A stretch of 45,083 bases of DNA from a bacterium (GCA_021833065.1 JAKBGO010000004.1:1-45083); one strand, 5' to 3'. Counted from the stretch's first letter, positions 1-45,083 are shown. Translations and numbers: made by a program. Notes: generated from the sequence alone by a model not told the origin.

Positions 1-474
1 TTCTTTGATGTCTAGTTTTTCTAGTTCTTTTATTAGATTAAAGTCTTCTGGTGTTTCTAGGTCATCCATAAATATGTCATCTATTTCAATGCTAGAGAAA
101 CCTACGTCAGAAAGAAGGTCTTTATCAAAATCTGCGAGAAGGGAATAGTCCCATTCTCCGAGATTCTTATTTAACCTTAGGTTTAATTCTTTTTCCTTTT
201 CTATGTCGGGGATATTGATATAGACTACTGGTATTTCTTTGTAGCCAAGTTCTTTAGCTATTTTTAGTCTAAAGTGTCCTCCGATTACAATATTCTTTCT
301 TGAAGGGGAAGAGTTAACTAATATTGGATCGACTATTCCAAATTTGGACATACTCTCTTTTAGTTTGATTGAATTATCTTCACTCCAATGCCTTGGGTTA
401 TATTTAGATGCATTTAGTGAGGAGATTGGTTTGTATTCTACCTTTATACTTTCTTTTACTGCTACTTCGTTCAT
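1..474 (-). CDS. ParB/Srx-like N-terminal domain protein (3' end outside window)
   Basis: This frame is not in the ORF track because it runs off the left edge. On the minus strand it is open from an ATG at 474 to base 1, 158 codons without a stop. The translation begins MNEVAVKESIKVEYKPISSL and contains KYNPR, FGIVDPILV and IGGHFRLKIAKELG, the layout of the ParB/Sulfiredoxin-like N-terminal fold (GGHFR in the place of the GERR motif). Proteins of this type outside partition loci usually occur on phages and integrated elements next to DNA methylases or terminases. An acidic tail (EIDDIFMDDLETPEDF) follows the domain. Because the 3' half is missing, a fused methyltransferase or other domain cannot be excluded. 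Domain assignment is good; cellular role is inferred. Confidence 0.75.
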   Translation of the reverse strand, partial: MNEVAVKESIKVEYKPISSLNASKYNPRHWSEDNSIKLKESMSKFGIVDPILVNSSPSRKNIVIGGHFRLKIAKELGYKEIPVVYINIPDIEKEKELNLRLNKNLGEWDYSLLADFDKDLLSDVGFSSIEIDDIFMDDLETPEDFNLIKELEKLDIKE

Positions 475-646
475 TACTTTTGCTCTTTATTATTTGGTTA
501 TAATTGGAGTGTAACGAAGTGGATTAAAGTTTATCAACCTTAGCAGGTTTAGACTTTTAAAGTTATTTTTGTTTATTGATTTCTCCTTTTGGGTATTAAG
601 AATATTAAGATGTAAAATATTAGAGTATAGTGTCCGAGAATAAAAT

Positions 647-2233
647 ATGTTAAAAGATTTTAAAATAAATCATGAAGTTAAAAAGATTTTAATCTTGGAT
701 GTTATTTTTGTACTTCTTCTAACAGCAACGGTCAATATATTTTTATCGAATATATTGATATTTAAAAAAATACTCGCAAATGGTTTTATTTACTCGGACT
801 ATCTAACACTTTTAATAGCTATATCGACAATTTTAATTCCAATTTCACTTGAATTATGGAAGGAATTATTTCAGTCAAAAAATATTTCTATTAAATCTAA
901 AATTGATATGGCATGGGATAGAAAAATAAGAGAAGTGTATCTTATAAATCCTATATTAAATTTATCTATATTCGTTATATTAACAATATTTCTTCCTACA
1001 GTATTAAATCATCCGGTTCTATATTTTACAGATTTATTTTATGGGTTTTACGTTTTATTTAGTTTTTTTAAAATCTCATTTTTTATTAAAGCTCCCAACC
1101 TGTACGATTTACCTGAATTTTCAATTACAAGTGATAACGTACCGGATAAAGACATCATGTTAGAACTTCTAACTACAACACAGAGAATATACAATACTTC
1201 GGACAAAACAAATTTAGTCTATGTTGAACATAAATCGGGATTGCCAAAATGGAGCTTTCAAATAAATGAAGAATCTACTTTATTAAAAATCATTGATTGG
1301 GTAGATGGAACATTAAATATGGTAGAAGTGAAAGATAGAGTTTTTATAAGTACTTCTTGGATGATTTTCAATAATTATTTATCCCACTGTGATCAATCAA
1401 TAATATGGCAATCTGTTTATAATGGTGAATTAAAAACATTGTTATCTAATAAAAGTTTTTACACCAAAAATCAGGTTGGTCATATATCTCTTGCATTAAA
1501 GACTATTGTATCTAGAATGTTAGAAGATGAATCTACTATAGATGTAATAAAAAGTGTAATTGAGGTAATTCCTTTAAACGAAATTTCAGATGATGTAAAT
1601 CTATATAATCTATTCGAATCATCTATAACTAGAATATTCGAGAAAACTGATCTAAATTCATACTTCCTTCAGGATATTTTTCCGAAAGAAATACAAATCA
1701 CAAAATACAATGTAAATAAATTAAATAAATTACAGAATACAATAAAAAATATTTATCTAAATTGGATTAGAAATCTTCAAATATATACAGATAAACCCGA
1801 CGAACAATCAGTAATAAACGTTACAGAATTTTTATTTCCTGATGTAGAGACAATGTTATTTGGAAAATTTATTATATTTTATACAAATTCTTGGTTTATA
1901 CTGTTTGGCGATGATTCAATTTACGATTTTAAACCATCACTAGATAAATGGAAGTTATTTGGGAGAATGGGTAGAGTACAGACTAGCTGGTATAGCGAAT
2001 ATTCTGATGCTATTAATTCTAAAATAAACGAAACTATTTTAGATAACCAGGATACTGAAACCATAAAATTCGTTAAAAATTTGAATCTATTCTCAGAAAA
2101 CAAAAAAGATATAAACAATACACATAGAAAATTTATTACAATTATTGAAAAACTTTATGGGGATGACCAAGATTATGACAAGCAAAGCTGGTTATTTTTT
2201 GCTGAAAAGTTTAAAAAATTAGCAGATGAATAA
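647..2233 (+). CDS. Unrecognised multi-pass membrane protein with large soluble C-terminal region
   Basis: This is a 528-aa protein that I do not recognise. Four hydrophobic segments lie in the first ~150 residues (about 15-40, 52-71, 98-120 and 125-147). A soluble region of ~380 residues follows, rich in Asn, Ile, Lys and Asp, with no visible catalytic motif. The sequence is very AT-rich, more so than hsdM downstream. It stands alone, 117 nt upstream of hsdM on the same strand, so it might be an accessory of the restriction locus or an unrelated neighbour. The large unrelated membrane-anchored protein on the other side of hsdR has the same general plan (N-terminal helices, long cytosolic part). 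The start ATG at 647 is the first in frame; no clear Shine-Dalgarno is visible. Confidence 0.7.
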   Translation: MLKDFKINHEVKKILILDVIFVLLLTATVNIFLSNILIFKKILANGFIYSDYLTLLIAISTILIPISLELWKELFQSKNISIKSKIDMAWDRKIREVYLINPILNLSIFVILTIFLPTVLNHPVLYFTDLFYGFYVLFSFFKISFFIKAPNLYDLPEFSITSDNVPDKDIMLELLTTTQRIYNTSDKTNLVYVEHKSGLPKWSFQINEESTLLKIIDWVDGTLNMVEVKDRVFISTSWMIFNNYLSHCDQSIIWQSVYNGELKTLLSNKSFYTKNQVGHISLALKTIVSRMLEDESTIDVIKSVIEVIPLNEISDDVNLYNLFESSITRIFEKTDLNSYFLQDIFPKEIQITKYNVNKLNKLQNTIKNIYLNWIRNLQIYTDKPDEQSVINVTEFLFPDVETMLFGKFIIFYTNSWFILFGDDSIYDFKPSLDKWKLFGRMGRVQTSWYSEYSDAINSKINETILDNQDTETIKFVKNLNLFSENKKDINNTHRKFITIIEKLYGDDQDYDKQSWLFFAEKFKKLADE

Positions 2234-2311
2234 CTTTATTAAATACTCATTAATTTACTAAATTTATGGTTTACATTGATATATAAAGCTTGATAATCTG
2301 TTTTAAAAAAT

Positions 2312-2340
2312 TTGTGCTTAAATCTCTAATTTACTATAAA
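2312..2340 (+). promoter_or_regulatory. Likely sigma-70-type promoter of hsdMSR
   Basis: A TTGTGC hexamer (2312-2317) is followed after 17 nt by TATAAA (2335-2340). The hsdM ATG at 2351 lies 10 nt after the -10 box, so the transcript would have almost no leader. No Shine-Dalgarno is visible, consistent with the leaderless or very short-leader pattern seen at many genes here. Confidence 0.45.
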
Positions 2341-2350
2341 ATGAAGATGT

Positions 2351-3919
2351 ATGGACACTAAAAAAGAACAAGAGAGATCTCAGTTGCATGCAACTATTTG
2401 GAGAATTGCTAATGACTTGAGAGGATCTGTCGACGGATGGGACTTTAAGCAATATGTCTTGGGCTTTCTTTTTTATCGATTTATTTCGGAAAACCTAACT
2501 AACTATATAAATAACGAGGAACGACGCACTGGAGCAAATGACTTTAACTACTCCAGCCTAAGTGATGATGCTGCCGAATTTGGACGTACCGAGACAGTAA
2601 AAGATAAAGGATTCTATATTCTACCTAGTGAGCTTTTTGAAAATGTTCGAAAAAAAGCTAAGAGTGATCAGAATCTTAACGAAACACTTAGTGGTATATT
2701 TCGTAATATTGAAGGCTCAGCTAAAGGGAGTGAAAGTGAAGAAGATATATCTGGATTATTCGACGATATAGATGTTAATAGCAATAAATTAGGTGCTACA
2801 GTTACTAAACGTAATGAATTACTAGTAAAGTTACTTGAAGCAATTGGTGATCTACCGCTTGGCAAATACGAAGACAATACCATCGATGCATTTGGTGATG
2901 CCTACGAATATCTCATGACAATGTACGCTAGTAATGCCGGTAAATCTGGTGGAGAATTCTTTACACCACAGGAAGTAAGTGAATTACTGACTAAGATCAC
3001 TATTGTTGGCAAAACTGAAGTTAATAAAGTATATGATCCAGCCGCTGGTTCAGGATCTTTACTGCTAAAATTCGCTAAAGTGCTGGGGAAGGAAAACGTA
3101 AGGCAAGGTTTTTACGGACAGGAAATAAATTTAACAACTTATAACCTTGCTCGTATTAACATGTTTCTTCATGATATTAATTACGAAAAATTTAATATTT
3201 CTCATGGTGATACATTATTAGACCCACAGCATTGGGATGATGAGCCATTTGATGCAATCGTATCTAATCCTCCCTACAGTATCAAATGGGATGGAGACAG
3301 TAACCCGATCCTTATAAACGATCCCAGATTTAGTCCAGCCGGAGTGCTAGCTCCAAAGTCCAAGGCCGATCTTGCATTTACCATGCATATGTTAAGTTGG
3401 CTTAGCACTACAGGTACTGCAGCCATAGTTGAATTTCCGGGCGTACTATATCGTGGCGGTGCAGAGCAGAAGATTCGTAAGTACCTGATCGACAACAACT
3501 TCGTCGATGCGGTGATTCAGCTGCCGCCGGACCTATTCTTTGGTACAAGTATTGCGACCTGTATTATCGTACTCAAAAAGAGTAAAAAAGTTAATGCGAC
3601 GCTGTTCATCGATGCCAGCGCCGAGTTCGTGCGCAGTGGCAACAAAAACAAGCTGAGTGAAGTAAATCGCACCAAGATTCTCGAAGCCTTCACCGCTCGT
3701 GAAGACGCCGAGCATTTTGCTAAACTCGTGCCAAACGAAGATATTGCCGGTAATGACTACAATATCGCCGTTAGTAGCTATATAGAAGCAGAAGACACTC
3801 GCGAAGTCGTGAATATTTCCGAGCTGAATGCTGATATCAAGCAGATCGTAGCCAAACAGTCGGAACTGCGTACTGCCATCGACGCTATCATTGCTGATAT
3901 CGAGGGTACTGATGAGTAA
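2351..3919 (+). CDS. hsdM: Type I restriction-modification system, DNA methyltransferase subunit HsdM
   Basis: This is the N6-adenine methyltransferase subunit of a type I restriction-modification complex (M2S1 methylase, R2M2S1 nuclease). The 522 residues fit the family. The N-terminal helical HsdM_N domain is followed by GGEFFTPQEV, SAM-binding motif I DPAAGSGSLL (from residue 229) and catalytic NPPY (306-309). It overlaps hsdS by 8 nt and belongs to the hsdMSR operon. Composition is uneven: the 5' two thirds are about 30% G+C in sampled 60-nt blocks, while the last ~500 bp reach 48-55%, suggesting a recombination junction near 3400. All methylation motifs look intact. Confidence 0.96.
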   Translation: MDTKKEQERSQLHATIWRIANDLRGSVDGWDFKQYVLGFLFYRFISENLTNYINNEERRTGANDFNYSSLSDDAAEFGRTETVKDKGFYILPSELFENVRKKAKSDQNLNETLSGIFRNIEGSAKGSESEEDISGLFDDIDVNSNKLGATVTKRNELLVKLLEAIGDLPLGKYEDNTIDAFGDAYEYLMTMYASNAGKSGGEFFTPQEVSELLTKITIVGKTEVNKVYDPAAGSGSLLLKFAKVLGKENVRQGFYGQEINLTTYNLARINMFLHDINYEKFNISHGDTLLDPQHWDDEPFDAIVSNPPYSIKWDGDSNPILINDPRFSPAGVLAPKSKADLAFTMHMLSWLSTTGTAAIVEFPGVLYRGGAEQKIRKYLIDNNFVDAVIQLPPDLFFGTSIATCIIVLKKSKKVNATLFIDASAEFVRSGNKNKLSEVNRTKILEAFTAREDAEHFAKLVPNEDIAGNDYNIAVSSYIEAEDTREVVNISELNADIKQIVAKQSELRTAIDAIIADIEGTDE

Positions 3920-5186
3920 AATCGATGAACTGATTGCCGAGTTTTGCCCAGATGGGGTTGGTTTTTTTAAACTTTCAGAAATTGCAGAAATCTCTGGCGC
4001 AGGTGTCGATAAGAAGATAGTTTCTGGTGAAAAGAGTGTCATCTTATTGAACTACATGGACGTCTACCGAAATCCAAAGTTAACCGTTGGCATTCCGACC
4101 ATGCAAGTGTCGGCGACTGATAAAAAAATGAACCAATGTAACGTCTTAAAAGGTGATGTTTTTATCACTCCCAGCTCAGAGGTTAAGAATGAGATTGGCT
4201 TTTCTGCCGTAGCGTTGGAAGACATGCCGGGAACAGTCTACTCCTACCACATCATGAGAGTGAGGTTGAACGAACCAGATTTTATGAAATCACAGTTCAT
4301 AAACTATCTCTTTCGATCCGATATATTGCAAAAGGAAATAAGCAAGCAAGCAAAAGGCTTGACGAGGTTCGGACTGACAAAAACGCAATGGGAGCAGCTA
4401 AGGATCCCCGTGCCGCCAATCGAAGTACAGCGCGAGATTGTGCGCTTACTAGACACATTTACGGAGCTAGAAGCAGAGCTAGAAGCAGAGCTAGAAGCAG
4501 AGCTGGATGCTAGAAAAAAACAATATGCATTTTACAGAAATCAGCTTTTTACATTTGACGAGTCGAGGCTGGCAACACGGACAACCATGTCTCATATCTC
4601 AAAAAGGATCTATTCAGGTGGAACTCCCAAAACAAATAAAACTGAATATTGGGAGAACGGTACAATCCCATGGATGAGCTCGGGTGAGGTAAATCTAGGA
4701 ACAGTGTATAAAACTGAAAAACTTATTTCTGAGATTGGATTTAAAAATAGTAGTGCAAAGTGGGTTCCAAAAAATTCTGTCGTTATTGCACTAGCAGGAC
4801 AAGGGAAAACTCGCGGAATGGTTGCTAGAACGAGAATAGATTTGACAACAAATCAGTCGCTGGCATCATTAACATTTGACAGAGAAAAGGTCAATGCCGA
4901 CTACGTATTTCATTTTCTTAAATCACAATATCAACAATTAAGACAAGTATCCTCTGGGGATGGAACTCGTGGTGGCTTGAATCTCCAGATGATCTCAAAT
5001 TATGGAATACCTATTCCATCAATAAATGAGCAAAATCGCATCGTTTCAATCCTAGATAAGTTTGATAAATTAACAACTGACATCTCAGAAGGCCTGCCTG
5101 CTGAGATAAATGCTCGCCGTAAACAATATGAGTACTACCGCAATAAACTACTGACATTCAAGGAGCTAGCTTGTGTCAAAGTATGA
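3912..5186 (+). CDS. hsdS: Type I restriction-modification system, specificity subunit HsdS
   Basis: This is the DNA-recognition subunit of the type I complex. I place the start at ATG 3912 (MSKIDELIAEFCPDGV), which overlaps the hsdM stop by 8 nt, rather than the track start at 3891; this gives 424 aa. There are two target recognition domains. TRD1 covers about residues 15-175. A central conserved helix contains ELEAELEAELEAELDARKKQ, the first TRD-spacer copy. TRD2 (about 215-385) starts at SHISKRIYSGGTPKTNK and is followed by the second conserved spacer ending ARRKQYEYYRNKLLTF. The conserved helices repeat (ARKKQYAFYRNQL versus ARRKQYEYYRNKL), as expected for the two-fold HsdS design. The central spacer holds a 12-bp tandem repeat. 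TRDs are AT-rich whereas the central helix DNA is ~57% G+C, indicating domain shuffling. Confidence 0.95.
   Translation: MSKIDELIAEFCPDGVGFFKLSEIAEISGAGVDKKIVSGEKSVILLNYMDVYRNPKLTVGIPTMQVSATDKKMNQCNVLKGDVFITPSSEVKNEIGFSAVALEDMPGTVYSYHIMRVRLNEPDFMKSQFINYLFRSDILQKEISKQAKGLTRFGLTKTQWEQLRIPVPPIEVQREIVRLLDTFTELEAELEAELEAELDARKKQYAFYRNQLFTFDESRLATRTTMSHISKRIYSGGTPKTNKTEYWENGTIPWMSSGEVNLGTVYKTEKLISEIGFKNSSAKWVPKNSVVIALAGQGKTRGMVARTRIDLTTNQSLASLTFDREKVNADYVFHFLKSQYQQLRQVSSGDGTRGGLNLQMISNYGIPIPSINEQNRIVSILDKFDKLTTDISEGLPAEINARRKQYEYYRNKLLTFKELACVKV
4464..4511 (+). repeat. 12-bp in-frame tandem repeat in the HsdS central spacer
   Basis: GAGCTAGAAGCA occurs three times in perfect tandem (4464-4475, 4476-4487, 4488-4499) with a fourth diverged unit GAGCTGGATGCT (4500-4511). 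Each encodes ELEA (ELDA in the last), from codon 185 of hsdS. In EcoR124I-family HsdS the number of 4-residue repeats (TAEL) between the TRDs sets the spacer length of the bipartite DNA target. This repeat has the same position, unit size and helical character, so copy-number slippage could change target spacing. Confidence 0.85.
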
Positions 5187-8100
5187 TGTAGTAGCCGAGA
5201 ACCCTCATAGTACTGTCGTTGCAGAGTATGTCCCCGCCGTTCGCAGAGCTAGTGACTACCAAAGTGAGTCAGAGCTTGAACAGGCACTTATTAAACAACT
5301 TGAGAATCAAGCCTATGAATACATAAAGATCGATAGCGAAGAAAGCTTAATATCTAACTTGAGGAAGCAATTAGAGAAACTTAATAACTATCAGTTTAGT
5401 GATAAGGAGTGGCAAAGATTTAGTACTGAGTATCTTATTAATAAAGCAGATAACATTGAGGAAAAAACTAGCAAGATTCAAGAAGATAATCGCTACACGT
5501 TAAAACTTGATAATGGCACACCAAAAAACATAACAATAATAGATAAGGTCAACATTCATAACAATAGCCTACAAGTCATAAACCAATATGAGATTGAAGG
5601 AGTAAGAGCTAACCGTTATGACGTAACCATACTAGTTAATGGCTTGCCACTAGTTCACATTGAGCTTAAACGTAGAGGTGTTGACCTAAAAGAAGCTTTT
5701 AACCAGATAAATCGTTATCACCGAGATAGCTTCTGGGCGGGTAGCGGTTTATTTGAATATATACAACTATTTGTTATTAGTAACGGTACTCTCACAAAAT
5801 ATTACAGTAACACTACTCGCTCTAAACATGTCAAAGAAGCCGGTAACCTGAAGAGTAAAAGTAAGAAAACAAGCAACAGTTTTGAATTCACTAGCTGGTG
5901 GGCTGACGCAGATAATAAGCCTATTACTGAACTTATGGACTTTGCTCAAACCTTCTTCGCAAAACATTCACTTCTTAACATAATTACCAAGTACTGTGTA
6001 TTTAACGCAGATAAAGAACTGCTCGTAATGAGGCCTTACCAGATCGTAGCTACTGAGAGAATCTTAAATCGAATTGAAGTCAGCACTAATTATAAAAAGT
6101 TAGGCAGCATAGATGCTGGTGGCTTTATTTGGCATACAACTGGTTCGGGCAAAACATTAACTAGTTTCAAGACAGCACAAATCGCAAGCAAACTAGACTA
6201 CATAAACAAAGTCTTATTTGTAGTAGATAGAAAAGATCTCGACTACCAAACTATGAAAGAATATGACAAGTTTGAAAAAGGTGCCGCAAACAGCAATACC
6301 AGCACAGCTAAGCTAGCAAGACAATTAGAAGACCCTTCTGCTCGAATTATTATCACTACCATTCAGAAACTAGATAAATTCATTAAATCTAACCAAGGTC
6401 ATAAGATTTTTACCGACCATATAGTTTTAATATTTGATGAGTGTCATAGATCTCAATTCGGGGATATGCATCATTCAATTACGTCTGCATTTAAAAATTA
6501 CCACCTATTTGGTTTTACTGGCACTCCAATATTTGCAAAAAATATTTCAACTGGCGGTAGAGCTGACCTTAAAACCACCGAGCAGACTTTTGGAGATAAG
6601 TTACATACCTACACGATCGTTAATGCTATAACCGACAAAAATGTCTTGCCATTCCGTATTGATTATATTCGTACCGTTAAAGAAGCTGACAATATTGACG
6701 ATGAACAGGTTAGAGCCATTGATACTGAAGCCATTCTTAGCGCCCCCGAACGTATTACTAAGGTTGTTGAATATATACGGGATCACTTCGATCAAAAAAC
6801 TAAGAGGAATAATACCTATGAATTTAGGTCCACTCAAAATATAGGTGAAGTTGTTAATAGTAAAGATCGCTTAGCAATCGATGAGATAAAGGAAAGAGTA
6901 CGTCTCAGTGGCTTCAATTCAATCTTTGCCGTCAGCTCGATTGATACCGCCAAAAAATATTATCTTGAATTTAAGAACCAGCAAGCTAACGCACTGGAGA
7001 TCTCTAAACTTAAAGTAGCTACTATCTTTAGTTATGGAGTTAATGAGGACGAGGATTTACTCGATAACTTAGAGGATGAAAACTCAGACAGCACAGATCA
7101 ACTAGATATAGCATCCCGTGACTTTCTTGAAAATGCTATCAAGGACTACAATATACTATTTACAACTAACTACGACACCTCGGCAGATAAGTTCCAAAAC
7201 TACTATAAAGACGTAAGCCTGAGGATGAAAAATCGTGAGATCGATCTTCTAATTGTCGTTAATATGTTCCTTACTGGTTTTGACGCTACTACACTAAACA
7301 CATTATGGGTGGATAAAAAACTACGACTACACGGACTTCTTCAAGCCTATTCTAGAACTAACCGTATCCTTAATTCAGTAAAAACTTTTGGTAACATCGT
7401 TAGTTTTCGAAACCTTGAAAAAGCAACCAATGATGCTCTTGCCCTTTTCGGCGATAAAGAGGCAAGTGGAATAGTATTACTTAGGTCTTATTCTGAGTAT
7501 TACAACGGGTATGAAAGTGATGGGAAGCATATATTTGGCTACAAGGAAATTGTTGCTGAGCTACTAAATCGCTTTCCAATTGGACAACCAATAATCGGTG
7601 AGCAAAATCAGAAAAACTTTATAAAGCTTTACGGGGGAATCCTTCGTGGTAGGAATATCCTGTCTAGTTTCGATGAATTTGTCGGAAATGAAATCTTAAC
7701 ACCCAGGGATATACAAGATTATCACAGTGTTTACATAAACTTGTATAACGAGTTCCGAAATCAAAGCGACGGCGACAAGGAAAATGTTAACGATGATATA
7801 GTCTTTGAAATGGAACTTATTAAACAAGTGGAAATTAACATAGATTACATCATAGAGCTTATTCGTAAGTATCATGATAGTAACCAAGAGGACAAAGAAT
7901 TGCTTGTAGATATCAATAAAGCAATCGATTCTAGTATTGAACTTCGCAATAAAAAAGACCTAATCGAACAGTTTATAAGTTCACTTAATCCAACTTCATC
8001 CATCGATGATGACTGGCACACATTTGTCGATGCAAAAAAACTCGAGGAACTTGATAGAATCATAGCTGAGGAAAATCTTGATCATGACGAAACATATAAA

Positions 8101-8283
8101 TTTATAGAAAATGCATTCCGAGACGGGGCTGTTCAGTCAACTGGAACAGCAATAACAAAAATATTGCCTCCAGTTTCTCGATTCTCACAAAACAATGAAA
8201 GAGGAATTAAACGTGAATCAGTATTAGATAAACTCACTAATTTCTTTAACAGATTCTTTGATATTTCTAGCGGTAAATTATAA
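5173..8283 (+). CDS. hsdR: Type I restriction-modification system, restriction/translocase subunit HsdR
   Basis: This is the ATP-dependent DNA translocase and endonuclease subunit, 1036 aa, the usual HsdR length. The N-terminal nuclease domain shows the PD-(D/E)XK pattern in RYDVTILVNG...HIELKRRG (about residues 148-169). The SF2 helicase follows with Walker A TGSGKT (from 323), DECH box (422-425), motif III FTGTP and motif VI QAYSRTNR. A C-terminal helical region presumably docks onto the methylase. The start is GTG 5173, with a strong AAGGAG seven nt upstream, inside the end of hsdS (14-nt overlap). The stop codon touches the stop of the convergent minus-strand gene. No disruption is visible, so the system looks restriction-competent. 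Confidence 0.96.
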   Translation: MSKYDVVAENPHSTVVAEYVPAVRRASDYQSESELEQALIKQLENQAYEYIKIDSEESLISNLRKQLEKLNNYQFSDKEWQRFSTEYLINKADNIEEKTSKIQEDNRYTLKLDNGTPKNITIIDKVNIHNNSLQVINQYEIEGVRANRYDVTILVNGLPLVHIELKRRGVDLKEAFNQINRYHRDSFWAGSGLFEYIQLFVISNGTLTKYYSNTTRSKHVKEAGNLKSKSKKTSNSFEFTSWWADADNKPITELMDFAQTFFAKHSLLNIITKYCVFNADKELLVMRPYQIVATERILNRIEVSTNYKKLGSIDAGGFIWHTTGSGKTLTSFKTAQIASKLDYINKVLFVVDRKDLDYQTMKEYDKFEKGAANSNTSTAKLARQLEDPSARIIITTIQKLDKFIKSNQGHKIFTDHIVLIFDECHRSQFGDMHHSITSAFKNYHLFGFTGTPIFAKNISTGGRADLKTTEQTFGDKLHTYTIVNAITDKNVLPFRIDYIRTVKEADNIDDEQVRAIDTEAILSAPERITKVVEYIRDHFDQKTKRNNTYEFRSTQNIGEVVNSKDRLAIDEIKERVRLSGFNSIFAVSSIDTAKKYYLEFKNQQANALEISKLKVATIFSYGVNEDEDLLDNLEDENSDSTDQLDIASRDFLENAIKDYNILFTTNYDTSADKFQNYYKDVSLRMKNREIDLLIVVNMFLTGFDATTLNTLWVDKKLRLHGLLQAYSRTNRILNSVKTFGNIVSFRNLEKATNDALALFGDKEASGIVLLRSYSEYYNGYESDGKHIFGYKEIVAELLNRFPIGQPIIGEQNQKNFIKLYGGILRGRNILSSFDEFVGNEILTPRDIQDYHSVYINLYNEFRNQSDGDKENVNDDIVFEMELIKQVEINIDYIIELIRKYHDSNQEDKELLVDINKAIDSSIELRNKKDLIEQFISSLNPTSSIDDDWHTFVDAKKLEELDRIIAEENLDHDETYKFIENAFRDGAVQSTGTAITKILPPVSRFSQNNERGIKRESVLDKLTNFFNRFFDISSGKL

Positions 8284-10137
8284 AGCCTTTTTGGATAATT
8301 TATAATCCTTCTTGCCAGATTTTTTAACTATTTTTTCAAGTTTGTTATTTCCAAGACTTAAATCAATTAGCTCTTTATTACCGCGATTATCAAACAGGTA
8401 ATATTTAACTTCTTTTTCTCTCTTATTAATTTTCACTTTTATATTTGAAGGTAATAATGCTTCTTGTACTGGTGTCTCTTCTTTATCATGCATCTTAGTT
8501 TCATTTAATATTGCGTCCTTAAGCTCTTTTGCCATAATAGACTTAAGTTTTGTTTGGGCTTGAGATTCGAAATTATCTATATGATTTAAAGACGCGAGTA
8601 GTCCAATTAAATGCCTTAAAACATTAGGGTAGTAACCTTGAATATTTGATGCATTATCAAATTTACCGTAAACTGCTTTATCAAATAAGCGTTCAAATAT
8701 CAGATCTTTGTATCTATCGTAAACTTGACTATTGGTACGATTAAGCAATAGGTACTCAACTAGCACTTGTCTCATATTTTCATCGGGTTCAGTTACATTC
8801 TCAAAAAGAATTGTTAGACTCTCTATTAACTCATAGACTTCTTGTGCTACCAAGCCAGTAAATGTATCTTGTTCAAAAATATTTTTTTTATTCTCAGCTT
8901 TAATTTCTTTGGTGTTATTCTTAAAACTATCAGGGTCACTATCCTTAAAAAAATCATTAATTATATTTAAATGGATTGTTCTGATTATATTAGCTTCAAC
9001 AGAATTTGTTATGTCGTCTGCGTATCGTCTTCTTGCTTTTCTATCCCCTGCAATTATACTGACTAAGCTACCTAGATCTCCCATCAGCACATCCAGGATA
9101 GCTCGTATATTCTGCAATACCTTATTATTTGGTTGTTTCTTGTAGCTCTCGATTATTGGCTGTAATAGTCTTGAAATCACATCTGCATAAGCATCAAGTG
9201 GAATATCGGTCTTGCTAACATACCAAGTGAGTTGGCTTGGAATTATAATTTGACGTCGAACAATATCATCATTCGCAAGCATATCGTATACGTTCGCAAC
9301 TCTAGCTATACCGTTATGTTTATCTTTTTCTGTGTATAGAAATGAATCTTGGTTGAGTACTAAATGCTTAACAATATTAGGGTATAAAACACGAGCTAAT
9401 TCACTCTGATATGCTTTTCCTAGCTTTACCTCTAGATCCGTTATTCTGTGCAAGAAGAATCTATTTTTGGTACATATATGTTTCATAACAGTTTCATCGG
9501 TAAGTATTCTATACAAAGTTTCAAATGTATAATTGGTACCGTTCGGCGACGGTGACTTTTTATCTTCCTGACCAGTCAAATTGTTTGGTAGGGCAGGATA
9601 GTACTTTAAAGCTGAGTATACCAAGGGTTTTAGATTAACGCGCGTTACCTCAACTACTTCTTGTATGTAGCCCCTAGCCAAAAACTCAGATGTTACATGC
9701 CAAAATTTTTCCGCAGATCGCGTAGTTGCAAGTCTCGTACGTTCAATCTGTAAATTCAATACCGTCCATTTGTTTTTTGGATATTTATTAAAATTAAATT
9801 TATAAATTGTTTTGTTTTTAATCAGATGACTGTAGTTAAAATGGGTGTATAAATACGCACCAATTAACAAGCCCAATGTAATAGCTATAAAACCTATGAC
9901 TTGTAAGAGATGATCTAGGGTTAATCCATCAAATACCGCGTGTTTAGTGTCGTGTATTAGTACTGAAGCTAACGGTAAAAAATACCCGATAGCCAGAAAA
10001 GATACGGCTGTATATTTTATAAATTTATTAGTTAAACTCCATACTAGCATATACCATGGCTTTATTAAGCCTATAACTGCAAGGATTAGACCAAAAAAAG
10101 TCAACATGTCACCAAGAGTCAAATATTGATACAACAT
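8278..10137 (-). CDS. Unrecognised membrane-anchored protein, convergent with hsdR
   Basis: This is a 619-aa protein that I do not recognise. Three hydrophobic segments occupy the N-terminus (about residues 8-33, 40-62 and 77-100). About 500 soluble residues follow, without a recognisable catalytic motif, ending in a very basic tail (KIVKKSGKKDYKLSKKAL). Its last codons overlap the end of hsdR, with stops in TTATAA, so the two genes read into each other. The start at 10137 is supported by a TATACT box on the minus strand (10149-10144) exactly 6 nt upstream, with no Shine-Dalgarno, i.e. a leaderless arrangement. It may be a regulator or partner of the restriction locus, or unrelated. Confidence 0.75.
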   Translation of the reverse strand: MLYQYLTLGDMLTFFGLILAVIGLIKPWYMLVWSLTNKFIKYTAVSFLAIGYFLPLASVLIHDTKHAVFDGLTLDHLLQVIGFIAITLGLLIGAYLYTHFNYSHLIKNKTIYKFNFNKYPKNKWTVLNLQIERTRLATTRSAEKFWHVTSEFLARGYIQEVVEVTRVNLKPLVYSALKYYPALPNNLTGQEDKKSPSPNGTNYTFETLYRILTDETVMKHICTKNRFFLHRITDLEVKLGKAYQSELARVLYPNIVKHLVLNQDSFLYTEKDKHNGIARVANVYDMLANDDIVRRQIIIPSQLTWYVSKTDIPLDAYADVISRLLQPIIESYKKQPNNKVLQNIRAILDVLMGDLGSLVSIIAGDRKARRRYADDITNSVEANIIRTIHLNIINDFFKDSDPDSFKNNTKEIKAENKKNIFEQDTFTGLVAQEVYELIESLTILFENVTEPDENMRQVLVEYLLLNRTNSQVYDRYKDLIFERLFDKAVYGKFDNASNIQGYYPNVLRHLIGLLASLNHIDNFESQAQTKLKSIMAKELKDAILNETKMHDKEETPVQEALLPSNIKVKINKREKEVKYYLFDNRGNKELIDLSLGNNKLEKIVKKSGKKDYKLSKKAL

Positions 10138-10438
10138 ACATAGAGTATACTACATCATATTTATAGTATTTAGCTAGTGCTTAAACTCTACGCAACTCAG
10201 TTATAAAATAGTTGTTTCGCGACACGTTCTCATTTTCGTAAATCATCAATTAAATCACATAATGGATATTAATGCCGAAAAACGCTAAAACAAGACACTG
10301 TTTGAAATTACTCGGGATTAGATGTAAAAAAAGTATAGTAATTCAACAATTTAATACTAATCAGTTTATTCCAAAAATGTAATATTCAAATTGTTATCAA
10401 TACGCTTCAAAGGACAAATATCCTAGTCTTCTTGTTTA
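10138..10438. other. Intergenic stretch, no gene seen
   Basis: This stretch of about 300 bp lies between the 619-aa membrane protein (promoter at its left edge, TATACT on the minus strand at 10149-10144) and the end of the zinc-ribbon gene. I see only short frames, no tRNA shape and no strong hairpin. A weak inverted repeat AGGAC...ATCCT near 10411-10425 could serve as a poor terminator for the minus-strand gene ending at 10439. Confidence 0.5.
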
Positions 10439-10987
10439 TTAAGTTTTGGGTTTATTTAAGTGTTCTTTTCGTTTTTCTTGGTGTATGATTGTTTGGATAT
10501 TTGAGTTATCTTTGTGCGTGATGATGTAGGGGCCGTTTGGGATCTTTCTTGCTTTGATTTTACCTTGTCTTATTAGTTTTCTGATAGTTTGTATATGTAT
10601 ACCTGTTTTATAGGATAAGACTGAATCAGTCATATACTTTTTATGTTCATAGTCTCCACATAATGATCCTGGTATTTTCTTTTTATTGATAGCATCCTGA
10701 CAATTCATACATTTAAAACCCCATTTATCATAAAAGCCTTCTTCTGATATTGATTTGTTGCAGAGGGAACAGTTCCTACCATTGCCTCGCATTGAAAAGC
10801 CTTTAGGTTCTGATTTGAGTCTTCTTTTATATGATTGTTCTTCTTGGTCCATTTCCATCAGAATTTCAAAGAAACCTACTAGATTGTCGGCGGTGTCTCT
10901 TAGCTCTGAATTTGACTTATATTTTATTCCTTGTTTTTCTGATATTTCTTTATATTTTTTGTAGCTTTCATCACTTAACATAGACAT
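10439..10987 (-). CDS. Zinc-ribbon and helix-turn-helix protein
   Basis: This is a 182-aa, basic, probably DNA-binding protein. The middle holds a C-x2-C-x16-C-x2-C zinc ribbon (CSLC ... CMNC). It is followed by a helix-turn-helix of excisionase/MerR appearance (LSYKTGIHIQTIRKLIRQGK, then IKARKIPNGPYII). The N-terminal third is helical and charged. The start at 10987 has AAGGAG 6 nt upstream. Proteins combining a ribbon with such a DNA-binding unit are common on mobile or accessory regions, which fits its position at the boundary between the restriction locus and the biosynthetic locus. The upstream region contains ACACC...GGTGT and two tandem TGTCTCATT units that could be an operator. Function is inferred from motifs only. 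Confidence 0.65.
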   Translation of the reverse strand: MSMLSDESYKKYKEISEKQGIKYKSNSELRDTADNLVGFFEILMEMDQEEQSYKRRLKSEPKGFSMRGNGRNCSLCNKSISEEGFYDKWGFKCMNCQDAINKKKIPGSLCGDYEHKKYMTDSVLSYKTGIHIQTIRKLIRQGKIKARKIPNGPYIITHKDNSNIQTIIHQEKRKEHLNKPKT

Positions 10988-11179
10988 ATTAGACTCCTTA
11001 TTTCGCTGATTTAATAATTACACCGTGAGAGGTGTCTCATTTGTCTCATTTTCATCTGTTGGAATGTTCAAGACCGGTAGGCGGAGCCATAAAAGAAGAA
11101 GAAATTTGTATTTTATATTTCGAGAATCATATAAATAAATTCAAGATTAAATATAGATAATTTGATATGATTGTCTGTA

Positions 11180-12022
11180 ATGAATATTGGGATTATAGGA
11201 CAAGGTTATGTCGGGAAAAATCTTGCGGATTTTTTTGAACACAATAACTACGATATTGTAAGATATTCGCTCGAAAAAGAGTATGTAGATAATCTTAAAC
11301 AAATCAGCAATTGCAGTATCGTTTTCATAGCTGTTCCTACTCCTACTATAAACAATGTCTGCGATTTAAGTATTGTAGAAGAAGCATTGATTTTACTAAA
11401 AGAAGGTACTACTGCTGTTATAAAATCTACTTTAATACCAAATTCTGTTACTAAATTACAGGTTAAATTTCCGAAAATTAAAATATTTTACTCACCAGAA
11501 TTCTTGCGCCAAAAAAAAGCTAAATATGATACATTACACCCAAAAAGGAATATCATTGGAATACCTATTAACTCTGATGAGTATTATGAATTAGCAAAAA
11601 AGATTATTAGTATATTGCCAAAATCTAAAACCGAAATAATAACGGATTCAACCTCAGCAGAACTAATTAAATACATCAGCAATTTTTATTTTGTTATGAA
11701 ATCGGTATACATGAACATATTTTATGATTTCAGTAAACTACATGATGGGAATTGGAACGATATTTTAGATGGAATTACCAGTGATCCAAGAATTGGAAAA
11801 AGTCACACAAAAATTTTTTCAGACAAAGGAAGGGGTGCGGGTGGTAATTGTTTGATCAAAGATTCGGAAGCATTAATCAGTTATCTGAAAGAAACAATGG
11901 ATAGCAATCATTTACTATTATTAGAATCAATAAAAAATTTGAATTTAGACTTTTTATACAACTCAAAAAAAGATTTAGATATATTGTCTAAAATATACGG
12001 CAAGAAAGAAAACTACAAATAA
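11180..12022 (+). CDS. Nucleotide-sugar (UDP-glucose/GDP-mannose) dehydrogenase-like protein, C-terminal domain missing
   Basis: This is an NAD-dependent oxidoreductase of the UDP-glucose 6-dehydrogenase family, which oxidises a sugar C6 alcohol to a carboxylate. It has the Rossmann motif GxGxxG (GQGYVG, residues 7-12), FIAVPTPT, EFLR and the active-site segment GGNCLIKD with catalytic Cys224 and the following Lys and Asp. It is only 280 aa: family members are usually above 400 aa because of a C-terminal nucleotide-sugar domain that is absent here. The start is ATG 11180, 8 nt after TATGAT, not the TTG used by the track. It converges on the cofE-like gene. It may act on a different substrate from the classic enzymes, or depend on a partner for the missing domain. 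Confidence 0.75.
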   Translation: MNIGIIGQGYVGKNLADFFEHNNYDIVRYSLEKEYVDNLKQISNCSIVFIAVPTPTINNVCDLSIVEEALILLKEGTTAVIKSTLIPNSVTKLQVKFPKIKIFYSPEFLRQKKAKYDTLHPKRNIIGIPINSDEYYELAKKIISILPKSKTEIITDSTSAELIKYISNFYFVMKSVYMNIFYDFSKLHDGNWNDILDGITSDPRIGKSHTKIFSDKGRGAGGNCLIKDSEALISYLKETMDSNHLLLLESIKNLNLDFLYNSKKDLDILSKIYGKKENYK

Positions 12023-12035
12023 AAATTTTTATTTG
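12016..12035. terminator. Perfect AT palindrome, possible bidirectional terminator
   Basis: CAAATAAAAATTTTTATTTG is a perfect 20-nt palindrome covering the stop codon of the dehydrogenase-like gene, 24 nt before the end of the convergent cofE-like gene. It is placed like a bidirectional terminator but has almost no G-C pairs, so its strength is doubtful. Confidence 0.35.
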
Positions 12036-12058
12036 GTTTTAAAAATCTACAGAAAGTT

Positions 12059-12805
12059 TTATTTAAGTTCATTTAAAGCATCAGTGATTTTAACTGAAGG
12101 ATTGAATTTGTATTCGACGCCTCTAATGAGCACTACCGGTTTATTGGTACCCCTTTGACCCATAATCAGGGCTGCAGATGCTGCGAGCATATCACATAGA
12201 GTTTCTTCGGACTTACTAAATTTTCCGTCATCTGAAACAGATTCAGAAACTCTTAAGGGGGGAACACCGTAGACACCAATTGCAAGCTGAGTAGCTCCTT
12301 TTTTGTCCACACGTCCATCACTATCTGTGATTATTACCCCAACATTAGTGCCGGTAACTGCGAGAATGTGTTGACCTATTCTTTTAGCACTTTCGTCTGG
12401 ATTTTCGGGTAATAGAATTACTGTATCCTCATCAATTTTATCTACCCCGGAACTCGTTAACTTTAGCCCATTTGGTAACCATCCACCAATATAACTACCG
12501 TTAATTTCAAGACGGCTGTCGTCATTTTTTCCTGTTTGATCTATTATTACCTGAATCGTTCGTGGATCTTTCCTCGCTAATTTTTCATGTATTTTTGTAG
12601 CCGTTTCAGAAACTTTTATAGTTGAAAGTTTCAGCTTCCTATTCTCTGTTATTGATACAACTTTAGATGCTACGCAAAGAATATCGTTTTCTTGGAGTAA
12701 AAGACCTGAACCGGTAATTGCCTCAGAAATAATTGACTCTAGATTATGCCCATTTTCAATATGAGGTATATTTTCAAGGCTTTCAATCGTAATTTTATGA
12801 TTCAT
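12059..12805 (-). CDS. CofE-like (coenzyme F420-0:L-glutamate ligase family) protein
   Basis: This is a 248-aa member of the F420_ligase family, whose classic member CofE adds L-glutamate to F420-0 using GTP. Recognisable blocks are ILCVASKVVSITENRK near the N-terminus, SSGVDKIDEDTVILLPENPD in the middle, then VGVIITDSDGR and AIGVYGVPPLRV. The usual WRxG after the DSxGR element is replaced by VDKKG. No FO synthase, CofC, CofD or F420-dependent enzyme is seen in the window, so the acceptor may be something other than F420. It is the last gene of the leftward operon and overlaps the preceding gene by 4 nt (ATGA). Family is confident; substrate is unknown. Confidence 0.85.
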   Translation of the reverse strand: MNHKITIESLENIPHIENGHNLESIISEAITGSGLLLQENDILCVASKVVSITENRKLKLSTIKVSETATKIHEKLARKDPRTIQVIIDQTGKNDDSRLEINGSYIGGWLPNGLKLTSSGVDKIDEDTVILLPENPDESAKRIGQHILAVTGTNVGVIITDSDGRVDKKGATQLAIGVYGVPPLRVSESVSDDGKFSKSEETLCDMLAASAALIMGQRGTNKPVVLIRGVEYKFNPSVKITDALNELK

Positions 12806-13659
12806 ACTTTAATTCCTTCACTATTTAATAATAACTTAGTAGCCATAATACTACGAGAGGACATCTCATATTTATTAATTTCTGCGTGAGTTTCCACTGT
12901 AAAAATAAGTTCATTTTTACTATATTTTAAAATTTTGTGTATTATTTTGCTATAATCAATTATTCCTTCTCCTACAGGTACGTATTTCTTTATACCATCA
13001 TCCAATGTATAGTCTTTTAAATGGATGTACATTAATCTTGGTGAGATTCTTTTGATAAAATTTGTAGTAAAATCACTGTTTAACTCAATTAAATTAGCGA
13101 CGTCAAACCAAAATTTTAAGCGGTTATGATTGTTTAGTTCAAACACTTTAACTATCTCAGTCGGGTTATTAACTATACACACAGGTTCATTTTCTAGTAA
13201 TAAGTCAATTTTAGCCTGATTTGCATAATCTAAGGCAAAATTAAGAAGGGGATCACTAACAAATATCTCAGCTGCATTTTTAGTTTTTCCTAAACCAGAA
13301 AATATTCTAATTTTTGAAACATTTAATTCATTTGCAATATCTATGGTTCGTTTGATGTAATCTTTTTTTTGATTTAGATCTAATCTTGGATTAAAACCAA
13401 AACTATCATGAGCAATTTCTGGATCATCGAAATTTCTATACCATTTAAAAAGCGGTGAGGCAATTGATACGATTCCGATACCGCTATTTTCAATCTTATA
13501 TTTGAATTTTTTAATTTCCTCCGGACTCCAAAACACAAAATTTTTGTTATTAAGTGTTCTTAATTCGCCGAAATATAAATTGTGTTCTTTCATGAATTTT
13601 ATAGAAATATCTACATTTGGAGAAATTTCATCAAAATTTATTCCAAGTTTATGATTCAT
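12802..13659 (-). CDS. Sugar phosphate isomerase/epimerase-like TIM-barrel protein
   Basis: This is a 285-aa protein of the xylose-isomerase-like TIM-barrel superfamily (AP_endonuc_2 fold). Visible strand-end motifs include KIRIFSGLG, LLLENEP, LKFWFDVANLIEL, YIHLKDYTLDD and FTVETHAE. They supply Glu, Asp, His and Glu at positions where family members bind a divalent metal. Family activities include sugar isomerases and epimerases and 3-dehydroshikimate dehydratase. The last is worth noting because the upstream gene in the operon is AroE-like, but the sequence alone does not decide between them. The start overlaps the aroE-like gene by 11 nt and the end overlaps the cofE-like gene by 4 nt, so the three genes are translated as a coupled unit. 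Confidence 0.8.
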   Translation of the reverse strand: MNHKLGINFDEISPNVDISIKFMKEHNLYFGELRTLNNKNFVFWSPEEIKKFKYKIENSGIGIVSIASPLFKWYRNFDDPEIAHDSFGFNPRLDLNQKKDYIKRTIDIANELNVSKIRIFSGLGKTKNAAEIFVSDPLLNFALDYANQAKIDLLLENEPVCIVNNPTEIVKVFELNNHNRLKFWFDVANLIELNSDFTTNFIKRISPRLMYIHLKDYTLDDGIKKYVPVGEGIIDYSKIIHKILKYSKNELIFTVETHAEINKYEMSSRSIMATKLLLNSEGIKV

Positions 13660-14491
13660 TGTTTAATTTCCTAGCTAGTTTCGTGTATATAATTTTAAGC
13701 TCATCCTGACTTGCATCAATTTTTATGTGATCGAGCCATATATTTAATGCAGCAATAGCCTGATAAATCATCATCCAAAGTCCATCAACGGTTTGTGCTC
13801 CATTTTTTGCAAAGTATTTCAGTAATACTGTATCTAAAGGCTTAAATACCACATCGAAATATATTTTATTAGTTAAATCTAAGCCATCCAATTCAGAAAT
13901 TTCAAAAGGACTTTCATCATTGTTTATCATTCCTGTAGAAGTAGCATTAATAATCAAATTAGATGAACTTACTAGCAATCTGACGTCTTCGTAAGCTTTA
14001 ACTGAAATACCTTTAAGATCCTTTAGATCACCATTTTTTCGAGACAGTACATAGATTTTTTTAGCTCCTAATTCCTTGGAGGCAAATACCGCTGACCTAG
14101 CAGCTCCACCTGAGCCAAAAATAGTTACTGTATCTATTTTATAATGTGGAAATAAAGATTTTATTGGATTAATAATTCCTTTCCAATCGGTATTATAGCC
14201 GACCATGCTGTCCCCGAATTTAATCGTATTTACTGCACCAACTTTTTTTGCAGTGTTGCTTATTTTTTCAACAAACTGCATTACTTCAACTTTGTATGGA
14301 TGCGTAATATTAATTCCAGAGAAGTTTAGTACGTTAAAAGCATTAAGAACCTCAGGTAATTCATCAGAATTTACATTAATTTTTAAATGTTTGTATTCTA
14401 TTTTCTCATCTACAAGCTTAATCAACTCCTCAAATAAAATATGCGAAACACTATAGTCAGTTGATTTTCCAATTAAAGCTGAGTAATACAT
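13649..14491 (-). CDS. aroE: Shikimate dehydrogenase family protein (AroE-like)
   Basis: This is a 280-aa NAD(P)-dependent dehydrogenase of the shikimate/quinate family, catalysing in classic members the reversible reduction of 3-dehydroshikimate. All hallmarks are present: GKSTDYSVSH at the N-terminus, INITHPYK with the catalytic Lys, GAVNTIKF, GYNTDWKG with the catalytic Asp, the nucleotide loop GSGGAARSA and NATSTGM. The substrate serines of the usual xxSxSP element appear as YSVSH, with Pro replaced by His. It is the first gene of a leftward three-gene operon and divergent from the oxidoreductase operon. With no other shikimate-pathway gene in view, it may serve a dedicated pathway, like the aminoshikimate dehydrogenases of AHBA clusters, rather than aromatic amino acid synthesis. 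Confidence 0.9.
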   Translation of the reverse strand: MYYSALIGKSTDYSVSHILFEELIKLVDEKIEYKHLKINVNSDELPEVLNAFNVLNFSGINITHPYKVEVMQFVEKISNTAKKVGAVNTIKFGDSMVGYNTDWKGIINPIKSLFPHYKIDTVTIFGSGGAARSAVFASKELGAKKIYVLSRKNGDLKDLKGISVKAYEDVRLLVSSSNLIINATSTGMINNDESPFEISELDGLDLTNKIYFDVVFKPLDTVLLKYFAKNGAQTVDGLWMMIYQAIAALNIWLDHIKIDASQDELKIIYTKLARKLNNES

Positions 14492-14494
14492 TAT

Positions 14495-14523
14495 TTGACT
14501 CTTGTAATTAATTATTATACAAT
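14495..14523 (+). promoter_or_regulatory. Promoter of the rightward biosynthetic operon
   Basis: TTGACT (14495-14500) and TACAAT (14518-14523) are separated by 17 nt. The predicted transcript starts near 14530, just ahead of AGGAG (14534-14538), which serves the GTG start at 14548. On the opposite strand TATAAT overlaps the same 57-bp intergenic region, so the two divergent operons share one control region and are probably regulated together. Confidence 0.6.
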
Positions 14524-14547
14524 AAACTATAGTAGGAGTAAAGACCA

Positions 14548-15615
14548 GTGCGGGTTCTAATTATCGGCTACGGGAAAATTGGAAGAATAAAAGCTTTTTT
14601 ATGGAAAAAGCTCGGATTTAAGGTCTACATATTTGATATTAATAATAACGCAGAGATTAGAGCGCTGAAAGATGGCTTCAAACTATTCGATGGAGTAATT
14701 GATAAAGACACCATTGTAGATATTTCAAGTTCATCTGGCCAACATTTCAATAGCTTAAAATGGTTAATTGATTATCCATTAACTAATTTACCAAAACTTA
14801 TTCTAATCGAAAAGCCCCTATTCTCATCTGACACAGAAAACAACCTGTACAAAAAACTATTAAAAACTAATAAACAAAAAAACTTGATGGATCGTATCTA
14901 TTTGAATGACTCATACTACGAATCAGAGGGATTAAAATTACTAGTTAATTCAATTGATTCTAAAATAAAAAAAATAATAATTGAGCTTTCAAAAAATAGA
15001 TTACATGACATCGAGAATGGAAGATTCTCAGACGAAGAATTGATGTCAATAGGTATTGAAGTCCCGCATATTTTAGCAGTTCTTCAAATATTAAATATAG
15101 ATTTAAAAAAAATAGGTGACATACAATCAAGAATTTTTAAAGATTCTGAAAAAGAACAGAACCAGGGAACAGTAATTAAGTTCAAAAATGAAGAAACTAC
15201 AATTGAAATTTCTTCATTTTTAGGTGATTTTAAAATTTCAGATGATACTATTGCATTTGCAAACAATGATGTAAGAAAAGTAATCATCGAAACAATAAAT
15301 AAAGACTTTTTACTTGAATTCGACCCAATAAAAGGATTACCAAGATATCATTCAAGATTATCAACCAATGATAAACAAAATAAAGTTAACAAAGTAGTTA
15401 CTATCCAAGACAACCATTTGGTTGCTCATATGAAAAAATTAATAGTTGGTGAGCAAAATAAGAAATTAACCGGATACGATAATGCAGAATTTTTAGCCAG
15501 ACTTCTTATAGATTTTAAAAACAGAAGCCACATACTAAAAATTAATTTTAAAAATATAGCCGGAAACAGCACATTATCTGTGTTGAATGAAAACGAGGGC
15601 GTGCAAAATGCGTAG
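14548..15615 (+). CDS. Gfo/Idh/MocA-like NAD(P)-binding oxidoreductase
   Basis: This is a 355-aa oxidoreductase-like protein with an N-terminal Rossmann fold: VLIIGYGKIGR at residues 3-13 carries GxGxxG. It also has LILIEKPLFS, the EKP element typical of Gfo/Idh/MocA dehydrogenases, and GIEVPHILAVL, where the His fits the usual catalytic position. Such enzymes oxidise or reduce sugar or cyclitol hydroxyls. The C-terminal half is divergent. The start is GTG 14548, with AGGAG nine nt upstream. It is the first gene of the five-gene rightward operon and overlaps the SAM synthetase start by 8 nt. Confidence 0.75.
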   Translation: MRVLIIGYGKIGRIKAFLWKKLGFKVYIFDINNNAEIRALKDGFKLFDGVIDKDTIVDISSSSGQHFNSLKWLIDYPLTNLPKLILIEKPLFSSDTENNLYKKLLKTNKQKNLMDRIYLNDSYYESEGLKLLVNSIDSKIKKIIIELSKNRLHDIENGRFSDEELMSIGIEVPHILAVLQILNIDLKKIGDIQSRIFKDSEKEQNQGTVIKFKNEETTIEISSFLGDFKISDDTIAFANNDVRKVIIETINKDFLLEFDPIKGLPRYHSRLSTNDKQNKVNKVVTIQDNHLVAHMKKLIVGEQNKKLTGYDNAEFLARLLIDFKNRSHILKINFKNIAGNSTLSVLNENEGVQNA

Positions 15616-16846
15616 TTTCGAGACCAGTTCAGATATTATTTTCCCCGATAAATTACCTACAGAAGTTGTCGAACGTAAGGGAATTGGCCATCCCGACACT
15701 CTTGCCGATGGGATTGCAGAGTCAACTGAAATCGCTTACGCCAATTATTGTCTAGAAAATTTTGGTATAATCCTACATCATAATCTAGATAAGGCTATGC
15801 TACTAGGAGGCCTTTGTCTGCAAAAATTTGGAGGCGAAGAATTTACCAAACCCATAAAACTGTTATTCATGGGTCGGGCCAGTAGATCGTTCGGATTTCA
15901 TGAAATTCCATTAGAGGATATCCAACGAACAAGCGCTCAGGACTATTTATCCCGTGTTATGCCTCATCTCGACACGAATAACAGTTCCATGTATGAAGCA
16001 ACTACATTAACAACAACAAACAGCACAAGACCCTATTGGTTTAATCCTAGAACTATCAGCGATCTGCCTGAATATACCGATAGTTCTCCGAAAGCAAATG
16101 ATACAGCAACTATGATTAGTTATTGGCCAATGACAAATACTGAAAAGTTAGTTTTAGACCTAGAGGGGTACTTTTATGAAAATAATGATGTTGGATTACC
16201 AGTACCGAGATTCGATTACATTGGTCAAGACATAAAAGTTATGGCAGTTAGAAATAATAATTTAATAAATGTAACTATTTCAATACCTCAAATAACCACA
16301 AATACTCAGAACGAAAAGATTTATTTTGAAAGGGAAAACTATATCCAAAACTTGTTACAAGATTATGCGGAAATGTTAGTTGATGATCGAATTGATGTAA
16401 GGGTTAACGTAAATCCTCAAACTAAAAACAATAACCCCCGACCGTACTTGGTAACCAGTGGCTCATGCATTGACTTCGGCGAGGAAGGGGCAGTAGGAAG
16501 AGGTAATAAAACTCACGGCATAATATCAAGTTTTAGACCGAATACCATGGAAGCTCCCCACGGAAAGAATCCAACATATTTTGTAGGAAAAATACTAGGA
16601 TACCAAGCGGATTTAATATCTAAGCAAATATATAATAGATTAGGTACCAGATGCCAAGTCGTTATGCAGGCCAACCTTGGAGATGATCTATTTGAGCCTT
16701 CTAAAATCATTGTTTCTACCGAAAATCAAATCGACAAATCTGTAATCGAAAATGTTGTCTTAAACTGTTTAGAGCTAGGAAGATTAACGACTAGTTTGAT
16801 TATTGAAGAGGAATATTTTCTACCAAGGACGAATGCCTGGAAATAA
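15608..16846 (+). CDS. mat: Archaeal-type S-adenosylmethionine synthetase
   Basis: This enzyme makes S-adenosylmethionine from methionine and ATP. It belongs to the archaeal-type family (AdoMet_Synthase, distinct from bacterial MetK). Signs are VVERKGIGHPDTLADGIAE (GIGHPD at residues 25-30), HHNLDKAMLLGG, TSGSCIDFGEEGAVGRGNK and a C-terminal LPRTNAWK. The length of 412 aa is slightly above the usual ~400. I use ATG 15608, which follows GAGGG and overlaps the previous stop by 8 nt, rather than the track start 15587. The next gene begins 2 nt after the stop. Its position directly in an operon with a methyltransferase suggests a dedicated SAM supply. In bacteria this family is sporadic and points to horizontal transfer. 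Confidence 0.93.
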   Translation: MRSFETSSDIIFPDKLPTEVVERKGIGHPDTLADGIAESTEIAYANYCLENFGIILHHNLDKAMLLGGLCLQKFGGEEFTKPIKLLFMGRASRSFGFHEIPLEDIQRTSAQDYLSRVMPHLDTNNSSMYEATTLTTTNSTRPYWFNPRTISDLPEYTDSSPKANDTATMISYWPMTNTEKLVLDLEGYFYENNDVGLPVPRFDYIGQDIKVMAVRNNNLINVTISIPQITTNTQNEKIYFERENYIQNLLQDYAEMLVDDRIDVRVNVNPQTKNNNPRPYLVTSGSCIDFGEEGAVGRGNKTHGIISSFRPNTMEAPHGKNPTYFVGKILGYQADLISKQIYNRLGTRCQVVMQANLGDDLFEPSKIIVSTENQIDKSVIENVVLNCLELGRLTTSLIIEEEYFLPRTNAWK

Positions 16847-16848
16847 TT

Positions 16849-17850
16849 ATGTCTTACGAAAATTTTGAATCCATTCAAAATAGGAATTTTAAATACAATA
16901 TCATTTTTAACGAAGTATCGATTAAAGTCGACAGTGAACATGAGTTCCAAGGAGGTAATCTTCTAGATTTTGCAAATGAGATTACTGGAGCAAAAATAAA
17001 TTTCGATAGCTCAGTTTTACCCGATGGAATAATCGAGTATCTAGTTTCTGATGATATTGGCATCGAATACGATAATAACGAAAAGAAATTAAAAATTATT
17101 GGGCCCGTAGATTTATTCGGAACTGGAAGAGCTATCTCTTACATCGCTCAATACATGGCAGAATGTTTTAGAGCAGAGAACTCGGGAAGACTACTTGTTC
17201 ACTCTGCCGCCGTGAAACATCCTGAGCAAGAGAAATCATATCTAATGTTTGGAGATAAGGGATCTGGAAAAACGACTATTGCATTAAGATTATGTCACCA
17301 ATTCGGTTACGATCTAATAGGTAATGATCAAGTAATTGTTGGAGAGAAAAACGGCACCCTTATTACGAGCATCGGTAATCAATGGTTCGACGTTAGGAAA
17401 ACTTCATTCAATTCAGACCCATATGTGAATAATCTCTTAAACTACTTAAAAATTGATGACCCTACCAAAGCCAATTGGAATACAAAATTTAGAATTTATC
17501 CGGATTCATTAGGAATTGAAGTCTCAGAAAAAGATCTACCGTTAAAAAAAATGTTTCATATTCGGATAGATGGCACTCAAAAAAAAATACATATTTCACC
17601 GTGGAAAGGGATTCAAAGAAACCTTATATTGCACGAATATTTTGGTAGACACATAACTGGACAATCCACTCCATTTCAAGATGACAGTGGAAATTATTTA
17701 GGATCATTACCTTTAATCAATACAGTTATGGCCCTAAAGACACGGGATAGGATAGTAAAAACAGTTATGGGCCAGGGAGTAACAGAAATATTCTCTCCTT
17801 CAAGTGAAGAGGCCGCAAAATATATAGCTGAGTCTGGAGATGAATTTTGA
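16849..17850 (+). CDS. HPr-kinase-like P-loop protein
   Basis: This is a 333-aa protein with a P-loop GDKGSGKTT (residues 135-143). Preceding LLVHSAAVKH and following YDLIGNDQVIV match the layout of HPr-kinase/phosphorylase-type C-terminal domains (histidine-bearing strand, Walker A, then an acidic pair). Related stand-alone kinases occur in natural-product and peptide-modification clusters. A short N-terminal region of ~110 aa replaces the usual HprK N-domain. No PTS gene is seen in the window, which argues against a role in HPr regulation. The gene is sandwiched between SAM synthetase and glycosyltransferase with near-zero spacing, so the substrate may be the pathway intermediate or a sugar. 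Confidence 0.7.
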   Translation: MSYENFESIQNRNFKYNIIFNEVSIKVDSEHEFQGGNLLDFANEITGAKINFDSSVLPDGIIEYLVSDDIGIEYDNNEKKLKIIGPVDLFGTGRAISYIAQYMAECFRAENSGRLLVHSAAVKHPEQEKSYLMFGDKGSGKTTIALRLCHQFGYDLIGNDQVIVGEKNGTLITSIGNQWFDVRKTSFNSDPYVNNLLNYLKIDDPTKANWNTKFRIYPDSLGIEVSEKDLPLKKMFHIRIDGTQKKIHISPWKGIQRNLILHEYFGRHITGQSTPFQDDSGNYLGSLPLINTVMALKTRDRIVKTVMGQGVTEIFSPSSEEAAKYIAESGDEF

Positions 17851-18938
17851 TGATTGCTATTGGCATACCCACACTTAATGAGGCAGACAATATTGCGAAA
17901 CTAGTAAAAAAGATTGAAAAAAGCGCAATTGAGCTTTCGATAAATATCATAATAATCAATTCTGATAGCTGCAGTGAAGACAACACATCAGCAATGTTTA
18001 AAAAAACGAAGACCAAATTTCAAAAAATATCCCTTAACTCTCAAAGAATTGGTAAAGGATATAACATTAAAAATATACTGGATTATATAGCCGCTCGGAA
18101 AGATATTTCGTATTGTTTACTTGTTGATGGTGACGTAAAATCATTCGAAACTGAATGGTTAAAAAAACATATTGATGCAAGCAACAATAAGGCTGATTTT
18201 GTCATCCCGAACTATTCAAGATACACAATTGAAGGTAATACCACAAACCACTTTGTTTACCCCTTGTTATTTTCACTCACTCTAGGAAATGCTCCCTACC
18301 AGGGTATTGCTGGAGATTTTGGCCTATCAATTAAATTTATAAAGCTTTTAGAAAACCTTAATTGGCCGGATTCTGCCTATGGATATGGAGTTGATATATT
18401 TTTAACATTACAAGCGATATTTAAGAAAATGAACGTCATGGAAGTGGAACTTGGTAAGAAAATACATAAACCAAGTTTTAATAAAATGATTAATATATTC
18501 AAAGAGGTAGCAACTAGTTATTATGATTTTAGAAAATCTGTTGATATAAAAATTTCAGACCAGTTTTTCGTGACAACTGTTAATAACATTAATTTATTAA
18601 AGTCTAAGCCCTTGATAAATCAAGACATTGAGGATAGAGAGAGAACTGCTATTAAGCTATTAAACCACAATATACGAAACGGTATTCAAATAATAAATTC
18701 ATCAACTTTAGATTATAGTATAGATATTAATACCTGGGTAAATATTATATTAAAACATGAGGAAAGTATCGATCACTATACTTCTGAAGAACTTTCTGAT
18801 TCAATTACTCCATACTATCTTTTAAGAGTAATAACTTTCTTAAAAGAAAAAAACGATCCACAAAAAACTGAAAAAATTATTAGGCAAACAGCACAAAGTC
18901 TATTAACTGGATTGGAGAAAAAATATGTTTACAGTTGA
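17850..18938 (+). CDS. GT-A fold glycosyltransferase (GT2/GT81/GT78-like)
   Basis: This is a 362-aa glycosyltransferase with a nucleotide-sugar-binding GT-A domain. It starts MIAIGIPTLNEADNIAKLV, has a DGD metal-binding motif (93-95 in LLVDGDVKS) and an acceptor region APYQGIAGDFGLS and YGYGVDIFL. That region resembles retaining enzymes such as glucosyl-3-phosphoglycerate or mannosylglycerate synthases. No transmembrane segment is evident, suggesting a soluble enzyme working on a small acceptor. The start is ATG 17850, whose A is the last base of the upstream TGA, so translation is coupled; the track used TTG 17847. The gene overlaps the methyltransferase by 14 nt. Family is fairly sure; donor and acceptor are unknown. 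Confidence 0.85.
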   Translation: MIAIGIPTLNEADNIAKLVKKIEKSAIELSINIIIINSDSCSEDNTSAMFKKTKTKFQKISLNSQRIGKGYNIKNILDYIAARKDISYCLLVDGDVKSFETEWLKKHIDASNNKADFVIPNYSRYTIEGNTTNHFVYPLLFSLTLGNAPYQGIAGDFGLSIKFIKLLENLNWPDSAYGYGVDIFLTLQAIFKKMNVMEVELGKKIHKPSFNKMINIFKEVATSYYDFRKSVDIKISDQFFVTTVNNINLLKSKPLINQDIEDRERTAIKLLNHNIRNGIQIINSSTLDYSIDINTWVNIILKHEESIDHYTSEELSDSITPYYLLRVITFLKEKNDPQKTEKIIRQTAQSLLTGLEKKYVYS

Positions 18939-19773
18939 TGAAAAATTAGCACTTGATGTTTTTAACAATGGTGCGGCGTCTTGCTTGAATTCTATTATTG
19001 ATTGCAAAACCTACCACTTTGTTAGACCAATCCTTAGAATAATAAACGCTGTTTCATCACCGTATTCTCATTTTGATTTTTACGAAAAAGTGATCACTCA
19101 ATCTTTCTCTTCAAAGAAAAACCCAAATATACTTATAAGCGGTGCAGCAGATTATTCGTGGATTATTAAAAACTCCCCATTACTGAGGGCTATCAATAAA
19201 TTTAATAATAAAAACATTAAAATTAAAATAATAGATGCCTGTATGACTCCTCTAATATTTAGTTTAAAGGCATCCAAATATTTAAATAACATCACAGTTA
19301 GCTTTGAGACCTTAGATATTCCGCATAAGACTCTCAATAATCAAAAATACGATATGATAATCACAGATGCGTTTTTAACGCAATTCAGGAGCAAAATTGA
19401 AAGATTAAAAATCTTAAAATCATGGAGAGAAATGCTGAGTGATACAGGAGTTGTGATTACAACGGCTCAAATATCCAGTGGATTATCTACTCGAAATTCA
19501 CATACAACAAATAAATTTATAGAGAATACAATGCAGCTTTTTGATTCTAGCGTATTTCCTGATTCTCTGAACATAAATCGTAGCGAATTCGAAAAAATTG
19601 TTTTAGAATATGCTACTCCAACTAAAAGCAGAGTCTACAAAAGTGAAGAAGAGCTGGTAAACGAAATATTGATTTCAGGTTTAAAAATTAAAAATATATA
19701 TAATAATAAAATATACTCTGAAAGTAGCAAAAAAACACTTGATTATAGAGAATTAGTTTTATCGATAAAATAA
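18925..19773 (+). CDS. Class I SAM-dependent methyltransferase-like protein
   Basis: This is a 282-aa protein with a Rossmann-like methyltransferase layout. NILISGAADYSW replaces the glycine-rich motif I, IKIIDACMTPL gives the acidic residue at the end of strand 2, KYDMIITDAFLTQF corresponds to motif IV, and WREMLSDTGVVITTAQ to post-motif helix and strand. Motif I is degenerate (SGAAD rather than GxGxG), so activity should be tested. The start ATG 18925 has GGAG 7 nt upstream inside the glycosyltransferase gene. It is the last gene of the rightward operon; the next strong terminator is at 19954. The SAM synthetase three genes upstream would supply its cofactor. Confidence 0.7.
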   Translation: MFTVDEKLALDVFNNGAASCLNSIIDCKTYHFVRPILRIINAVSSPYSHFDFYEKVITQSFSSKKNPNILISGAADYSWIIKNSPLLRAINKFNNKNIKIKIIDACMTPLIFSLKASKYLNNITVSFETLDIPHKTLNNQKYDMIITDAFLTQFRSKIERLKILKSWREMLSDTGVVITTAQISSGLSTRNSHTTNKFIENTMQLFDSSVFPDSLNINRSEFEKIVLEYATPTKSRVYKSEEELVNEILISGLKIKNIYNNKIYSESSKKTLDYRELVLSIK

Positions 19774-19835
19774 AATTTCTATTCTGAGTAATCAATTAAC
19801 TACAACACACCAGAATATATTAAACTAGATTTCTA

Positions 19836-19931
19836 AAAATTTTATCTTCATCTATTAGTTTTCTTATTTCTTTTATATCTATTAATATATCTTCGTTTAA
19901 GATTATATTAAGGAACTGCCTCTCGAGCCAG
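19836..19931 (-). repeat. Punctuating degenerate repeat, copy A
   Basis: On the minus strand this reads WLERQFLNIILNEDILIDIK followed by EIRKLIDEDKIFRNLV and a stop. It is the best-preserved of four related sequences (also at 23378, 26721 and 29374). The upstream part of the 69-aa track ORF runs through a terminator hairpin and is not credible coding sequence, so I treat it as a remnant of the 3' end of a lost gene or a dispersed element. Confidence 0.6.
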
Positions 19932-19953
19932 ACCAAGCAGTGAAAAAGGGTGG

Positions 19954-19978
19954 CCGGGTTCCTAGACCCGGTTTTTTT
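19954..19978 (+). terminator. Rho-independent terminator
   Basis: The stem CCGGGT (19954-19959) and ACCCGG (19966-19971) enclose the loop TCCTAG and are followed by seven T (19972-19978). It lies 180 nt after the methyltransferase stop and is the first clear terminator of the rightward biosynthetic operon. Confidence 0.85.
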
Positions 19979-20207
19979 ATTATAATCAAAGTACCTCTTA
20001 TCTGTTAGACGGTTCGAATCCAGTTCCATTACTTTGAATTATGCCATGTTATCGATGAACCGAGAAATAAACCTGTATGTACTTGTTTGTCTCTATTGTT
20101 TGGTTCTAGGAATGACCGATTAGCCTTGATGATTGAACTGGTGAAAAAGCAAACGGGTTTCGCGAGCTATTATTCATTTATAGCGATAGTTTTAGCTTAA
20201 AAAGTTT
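19979..20207. other. Non-coding stretch with tRNA T-arm-like and inverted sequences
   Basis: I see no gene between the terminator and the metallophosphoesterase. An inverted pair TCAAAGTA (from 19986) and TACTTTGA (from 20030) encloses GGTTCGAATCCAGTTCC, which looks like a tRNA T-loop but has no complete tRNA around it. A related string GGTTCTAATCCAGTCCC occurs at 21454. These could be tRNA or attachment-site remnants, or chance. Confidence 0.3.
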
Positions 20208-20849
20208 CTATTTTAAATACGTCTTTGAGAATTTATTGCCATTAGTAATCTCTAATACTGAGCCGTCACCAAAACTACTACCGTCGGGAAACGTAGAGAA
20301 TGTATCTATACACCACACATTATGTTTAACTTCATGACAGGTTTTGGAAGGAGTGTGTCCAAATACCTGAGGTATATTTTTGTATGTCGTATTACTATTT
20401 GGTCGCGCCCAGATAGGACTTGAGTTATTCCATAACCCAATAACATCTTCTGAACCAGACCACTCATTAGTTATCCCAGCATGAGAATAAGATACGTCAT
20501 CGATTTTGATAATAACAGGTAGGCTAATCAACCACTCTTTGAGATCTTTATTTTCAGGTATATCGATTAAGATGTGAGTTGTTGGATTATAACCAGTCTG
20601 AAATGATGGTGTATCGTGAACATAAATATAATCATGGTTTCCCATAACGAGCTCAACCTTGCCCTGATTTTTAGCCTGCAAATTTTTTAGCGCCTTCCAA
20701 GTACTTATGGTATTTTGCGGACTGGCACTAAAGTCATCCGCATAATCGCCACAAAAAATTACCTTATCGTAGTCTTTGATAACATTTGTAATTTTATCGA
20801 TAAGCCAGATTTTGGTATGAACATCGCCAATTGCCAATACTTTCGCCAT
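20208..20849 (-). CDS. Calcineurin-like metallophosphoesterase
   Basis: This is a 213-aa phosphoesterase of the calcineurin-like family, hydrolysing phosphomonoester or diester bonds with a di-metal centre. The motifs run in order: AIGDVH (residues 6-11), FCGDYADD, VMGNHDY, SYSHAGIT and VFGHTPS. I use the ATG at 20849 (MAKVLAIGDVH), which lies one base after the stop of the toxin gene; the longer track ORF only reads backwards into that gene. It forms an operon with the upstream toxin-antitoxin pair. It may be a passenger gene or take part in RNA or nucleotide handling linked to the toxin. The substrate cannot be told from sequence. Confidence 0.9.
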   Translation of the reverse strand: MAKVLAIGDVHTKIWLIDKITNVIKDYDKVIFCGDYADDFSASPQNTISTWKALKNLQAKNQGKVELVMGNHDYIYVHDTPSFQTGYNPTTHILIDIPENKDLKEWLISLPVIIKIDDVSYSHAGITNEWSGSEDVIGLWNNSSPIWARPNSNTTYKNIPQVFGHTPSKTCHEVKHNVWCIDTFSTFPDGSSFGDGSVLEITNGNKFSKTYLK

Positions 20850-20850
20850 G

Positions 20851-21192
20851 CTAACCGCGCAATTTGCGTATGCGTTCCCGTACCGATTCCTGATACTGAG
20901 CAGGATCTTGCATCTGATGGTAGGCACGAACAGCAATAACCTCATAACGATCATCATCCACAAGATAAATAATTGCGACTTTGTGATTATTCATCTGCAC
21001 TTTTCGGACATCTGGATCTTCTTTAAACAATGCATTAGCACGGGGGAGGTTTTCTAAGTTAGCTACAGTTTCCATAGCTTCATCAAAAAACTTTGTGGCA
21101 GATTCTGCATCAACTAATTCTTCATAAAATGCCATTAGTTCAGCAATATCATTCTCGGCGTCTTCTGTAAGATTGACGCTATACTTTTGCAC
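20851..21192 (-). CDS. ParE/RelE-family toxin
   Basis: This is a 113-aa protein of the ParE/RelE toxin fold. N-terminal YSVNLTEDAENDIAELMAFY is the usual first strand and helix, followed by RKVQMNNHKVAIIYLVDDDRYEVIAVRAYHQ, with the strand pattern and basic residues of ParE-type plasmid-stabilisation proteins. GTG 21192 is preferred over the track TTG 21198: AGGAG sits 7 nt before the GTG but only 1 nt before the TTG. The start overlaps the antitoxin gene by 14 nt, a standard antitoxin-first arrangement. RelE-type members cut mRNA and ParE-type members poison gyrase; this sequence is closer to ParE in pattern, but the target is not certain. Confidence 0.85.
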   Translation of the reverse strand: MQKYSVNLTEDAENDIAELMAFYEELVDAESATKFFDEAMETVANLENLPRANALFKEDPDVRKVQMNNHKVAIIYLVDDDRYEVIAVRAYHQMQDPAQYQESVRERIRKLRG

Positions 21193-21343
21193 CAGCAAGC
21201 TCCTGATATTTCTTTAGAATATCTTCCTTGGCTTGGATAAGTGGTATACGATTTTTAGGTTTTTTAGCTAATTTAATACGTCGATCCAACTCAAGTTGAA
21301 ACTCTTTACTGTTTTCATCGACGTTAATGACTTTGCTTCTCAT
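21179..21343 (-). CDS. Small antitoxin partner of the ParE/RelE toxin
   Basis: This 54-aa gene is too short for the track. It runs from ATG 21343 to a TAG at 21181-21179, overlapping the toxin start by 14 nt. The translation MRSKVINVDENSKEFQLELD continues into a basic helix with IKLAKKPKNR and ends YQELAGAKV. Size, position before the toxin and the mixed acidic/basic pattern fit an antitoxin, possibly of a minimal type lacking a classic DNA-binding domain. No family can be assigned by eye. The small gene contains AGGAG for the toxin, so the two are translationally coupled. Confidence 0.7.
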   Translation of the reverse strand: MRSKVINVDENSKEFQLELDRRIKLAKKPKNRIPLIQAKEDILKKYQELAGAKV

Positions 21344-21461
21344 AATTGTTTTATTATATCACATTTGTCTCAGTAAATATACTCAAAAACATCACAAATA
21401 ACGGATATAATCTAACCTAAAACAGGCTTAAAATTTAAGCGCTAATTAAGTTTGGTTCTAA

Positions 21462-21662
21462 TCCAGTCCCCCGGAGAGATCTGGTGAGTCTGGGATTAGT
21501 TATTGTAAGGGTAATAGTCCCGGAGCTTTAGATATTTATACAAGAGGATCTTACCTCGATTTGACTAACGAGCGACTTGAATCAACAAGAGAAGAAATGC
21601 AAAGATTAGGTTTTAAACCATTATCTAAAGGCTTGGCCTCAATTCTTCACCCGATGCCCTAA
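21462..21662 (+). pseudogene. 3' fragment of an unrecognised gene
   Basis: There is an open frame of 66 codons without a start. It reads SGESGISYCKGNSPGALDIY, then RGSYLDLTNERLESTREEMQ, and ends LSKGLASILHPMP before TAA. The amphipathic, compositionally balanced peptide looks like real protein sequence, but there is no start codon or promoter, and an in-frame stop lies just upstream inside GGTTCTAATCC. I interpret it as the tail of a deleted gene in the turnover zone. The family is not recognised. Confidence 0.45.
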
Positions 21663-21757
21663 ATAAAACAGATATTTCTAGTCCCCATATTATGCTCAAG
21701 CTCTTACCCGATAAGAAGGATTTCAAATAGCTTCATCTAATGCTATAGTGGGAACAT

Positions 21758-22285
21758 ATGAACCTAATACTTTTGCCTGGCAATAGTAAAAGAAATAAAA
21801 CATGGATCGAAAATGTTGATGCGAGATTACAAAAATATTTCAAAACAACATACAGGCAAAACTATTCTCATTGGGATAAGGGTGAGCCTGAAATAGACCT
21901 TAGTTTTGAATTAGAAAAACTTAGTCAAAATGCATCTAATCTTAAACCTTATGTTGTCTTTGCCAAGTCAGTTGGTGTGATACTTGCTTTAAAAGCCATA
22001 TATGAAAATAAAATGGTAGTCTCATGGTGTCTGTTTGCAGGAATACCTCTTGAGTTAGTAAAAAATGAGAACATTGATCTCAAGAAGTGGTTAAATGCAA
22101 TTAGCTGTCCAATATATATAATCCAAAACGATTCAGACCCGGCTGGTACTTATAAAGATGTTAAGAGTTACATAAGTGATATTGATAGTCCCAGTATAAA
22201 TTTAATTGAAACACCGGGCGAGACTCATAATTATGATGACATAGATTTATTTGAAAGACTCGTAAAGGGCATTCTAAGTATCTAA
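21758..22285 (+). CDS. Small alpha/beta-hydrolase-like protein
   Basis: This is a 175-aa protein of the alpha/beta-hydrolase fold, close in size to RBBP9/YdeN-type serine hydrolases. N-terminal MNLILLPGNSKRNKTWIENV gives strand 3 and the oxyanion region. VVFAKSVGVILAL is the nucleophile elbow (AKSVG, with Ser as likely nucleophile). IYIIQNDSDPAG carries the acid and GETHNYDDI the His. The first Gly of the elbow is Ala, which is tolerated in the fold. The start ATG 21758 follows TATAGT by 8 nt, a leaderless pattern. The frameshifted Nudix gene begins 26 nt downstream. The natural substrate is unknown. Confidence 0.75.
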   Translation: MNLILLPGNSKRNKTWIENVDARLQKYFKTTYRQNYSHWDKGEPEIDLSFELEKLSQNASNLKPYVVFAKSVGVILALKAIYENKMVVSWCLFAGIPLELVKNENIDLKKWLNAISCPIYIIQNDSDPAGTYKDVKSYISDIDSPSINLIETPGETHNYDDIDLFERLVKGILSI

Positions 22286-22310
22286 TAACCTATTAAAAGC
22301 GAACAACGTA

Positions 22311-22734
22311 ATGTACAAAATGGTGAATAAACATTCAGCCGGCGGGATAGTAATAAAAAAAGGGGAAAGTACTAACTATCTCCTGGACTACAAAAAACTA
22401 TATCGCCTTTCCTAAAGGAGGGGTTGAAGACGGTGAGACAAGTGAGCTTGCAGCCGTTAGGGAAGTTCTCGAAGAAACCGGATACAAAACCAGAATTATA
22501 GCACCTTTAGGTTCATGGACTTATGAGTTTGAGGAAAACGGTGAAGATTACAGAAAAACTGTCGACTACTATCTAATGGAAATATTAGACGACAAGTTGC
22601 CAATACCCAACAGACTTTCTACTGAGAGATTTGAAAATTTATGGCTTACTATTGAAGATGCTAGGTCAAAACTAACTTTTAACGATTCGAGGGAAGCTTT
22701 AGAGTTGGCGGTGAACAGAATTAAGAACAAATAA
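22311..22734 (+). pseudogene. Nudix hydrolase with single-base frameshift
   Basis: The frame from ATG 22311 encodes MYKMVNKHSAGGIVIKKG and then breaks. One frame over, the sequence continues as KVLTISWTTKNYIAFPKGG, then VEDGETSELAAVREVLEETG, which holds a complete Nudix box, and ends ...AVNRIKNK at 22734. Removing one G from GGGG at 22362-22365 (in AAAAAAAGGGGAAAG) restores a continuous 140-aa Nudix protein. The total length then is 141 codons including stop. This is either recent inactivation by slippage in a homopolymer, programmed slippage, or a sequencing error. Nudix enzymes cleave nucleoside diphosphates linked to other groups; residues of the box are all intact. Confidence 0.9.
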
Positions 22735-22915
22735 ATTAGCTAGGAAAAAAGAAGAAAAACCGGGTCTAAATTTAAACAACATAACAGTGGTAGTTATAAG
22801 CGAATATAAATATACATATAATGATAAAGCTAAACTGTAGGATGCTTACTAGTTTCAGATCTGTTTGCTAAGACATTTTATTTGCTTATACTTATCTATC
22901 ATCGATGATATAGAT

Positions 22916-23335
22916 TTAATTAAGTATCTTTTTTTCTGGAAAGACCCAGTATTTGTACCAGAGCCAACTCCAAAAGGTAAAAAATATACCGGATATGAAG
23001 AGACCGATATAAGGAGATATACCAATTTCTTTAAGTCCATAAATCATAAGGTAGTCGAGTATAAAACCGATACTTTCAATAAATACATACCTTCCAGCGT
23101 GTCGCATCTCGCTTAAATGGATCTGATCTGAAAATGCCCATAGCCTTTGTATGACATAATTCGTACTCCAACCAATTACATCGCCGAAAATCTTGGAAAG
23201 AAACCATCCCCAGTGAAATAAACTATAACCAACAGCAAATAGTCCATATCCAACCCAGAAATATATACTACCTCCTACCAAATACTTCAAAAATCGTTTA
23301 GTATCTTTGTGTTTTAATAATGACTTAAAAGGCAT
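22916..23335 (-). CDS. GtrA-family membrane protein, copy 1
   Basis: This is a 139-aa polytopic membrane protein of the GtrA family. Four hydrophobic segments and the signature RFLKYLVGGSIYFWVGYGLF at the N-terminus identify it, with NYVIQRLWAFSD after helix 2 and WYKYWVFPEKK at the end. GtrA proteins are thought to move lipid-linked sugars across the membrane. A near-identical copy lies at 28923-29339 (about 7 differences over the first 136 residues). Both are followed upstream on the minus strand by the degenerate WLDEKF-like repeat, so a larger unit was duplicated. The small plus-strand ORF 22865-23116 is its shadow. Confidence 0.92.
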   Translation of the reverse strand: MPFKSLLKHKDTKRFLKYLVGGSIYFWVGYGLFAVGYSLFHWGWFLSKIFGDVIGWSTNYVIQRLWAFSDQIHLSEMRHAGRYVFIESIGFILDYLMIYGLKEIGISPYIGLFISGIFFTFWSWLWYKYWVFPEKKILN

Positions 23336-23377
23336 TTAATATACTATATACTACTTGAGGTTCCTTCTTTATCTATT

Positions 23378-23452
23378 CAACTTCTTAGCTCAATAATATC
23401 TACAAATAGTTCTTCGTTTACGATTATATTAATAAACTTTTCGTCTAGTCAG
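23378..23452 (-). repeat. Punctuating degenerate repeat, copy B
   Basis: The minus strand reads LDEKFINIIVNEELFVDIIE followed by LRS and stop; the Trp codon of the consensus is TGA here. It sits about 40 nt upstream of GtrA copy 1 in the same orientation and is related to copies A, C and D. Confidence 0.6.
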
Positions 23453-23505
23453 GCAATATAATTTATAATGTTTTTGACATATTTTTAATAATGTATTAAA
23501 ACTTG

Positions 23506-23533
23506 TTGATTCCACCATCAAACGGTCTATAAT
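23506..23533 (+). promoter_or_regulatory. Promoter of the ABC-F gene (leaderless)
   Basis: TTGATT (23506-23511), 16-nt spacer, TATAAT (23528-23533). The start codon at 23541 is 7 nt after the -10 box, so the transcript would begin at or next to the ATG. The track start at 23532 lies inside the -10 box and is therefore unlikely. Confidence 0.65.
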
Positions 23534-23540
23534 GTTGATT

Positions 23541-25154
23541 ATGCTACAAGTAGAGAATGTAGGATATGAAATCGAAGGACATCGCATATTTCAAGACGTC
23601 ACATTTGCAATAAACAAAGGTGATAAGATTGGTTTAGTCGGCCCCAATGGTGCCGGTAAAACTACATTGCTTGAGATAATTGCTGGTCATATTCAACCTA
23701 CGGAAGGTAGCGTTATCAGAGGAGATTATGAAGTCGGGATTCTTCCTCAGGATTTAACTCAATGGCTAGGAAGAACCGTATACGAATTCGTGGAAGAGGT
23801 TACCGGAGTTACCCAGGTAAGGACTGATTATGAAGAAAGTTGCGCAAAAATTGAAACGGATTCAAGTAGCAAGAACTTAGAAGAATATGAATACGCTTTA
23901 GAAAAATACAATAAATACAATGTAGCAAATTTCGACAATACACTTGAACGAGCCCTTGCCTTGGCTGGAATTAAAAATATTGACGTACATCACGACTTAG
24001 ATTTATTTTCAGGTGGTCAAAAAACTCGTATTGCACTAGCAGCATTGTTTGCAGCTAATTATGATGTTGTACTGCTTGATGAACCGACAAATAACTTAGA
24101 TGATCAGGGAATAGTTATACTTGAGAAATTTATCAAAAACTCACGTTCAGCGTTTACAATGATTTCTCATGATCGACGTTTTTTAAGAAATGCTTCGTCT
24201 CGTATCATAGAACTCTTAGGAGGAGAAAAAGGAATTAATCAATATGGTCTTGGTTATGATGAATACGTTATTAGTCGAGAAAAAGAACGGGAAGCTTCGG
24301 CTAAAAGATACGACCAATATGAAACCGAAAGAAAAAGACTTCGAAAAGCTGCTATAAAAGCTAGCGGTCGCTCTGATTCAGCCTCAGGGCAGCGTTCCCG
24401 ATCGGATAATGATAAATTAAGTTCTAATTTTAGGGGCGAAAAAGCTGCATCAAGACACGCCCGTCAAGCCCAAGGAATTATATCTAGGTTAGAAAGGTTA
24501 GAACCCCCTGAGAGACCTGAAGATGAAATAGCTTTGCTTTTTTCGCTGAATGAAGTTGATCGAAAAAAAGTTAGACTCCTAACGGTTGACAGTTTGACTG
24601 TGAAATATGAAAACAGCGATAGAGTATTTGGTCCTCTTTCTTTAAATATAGTAAGCGGTGATAGAGTATCCATAACTGGAAACAATGGAGTAGGTAAAAC
24701 TACTCTACTAAAAGCAATCGTTGGAGAACAACCTATTTATAGCGGTTTTATAAAATTGGGAACGGAAACAGAGCTAATATACATGGATCAGCGTCAATCA
24801 GTTCCATTGCCAAACAGTAACGCAATCGAAAACCTTAGGAACCTTTCGCCAAGTATTGACCTCCATGAAGCGATTCGACTACTTATTCGATTTAATCTAA
24901 ATAGAGAAGTTATAGATACCGTACCAGCATATCAATTAAGTGGCGGTGAAAGAGCAAAAATAATTCTTGCATCCATGGCAGCAAACAAGGCAAACCTTTT
25001 GGTCATGGATGAACCAACAAATAATTTAGATATACCTACGATTGAAGGACTTGAAACTGCACTTAGAGGTTATAGAGGGAGCATTATAGTGGTTTCTCAT
25101 GATAGAGATTTTTTAAAAAACCTCAATATTAATCACAAAATACACATAAATTAA
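23541..25154 (+). CDS. ABC-F family ATP-binding protein
   Basis: This is a 537-aa soluble protein with two ABC ATPase domains and no membrane segment, the ABC-F class that acts on the ribosome in translation or antibiotic protection. NBD1 has Walker A GPNGAGKTT, signature FSGGQ and Walker B VVLLDEPTNNLD. The linker (about residues 245-325) is long, charged and rich in Lys, Arg and Ser. NBD2 has GNNGVGKTT, LSGGERAKI and LLVMDEPTNNLD. Both ATP sites look active. The length matches ABC-F proteins. It has its own leaderless promoter. Near a biosynthetic locus it could be a self-protection factor, but it may equally be a translation factor such as an EttA relative. Confidence 0.93.
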   Translation: MLQVENVGYEIEGHRIFQDVTFAINKGDKIGLVGPNGAGKTTLLEIIAGHIQPTEGSVIRGDYEVGILPQDLTQWLGRTVYEFVEEVTGVTQVRTDYEESCAKIETDSSSKNLEEYEYALEKYNKYNVANFDNTLERALALAGIKNIDVHHDLDLFSGGQKTRIALAALFAANYDVVLLDEPTNNLDDQGIVILEKFIKNSRSAFTMISHDRRFLRNASSRIIELLGGEKGINQYGLGYDEYVISREKEREASAKRYDQYETERKRLRKAAIKASGRSDSASGQRSRSDNDKLSSNFRGEKAASRHARQAQGIISRLERLEPPERPEDEIALLFSLNEVDRKKVRLLTVDSLTVKYENSDRVFGPLSLNIVSGDRVSITGNNGVGKTTLLKAIVGEQPIYSGFIKLGTETELIYMDQRQSVPLPNSNAIENLRNLSPSIDLHEAIRLLIRFNLNREVIDTVPAYQLSGGERAKIILASMAANKANLLVMDEPTNNLDIPTIEGLETALRGYRGSIIVVSHDRDFLKNLNINHKIHIN

Positions 25155-25244
25155 GTTATCCTATTGACTTTAGGTATATAATCGAATCAAGTACTGATGT
25201 GGTACGTTAAATAATTTAAATGTGTGATATATAGGAGGGGTACT

Positions 25245-25832
25245 ATGGGAGGAATAAATTGTAATATTCCACAGCCACCGAGTAATATAAAAATTAAAGA
25301 TTCTAAAGAATTCTACGATTCATACACAAATAATTTAGCAAATTACAGTAAAGCACTATTTCAAGGCATTGCAGATTTTTATAATTCTAATGTTCAAATA
25401 GAAATTGCCGTCTTAAGTAATGATAAAAACATCGATAATGCTCTTCAATCAATGCTAAAATGCGAGAAGAACTTCATATTAGCCCAATCGTTTCTTGGGA
25501 GCGTCTCGTCGATATGGAATCTGATTTCATTTGAACAAATTGATTTTGACAATCAGCTGGAAAATTTAGGTTTGGTTTTGCAATCATTGCCAAAGTCTAT
25601 CTCAGCAATAAAATCAATTATTGAATCCGATTCCGAATCAGTTCAGTCATATATATGGAGTAGATCCTACATAACAAAAGCGTTTACAGAAGTTGCCTCA
25701 AAGATTAATGATGCGTCTGATTGGCAGATTCATTTTGCCGAGGAGACAACTAAAATTAATTTATATAGCATAACTCAAGATATTGAAACTAATGTCAGTC
25801 AAAATTTAGCAAAATCATCTTTATCTATTTAA
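25245..25832 (+). CDS. Unrecognised helical protein upstream of YcaO-like gene
   Basis: This is a 195-aa protein that I do not recognise. The start ATG 25245 has a strong AGGAGG 6 nt upstream; the track start 25224 precedes this site. The sequence begins MGGINCNIPQPPSNIKIKDS and is then almost entirely helical and acidic, without membrane segments, catalytic motifs or cysteine clusters beyond Cys6 and one internal Cys. It lies 34 nt before the YcaO-like gene on the same strand and is likely co-expressed with it. One of the few genes here with a textbook Shine-Dalgarno, suggesting it needs high expression. It could be a partner or substrate of the YcaO-like protein, but nothing in the sequence proves this. 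Confidence 0.6.
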   Translation: MGGINCNIPQPPSNIKIKDSKEFYDSYTNNLANYSKALFQGIADFYNSNVQIEIAVLSNDKNIDNALQSMLKCEKNFILAQSFLGSVSSIWNLISFEQIDFDNQLENLGLVLQSLPKSISAIKSIIESDSESVQSYIWSRSYITKAFTEVASKINDASDWQIHFAEETTKINLYSITQDIETNVSQNLAKSSLSI

Positions 25833-25866
25833 AACTAAAGTATCCTAAGCATACTTAATACTTAAG

Positions 25867-26688
25867 ATGAAGTACATGAAAGTTGATACTCCTGCTATTG
25901 GTGTAGTTACGCTTCGATTGAATACGGATGAAAATTCATTTATGCCCGCAGCAACTGGTTTATCTGGAGATAAACTAGTCGAGTTAAGGGCGTCAATGGA
26001 AAAATTAGAAATTGAAGCTTCTGTAGATACAAAGCCGGGCTACATTTCTCGAGCAGCTGGTCCGAAAAAGAGTATGGCAATAAAAAATGCTAGATATGAG
26101 GCTATCGAAAGAATGTCTCTATCGTGTTGGTGGTCTATGGGTAAATCGACTCGTTGGAAAGTTAATACGAAAATTACCAAAAGACTTTTGAGAACTTATT
26201 TTCCTAGTGAAGATTTTCAACTTAATATTGGTTTTGTAGAACCTGTTTGTGGCACTGGTTATGTGGCCGTATCTTTACTACAAAATACAAAACTATTTCC
26301 TTATGCTGTGCTGGGGAGTTGCTACTCAAGTAGTCCAAAATCTGCTATGAAAAAAGCATTTTTTGAGTCTATCCAATCTTGGTGTGCAACAAATTGGTTG
26401 CGTAAAAACAACAAAAAACTAATGCCTTACTGGGATTTAGGTGAAATTCGTAGACGATCAGTAGAAATTTTATCCTCACCAGATCTAGATTTTGAAAATG
26501 AAACGAATTTTGATAATCAAAAATTACTTGAATTCATACCGATAAAAAATATTCAGGTTAAACCCCATTCAGGAAAATACGTGGCATGGGTTTATCTAGA
26601 TAAATCTATAGATTTGAATTTTGAAATAACAAAGTTAGTAAAAAGAAAAAAAGAGACTACCAAAATTTTTTCGGAATATAATTATTAA
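25867..26688 (+). CDS. Short YcaO-like protein
   Basis: This is a 273-aa protein with two blocks resembling the YcaO ATP-binding core. The first is KNARYEAIERMS (the SxxxExxER region). The second is VLGSCYSSSPKSAMKKAFFE followed by SIQSW, like the Gly-rich segment and helix ending in AxxExxQ. YcaO enzymes activate peptide amide bonds with ATP to make azolines, thioamides or amidines. This one is shorter than the usual ~400 aa or more and lacks the C-terminal PxPxP, so activity may be altered or it may be an inactive relative. No TfuA, dehydrogenase or precursor peptide with a Cys/Ser-rich core is visible nearby. An alternative start is ATG 25876. An inverted repeat AAGTAT...ATACTT lies just upstream. 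Confidence 0.5.
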   Translation: MKYMKVDTPAIGVVTLRLNTDENSFMPAATGLSGDKLVELRASMEKLEIEASVDTKPGYISRAAGPKKSMAIKNARYEAIERMSLSCWWSMGKSTRWKVNTKITKRLLRTYFPSEDFQLNIGFVEPVCGTGYVAVSLLQNTKLFPYAVLGSCYSSSPKSAMKKAFFESIQSWCATNWLRKNNKKLMPYWDLGEIRRRSVEILSSPDLDFENETNFDNQKLLEFIPIKNIQVKPHSGKYVAWVYLDKSIDLNFEITKLVKRKKETTKIFSEYNY

Positions 26689-26720
26689 ACAACTTATTGT
26701 CTATATAAAATAAATTAGTT

Positions 26721-26785
26721 ATCTACTTTATATCAATTAACATATTTTCATTTAGGATTATATTAAGGAACTTCTCGTCGAGCCA
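26721..26785 (-). repeat. Punctuating degenerate repeat, copy C
   Basis: The minus strand reads WLDEKFLNIILNENMLIDIK followed by a stop. It is the copy closest to the presumed consensus over its length. It lies between the YcaO-like gene and the PQ-loop gene, without a GtrA gene next to it. Confidence 0.6.
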
Positions 26786-26864
26786 AAATTCTTATGCTTA
26801 AATGACTTCTGTTAATAGTGATATCTTTATTACGTTTCGTTCATTCCAATGTTAAGCTAAGTGA

Positions 26865-27455
26865 GTGATAACAAAAACAATAATTGAAAACGTACTAATT
26901 ATTTCTGCTGAGGGATTCTGGCTGGTATCCAATTATTCTCAGCTACAGAAACTCATAAAGACCCGCAAACTTAAGGGTTTGTACGCCCCGAACCAGGTAC
27001 TGAATGCAGCAGGAAACATAGCATGGGCAACATATTTCTTTTCTCGACATTTGTACGTACCATTCATCACCAACCTAACCATGATGCTTATCACATTGAC
27101 TACTTTGTTTTATCTTCTTGGGAATAAAAAACAATTTACGAAGGGAATTATTGCCATCGCAGTCATAGGGCCACTAACAAGTTATCTTCTAGTTGCATAT
27201 CCATCTATGTCAGGCTGGGTCGGTGTTGTCTACAACGCAATTGCTTCCACACCTTGGTTCGTACACGTTCTTCGCACAAAACGAGTGAGTGGTATTTCCG
27301 AACGTTCAATTTATTTTTCATTATCCGCAATGCTCACAACACTATCATATGGAATACTTATTTCTTCGATACCTCTTATCACAGGTTGTGTAATAGGATT
27401 GACATTCAATTTGATAATAATGCGCTACTATTATCACTATCGATTGCATGATTGA
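26865..27455 (+). CDS. PQ-loop repeat (SWEET/MtN3-like) membrane protein
   Basis: This is a 196-aa polytopic membrane protein with about six to seven hydrophobic segments and two PQ-loop-like units. The first is NYSQLQKLIKTRKLKGL, the second STPWFVHVLRTKRVSGIS. Each is followed by a helix with conserved small residues and Asn or Ser. This is the arrangement of SWEET/SemiSWEET sugar carriers and cystinosin-like transporters. The strict PQ pair is SQ in the first repeat and TP in the second, so substrate specificity is uncertain. The start is GTG 26865. It stands alone between punctuating repeat C and an alpha/beta-hydrolase fragment. Confidence 0.7.
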   Translation: MITKTIIENVLIISAEGFWLVSNYSQLQKLIKTRKLKGLYAPNQVLNAAGNIAWATYFFSRHLYVPFITNLTMMLITLTTLFYLLGNKKQFTKGIIAIAVIGPLTSYLLVAYPSMSGWVGVVYNAIASTPWFVHVLRTKRVSGISERSIYFSLSAMLTTLSYGILISSIPLITGCVIGLTFNLIIMRYYYHYRLHD

Positions 27456-27545
27456 TCAGGAAATACGTTTCAGAAGTTACAGATTCGTCCACTAGTAGGA
27501 GCCAAGCATAAGCACTTTGAAATAGGCACTTTATTATTTTGTTAA

Positions 27546-27719
27546 TATAAATATGTCACTAGATTTCTTATTCTGCACGGTACTGGCGGTTTACCAGACT
27601 CTAATTGGTTTACTTGGCTAAAGGACATACTAGTAAGCAGAGGATACGAAGTATGGCTTCCTCAACTCCCAAACTCAGAGAAACCAAATACAGAAACATA
27701 TACTAAATTCTTGTTATAA
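27546..27719 (+). pseudogene. N-terminal fragment of an RBBP9/YdeN-like serine hydrolase
   Basis: The frame has no usable start codon and encodes TRFLILHGTGGLPDSNWFTW, then LKDILVSRGYEVWLPQLPNS, ending KFLL at TAA 27717-27719. This is the typical N-terminus (HGTGG, DSNWFTWL) of RBBP9/YdeN-type alpha/beta hydrolases, which are ~180 aa; two thirds of the gene is gone. The stop overlaps the TATAAT box of the next Nudix gene, so the promoter of that gene was created from, or fused to, the broken end. Confidence 0.75.
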
Positions 27720-27727
27720 TTACACAG

Positions 27728-28129
27728 ATGAAAGAAGTCGCAAAACTAATTCTAAGAGATCAAAATGGTCTCTATTTATTGCTCTACAGAAACGACCATC
27801 CTGCTTTTGGTCAAGACCCCGATTTACCCGGAGGAACAATAGAAGAGGGCGAAGATCCAATCAAGGCGCTAATACGCGAAGTAAAAGAAGAAATCGGGAT
27901 TACACTTAACAGCAAATCCATAAAAAAACTTCATGAAAGTAACGAATACGATAAGGGAAATATTTATTACTTATACGAAGCAATGCATAAAGAAACACCC
28001 GTCATTACTATAAGCTGGGAACATAGTAGGTACAGTTGGTTAAGTCTTAGCGATTTCGCTGCCATAACCAACACGGCTATCGATAGATACATGCATATGG
28101 TGCACGACTATTTAGCACAAAAACAATAA
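27728..28129 (+). CDS. Nudix hydrolase
   Basis: This is a 133-aa Nudix enzyme. The box GGTIEEGEDPIKALIREVKE followed by EIGI is complete. An N-terminal strand MKEVAKLILRDQNGLYLLLY and DLPGG fit a nucleotide or nucleoside-diphosphate hydrolase. The start ATG 27728 is 7 nt after TATAAT (27715-27720), a leaderless gene. It is one of three Nudix genes within 8 kb. Substrate cannot be deduced; candidates range from oxidised nucleotides to NDP-sugars. Confidence 0.92.
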   Translation: MKEVAKLILRDQNGLYLLLYRNDHPAFGQDPDLPGGTIEEGEDPIKALIREVKEEIGITLNSKSIKKLHESNEYDKGNIYYLYEAMHKETPVITISWEHSRYSWLSLSDFAAITNTAIDRYMHMVHDYLAQKQ

Positions 28130-28191
28130 AAATAATAATAACCAATCATTATCTGTACTTCAAAAAAAATATTCTTTGATACTATAGAATC

Positions 28192-28881
28192 ATGAGGTCA
28201 GTTGGAGTAATTGGAGGTTTAGGTCCGGAAACAACAGCCGAGTTTTACTTGGAAGTGATTTTTGGATGCCAAAAAATAGATGATAGTGAGAGACCTTTGA
28301 TTGTAATATCTAGCGTTCCTTTAATTACCGAAATTGAACGCGAACTTATTGCCACGAATAAAGGTAAAGAACGTTACATACCTTTTTTGATTAGCGAAGC
28401 TAAAAGATTAGAAAAATCTGGGGTAGATTTTCTTGTCATGCCTTGTAATTCTTTGCATGTTTTTATTGAAGAGATAAGAAATTCGGTCAAGATTCCCGTC
28501 CTTAGTATTGTAGACGAAACAATAGCCTATCTGAAAAAAAATAAATTTCAAGAGATTGGTCTTATTTCAACTTCGGCGACTGTTGAAAACAAAGTCTATG
28601 AAAATGCCTTAGCAAAAAACAATATAAAGTTCATCGCCCCAAACGGACTGCAACGTGCAAAAATTAATAAAATTATCCAGCGATTGATTGAAGGACAGCA
28701 TCTAAACAGCGATAGAAACATAATTGAGTCTGTTGTTAAGGATATGGTTGATTTAAAAGTTAACTGTGTCGCTTTGGCATGTACGGATTTACAACTGTTA
28801 CTTCCAAGTAGCAGTGAAGTAAATATTTTTGACACTATGAAAATACTTGCCGATGCAACTATCCGTGAAATATTTGCATGA
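28192..28881 (+). CDS. Aspartate/glutamate racemase family protein
   Basis: This is a 229-aa PLP-independent racemase of the Asp/Glu/hydantoin superfamily. It begins with VGVIGGLGPETTAEFY and contains MPCNSLHVF with the first catalytic Cys, LSIVDET, and ALACTDLQLLL with the second Cys, so both acid/base thiols are present. The length is usual for aspartate racemases. These enzymes provide D-amino acids for the cell wall or for secondary metabolites. The start ATG lies 6 nt after TACTAT, with no Shine-Dalgarno. It is followed by the convergent GtrA copy 2. Confidence 0.9.
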   Translation: MRSVGVIGGLGPETTAEFYLEVIFGCQKIDDSERPLIVISSVPLITEIERELIATNKGKERYIPFLISEAKRLEKSGVDFLVMPCNSLHVFIEEIRNSVKIPVLSIVDETIAYLKKNKFQEIGLISTSATVENKVYENALAKNNIKFIAPNGLQRAKINKIIQRLIEGQHLNSDRNIIESVVKDMVDLKVNCVALACTDLQLLLPSSSEVNIFDTMKILADATIREIFA

Positions 28882-28922
28882 TCAATCTAATATTTATCTA
28901 TCATTGATGGTATAGATTTTAA

Positions 28923-29339
28923 TTAAGTATCTTTTTTTTCTGGAAAGACCCAATATTTGTACCAGAGCCAACTCCAAAAAGTAAAAAATATTCCGGATAT
29001 AAAGAGACCAATGTAGGGTGATATACCGATTTTTTTAAGTCCATAAATCATCAGATAATCAATAATAAAACCGATACTTTCAATAAATACATATCTTCCA
29101 GCGTGTCTCATCTCGCTTAAATGGATATGATCTGAAAATGCCCATAGTCTTTGTATAACATAATTCGAACTCCACCCAATAACATCACCGAAAATCTTTG
29201 ACGGAAACCATCCCCAGTGAAACAAGCTATAACCAACAGCAAATAGTCCGTATCCAACCCAGAAGTATATGCTTCCGCCAACCAAATATTTCAAAAATCG
29301 TTTAATATCTTTGTGTTTTAATAATGACTTAGTGGGCAT
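28923..29339 (-). CDS. GtrA-family membrane protein, copy 2
   Basis: This is a 138-aa GtrA-family membrane protein, about 95% identical to copy 1 at 22916-23335. Differences include Phe3Thr, Thr12Ile, Leu46Pro, Thr58Ser, Gln71His, Leu93Ile and Glu102Lys, plus the last residues. The DNA similarity continues beyond the gene on both sides: the 3' side shares ATCTATCAT..GATG.TATAGATT and the 5' side shares CAATATACTATATACTACTT-like sequence and then the punctuating repeat. This shows duplication of a segment of at least ~550 bp. Both copies are open and conservative in their changes, so both are probably functional. Confidence 0.92.
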   Translation of the reverse strand: MPTKSLLKHKDIKRFLKYLVGGSIYFWVGYGLFAVGYSLFHWGWFPSKIFGDVIGWSSNYVIQRLWAFSDHIHLSEMRHAGRYVFIESIGFIIDYLMIYGLKKIGISPYIGLFISGIFFTFWSWLWYKYWVFPEKKDT

Positions 29340-29373
29340 TCAATATACTATATACTACTTATGGCAATATCTT

Positions 29374-29456
29374 TATCTACTAGATTTATCATCTTTTTAA
29401 ATCTAAGAATATATCTCATCTGAAGATTATGAAAATGAACTATTTATCGAGCCAAT
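29374..29456 (-). repeat. Punctuating degenerate repeat, copy D
   Basis: The minus strand reads WLDK, stop, FIFIIFR, stop, DIFLDLKR, stop, still recognisable against copies A-C but with two in-frame stops. It lies ~35 nt upstream of GtrA copy 2, as copy B does for copy 1. It is the most decayed copy. Confidence 0.55.
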
Positions 29457-29523
29457 AAGATTAGAATTAAAAGCATCCTTCTGAATTCTTTTTGTTTTAC
29501 TTCTAATTTCGTATTATTAATAT

Positions 29524-29961
29524 ATGATCGACGAAGACTCTATAAGACAAAAAGCAATTGAGGATGGAGTAACACACTTTGCTACTGGAATTGCTGTCTT
29601 TAAAGATGGAAAACTACTCGTCGTACGTCGTGTAGCACATGATGACTTTCTAGCGGGTGAATGGGAACTACCAGGCGGTGGTGTCGATGCAGGAGAAACT
29701 ATAGAGCAGGGCGCTGTACGAGAATTAAAAGAAGAGACTAATCTGGTTACTGAAAAGATTCTAGGAACATTTGAAAGTTTTGATTACTCTACACCTAAAA
29801 AACACAAAGTACGCCAAATCAACTTTAGAGTAACTACCGAACCTGGCGAAATAGCCTTAACCGAGCACGATGCATTCAAATGGATTACCGCTGATGAGAT
29901 TTCAAGCTTGAAAACCAATCCCGTTATGCAGAATTGTCTAGAAAATGCCTTTAGTAGTTAA
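29524..29961 (+). CDS. Nudix hydrolase
   Basis: This is a 145-aa Nudix enzyme with complete box GGGVDAGETIEQGAVRELKE followed by ETNL, preceded by VFKDGKLLVVRR and GEWELPGG. It resembles the general ADP-ribose/8-oxo-dGTP-type Nudix proteins rather than a defined subfamily. The start ATG 29524 lies 6 nt after TATTAT, with no Shine-Dalgarno. A good rho-independent terminator is found at 30088, about 130 nt after the stop. Function within the turnover zone is not clear. Confidence 0.92.
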   Translation: MIDEDSIRQKAIEDGVTHFATGIAVFKDGKLLVVRRVAHDDFLAGEWELPGGGVDAGETIEQGAVRELKEETNLVTEKILGTFESFDYSTPKKHKVRQINFRVTTEPGEIALTEHDAFKWITADEISSLKTNPVMQNCLENAFSS

Positions 29962-30087
29962 TGAAAAACAATTAAATATCATTAGTTTTATATTTATCAA
30001 AAACAATATTTACTGTCCACAAATTGTCTACTAGTGTGCGCAATGACATATTTATAAATTACTTTATTTTAGAATAGGGCGCAATAA

Positions 30088-30116
30088 AACTTTGCGATTC
30101 ACCAAAGTTGTTTTTT
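30088..30116 (+). terminator. Rho-independent terminator
   Basis: AACTTTG (30088-30094) pairs with CAAAGTT (30103-30109) over an 8-nt loop, followed by G and six T. It ends the Nudix transcript before the promoter of the HhH-GPD-like gene. Confidence 0.7.
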
Positions 30117-30120
30117 ATTA

Positions 30121-30149
30121 TTGACCAATACGAAATGAATATTTAATAT
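30121..30149 (+). promoter_or_regulatory. Promoter of the HhH-GPD-like gene
   Basis: TTGACC (30121-30126), 17-nt spacer, TAATAT (30144-30149), then 7 nt to the ATG at 30157. This is one of the cleanest leaderless promoters in the window. Confidence 0.6.
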
Positions 30150-30156
30150 GTGATTA

Positions 30157-30759
30157 ATGGAAGAAGAAAAACTAGCAGCTTATATAGAATCTCTTCATGG
30201 ATTTAAATATAGTCAGGAAATCGATAGGTACGATCATATGGGTGCCGTTGTCGTTGACGGAATATTACAGGCAGGTCTTAATTACTACACAACCGTAAAA
30301 CCAAGAGTTGACTTAATTCTTCAAAAATACGGTGATAAAAAAACAACTAACGATTTTATTGAAATATGTGACGAGGTTGGAATAAATGCTCTTATAAACT
30401 TTAAAGGTAAAAGACCTAACTGGATTGTGGGTCTTTTAGGTTATTTGCAAGAAAACAACATTCAGACTACTGACGAATTAAGAATTTGGCTGAAAGAATC
30501 GGAAAATAAAAAAAGGTTTAAAAAATTAGACGGAATAAAGGACAAGACGGCGAACTATTTTCAAATACTGACTGGCGACGACGATGCAGTAAAAATAGAC
30601 GTGCATTTAAAAAGATTCCTTGAATCGGCGGGTTATTCAGCTGTAGCTAACAACGACGAACAATCTATAGATCTTATAAGAAAAACAGCAAAAATACTAC
30701 AGATTACTCCAGCCATACTTGATCACAGTATCTGGACCTATCAGTCAAATAAAAAATAG
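30157..30759 (+). CDS. HhH-GPD-like (DNA glycosylase fold) protein
   Basis: This is a 200-aa helical protein. The segment KKLDGIKDKTANYFQIL looks like a helix-hairpin-helix (LxGIxxKTA). It is followed ~20 residues later by AVKIDVHLKRFLESAG, the place where Nth/MutY-type glycosylases carry the catalytic Asp in PxDTHVxR. IWTYQSNK at the end would follow the last helix. There is no iron-sulphur cysteine cluster. It could be a base-excision glycosylase of reduced form or a catalytically different relative. The N-terminal half (ESLHGFKYSQEIDRYDHMGA) is not familiar. Confidence 0.65.
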   Translation: MEEEKLAAYIESLHGFKYSQEIDRYDHMGAVVVDGILQAGLNYYTTVKPRVDLILQKYGDKKTTNDFIEICDEVGINALINFKGKRPNWIVGLLGYLQENNIQTTDELRIWLKESENKKRFKKLDGIKDKTANYFQILTGDDDAVKIDVHLKRFLESAGYSAVANNDEQSIDLIRKTAKILQITPAILDHSIWTYQSNKK

Positions 30760-30845
30760 CAATTTCCGCAAAAGGAGACCAAATCTATAGAAGAACAAAA
30801 ATCAGCAGCAGCCCGGCATCTACAAGGATGTTATACTAGACTAAT

Positions 30846-32777
30846 ATGAATGCACAGGATATTCGCGCGAGATATCTCGCGTTTTTTAAAAATCGTGGCC
30901 ACGCTGTAATCCCGCGAGCAAAACTCATCCCAGAAGAAGACCCAACTACTTTATTTACTGGATCAGGTATGCAGCCGCTTATCCGATACTTACTTGGTGA
31001 ATCCCACCCGGCAGGGACTAGACTGACAGACAGCCAAACTTGCTTACGTGCGCAGGATATTGATGAGATCGGCGACAACCGTCATACGACATTCTTTGAA
31101 ATGCTCGGTAACTGGAGTTTGGGTGACTATTCCAAACAAGACCAGATAAATTGGTTCTGGGAATTTATAACTAAAGAAATCGGGCTTGATCCCAAGCGGA
31201 TTTTTGTAAGCTGTTTTAGCGGAGATGAAACTGCCGGTATACCAAAAGATACCGAAAGTGCAGAAATATGGTCCTCGATTTTTAAATCAGTTAACATTGA
31301 TCCCAAGCAAGTAGACATTATCAGCGAAGAAAATGGAGCAAAAGTCGGCGATCAAGGTGGACGAATTTTCTTCTACGGCAAGAAAAATTGGTGGTGTCGG
31401 GCCGGAGATGCTAGTAAAATGCCGGTTGGCGAACCGGGTGGCCCGGATACGGAAATGTTTTATCTGTTTCCTGACGTTGCACATGACATCTCATACGGCG
31501 AACACTGTCATGTAAACTGTGACTGTGGCCGTTATATTGAGCTTGGTAACTCAGTTTTCATGGAATACATTAAAACTGATAATGGTTTTGAGAAATTACC
31601 CAAACAAAACGTCGATTATGGTGGCGGTTTAGAGAGAATTGCTGCGGCCGCTCTTAATAGTCCTGACGTATACAAAATCAGCGTCATGTGGCCAATCGTC
31701 CAAAAACTTGAAAAAATTTCCGATAAGACATACGAAACTCACACTACTAGCATGAGGGTAATTACCGACCATTTGCGCGCGGCAACCTTTTTAGCGGTTG
31801 ACGGAGTAACGCCAAGCAACAAAGAGCAAGGTTACGTAATGCGCCGATTACTACGTCGAGCAATCCGATTTGCCTTTGATCTTGGAGTAGAACAAAACTT
31901 CCTACAAGAAATTGTGCCGGTTATTGCTGATTTGTATGAAAACGATTTTCCGGAAGTAAAAGAACAACGAGAGCGTGTTATTGAGGTGCTCATAAAAGAA
32001 GAAAAAGTCTTCAGGCAGACACTACGTAAAGGATTAAGGGAGTTTGATAAATTTGCCAACTCTGCCAAAAGAACAAAAACTCCTGAAAGCGAAGGTATTG
32101 TAACGGGAATGTCCGGAAGTGATCTATTCACTCTTTATGACACGTACGGTTTTCCTCTTGAGCTATCTGCAGAAGAAGCGTTTAAACAAGGTGTCGAACT
32201 CTCCAAGACATGGCAAGAAGAATTTGACGCTAAAATGGCAGAGCAAAGAGCTAGAAGTCAAACCGCTACCAAAGGTACATTTAAAGGCGGACTCGGTGGA
32301 CAAACCATCCAACATAAGAAATACCACACGGCTACCCACTTAATGTATCAAGCACTCCGTGATGTACTGGGAAACCATGTGGTACAACATGGTAGTAATA
32401 TCACTGAAGAACGATTGCGTTTTGATTTTAGCCACCCGGAAAAGGTTACCCCGGAAGAACTTAAGCAAGTAGAGGACATAGTAAACGAACAAATTCAAAA
32501 AGATCTCAAAGTAAGTTTTGCCGAATATCCAACGGAAGAAGCCACAGGTCAATTAGGTGCGCTTGGACAGTTTGGCGACAGATACGGTGATACCGTAAAA
32601 GTATATAAAATGATTGCCGACGGTGCCGATAAACCATTTAGCTTCGAAATTTGCGGCGGACCGCATGTAGACCATACTCTACAGCTAGCTGAAGACAATA
32701 AACATTTCAAAATCATCAAAGAGGAATCTTCTAGCGCTGGCATCCGCCGAATAAAGGCGATACTCACAGCTGACTAA
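30846..32777 (+). CDS. alaS: Alanyl-tRNA synthetase, compact form without C-Ala domain
   Basis: This enzyme charges tRNA-Ala. The class II catalytic core is intact: motif 1 region LFTGSGMQPL, motif 2 HTTFFEMLGNWSLG and motif 3 GGGLERIAAAAL. The tRNA-recognition helices follow to about residue 460. The editing domain is present with HTATH (494-498) and CGGPH (603-607), so the zinc site and mischarging control look functional. It ends at residue 643, right after the editing domain. The usual ~870-aa enzyme continues with a coiled coil and C-Ala domain, both absent, and the beta-barrel between recognition and editing domains is also reduced. The start ATG follows TATACT by 8 nt (leaderless). Confidence 0.97.
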   Translation: MNAQDIRARYLAFFKNRGHAVIPRAKLIPEEDPTTLFTGSGMQPLIRYLLGESHPAGTRLTDSQTCLRAQDIDEIGDNRHTTFFEMLGNWSLGDYSKQDQINWFWEFITKEIGLDPKRIFVSCFSGDETAGIPKDTESAEIWSSIFKSVNIDPKQVDIISEENGAKVGDQGGRIFFYGKKNWWCRAGDASKMPVGEPGGPDTEMFYLFPDVAHDISYGEHCHVNCDCGRYIELGNSVFMEYIKTDNGFEKLPKQNVDYGGGLERIAAAALNSPDVYKISVMWPIVQKLEKISDKTYETHTTSMRVITDHLRAATFLAVDGVTPSNKEQGYVMRRLLRRAIRFAFDLGVEQNFLQEIVPVIADLYENDFPEVKEQRERVIEVLIKEEKVFRQTLRKGLREFDKFANSAKRTKTPESEGIVTGMSGSDLFTLYDTYGFPLELSAEEAFKQGVELSKTWQEEFDAKMAEQRARSQTATKGTFKGGLGGQTIQHKKYHTATHLMYQALRDVLGNHVVQHGSNITEERLRFDFSHPEKVTPEELKQVEDIVNEQIQKDLKVSFAEYPTEEATGQLGALGQFGDRYGDTVKVYKMIADGADKPFSFEICGGPHVDHTLQLAEDNKHFKIIKEESSSAGIRRIKAILTAD

Positions 32778-33079
32778 TATAAATCATTTGGTCAACGATC
32801 AGGACGTATTCTAGTCAAGACCTTGTAACCACTTAATCTAGTTTCTCTTCTTGTGTAAGCCAGCCCAAAGATTTATGTGGCAGAGATAATTCTGTTGGTA
32901 TGACAGATACCTGGTGATAGGAGTTTTCAGTTATCTTATTAGACCTATTGATGATTGCACGTTGACCACAACCAAAGTGTCTGGCTACTCCTCTCATGCA
33001 ATTATAATCTAGCACTAGAGCAGCGAAAAGATCGAAAGACTATCATCCCAATATAAATGTCTTTTCAGAAGAGAATTTC
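32778..33079. other. Intergenic stretch with a doubtful minus-strand remnant
   Basis: This is about 300 bp without a confident gene. A minus-strand frame of 60 codons (33015-32833) reads MRGVARHFGCGQRAIINRSN and ends LSLPHKSLGWLTQEEKLD. The last part faintly recalls the C-terminal RPHxSLGxxTPEE element of DDE transposases, so it may be a transposase remnant. I do not call it as a gene; support is weak. Confidence 0.3.
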
Positions 33080-33379
33080 ATGGACACGGAACCTCGTCGT
33101 CTTGCTAAAAAATTATCTCTATACAAAAAACTTGCTGAAAGTGAAATTAGTGAAAAGACTATTACAGAAATTGAAAAACTGATTCTCTCATCCGTAAAAA
33201 AAGCCTACAAAACGTATATCGAAAAGGCTAAGGAATTAAGAGTCAGCGAATACGGCCATCAGTTAGTCAATTTTTCTAAAACTTACTACGGGGTCGAACC
33301 TGAACATTTTAAACCCAGAGTGATGCCACAACCAAATAGGGCGGCAAGACGTCAAGCTGCGAAAAGAAAAAATAACTAG
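33080..33379 (+). CDS. Small basic hypothetical protein
   Basis: This is a 99-aa protein that I do not recognise. The first ~65 residues are charged helices (KKLSLYKKLAESEISEKTIT and so on). The end is very basic: MPQPNRAARRQAAKRKNN. Such a tail suggests binding to nucleic acid. There are no cysteines or membrane segments. It lies alone between AlaRS and a HAD gene that has its own promoter. No clear Shine-Dalgarno; AGAAGAG lies upstream. Confidence 0.6.
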   Translation: MDTEPRRLAKKLSLYKKLAESEISEKTITEIEKLILSSVKKAYKTYIEKAKELRVSEYGHQLVNFSKTYYGVEPEHFKPRVMPQPNRAARRQAAKRKNN

Positions 33380-33427
33380 ATGCTATACATACCTGTTTGG
33401 TTACACTAACTTATATAGGATAAATTT

Positions 33428-33457
33428 TTGACACAACTAAAGTTAGACTGGTATAAA
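33428..33457 (+). promoter_or_regulatory. Near-consensus promoter of HAD gene
   Basis: TTGACA (33428-33433), 18-nt spacer, TATAAA (33452-33457), then 6 nt to ATG 33464. The ORF track took the TTG of the -35 box as the start codon; the promoter shows that translation starts at 33464 instead. Confidence 0.75.
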
Positions 33458-33463
33458 AGTAGC

Positions 33464-34036
33464 ATGGTAGAAGCTATTATTTTTGATTGTTTCGATGTTC
33501 TGGTCACAAACGGACTACCGCTTTACTATGCCAATCATCTAGACAATAACCCCGATAAAATAGCACTAATTGAAAAACAGGTTGAGGTACTAAATAAAGG
33601 AAGAATTAACTATGAAATGTTTTTGGACAACGTCTCGCTGATTGGAAATGTACCAGTAGAAATTACCAGAGCAGAACTCGATGATAATATACCCGACGAA
33701 CAACTATTTGACTATATAAGGGATGAGCTAAAACCAAATTATAAGATAGGCATGCTGTCAAACGCTGGAGACGACTGGTTAGATGAGATGATAGGCCAAG
33801 ACAGAAGGTCTTTATTTGACACTATTGTTCTATCATATGCCGTAGGCTTAACTAAGCCAAATACTGATATCTACCATCTAACAGCCAAGAAACTAAATGT
33901 AAATCCAGAAAGTTGCATTATGATTGACGATAAAACCGTTTACTGCCAAGGAGCAGAAAAAGCAGGCATGAAATCGGTGAAGTATGAATCATTTACTCAA
34001 TTTAAAGTTTTACTTGAATCGATGTTATTAAAATAA
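33464..34036 (+). CDS. HAD-superfamily hydrolase (subfamily IA type)
   Basis: This is a 190-aa phosphatase-like protein. HAD motif I is IIFDCFDVLV, where the second Asp of DxD is replaced (DCFDV has Asp-Cys-Phe-Asp). Motif II is MLSNAGDDW, motif III the Lys in LTKPNTDIY, motif IV MIDDKTVYCQGAEKAG. A cap of ~70 residues lies between motifs I and II. The start ATG 33464 is fixed by the promoter 6 nt upstream; this removes 12 residues from the track ORF and puts motif I at the N-terminus, as usual for the family. Motif I should be DxDxT/V; the shift to DCFDV is common in YihX-like members. Substrate unknown. Confidence 0.88.
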   Translation: MVEAIIFDCFDVLVTNGLPLYYANHLDNNPDKIALIEKQVEVLNKGRINYEMFLDNVSLIGNVPVEITRAELDDNIPDEQLFDYIRDELKPNYKIGMLSNAGDDWLDEMIGQDRRSLFDTIVLSYAVGLTKPNTDIYHLTAKKLNVNPESCIMIDDKTVYCQGAEKAGMKSVKYESFTQFKVLLESMLLK

Positions 34037-34139
34037 AAGAGAAATAAATACAAATTCGAATAATAGCAGAGTGGCCAAATTAAATTAGTCATCGACATCT
34101 AGTGTAAACATCCTAGTGAGTGTAGTATCATTAATACTG

Positions 34140-34988
34140 ATGTCTGAGATACCAAGACTAGCTATTTTTGATGTAGATGGCACAATTGCTCAAAATGGCA
34201 AAGTACCCGAAGCAGTATTGAACGGATTGAAGAATTTGCAAAATAAAGGCTGCCTAACGACCGTCTCGACCGGAAGAGGCTACGTCAGACTAAGGGAAGC
34301 CCTGGGAGATAACTTCGACAACGTAATTTCCCAAAACGCCTTAATAATACTCGAACACGGTACTAAGATAGTAGATAATCACGGAAATGTAAAATTTGGA
34401 GAATTTTTTAACGATCGAGAGATTGATCATATAATCGATTTTACTCGCGCCAATATAGACTTGTTTAAGCTCCTTTGGTTTAATCCAGTTGAGATTGCCA
34501 AAACTAAGGTCCAAGTATGGTGTTCCGACCCGAAAGATATTCAGTTTGAAACAGAAAAAAGAGGACACTATGCCGACGTCTTTAGTTGCTCAATCGGTGA
34601 GCTGGAAGACATTTTACTCCAACAAAAACTTTCCAATGTCACCCTAAAACTTAAAGACTACGTTAAGGTAGAAAATCTTAAGCTCTCATTCACCAGAACG
34701 GATACCAATGTACTTTTTCAAGACGGAAACATGGAGTTTATAAAAAACAACACCAACAAAGCCCTGGCTATAAACTGGATGACTCATCACCTCAGAATCA
34801 AATCTGACGATATTTTGGTTGCCGGCAATGCCATAAACGACGTTGAAATGCTAGACATAGATTCTAAATATACCGTACTGGTTGGACCTCAAGAAATAAG
34901 GGATACAATAAAATCCTACATTTCAAAACAATCTATAGTTGAAGTAGACAGCCCCGCAAAACTTGGTGAATACTTAACCACACTTTAA
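34140..34988 (+). CDS. HAD-superfamily phosphatase, Cof/SPP-like (type IIB)
   Basis: This is a 282-aa phosphatase. The motif I DVDGTIA near the N-terminus, TVSTGRGY as motif II, a large cap with mixed strands, then NKALAINWM and LVAGNAINDVEML as motifs III and IV match the Cof-type or sucrose-phosphatase-like HAD class. The motif IV Asp pair reads NAINDVEM, with Gly-Asp-x-x-Asn-Asp reduced to GNAIND, a slight variation. ATG 34140 lies 8 nt after TATCAT (34126-34131) and is preferred over the track GTG at 34116. Typical substrates are sugar phosphates or pyridoxal phosphate. Confidence 0.85.
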   Translation: MSEIPRLAIFDVDGTIAQNGKVPEAVLNGLKNLQNKGCLTTVSTGRGYVRLREALGDNFDNVISQNALIILEHGTKIVDNHGNVKFGEFFNDREIDHIIDFTRANIDLFKLLWFNPVEIAKTKVQVWCSDPKDIQFETEKRGHYADVFSCSIGELEDILLQQKLSNVTLKLKDYVKVENLKLSFTRTDTNVLFQDGNMEFIKNNTNKALAINWMTHHLRIKSDDILVAGNAINDVEMLDIDSKYTVLVGPQEIRDTIKSYISKQSIVEVDSPAKLGEYLTTL

Positions 34989-35024
34989 AACAAGACCTTT
35001 TTGTTCTTTCGCAATTTAACAAGT

Positions 35025-35606
35025 TCAACTATTGTGGCTATGACTGTACCACTCTACAAAATCGTGCCAGACATCTCGTCGTCTTCTATAACGCTCAATG
35101 ACAGCTTCTTGGCCTAGTTCAAATACCTCGGCGATAGTTTTGCCATTATCTGCATCAAGCGCAGTAACGGACATATTAGGTGATTTTTTGTTATATCCTC
35201 TCGTTTCTTCGATAATTTTTCCCGGAATATCATTTCTAAATACTTTAACAACATCGACGTCCGTGAAAGCTAAATATTGATGAAGAATAACAGTTCTATC
35301 AACAATCCCATCCATCAATCTCAAAAAATCTTCCGGCGTAAACCAATGATTAATAGATTTCATATACGGACCGGGAAAACCGTTTAATGCCGGAATATTC
35401 CACGTATCGTCACTAACTACAAGCGGCATTTCAAGTTGAATATAGGCTCTTTTGGCTTTATCGCTAACGATTATCTCAGGATCTTCGCCTTGTATCTCAT
35501 CAACCGCTAAAGTAACAGGTTCGACAACAATCCCATCCTGCTCGCAGACAACTTTTGCGATCTCAATTTTCTCGGCATTTCCAGTCACAAAATGAATTTT
35601 CTCCAT
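35025..35606 (-). CDS. Ham1/RdgB-like non-canonical purine NTP pyrophosphatase
   Basis: This is a 193-aa protein of the Ham1 family, which hydrolyses ITP, XTP and dITP to monophosphates and so cleans the nucleotide pool. Evidence is HFVTGNAEKIEIAK (T/SGNxxKxxE) at the N-terminus, VVSDDTWNIPALNGFPGPY (the catalytic acidic pair and aLNGxPGxy) and an RRRRDVWHDF C-terminal segment. The start is ATG 35606, exactly 6 nt after a minus-strand TATAAT; the track GTG lies inside that box. A small AGGTG..CACCT inverted repeat and a TGTCTTAAGACA palindrome are located upstream. Confidence 0.88.
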   Translation of the reverse strand: MEKIHFVTGNAEKIEIAKVVCEQDGIVVEPVTLAVDEIQGEDPEIIVSDKAKRAYIQLEMPLVVSDDTWNIPALNGFPGPYMKSINHWFTPEDFLRLMDGIVDRTVILHQYLAFTDVDVVKVFRNDIPGKIIEETRGYNKKSPNMSVTALDADNGKTIAEVFELGQEAVIERYRRRRDVWHDFVEWYSHSHNS

Positions 35607-35648
35607 TAGCCTATTATACACGAGGTGTTAGCACCTGTTTTATATTAC

Positions 35649-35660
35649 TGTCTTAAGACA
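35649..35660. promoter_or_regulatory. Perfect 12-bp palindrome between divergent genes
   Basis: TGTCTTAAGACA is a perfect palindrome, 43 nt upstream of the Ham1-like gene and 77 nt upstream of the ABC exporter gene, which diverge from here. A shorter AGGTG-TTAG-CACCT repeat lies beside it (about 35622-35635). The position suits an operator, but no regulator is identified. Confidence 0.3.
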
Positions 35661-35736
35661 TTGATTGTGGCAGTAATCAAAATTCAACTTGTAAATGATA
35701 GATGAGTAAGTGGTATCATTATCTCGAAGTATAATT

Positions 35737-37548
35737 ATGGAAAAAGAAGAAAAAAAATCTAGGTATTCATTACCAAAAAACGTTCTACGAACTATGCGCC
35801 TATACTGGCAAATAGATAGAGATTCACTGCTGTTCAATCTTCTTCTGATTTTACTTCAAGTTTCGTCAAGTATTCTGACGATATATTACGGCAGCCGAAT
35901 AATCGGTCAGCTGACTAAAATCTATCAACATCAACACATTTCTTCGACACATGTCTATATTCTTCTAGCCGCCTTAACTATAGCCGGGACCGTGGAAAGA
36001 TTTTCTTGGCGTTGGATAACATTTTTACAAAGAAAAAACTGGATAAAATGGTACGTAGAAATTACAGTCGATTTTAATAAAGCGGTCTCATCGTTCGACA
36101 TGGAACAGCATCATGACCATGATTTCGAAAAAACCATTCAAAAAGTAGCCCAAAGTTATCAATACACACCACAAAATTTTGCTAACTACATTTTAGAATT
36201 AGTACATTCGGTAGCCCGACTGCTGTCTACGCTAATAGTAATAGCAACGTTCGCCCCTTGGCTTATCATTATTATGATAATTTCACTGTTACCAGGATAT
36301 TATACTGAAAAACGATTTAGTAAATTGAAGTGGAATCTCTGGGATGAAAGGGGCGACAAACCACTCTTAGCTTATCGGACGACTAATTTTTTATTGGACA
36401 AATACAAACTTCAGGAAACTAAAATTTTTCAGACCCGCAATCATCTGCTAAAACTCTTAAAAGGTCTCCACGGTGAATTTTATGGAAGGCAGCTGAAATA
36501 TCTGCGCGAAACCGAAAGACGCACAATCCTATCTCTTGCAAGCGAGGCAATTGTTGCCGCCGGAATTACATTTTGGTTAATCCAGAAAGTATTAAACCAG
36601 ACTCTTAGCTTGGCTAATTACAGCTTTTACAGCGGAATGATTTTACAGTTTGGCGGCTCTCTCAGTCTGATAACGTCTTCACTGAATTTTATCTACGATA
36701 ATAACGAGTACATGAGAGATTTTTATTGGCTGATGGATGTTAAGCCCAAGCTGCCGGTTGCCAAGAATACTGTAGAAATTAAAAATCACACAATACCAAC
36801 AATTACCTTTGAAAACGTCAGCTTTAAATACCCGGGCAGCAATCAAAATGCACTAAGTAATATTAATCTAACGATAAATCATGGCGACAGTTTGGCGCTC
36901 GTCGGCGAAAACGGATCAGGCAAAACCACCCTTATAAAATTACTACTTCGGTTTTATGATCCAAGCGAGGGAAGAATTCTAGTTAACGGAATAGACTTAC
37001 GACAAGTTGATTTGAAAAGCTATTACAATCAAATTGGAGTCTTATTCCAATCATTTAACGACTATCCGTTTTCAGTTCGCGACAATATAGCCTTGGGCAG
37101 AGTAGAGCACTTTGATGATGACAATAAAGTAATTCAGGCTGCCAAAACTGCCAATGCAGACCGGTTCATAAACAACTACCCAAATAAATACCGTCAAATA
37201 CTAGAGGTTGGTTTTAAAGACGGCATTGAACCTTCCGGCGGACAATGGCAAAGAATTGCCTTAGCTAGGGCGCTCTTTAGAAATTCCAACATCCTGATAC
37301 TCGACGAACCAACCGCATCAGTAGACGCCAAGAGCGAATATGAAATATTTAAAACCTTAGAAAAAGAAGGTAAAAATAAGAGTACGATTATCATATCTCA
37401 TCGTTTCAGTACCGTCAGACAGGCCAAAACAATCTATGTCTTAAATGAAGGCAGTATCGTCGAGAGAGGATCCCACTTAGATCTTATGAAAATATCTAAC
37501 GGCCTATACAAAGAAATGTTCGATAAACAGGCCGAGGGTTACAGATAA
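35737..37548 (+). CDS. ABC exporter half-transporter (TMD-NBD fusion)
   Basis: This is a 603-aa fused permease and ATPase of the type IV ABC exporter class, acting as a dimer in the membrane. The N-terminal ~330 residues carry six hydrophobic segments; the C-terminal ATPase has Walker A GENGSGKTT, Q-loop FQSF, signature PSGGQWQRIALARAL, Walker B ILILDEPTASVD and H-loop ISHR, all intact. The start is ATG 35737 (MEKEEKKSRYSLPKN); the track GTG 35710 lacks support. Candidate substrates are lipids, peptides or drugs. The gene is directly coupled to the DUF6624-like gene with a one-base overlap (TAATG). Confidence 0.94.
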   Translation: MEKEEKKSRYSLPKNVLRTMRLYWQIDRDSLLFNLLLILLQVSSSILTIYYGSRIIGQLTKIYQHQHISSTHVYILLAALTIAGTVERFSWRWITFLQRKNWIKWYVEITVDFNKAVSSFDMEQHHDHDFEKTIQKVAQSYQYTPQNFANYILELVHSVARLLSTLIVIATFAPWLIIIMIISLLPGYYTEKRFSKLKWNLWDERGDKPLLAYRTTNFLLDKYKLQETKIFQTRNHLLKLLKGLHGEFYGRQLKYLRETERRTILSLASEAIVAAGITFWLIQKVLNQTLSLANYSFYSGMILQFGGSLSLITSSLNFIYDNNEYMRDFYWLMDVKPKLPVAKNTVEIKNHTIPTITFENVSFKYPGSNQNALSNINLTINHGDSLALVGENGSGKTTLIKLLLRFYDPSEGRILVNGIDLRQVDLKSYYNQIGVLFQSFNDYPFSVRDNIALGRVEHFDDDNKVIQAAKTANADRFINNYPNKYRQILEVGFKDGIEPSGGQWQRIALARALFRNSNILILDEPTASVDAKSEYEIFKTLEKEGKNKSTIIISHRFSTVRQAKTIYVLNEGSIVERGSHLDLMKISNGLYKEMFDKQAEGYR

Positions 37549-38033
37549 TGCATATCGATATCGCCGACGAATTAATCAGAAGGTTTGAGATTGATCAAAC
37601 TATGAGAAAGAAATCTGTCGATAATGAAGCTCAGTTTGATACCAGAATAGATATCGAAAACACAGAGTTCATGAAAACGGTCATAGAAAATATAGGTTGG
37701 CCGTCAATCTCTAAAGTAGGCGAGAGAGCATCTTACTGCGGATGGTTATTGGTTCAGCATGCCGATAAGAGCCCTGATTTCCAGAAAAAGTGTCTGAAAC
37801 TTATGAAATCACTGCCTGACGGTGATATAGATATTTCCAATATCGCTTATTTAGAAGACCGGGTTTTAGTAGCTGACAAAAAACCACAAATCTATGGCAC
37901 CCAATTCTATAAAGACGGAGATGTCTGGAAACCAAATAAAATTGAAGACATAGCTAATTTAGACTCCAGACGCCAAGCCATGGGCCTAATGCCATTCAAA
38001 GAATACGAAAAAATAATTAATTCGAGACTATAA
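37548..38033 (+). CDS. DUF6624-like protein coupled to an ABC exporter
   Basis: This is a 161-aa soluble protein. The order GWPSISKVGERAS, CGWLLVQHADKSPDFQKKCL, YLEDRVLVADKKPQIYGTQF and NLDSRRQAMGLMPF matches the family now called DUF6624, of unknown function. The conserved QHAD and YGTQ elements suggest an enzyme or a binding site, but none is demonstrated. The start overlaps the ABC exporter stop by one base, so it is translated in the same operon. The downstream helicase gene converges 6 nt away. Confidence 0.75.
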   Translation: MHIDIADELIRRFEIDQTMRKKSVDNEAQFDTRIDIENTEFMKTVIENIGWPSISKVGERASYCGWLLVQHADKSPDFQKKCLKLMKSLPDGDIDISNIAYLEDRVLVADKKPQIYGTQFYKDGDVWKPNKIEDIANLDSRRQAMGLMPFKEYEKIINSRL

Positions 38034-38039
38034 ACTAAA

Positions 38040-39233
38040 CTATCTAGTTACAAAAGTCAGAGCATAGCCGATTTTACCAGCCCGGCCGGCTCGCCCGATT
38101 CTATGAACGTAATCATCGTAAGAGTTAGGGGTAGAATAATTGATTACGTGAGTAACGTCGGATATATCGATACCTCGTGCAGCGACATCAGTGGCGACTA
38201 ATACATTCAGCTCATTTTGCTTGAATTTATGAAGAGACCTTTGTCTTTGGGCCTGACTTTTACCACCATGAATAGAATCGGTTTTAAAGCCTCTTGATAT
38301 AAGTTCGTTAGACAGCTTCTCAACGCTTCTTTGAGTGTCGTCGAAGATTATGACTTTGCTGATATTCCCATCAACTAGAAGGGTATGAAGTTTATCAATT
38401 TTTTCAGACGTATGATTAACATAAACAACATCCTGATGAACGTTGTCGCTGGTGTCGCCGGTTTTAATGGAGACGGTTACCGGCTCAACCGAAAAACTTT
38501 CAATTAATTTCTTAACCCTTTCATCCATTGTAGCAGAGAAGAACAATGATCTTCTGTCGTCTTTCAGTTTGCTTAAAATTAACTGCATGTCATTAATAAA
38601 ACCCATATCAAGCATTCGATCAACTTCGTCCAGTACCACGAAATTAAATTTAGACAAATCGAGACTGCCTCGTTCCAGATGATCCTTAATACGACCGGGA
38701 GTACCTATTACAATCTGCGGATTATTCCTTAAATCCCTGAGCTGTACACCCATACTAGAACCACCGATAAGTATAGCGGCACTCAAATTACTGCCCCTAG
38801 CAATCGTCCTAAACTCTGAGTCGATTTGCTGAGCTAATTCCCGGGTTGGTGCGACAACCAAAGCGAAAGTATCGCTCATCATGGCGGCGTTAAGAAGAGG
38901 TATCGCAAAAGCAGCCGTTTTACCGGTGCCGGTGTTGGCAATGCCGATAACGTCTCGACCGGATAATACTAATGGGATAGTCTTGTCCTGAATCGGTGAT
39001 GGTGTCTGATAACCCTTGTTTTTTAAGTTCTGCTTGATTAAATCATTAACCTCAAAATCATCGAAGCTATACTGAGCCTCATACGATTCATGAGCAATCG
39101 GTTTAGCTTGTTTTATAAACTTGCTGGGGTGAATGTAGTCTTTTTTAGGACCGCGTCGATTATTGGATTTTGGCCGAAAAGAGCGTTTATTAAAATTTCT
39201 GTTATTTGAAAAGTTTTTAGTTTTATAAGGCAT
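38040..39233 (-). CDS. DEAD-box family RNA helicase
   Basis: This is a 397-aa ATP-dependent RNA helicase of the DEAD-box family. In order it shows a basic N-terminal tail (NKRSFRPKSNNRRGPKK), Q-motif GYQTPSPIQDKTIP, motif I ANTGTGKTAAF, PTRELAQQ, motif II VLDEVDRMLDMGF, motif III FSAT, ATDVAARGIDI and motif VI YVHRIGRAGRAGK. The C-terminus ends just after motif VI, so no extra RNA-binding domain is present. The DEAD motif is DEVD here, with Ala replaced by Val. The ATG 39233 has an AAGGA Shine-Dalgarno that is buried in a long hairpin in the leader, suggesting control by RNA structure. Confidence 0.95.
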   Translation of the reverse strand: MPYKTKNFSNNRNFNKRSFRPKSNNRRGPKKDYIHPSKFIKQAKPIAHESYEAQYSFDDFEVNDLIKQNLKNKGYQTPSPIQDKTIPLVLSGRDVIGIANTGTGKTAAFAIPLLNAAMMSDTFALVVAPTRELAQQIDSEFRTIARGSNLSAAILIGGSSMGVQLRDLRNNPQIVIGTPGRIKDHLERGSLDLSKFNFVVLDEVDRMLDMGFINDMQLILSKLKDDRRSLFFSATMDERVKKLIESFSVEPVTVSIKTGDTSDNVHQDVVYVNHTSEKIDKLHTLLVDGNISKVIIFDDTQRSVEKLSNELISRGFKTDSIHGGKSQAQRQRSLHKFKQNELNVLVATDVAARGIDISDVTHVINYSTPNSYDDYVHRIGRAGRAGKIGYALTFVTR

Positions 39234-39240
39234 AAAAATA

Positions 39241-39310
39241 GAATCCTTGCTGTTAGTTAATTAAATTTTGCGATTGAAAAATCGAGCAAAATGTTAACTA
39301 ACCCGGATTC
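39241..39310 (-). promoter_or_regulatory. Long leader hairpin sequestering the helicase ribosome-binding site
   Basis: Four nested complementary blocks form one interrupted stem of 26 base pairs. GAATCC (39241-39246) pairs with GGATTC (39305-39310), GTTAGTTAA (39252-39260) with TTAACTAAC (39294-39302), ATTTTGC (39265-39271) with GCAAAAT (39286-39292), and GATT (39272-39275) with AATC (39280-39283). On the minus strand the AAGGA ribosome-binding site (39248-39244) is partly inside the outer stem, and a T-rich stretch follows before the ATG at 39233. The hairpin fills almost the whole predicted leader. It may be an autoregulatory switch opened by the helicase or by temperature. Confidence 0.7.
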
Positions 39311-39327
39311 TCAAATACAATTTAGAC

Positions 39328-39356
39328 ATTATAGCAGAAAAACCATAACCTGACAA
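39328..39356 (-). promoter_or_regulatory. Strong promoter of DEAD-box helicase
   Basis: On the minus strand TTGTCA (39356-39351), 17-nt spacer, TATAAT (39333-39328). The predicted start near 39320 gives a leader of about 87 nt, almost all of it the hairpin described at 39241-39310. This is one of the strongest promoters in the window and one of the few with a long leader. Confidence 0.8.
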
Positions 39357-39379
39357 ATAAGACTCCAAAAACAGGGAAA

Positions 39380-39832
39380 TTAAGACTGAAGAGACTTCAA
39401 ATCGCTTATTATTTCTTCGGCATGATCCTTCGAATCAACCCCAATAAATTCCTTAACAATTTTACCGTCAGGGTTAATTATAAAAGTATTTCGATTGGTG
39501 CCTAAATACTCCTTACCCATAAACTTCTTCGGTTTCCAGGAGTCATAAGCTTCTATCACTTCGTGAGAAGGATCGCTTAATAAAGTAAAGTTCAGATGGT
39601 ACTTATCGGAAAACTTTTTATGAGAAGATACGGAATCTTTACTGATACCTACAACCGCAGCCAATTGTTCAATATCGGCTCGGGCGTCTCGGAAATTACA
39701 GGCTTCCTTAGTGCATCCCGGAGTATCGTCTTTGGGATAAAAATATAGGACTAACCACTTTCCTCGGTAATCCTTCAAGCTATGATATTCTCCGTTTTGG
39801 TCTTGCAAATTAAAATCTGGAGCGTCTTTCAT
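39380..39832 (-). CDS. bcp: Bcp-type peroxiredoxin
   Basis: This is a 150-aa thiol peroxidase of the BCP/PrxQ family that reduces hydrogen and organic peroxides with electrons from thioredoxin. The motif DDTPGCTKEACNFRD has the peroxidatic Cys40 and resolving Cys45 five residues later, as in typical atypical-two-Cys BCP. VVGISKDSVSSHKKF and NRNTFIINPDGKIV complete the fold. The start is ATG 39832 (MKDAPDFNLQ), 7 nt after TATAAT on the minus strand (39845-39840); the track Met at 39838 is only one base after the box. The enzyme would protect a host-associated, low-redundancy cell from oxidative stress. Confidence 0.96.
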   Translation of the reverse strand: MKDAPDFNLQDQNGEYHSLKDYRGKWLVLYFYPKDDTPGCTKEACNFRDARADIEQLAAVVGISKDSVSSHKKFSDKYHLNFTLLSDPSHEVIEAYDSWKPKKFMGKEYLGTNRNTFIINPDGKIVKEFIGVDSKDHAEEIISDLKSLQS

Positions 39833-39898
39833 ATTCATTATTATAACTTTTAAAGCTAATTTTTCGTATTTAATTTAGCTACTTGTTAAAATTTAAGA

Positions 39899-40462
39899 AT
39901 GAACTTGGCATACAATAAATCAATTAGTCGCTTAAAGCGGTTATACGTAGATTTTCCAGACATTTCTCATGATTGGGAACACTCAAAAAGAGTCGCACGA
40001 ATCAGCGTTGCCATAGCTAGAAATATAGGCTACCAAGACATCGATTTTATCAAACTTGCAGCTCTCTGGCACGACAGTGCTAGGACTCAAGGCTTTGAAG
40101 CTGAACACGAAAAAGAGGGGGCGCAGCTTGCTAAAAACGACTTATTAAACCATGGTCTAGATAATTTGACGGCCGATAAACTTTATCAGGCGATCAGATT
40201 TCATAATATTTCTGACAAACCTGAGGCTATCGAGGGTAAAATAGTTCAGGATGCAGACATACTGGATCTATTTAACATTTCGAGATGGAAAAAATGTCGA
40301 AAATCCGGTTGGAATAATTCATATCAAACGACTTTCGAAGACGCTTACAATTTGTTAGAAAATTACCCAGAAAGATTTAACTTTGACTATTCAAAAAAAA
40401 TTTTTAATAAAATAAAGACCGAATTTCAACACTATTTTGTTCGACAGAATCAAAATTTCTAA
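39899..40462 (+). CDS. HD-domain phosphohydrolase
   Basis: This is a 187-aa HD-superfamily protein. ISHDWEHSKRVARIS supplies the first His, AALWHDSAR is the HD pair, IRFHNISD and QDADILDLF provide the later metal ligands. This is the compact HD layout seen in small nucleotidases and in YfbR/YedJ-like proteins. The start ATG 39899 follows TAAAAT by 6 nt, another leaderless arrangement, divergent from the bcp promoter. Substrate unknown. Confidence 0.9.
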   Translation: MNLAYNKSISRLKRLYVDFPDISHDWEHSKRVARISVAIARNIGYQDIDFIKLAALWHDSARTQGFEAEHEKEGAQLAKNDLLNHGLDNLTADKLYQAIRFHNISDKPEAIEGKIVQDADILDLFNISRWKKCRKSGWNNSYQTTFEDAYNLLENYPERFNFDYSKKIFNKIKTEFQHYFVRQNQNF

Positions 40463-40468
40463 AATACA

Positions 40469-41200
40469 CTAATTTACATCTATTCTCATAAAAGCTTCGG
40501 CGTATTTGTAACCGCTTTTTTCACCCAGAACCGACGACCATTGCTTGATCATCTTTTCGACGCCGTCTAAATCAGGGACCTGGCTGACATGTTCTCTTAA
40601 AGCGGCAACTTTCTTATCGATTGTATCTGATATATCAACAAAGTAATTATGCTGCTCAAAATTTGTCAGAAGTACGGTTTTTACCTTATGGGGGAGATAG
40701 CCTTCGCTGAATAATTGTGGAAATGCCATGTGATCTCTGGCTAAAGGAAATACGGCATCAAGAGCAATTTGGCCGGCGGCCCGGTGATCGGGATGATTAA
40801 TAAAACCCCTGAGCGGAGAATAGAGAACTGAAGGATCCATTGTCACTACCACATCCGGCCTAACCGTGCGAATGACTTTTACGACGTCTTTTTTGGCATC
40901 CATTGTAATCTGAAGCGCGCCGTCAGGATAACCTAAAAATGTTACATTTTCTTCTTTAGAACCAAGCGCTTTTAGTGCAGACCGTTGCTCGGCCTCTCTA
41001 GTCTTGGCCAGTTCCAGAGGAGAAGCGTTGTAGTCAGAAGATCCTTGACTGCCGTCGGTCATTATTAAGTAATGGATTTCAGCGCCTTGACTAGCAAACT
41101 TAGCCATCGTGCCAGATGAACTGAAATCCAAGTCATCTGGATGAGCCGCTATTCCTAAAACTATTTTTGGTGTTAATTCATCGAATTGTTTATTATCCAT
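40469..41200 (-). CDS. PIG-L/LmbE family deacetylase
   Basis: This is a 243-aa zinc-dependent N-acetylglucosamine-type deacetylase of the PIG-L/LmbE family. It has GIAAHPDDLDFSSSG (AHPDD at 19-23), IMTDGSQGSSD, REAEQRSALKALG and the later NHPDHRAAG with the second metal-binding His. Family members deacetylate GlcNAc-linked inositol, lincosamide intermediates or bacillithiol precursors. The start ATG follows TAGAAT by 6 nt on the minus strand. It converges with the HD gene 6 nt away. The real acceptor cannot be told, but carbohydrate N-deacetylation is likely. Confidence 0.93.
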   Translation of the reverse strand: MDNKQFDELTPKIVLGIAAHPDDLDFSSSGTMAKFASQGAEIHYLIMTDGSQGSSDYNASPLELAKTREAEQRSALKALGSKEENVTFLGYPDGALQITMDAKKDVVKVIRTVRPDVVVTMDPSVLYSPLRGFINHPDHRAAGQIALDAVFPLARDHMAFPQLFSEGYLPHKVKTVLLTNFEQHNYFVDISDTIDKKVAALREHVSQVPDLDGVEKMIKQWSSVLGEKSGYKYAEAFMRIDVN

Positions 41201-41307
41201 TAGACTATTCTATCATTAAAAACATCTAGCTTAAGAACCAAAAAGTTTAGATAAAAAATTTAGTAGACGGCATATATTCTGAATATTTTGAGGAGTATAA
41301 TTAGAGT

Positions 41308-41709
41308 ATGAAAAAAATTTTTAATCACATGTGGCAGTCTTATACTTTTTTTATAATCTTAGTGGCAGTCATCGGACTTTTCATATTTTATTTAGGAGAT
41401 TACTTTGCTCTTAGCAGAATGACCATAGTCCAAGTAACGCCCAGTCAACTTTCAAGCGCAATGGACAATGACGACTTTTTCTCAAAGTTCCGATATGACA
41501 CAGTAGTTTTCGATGGTTTGGTAACCAGCGTCTACAAATACGGTAACACTCAAGTTGCAGGTATTTACACTAATACAAAGTTTAAATTAAATTGCCAGAT
41601 CACTCTAAACCAAGTAGCGGTCGGCCGGACATACCATTTTATGTCTGAAGCTTACAGAGCTAGCCGACAAACAAATGGCGTCTTGCTTCATAACTGTATG
41701 TCATTCTAG
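41308..41709 (+). CDS. Membrane-anchored hypothetical protein, possible OB-fold domain
   Basis: This is a 133-aa protein with one hydrophobic N-terminal helix (about residues 11-34, SYTFFIILVAVIGLFIFYLG) and an external domain of mostly strands: VVFDGLVTSVYKYG, QVAGIYTNTKFKLNCQ, YHFMSEAYRASRQTNGVLLH. Two Cys in the outer domain could form a disulphide. The strand pattern and VGRTYHF element recall small OB-fold tRNA_anti-like lipoprotein domains, but this is a weak match. TATAAT lies 6 nt before the ATG. The YdeI-like gene starts immediately after its stop. Confidence 0.65.
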   Translation: MKKIFNHMWQSYTFFIILVAVIGLFIFYLGDYFALSRMTIVQVTPSQLSSAMDNDDFFSKFRYDTVVFDGLVTSVYKYGNTQVAGIYTNTKFKLNCQITLNQVAVGRTYHFMSEAYRASRQTNGVLLHNCMSF

Positions 41710-42237
41710 ATGAAATACGAGATTGAAATAAAAGCCAAGCCCTATCACTTAAACGGGTTCAACATTGTCAGAATCCCTGGAGAATACAGCAACAAATTCT
41801 CATCAAGAGGGCAAGTTATGGTAGAAGGATTAATAAATAACATGCCTTTTAAATCTCCTCTTGAGCCAGACGGTAATTTTGGTCATTGGTTTGATCTTAA
41901 TAAAGTAGGCTTTAAGATCGAAGATTTTTCCAAGCCAGTAGAGATTAAACTAAATCAGATTAAAGATTGGATCGAACCGACATTGCCACTGGATATCGAA
42001 AAAAGTTTAAAATCGGAAAAAGATCTTTTCAGCCTGTGGAAAACATTCACTCCAATGGCCAGGTGGGAGTGGATTAGATGGATTAATTCGACTGGAAATT
42101 CTGAAACCAGAACTAAACGCATAAAGGTCGCTATCGACAAAATGTACAAGGGTGAAAGAAGACCTTGTTGCTGGAATAGGAACCTTTGCAGCGAACCACT
42201 AGTCTCAAAAAACGGCATATTAATAACGGCCGAATAG
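41710..42237 (+). CDS. YdeI/OmpD-associated family protein (DUF1905-like)
   Basis: This is a 175-aa soluble protein. The first ~90 residues contain VRIPGEYSNKFSSRGQVMVE and SPLEPDGNFGHWFDLNK, the DUF1905-like beta domain. The rest contains LFSLWKTFTPMARWEWIRWI and TKRIKVAIDKMYKGERRPCC, the YdeI/OmpD-associated helical region. Members are reported in polymyxin or bacteriocin tolerance in other bacteria, but no mechanism is known here. Its ATG immediately follows the preceding gene's TAG, so the two are likely co-translated. Two adjacent cysteines (PCCW) and one further Cys lie near the end. Confidence 0.82.
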   Translation: MKYEIEIKAKPYHLNGFNIVRIPGEYSNKFSSRGQVMVEGLINNMPFKSPLEPDGNFGHWFDLNKVGFKIEDFSKPVEIKLNQIKDWIEPTLPLDIEKSLKSEKDLFSLWKTFTPMARWEWIRWINSTGNSETRTKRIKVAIDKMYKGERRPCCWNRNLCSEPLVSKNGILITAE

Positions 42238-42327
42238 CCTTTGTTTTTTGTCTTGATTTTGATTGTTTCGTGGTAGTACAATTCAGTTATAAGTATAAGT
42301 GGGTGGGAGAAATAAGGAGTAAAACTT

Positions 42328-42774
42328 ATGCCTAGCCCAACGGAAGAAACAAAATTAAATCCAAAGGTATTTTTATGGCCAATTGGATATTTAGTAGTGT
42401 TAGTTATTCTAGCATTGCTTTACGGTGCTAACTACAGTAGTATGCCATCATATATTAGAGAGCCTCTTGGCACAATGCCATTGTCAGTAGTTTGGTTTGG
42501 AGCATTAGGTGGAGTTATGATTAGCCTCCACGGTATATTCAATAAGGAAGGCTCCTCGTCATGGCACGCCTTCAGTGGAGTCATGGGAGCTGTCTTTGGC
42601 GTAGTCAGCTATCTAGCTTTAGTTCTAATAATTAAGGCTTCCACTAACTCGTCATCAGTTGCGCTAAACACAGTTACGTTTGATCTAATCGCATTTGTCG
42701 CCGGTTTCGGGCAGAAACAATTTCAAATTGTTCTGAAGAAATTGTCCGGACTGCTTTTCAGTCAAAACGACTAA
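42328..42774 (+). CDS. Small polytopic membrane protein
   Basis: This is a 148-aa protein with three hydrophobic segments (about residues 13-34, 50-70 and 82-105) and a moderately hydrophobic stretch near 116-132. I do not recognise a family. The start ATG 42328 has AAGGAG 9 nt upstream, a true Shine-Dalgarno gene in contrast to many neighbours. A perfect 13-bp terminator hairpin follows 19 nt after the stop. The short basic region KKLSGLLF near the end suggests the C-terminus is cytoplasmic. Confidence 0.7.
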   Translation: MPSPTEETKLNPKVFLWPIGYLVVLVILALLYGANYSSMPSYIREPLGTMPLSVVWFGALGGVMISLHGIFNKEGSSSWHAFSGVMGAVFGVVSYLALVLIIKASTNSSSVALNTVTFDLIAFVAGFGQKQFQIVLKKLSGLLFSQND

Positions 42775-42792
42775 AATAAAACTAATCAAAAT

Positions 42793-42828
42793 AAGAACTA
42801 ACAGATAATCGTCTGTTAGTTCTTTAAA
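42793..42828. terminator. Bidirectional rho-independent terminator
   Basis: AAGAACTAACAGA (42793-42805) pairs perfectly with TCTGTTAGTTCTT (42812-42824) over the loop TAATCG, giving 13 bp. AT-rich flanks on both sides provide U tracts in either direction. It lies between the convergent membrane-protein gene and the ADP-ribosylglycohydrolase gene. Confidence 0.9.
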
Positions 42829-42829
42829 T

Positions 42830-43828
42830 TTAACGGGTCAAAGCTCTGTCAACCAATTTCTGTCCCGTCTGAATCAGAAGATCTAAATCCTCTAAGAGAT
42901 CGATATCGCTTGGCATATCAATGTCTCCATGTAGCATTACTGACATCCCGCCAACTATCGAGGCCACACTGTCGGTATCGCCTCCAAAATTGACAGCCTC
43001 AAAAATATTTTCCGAAAATTTATCATTATTATTAAAAACTCCGTAAGCTAAAACCAAGGTCTCAGGCGCAAAAAAACCACCTTTTGGCGCCAACTTATTA
43101 ATAACCGTTTGATTGATATTTTTATACTTTGACAGGCTAGCCAGGCTTTGTGACGTAATATTTTTCGCTTCCGGATACTGTTTTTCATAATATTTTGCCT
43201 TACTAGAAGCAAAATCTATAACTTCACCTGATTTGATTCTATCCTCTATTAAAGCCACTAAAACATCGCGATGTACCAGTGAAGTGACAACTGCCAAATC
43301 ACTGTCATGAGTCATTCTAGTTAGTATCTCTATAGTATTTCTGTCATTTGAACTAAACGTTAGAAACTGCCAAAAAGCTAGCGGAGCTAATTTCATTAAA
43401 ACTCCGTTGCCGGCTCTACTCTTATCACCACTGTTATATGGGCTATGACTTTTTGTTTTTAACCTGTTAACGCTTTGCCATGTTGATTTACCCCAACCAC
43501 GGGGAATAACTTCATTATTATGAGTAATCAAGGGAGTAGACTCTAAAGCTTTGACATGTTCATTAGCGATTGAATCTATATTAAATTCACCCGATAAAAT
43601 CAAAGAATTAGCAATCGCTAAAGACAGCTGGGTATCGTCGCTCCAGGTCCCGGCTTTGGACTTATCAAAATAAGGGTTGTCTATGTCGAGCAAATGATCG
43701 ACACTTCCGTACTGCTTCTTTATTTCTTGAGCTGTTTTAGTTTCTACAGCTAACCCAGCAGAATCACCGTAAGCGATGGCAACCAATAAATTCTTACCAA
43801 TTTTTTGAACTTTTGATATCGTGTTCAC
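42830..43828 (-). CDS. ADP-ribosylglycohydrolase family protein
   Basis: This is a 332-aa enzyme of the ARH/DraG family that removes ADP-ribose from proteins or other targets, using two magnesium ions. N-terminal AIAYGDSAGLAVE, GTWSDDTQLSLA with metal-binding residues, and C-terminal FGGDTDSVASIVGGM with the DTDS element are all present. The length is usual. The start is GTG 43828, 6 nt after a TATATA box on the minus strand. No ADP-ribosyltransferase is seen near it. It might reverse modification made by the host or by a toxin, but this is speculation. Confidence 0.95.
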   Translation of the reverse strand: MNTISKVQKIGKNLLVAIAYGDSAGLAVETKTAQEIKKQYGSVDHLLDIDNPYFDKSKAGTWSDDTQLSLAIANSLILSGEFNIDSIANEHVKALESTPLITHNNEVIPRGWGKSTWQSVNRLKTKSHSPYNSGDKSRAGNGVLMKLAPLAFWQFLTFSSNDRNTIEILTRMTHDSDLAVVTSLVHRDVLVALIEDRIKSGEVIDFASSKAKYYEKQYPEAKNITSQSLASLSKYKNINQTVINKLAPKGGFFAPETLVLAYGVFNNNDKFSENIFEAVNFGGDTDSVASIVGGMSVMLHGDIDMPSDIDLLEDLDLLIQTGQKLVDRALTR

Positions 43829-43933
43829 TCAACATATATAACAATTAAAAGCTAGAATTTCAATTAATACAGTATGATCTTTACAGCAAAATTTAAGATA
43901 TTTACTGTTATTATAGAGAAGATAGGAGCATTA

Positions 43934-44506
43934 ATGAACCAATGGCATCACCACCATCACTTTTCTTATAACGAAGAAGAGCGCAGGAGAAATCAAAACC
44001 CTGAAAAGATATTATTAGAAGCCGGGCTGAAAGAAGGTATGGTTTTTGCCGATATCGGCTGCAATGATGGTTTTTTCTCGATTCCAGCCAGTAGAATAGT
44101 CGGTAAAAATGGTAAGGTTATCGCAAATGACGTCAATGATGAGGCGCTTGAGAGTTTAAGACAAAAATTCATCAATGAGGGTTTTTCCAGTTATGAAATT
44201 ATTGTCGGTCCAGCTGAAAATTTAAAATTAGAAGCAAACTCGATTGATTTTATTTTTTTCGGCATAGTTTTGCATGATTTCAACAATCCACTAAAAGTAT
44301 TAGACATATCCAAATCTGCACTCACAGATAATGGCATTGTATATGACTTTGATTGGCGTAAGGATTCTCAGAAAAACGGACCGCCAACAAACATCAGACT
44401 TAGTATAGAAGATGTCAAGAATATGTCAGAGACTCAAGGGCTCAAAGTATTATCGTCAAAGAATCTAGACGAGAATTTTTACCAAGTGATTATTTCCAAA
44501 AACTGA
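43934..44506 (+). CDS. Class I SAM-dependent methyltransferase with N-terminal His run
   Basis: This is a 190-aa methyltransferase. VFADIGCNDGFFSIPAS is motif I, KVIANDVNDEALE gives motif II, IVGPAENLKLEANSIDFIFF motifs III-IV and LHDFNNPLKVLDISKSAL the following helix. The N-terminus MNQWHHHHHFSYNEEERRRN has five consecutive His, unusual for a natural protein. I use ATG 43934 with AGGAG 7 nt upstream rather than the track start 43874. It is close to UbiE-like small-molecule or arsenite-type methyltransferases in general layout but lacks their Cys residues. Substrate unknown. It converges with the surface repeat gene; their stop codons are adjacent. Confidence 0.9.
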   Translation: MNQWHHHHHFSYNEEERRRNQNPEKILLEAGLKEGMVFADIGCNDGFFSIPASRIVGKNGKVIANDVNDEALESLRQKFINEGFSSYEIIVGPAENLKLEANSIDFIFFGIVLHDFNNPLKVLDISKSALTDNGIVYDFDWRKDSQKNGPPTNIRLSIEDVKNMSETQGLKVLSSKNLDENFYQVIISKN

Positions 44507-45083
44507 TTAAAGTCCGAAGTGCGTAGGAGAAGGCTTACTATTTGGCGTTTTTGAAGTAGGGGAAGCTTCGGCAATCGGAGCGCCCGTTCCAGTGCTTGAA
44601 CCAGCAACCCAACCGGTTCCATCGGGGTTAGTGTTACTTGCTTGTGGATTGCTAGATACAACCACACCCCCATTACCCGGACCTGCTGTCGCATCTACAT
44701 GATGCATTATATTAGCGGAGTAGCTTGAGCCAGAAGGAAAAGGAGGACGACCGTGAATAGAACCAGCCTCTTTAGGAGTAACACTATTTATAGTTGGATC
44801 ATACACTAGTGGGCGTCCGCTATATGGATTTAAGTTTTTAGGTAAGATATTATTAACGTCTGTTGTGGTCGGAGAAGTTGATCCGGCCGAAGGTGTTGAA
44901 TCAGAAGTTGGTGAAGTTGTACCAACAGCACCGATTGTTGGTGGTGTCGGAGTAAAGGTCGGAGAAGTTGATCCGGCCGAAGGTGTTGAATCAGAAGTTG
45001 GTGAAGTTGTACCAACAGCACCGATTGTTGGTGGTGTCGGAGTAAAGGTCGGAGAAGTTGATCCGGCCGAAGGTGTTGAATCA
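44507..45083 (-). CDS. Thr/Ser/Pro-rich repeat protein, C-terminal part (5' end outside window)
   Basis: On the minus strand one frame is open from the right window edge to TAA at 44509-44507, at least 191 residues. The track shows only the part after an internal Met. The upstream part is a tandem repeat of 30 residues, TSPTFTPTPPTIGAVGTTSP then TSDSTPSAGS, followed by a non-repetitive C-terminus (NPYSGRPLVYDPTINSVTPK, GAPIAEASPTSKTPNS). The composition, rich in Thr, Ser, Pro and Gly and without Cys, suits a secreted or cell-wall stalk that may be glycosylated. No sorting signal is visible at the C-terminus (it ends PSPTHFGL), so anchoring must be N-terminal. Confidence 0.75.
   Translation of the reverse strand, partial: DSTPSAGSTSPTFTPTPPTIGAVGTTSPTSDSTPSAGSTSPTFTPTPPTIGAVGTTSPTSDSTPSAGSTSPTTTDVNNILPKNLNPYSGRPLVYDPTINSVTPKEAGSIHGRPPFPSGSSYSANIMHHVDATAGPGNGGVVVSSNPQASNTNPDGTGWVAGSSTGTGAPIAEASPTSKTPNSKPSPTHFGL
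44868..45083 (-). repeat. 90-bp perfect tandem repeat
   Basis: GTCGGAGAAGTTGATCCGGC begins at 44868, 44958 and 45048, so the period is 90 bp. The two complete units are identical in sequence and the third runs off the edge. The absence of silent changes shows recent expansion or continuous homogenisation, and means copy number is uncertain in a short-read assembly. Confidence 0.95.

What the first reader, a model, noticed from the sequence alone, without database searches (positions are those of the whole stretch)
19836..29456. Four same-orientation degenerate repeats punctuate a gene-turnover zone
Minus-strand copies at 19836, 23378, 26721 and 29374 read, where intact, W-L-[DE]-[ER]-[KQ]-F-[LI]-N-I-I-[LV]-N-E-x-x-[LF]-[IV]-D-I. 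They have independent stops and mostly coding-like substitutions. They are spaced 3.5, 3.3 and 2.7 kb apart. Each lies at a boundary between small accessory cassettes, and two sit upstream of duplicated GtrA genes. This resembles a cassette array grown by repeated recombination at a gene end, or remains of a protein lost four times.
Basis: partly seen in the sequence, partly recalled or inferred. Interest (0 to 1): 0.75.

Follow-up and report, generated by a model that had tools for sequence, protein, structure and literature searches.

The report
Fossil tRNA-end insertion marks, Saccharibacteria
The four repeats are broken-off tail ends of a small gene that a family of mobile DNA elements tears in two each time it inserts at the end of a transfer-RNA gene, so a row of them records successive insertions; an integrase of the serine type doing this at tRNA genes in bacteria appears not to have been described.

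Summary
The repeats are real: three beat all shuffles, and the fourth rests on a duplicated GtrA block. A fifth copy (93% DNA identity) lies beside tRNA-Asn on another contig of the same genome. Relatives across the order (Candidatus Saccharibacteria) carry same-orientation arrays of the same sequence.

Each copy begins with the reverse complement of the CCA end of a tRNA. Where a tRNA gene lies downstream, the copy matches that tRNA (25 pairs, 9 isotypes, 0 of 20,000 permutations as good). Complete elements in relatives carry a large serine recombinase (LSR) at the tRNA-proximal end. Its 3' end, or a short ORF behind it ("orfX"), runs in frame into the TGG of the tRNA end in 20 of 20 cases. 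The repeat is the detached C-terminal part of that reading frame.

So attP lies inside a gene. Integration at a tRNA 3' end splits it, and repeated integration leaves a row of C-terminal fossils. In the window, c1 replaces tRNA-Asn exactly at TGGCTC when compared with two sister genomes.

Catalysis by the LSR and the role of orfX are inferred. I class it as a new variant of a known kind.

The parts
19823..19930 (-). c1: intact orfX C-terminal part (WLERQFLNIILNEDILIDIKEIRKLIDEDKIFRNLV*). Its first nt TGGCTC (19930-19925) equal the reverse complement of the tRNA-Asn 3' end. Left end (attL-type) of an integrated element.
   Evidence: 96% identical to G001a from TGG onward with a different left neighbour
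23350..23448 (-). c2: decayed orfX C-terminal part (one TGA), directly upstream of GtrA
26678..26785 (-). c3: decayed orfX C-terminal part (one TAG)
29374..29456 (-). c4: strongly decayed orfX C-terminal part, directly upstream of the second GtrA
   Evidence: 8.1 bits, within the range of shuffles; supported by the c2/c4 GtrA block duplication
19953..19979 (+). Fossil tRNA terminator (GGCCGGGTTCCTAGACCCGGTTTTTTT) left of c1, homologous to the terminator next to tRNA-Asn in sister genomes G002 and G004
20001..20028 (+). tRNA-3'-end-like remnant (CTGTTAGACGGTTCGAATCCAGTTCC) beside the older junction, also found next to tRNA-Asn in G002 and G004
20208..21198 (-). ParE/RelE-type toxin gene and metallophosphoesterase gene. 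In G002 the same pair abuts tRNA-Asn-smpB; here it abuts c1.
22916..23335 (-). GtrA cargo gene behind c2
   Evidence: PF04138
28923..29339 (-). GtrA cargo gene behind c4 (duplicate of the c2 block)
   Evidence: 84% block identity
11171..19773 (.). Gene block inserted behind c1 (UDP-sugar dehydrogenase-, F420 ligase-, AdoMet synthetase-, glycosyltransferase-like), shared with G001 at 89-96% protein identity and not detected (last gene) in the other five genus genomes

Best explanation
The repeat is the C-terminal part of a small reading frame (orfX) that belongs to integrative elements of Candidatus Saccharibacteria carrying a large serine recombinase (LSR). In the free circular element the LSR gene is followed by orfX, or fused to it, and then by a nuclease gene (PLD-like or Mrr-like). 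The attachment site attP lies inside orfX and begins with a mimic of a tRNA 3' end (TGG + 3-9 matching acceptor nt). Recombination with the CCA end of the matching tRNA gene inserts the element and tears orfX in two. The N-terminal part, with the LSR, ends up beside the tRNA. The C-terminal part lies at the far end, next to the displaced old tRNA terminator. The tRNA itself stays intact and can be hit again, so elements stack between it and the older ones, all in one orientation. Each leaves one orfX C-terminal fossil. In this window c4, c3, c2 and c1 are four such left ends, and the copy on contig C34 beside tRNA-Asn-smpB is a fifth. Most interiors have lost the LSR and persist as cargo (GtrA, NUDIX, toxin-antitoxin, restriction-modification, sugar genes). 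SHOWN by sequence: the split reading frame, exact junctions, tRNA match, arrays and strain differences at the repeats. INFERRED: catalysis by this LSR, the order and timing of insertions, and the function of orfX (a directionality or licensing factor switched off by integration is my best guess).
For: (1) tRNA match: in 25 left-end/tRNA pairs of 9 isotypes, nt 4-11 match 5.64/8 against 3.46/8 when permuted (0 of 20,000); the own isotype is the unique best in 23 of 25. (2) LSR at the tRNA end: in 20 LSR loci with a tRNA on the opposite strand just behind the gene, the frame of the tRNA's TGG is open for 29-544 codons in 20 of 20 (other frames average 9.5 and 22). In 7 the LSR gene itself reads into the tRNA; in 13 it is a short coupled ORF. 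(3) Direct junctions: G006 LSR-orfX_N|TGGCTC-tRNA-Asn and G002:C2 LSR remnant-orfX_N|TGGCTC-orfX_C are nearly identical for 150 bp on the left and diverge right after TGGCTC. The left flank of c1 is homologous to the left flank of tRNA-Asn in G002 and G004 up to TGGCTC, and the right flank of c1 equals G001a at 96%. (4) Complete elements with both ends: G022 14.5 kb, G100 22 kb, G136 about 18.5 kb, G143 9.9 kb; G010 shows a full element followed by a second small one, with orfX unsplit at the junction, next to tRNA-Gln. (5) Same-orientation arrays of 4 and 5 copies ending at two tRNA-Gln genes in one single-contig genome. (6) LSR domains PF00239, PF07508 and PF13408. (7) Coding signal only behind the att core.
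Against: Contigs C5 (window) and C34 (tRNA-Asn) are not joined in this assembly, and 10 N hide what lies between the C34 copy and the tRNA, so the link rests on sister genomes. No LSR of this family was found in G000, which is about 84% complete. No free circular element was found in viral contigs. c4 is weak alone. For a second class of left ends (TGGTGACCC..., in front of Mrr genes) the LSR sits and points differently, and the scheme is not resolved there.
Confidence: 0.87

Rival explanations
1. Integron-like array: small gene cassettes inserted by a tyrosine recombinase at attC-like repeats.
For: Same-orientation arrays of short accessory gene units spaced 1-3 kb, mostly without an own recombinase.
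Against: No conserved fold in the repeat (0 predicted pairs). One main Xer-like tyrosine recombinase per genome, none listed inside the arrays. The repeat is coding and is the other half of a frame beside an LSR. Arrays end at tRNA genes, and the repeat start copies the tRNA.
Confidence: 0.03
2. Plain gene decay and tandem duplication: a protein gene was duplicated several times by homologous recombination and its copies decayed.
For: The c2-GtrA and c4-GtrA blocks are duplicates (84%); three copies have stops.
Against: Copies in many genera have a sharp left boundary at TGG with unrelated sequence upstream, usually no start codon, and a tRNA-specific first 6-12 nt. Strain differences fall exactly there.
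Confidence: 0.05
3. The nuclease next to the left end (PLD-like or Mrr-like) inserts the element, and the repeat is its leader peptide and end sequence.
For: These nucleases follow the tRNA-like left end in many genomes, often with overlapping stop and start codons.
Against: Complete elements have an LSR whose frame joins the repeat's frame. In that frame the repeat mostly lacks a start codon, which fits a detached 3' half better than a leader. Two unrelated nucleases occupy the same position, as cargo would.
Confidence: 0.05

Closest known systems
SSV1-type ('suicidal') integrases of archaeal viruses and plasmids (reviewed in PMC8371274)
   Same: The attachment site lies inside a gene at the integrase locus, a tRNA gene is the target, integration splits the gene, and fossils int(N)/int(C) mark old insertions.
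   Different: [quoted passage not shown] Here it is a large serine recombinase in bacteria, and only a C-terminal tail or a separate small ORF is cut off.
Integration-dependent immunity of mycobacteriophages (PMC9262239)
   Same: attP lies inside a gene next to and co-transcribed with the integrase gene; attB overlaps a tRNA gene; integration changes the protein made.
   Different: Tyrosine integrase with a 35-bp common core; the split gene is a repressor. Here: serine recombinase, 5-12 bp of tRNA match, function of the split ORF unknown. [quoted passage not shown]
tRNA-anchored genomic islands with tandem accretion (general knowledge; PMC2704930 came up)
   Same: Direct repeats of the tRNA 3' end, stacking of elements at one tRNA, decay of older ones.
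   Different: The marker that survives is a coding fossil of a split gene; the integrase is of the serine type; many isotypes are used by one family.
Integron cassette arrays
   Same: Same-orientation arrays of short gene units separated by a recombination-site repeat.
   Different: No IntI, no attC fold, anchored at a tRNA gene, boundary repeat is a coding fragment.

Membership tests
Large serine recombinase integrative element | Integrase with resolvase N-terminal, recombinase and zinc-ribbon domains | tested here: met
   PF00239, PF07508, PF13408 (zinc ribbon just under its cut-off) in the G022 LSR; family in 81 of 294 genomes of the order. Not found in G000 itself.
Large serine recombinase integrative element | attP next to the integrase gene, short common core with attB | tested here: met
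   Crossover bracketed within TGGCTC in G006 vs G002; tRNA match 5-12 nt
Large serine recombinase integrative element | Recombination catalysed by the enzyme | not testable with these tools
   needs an assay
SSV-type suicidal integrase | Attachment site inside the integrase gene so that integration splits it | tested here: met
   met in 7 genomes where the LSR frame reads into the tRNA; in 13 the split frame is a separate coupled ORF
SSV-type suicidal integrase | Tyrosine recombinase | tested here: not met
   enzyme is a serine recombinase; therefore not filed as a member
Integration-dependent phage immunity | Split gene is a repressor | tested here: inconclusive
   unsplit orfX has no Pfam or NCBIfam match and only a weak PHROG of unknown function
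Integron | IntI-type tyrosine integrase with the array | tested here: not met
   PF00589 hits: one main Xer-like per genome, none listed within the arrays
Integron | attC sites with conserved foldable structure | tested here: not met
   no consensus pairs
tRNA-anchored genomic island array | Direct repeat of the target tRNA 3' end at element boundaries | tested here: met
Integrative and conjugative element | Type IV secretion genes inside the element | tested here: inconclusive
   VirD4-like coupling protein confirmed by Pfam in G022; VirB4-, VirB6- and VirB2-like reading frames in G136 by eye only; none in the window

The most novel reading that the evidence does not exclude
A bacterial family of large serine recombinases that use the CCA ends of many different tRNA genes as target, with attP inside the recombinase gene or a co-translated partner, so that each integration inactivates a piece of its own machinery. 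Tandem insertion restores a chimeric partner gene, and left-behind halves let one read the order of insertions. Cargo units without a recombinase may be moved in trans by a neighbour's LSR, which would make a serine-recombinase counterpart of integron arrays.
Probability: 0.6. Interest if true: 0.85.

Novelty: new variant of a known kind. Interest (0 to 1): 0.74.

Why it matters
Self-disrupting integrases were stated to exist only in archaea and only as tyrosine recombinases (PMC8371274). Serine integrases of mycobacteriophages are reported not to use tRNA genes (PMC9262239). Here both statements meet counter-candidates in one widespread bacterial family. It explains a main route by which the tiny, host-dependent Saccharibacteria gain and lose accessory genes (toxin-antitoxin, NUDIX, restriction, sugar genes), and it gives a sequence tag for finding such islands in fragmentary genomes. 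The LSR family appears to have been retargeted among at least nine tRNA isotypes by changing a few att nucleotides, which is testable and of interest for serine-integrase tools.

Tried and rejected
RNA element: no Rfam match in the window, no conserved fold. Promoter (TTGGCT...TATAAC as -35/-10): many copies lack the -10-like bases, and the same nucleotides belong to the att core; dropped. Leader peptide starting at NTG of the tRNA end with a +1 frameshift: attractive because NTG is always present, but the LSR ORF joins the repeat in the TGG frame, and the first 33 nt show no frame preference. PLD or Mrr nuclease as the inserting enzyme: see rivals. Integron: see rivals. Search for intact copies in viral contigs: none. 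An exact DNA pattern over named genomes gave only 4 hits but supplied names (G027 is 'uncultured Candidatus Saccharibacteria'). At phylum level the C-terminal part was found only within the same class (7 of 332 genomes, six in the same order and one in another order of the class). The first protein alignment was too diverse for a contig-collection scan. A hit inside an ABC transporter gene (G018) was spurious.

Full report
CHECKING THE OBSERVATION. The window is one whole contig (C5) of a 664-kb, 84%-complete genome. c1 is an open 36-codon stretch; c2 and c3 have one stop each, and c4 several. A DNA profile built without c1 and the C34 copy scores c1 46.9, c3 29.9, c2 17.2 and c4 8.1 bits; the best of 200 dinucleotide shuffles of the window reaches 11.0. 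c4 is therefore accepted only because c4+GtrA duplicates c2+GtrA (84% over 540 bp). A fifth copy, 93% identical in DNA to c1, lies on contig C34 in front of tRNA-Asn and smpB.

RELATIVES. A protein profile finds the sequence in 24 of 294 genomes of the order. At phylum level it is found only within the same class. The organisms are Candidatus Saccharibacteria. Copies start sharply at TGG. Behind the first ~33 nt the repeat is coding: 25% of codon differences are synonymous in its frame against 8% and 5% in the other two. The first ~33 nt have no preferred frame. That is the signature of a recombination core followed by coding sequence. Same-orientation arrays occur in G208 (two arrays, 4 and 5 copies), G022, G013, G260 and G010.

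THE tRNA LINK. [quoted passage not shown] Over 25 pairs the match is 5.64 of 8 against 3.46 when pairings are permuted (0 of 20,000), and the own isotype is the unique best in 23. Hairpins left of the copies fit displaced tRNA terminators: the one left of c1 (19953-19979) is homologous to the terminator that stands next to tRNA-Asn in G002 and G004.

THE RECOMBINASE. Complete elements in relatives carry a large serine recombinase at the tRNA-proximal end. In 20 loci with a tRNA directly behind the LSR, the reading frame that runs into the tRNA's TGG is open in every case: 7 times it is the LSR itself, 13 times a short ORF (orfX_N, such as MSNQT..NR....LRSI|W) directly behind it. The repeat is the other half, orfX_C. 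In this frame it mostly has no start codon, and its stop codon often overlaps the start of the next gene, a PLD-like or Mrr-like nuclease. In G010 an unsplit orfX stands where a second, small element was added between an older complete one and tRNA-Gln. G136, G100, G022 and G143 have both ends. Coupling-protein and other T4SS-like frames in G022, G010 and G136 suggest conjugative elements.

JUNCTIONS. G006 (LSR-orfX_N|tRNA-Asn) and G002:C2 (LSR remnant-orfX_N|orfX_C) are nearly identical for 150 bp and part right after TGGCTC. In the window, c1's left side (toxin gene, metallophosphoesterase, tRNA remnant, terminator, GCTTGGTC) is the left side of tRNA-Asn in G002 (71% over 900 bp), and the last 120 bp also match G004. 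c1's right side equals G001a at 96%, while G001a's left neighbour is a different cassette. So the c1 boundary is shown from both sides: it is an insertion at the tRNA-Asn 3' end. Likewise G006 and G002 share [orfX_C-ATPase]-orfX_C and then differ.

MECHANISM. Shown: split frame, exact junctions, tRNA match, stacking, strain differences at the repeats. Inferred: that this LSR catalyses the reaction; that copies nearer the tRNA are younger (c1 and the C34 copy are intact, c2-c4 decayed, which fits); that LSR-less units are relics or are moved in trans; and that orfX is a directionality or licensing factor. Scaffolding of C5 next to C34 is inferred from sister genomes.

COMPARISON. The logic matches archaeal SSV-type suicidal integrases, but the enzyme is of the other recombinase class; the review says self-disrupting recombinases are found only in archaea (PMC8371274). 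attP inside a partner gene is known from mycobacteriophage integration-dependent immunity, with a tyrosine integrase; the same source says serine-integrase phages there do not use tRNA genes (PMC9262239). I found no paper on such elements in Saccharibacteria in the held library. The work on their type IV secretion systems holds neither 'integrase' nor 'recombinase' nor 'tRNA' (PMC12102498). Absence from this library is not proof of novelty.

Noticed in passing
L187, L188, L189 and others (in front of Mrr-like genes); left ends TGGTGACCC...: A second class of tRNA-like left ends carries a leader ORF in the other frame, starting at the NTG formed by the tRNA end (e.g. MVTHVDQTWNSVLRGLEQIDAAFDELMLDGEQ*). 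In G145, G177 and G190 the LSR is convergent with the Mrr gene instead of pointing at the tRNA. The scheme is unresolved.
   Followed up: partly
L005 4440-4777; also G226 and G130: tRNA-Asn(GTT) is interrupted after the anticodon by about 260 bp, group I intron-like, while sister genome G002 has it uninterrupted.
   Followed up: no
window 21448-21475: Another tRNA-Asn-like 3' fragment (GGTTCTAATCCAGTCCCCCGGA) on the + strand, possibly a further old junction without a recognisable orfX tail.
   Followed up: no
L005 1-4093: A different serine recombinase (1418-2677) with a DNA methyltransferase and a small HTH protein, prophage-like, just left of the C34 copy.
   Followed up: partly
L232 (G005:C95): Beside tRNA-Asn of G005 lies the end of a recombinase-like reading frame of another subfamily, so the same tRNA end seems to be used by several LSR lineages.
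   Followed up: no
window 23532-25154: ABC-F-type ATPase gene between c2 and c3; whether it protects ribosomes is untested.
   Followed up: no
window 2351-8283: Complete type I restriction-modification system at the far side of the accessory region.
   Followed up: no
window 22330-22735: NUDIX-like reading frame broken by a frameshift, flanked by other NUDIX genes (27728, 29524): repeated acquisition of NUDIX genes in this region.
   Followed up: no
genomes of the order: PLD-like (61 of 294 genomes) and Mrr-like membrane nucleases (51 of 294) recur as the first gene of these elements, often with the start overlapping the orfX stop; they weakly resemble parts of known anti-phage proteins.
   Followed up: partly
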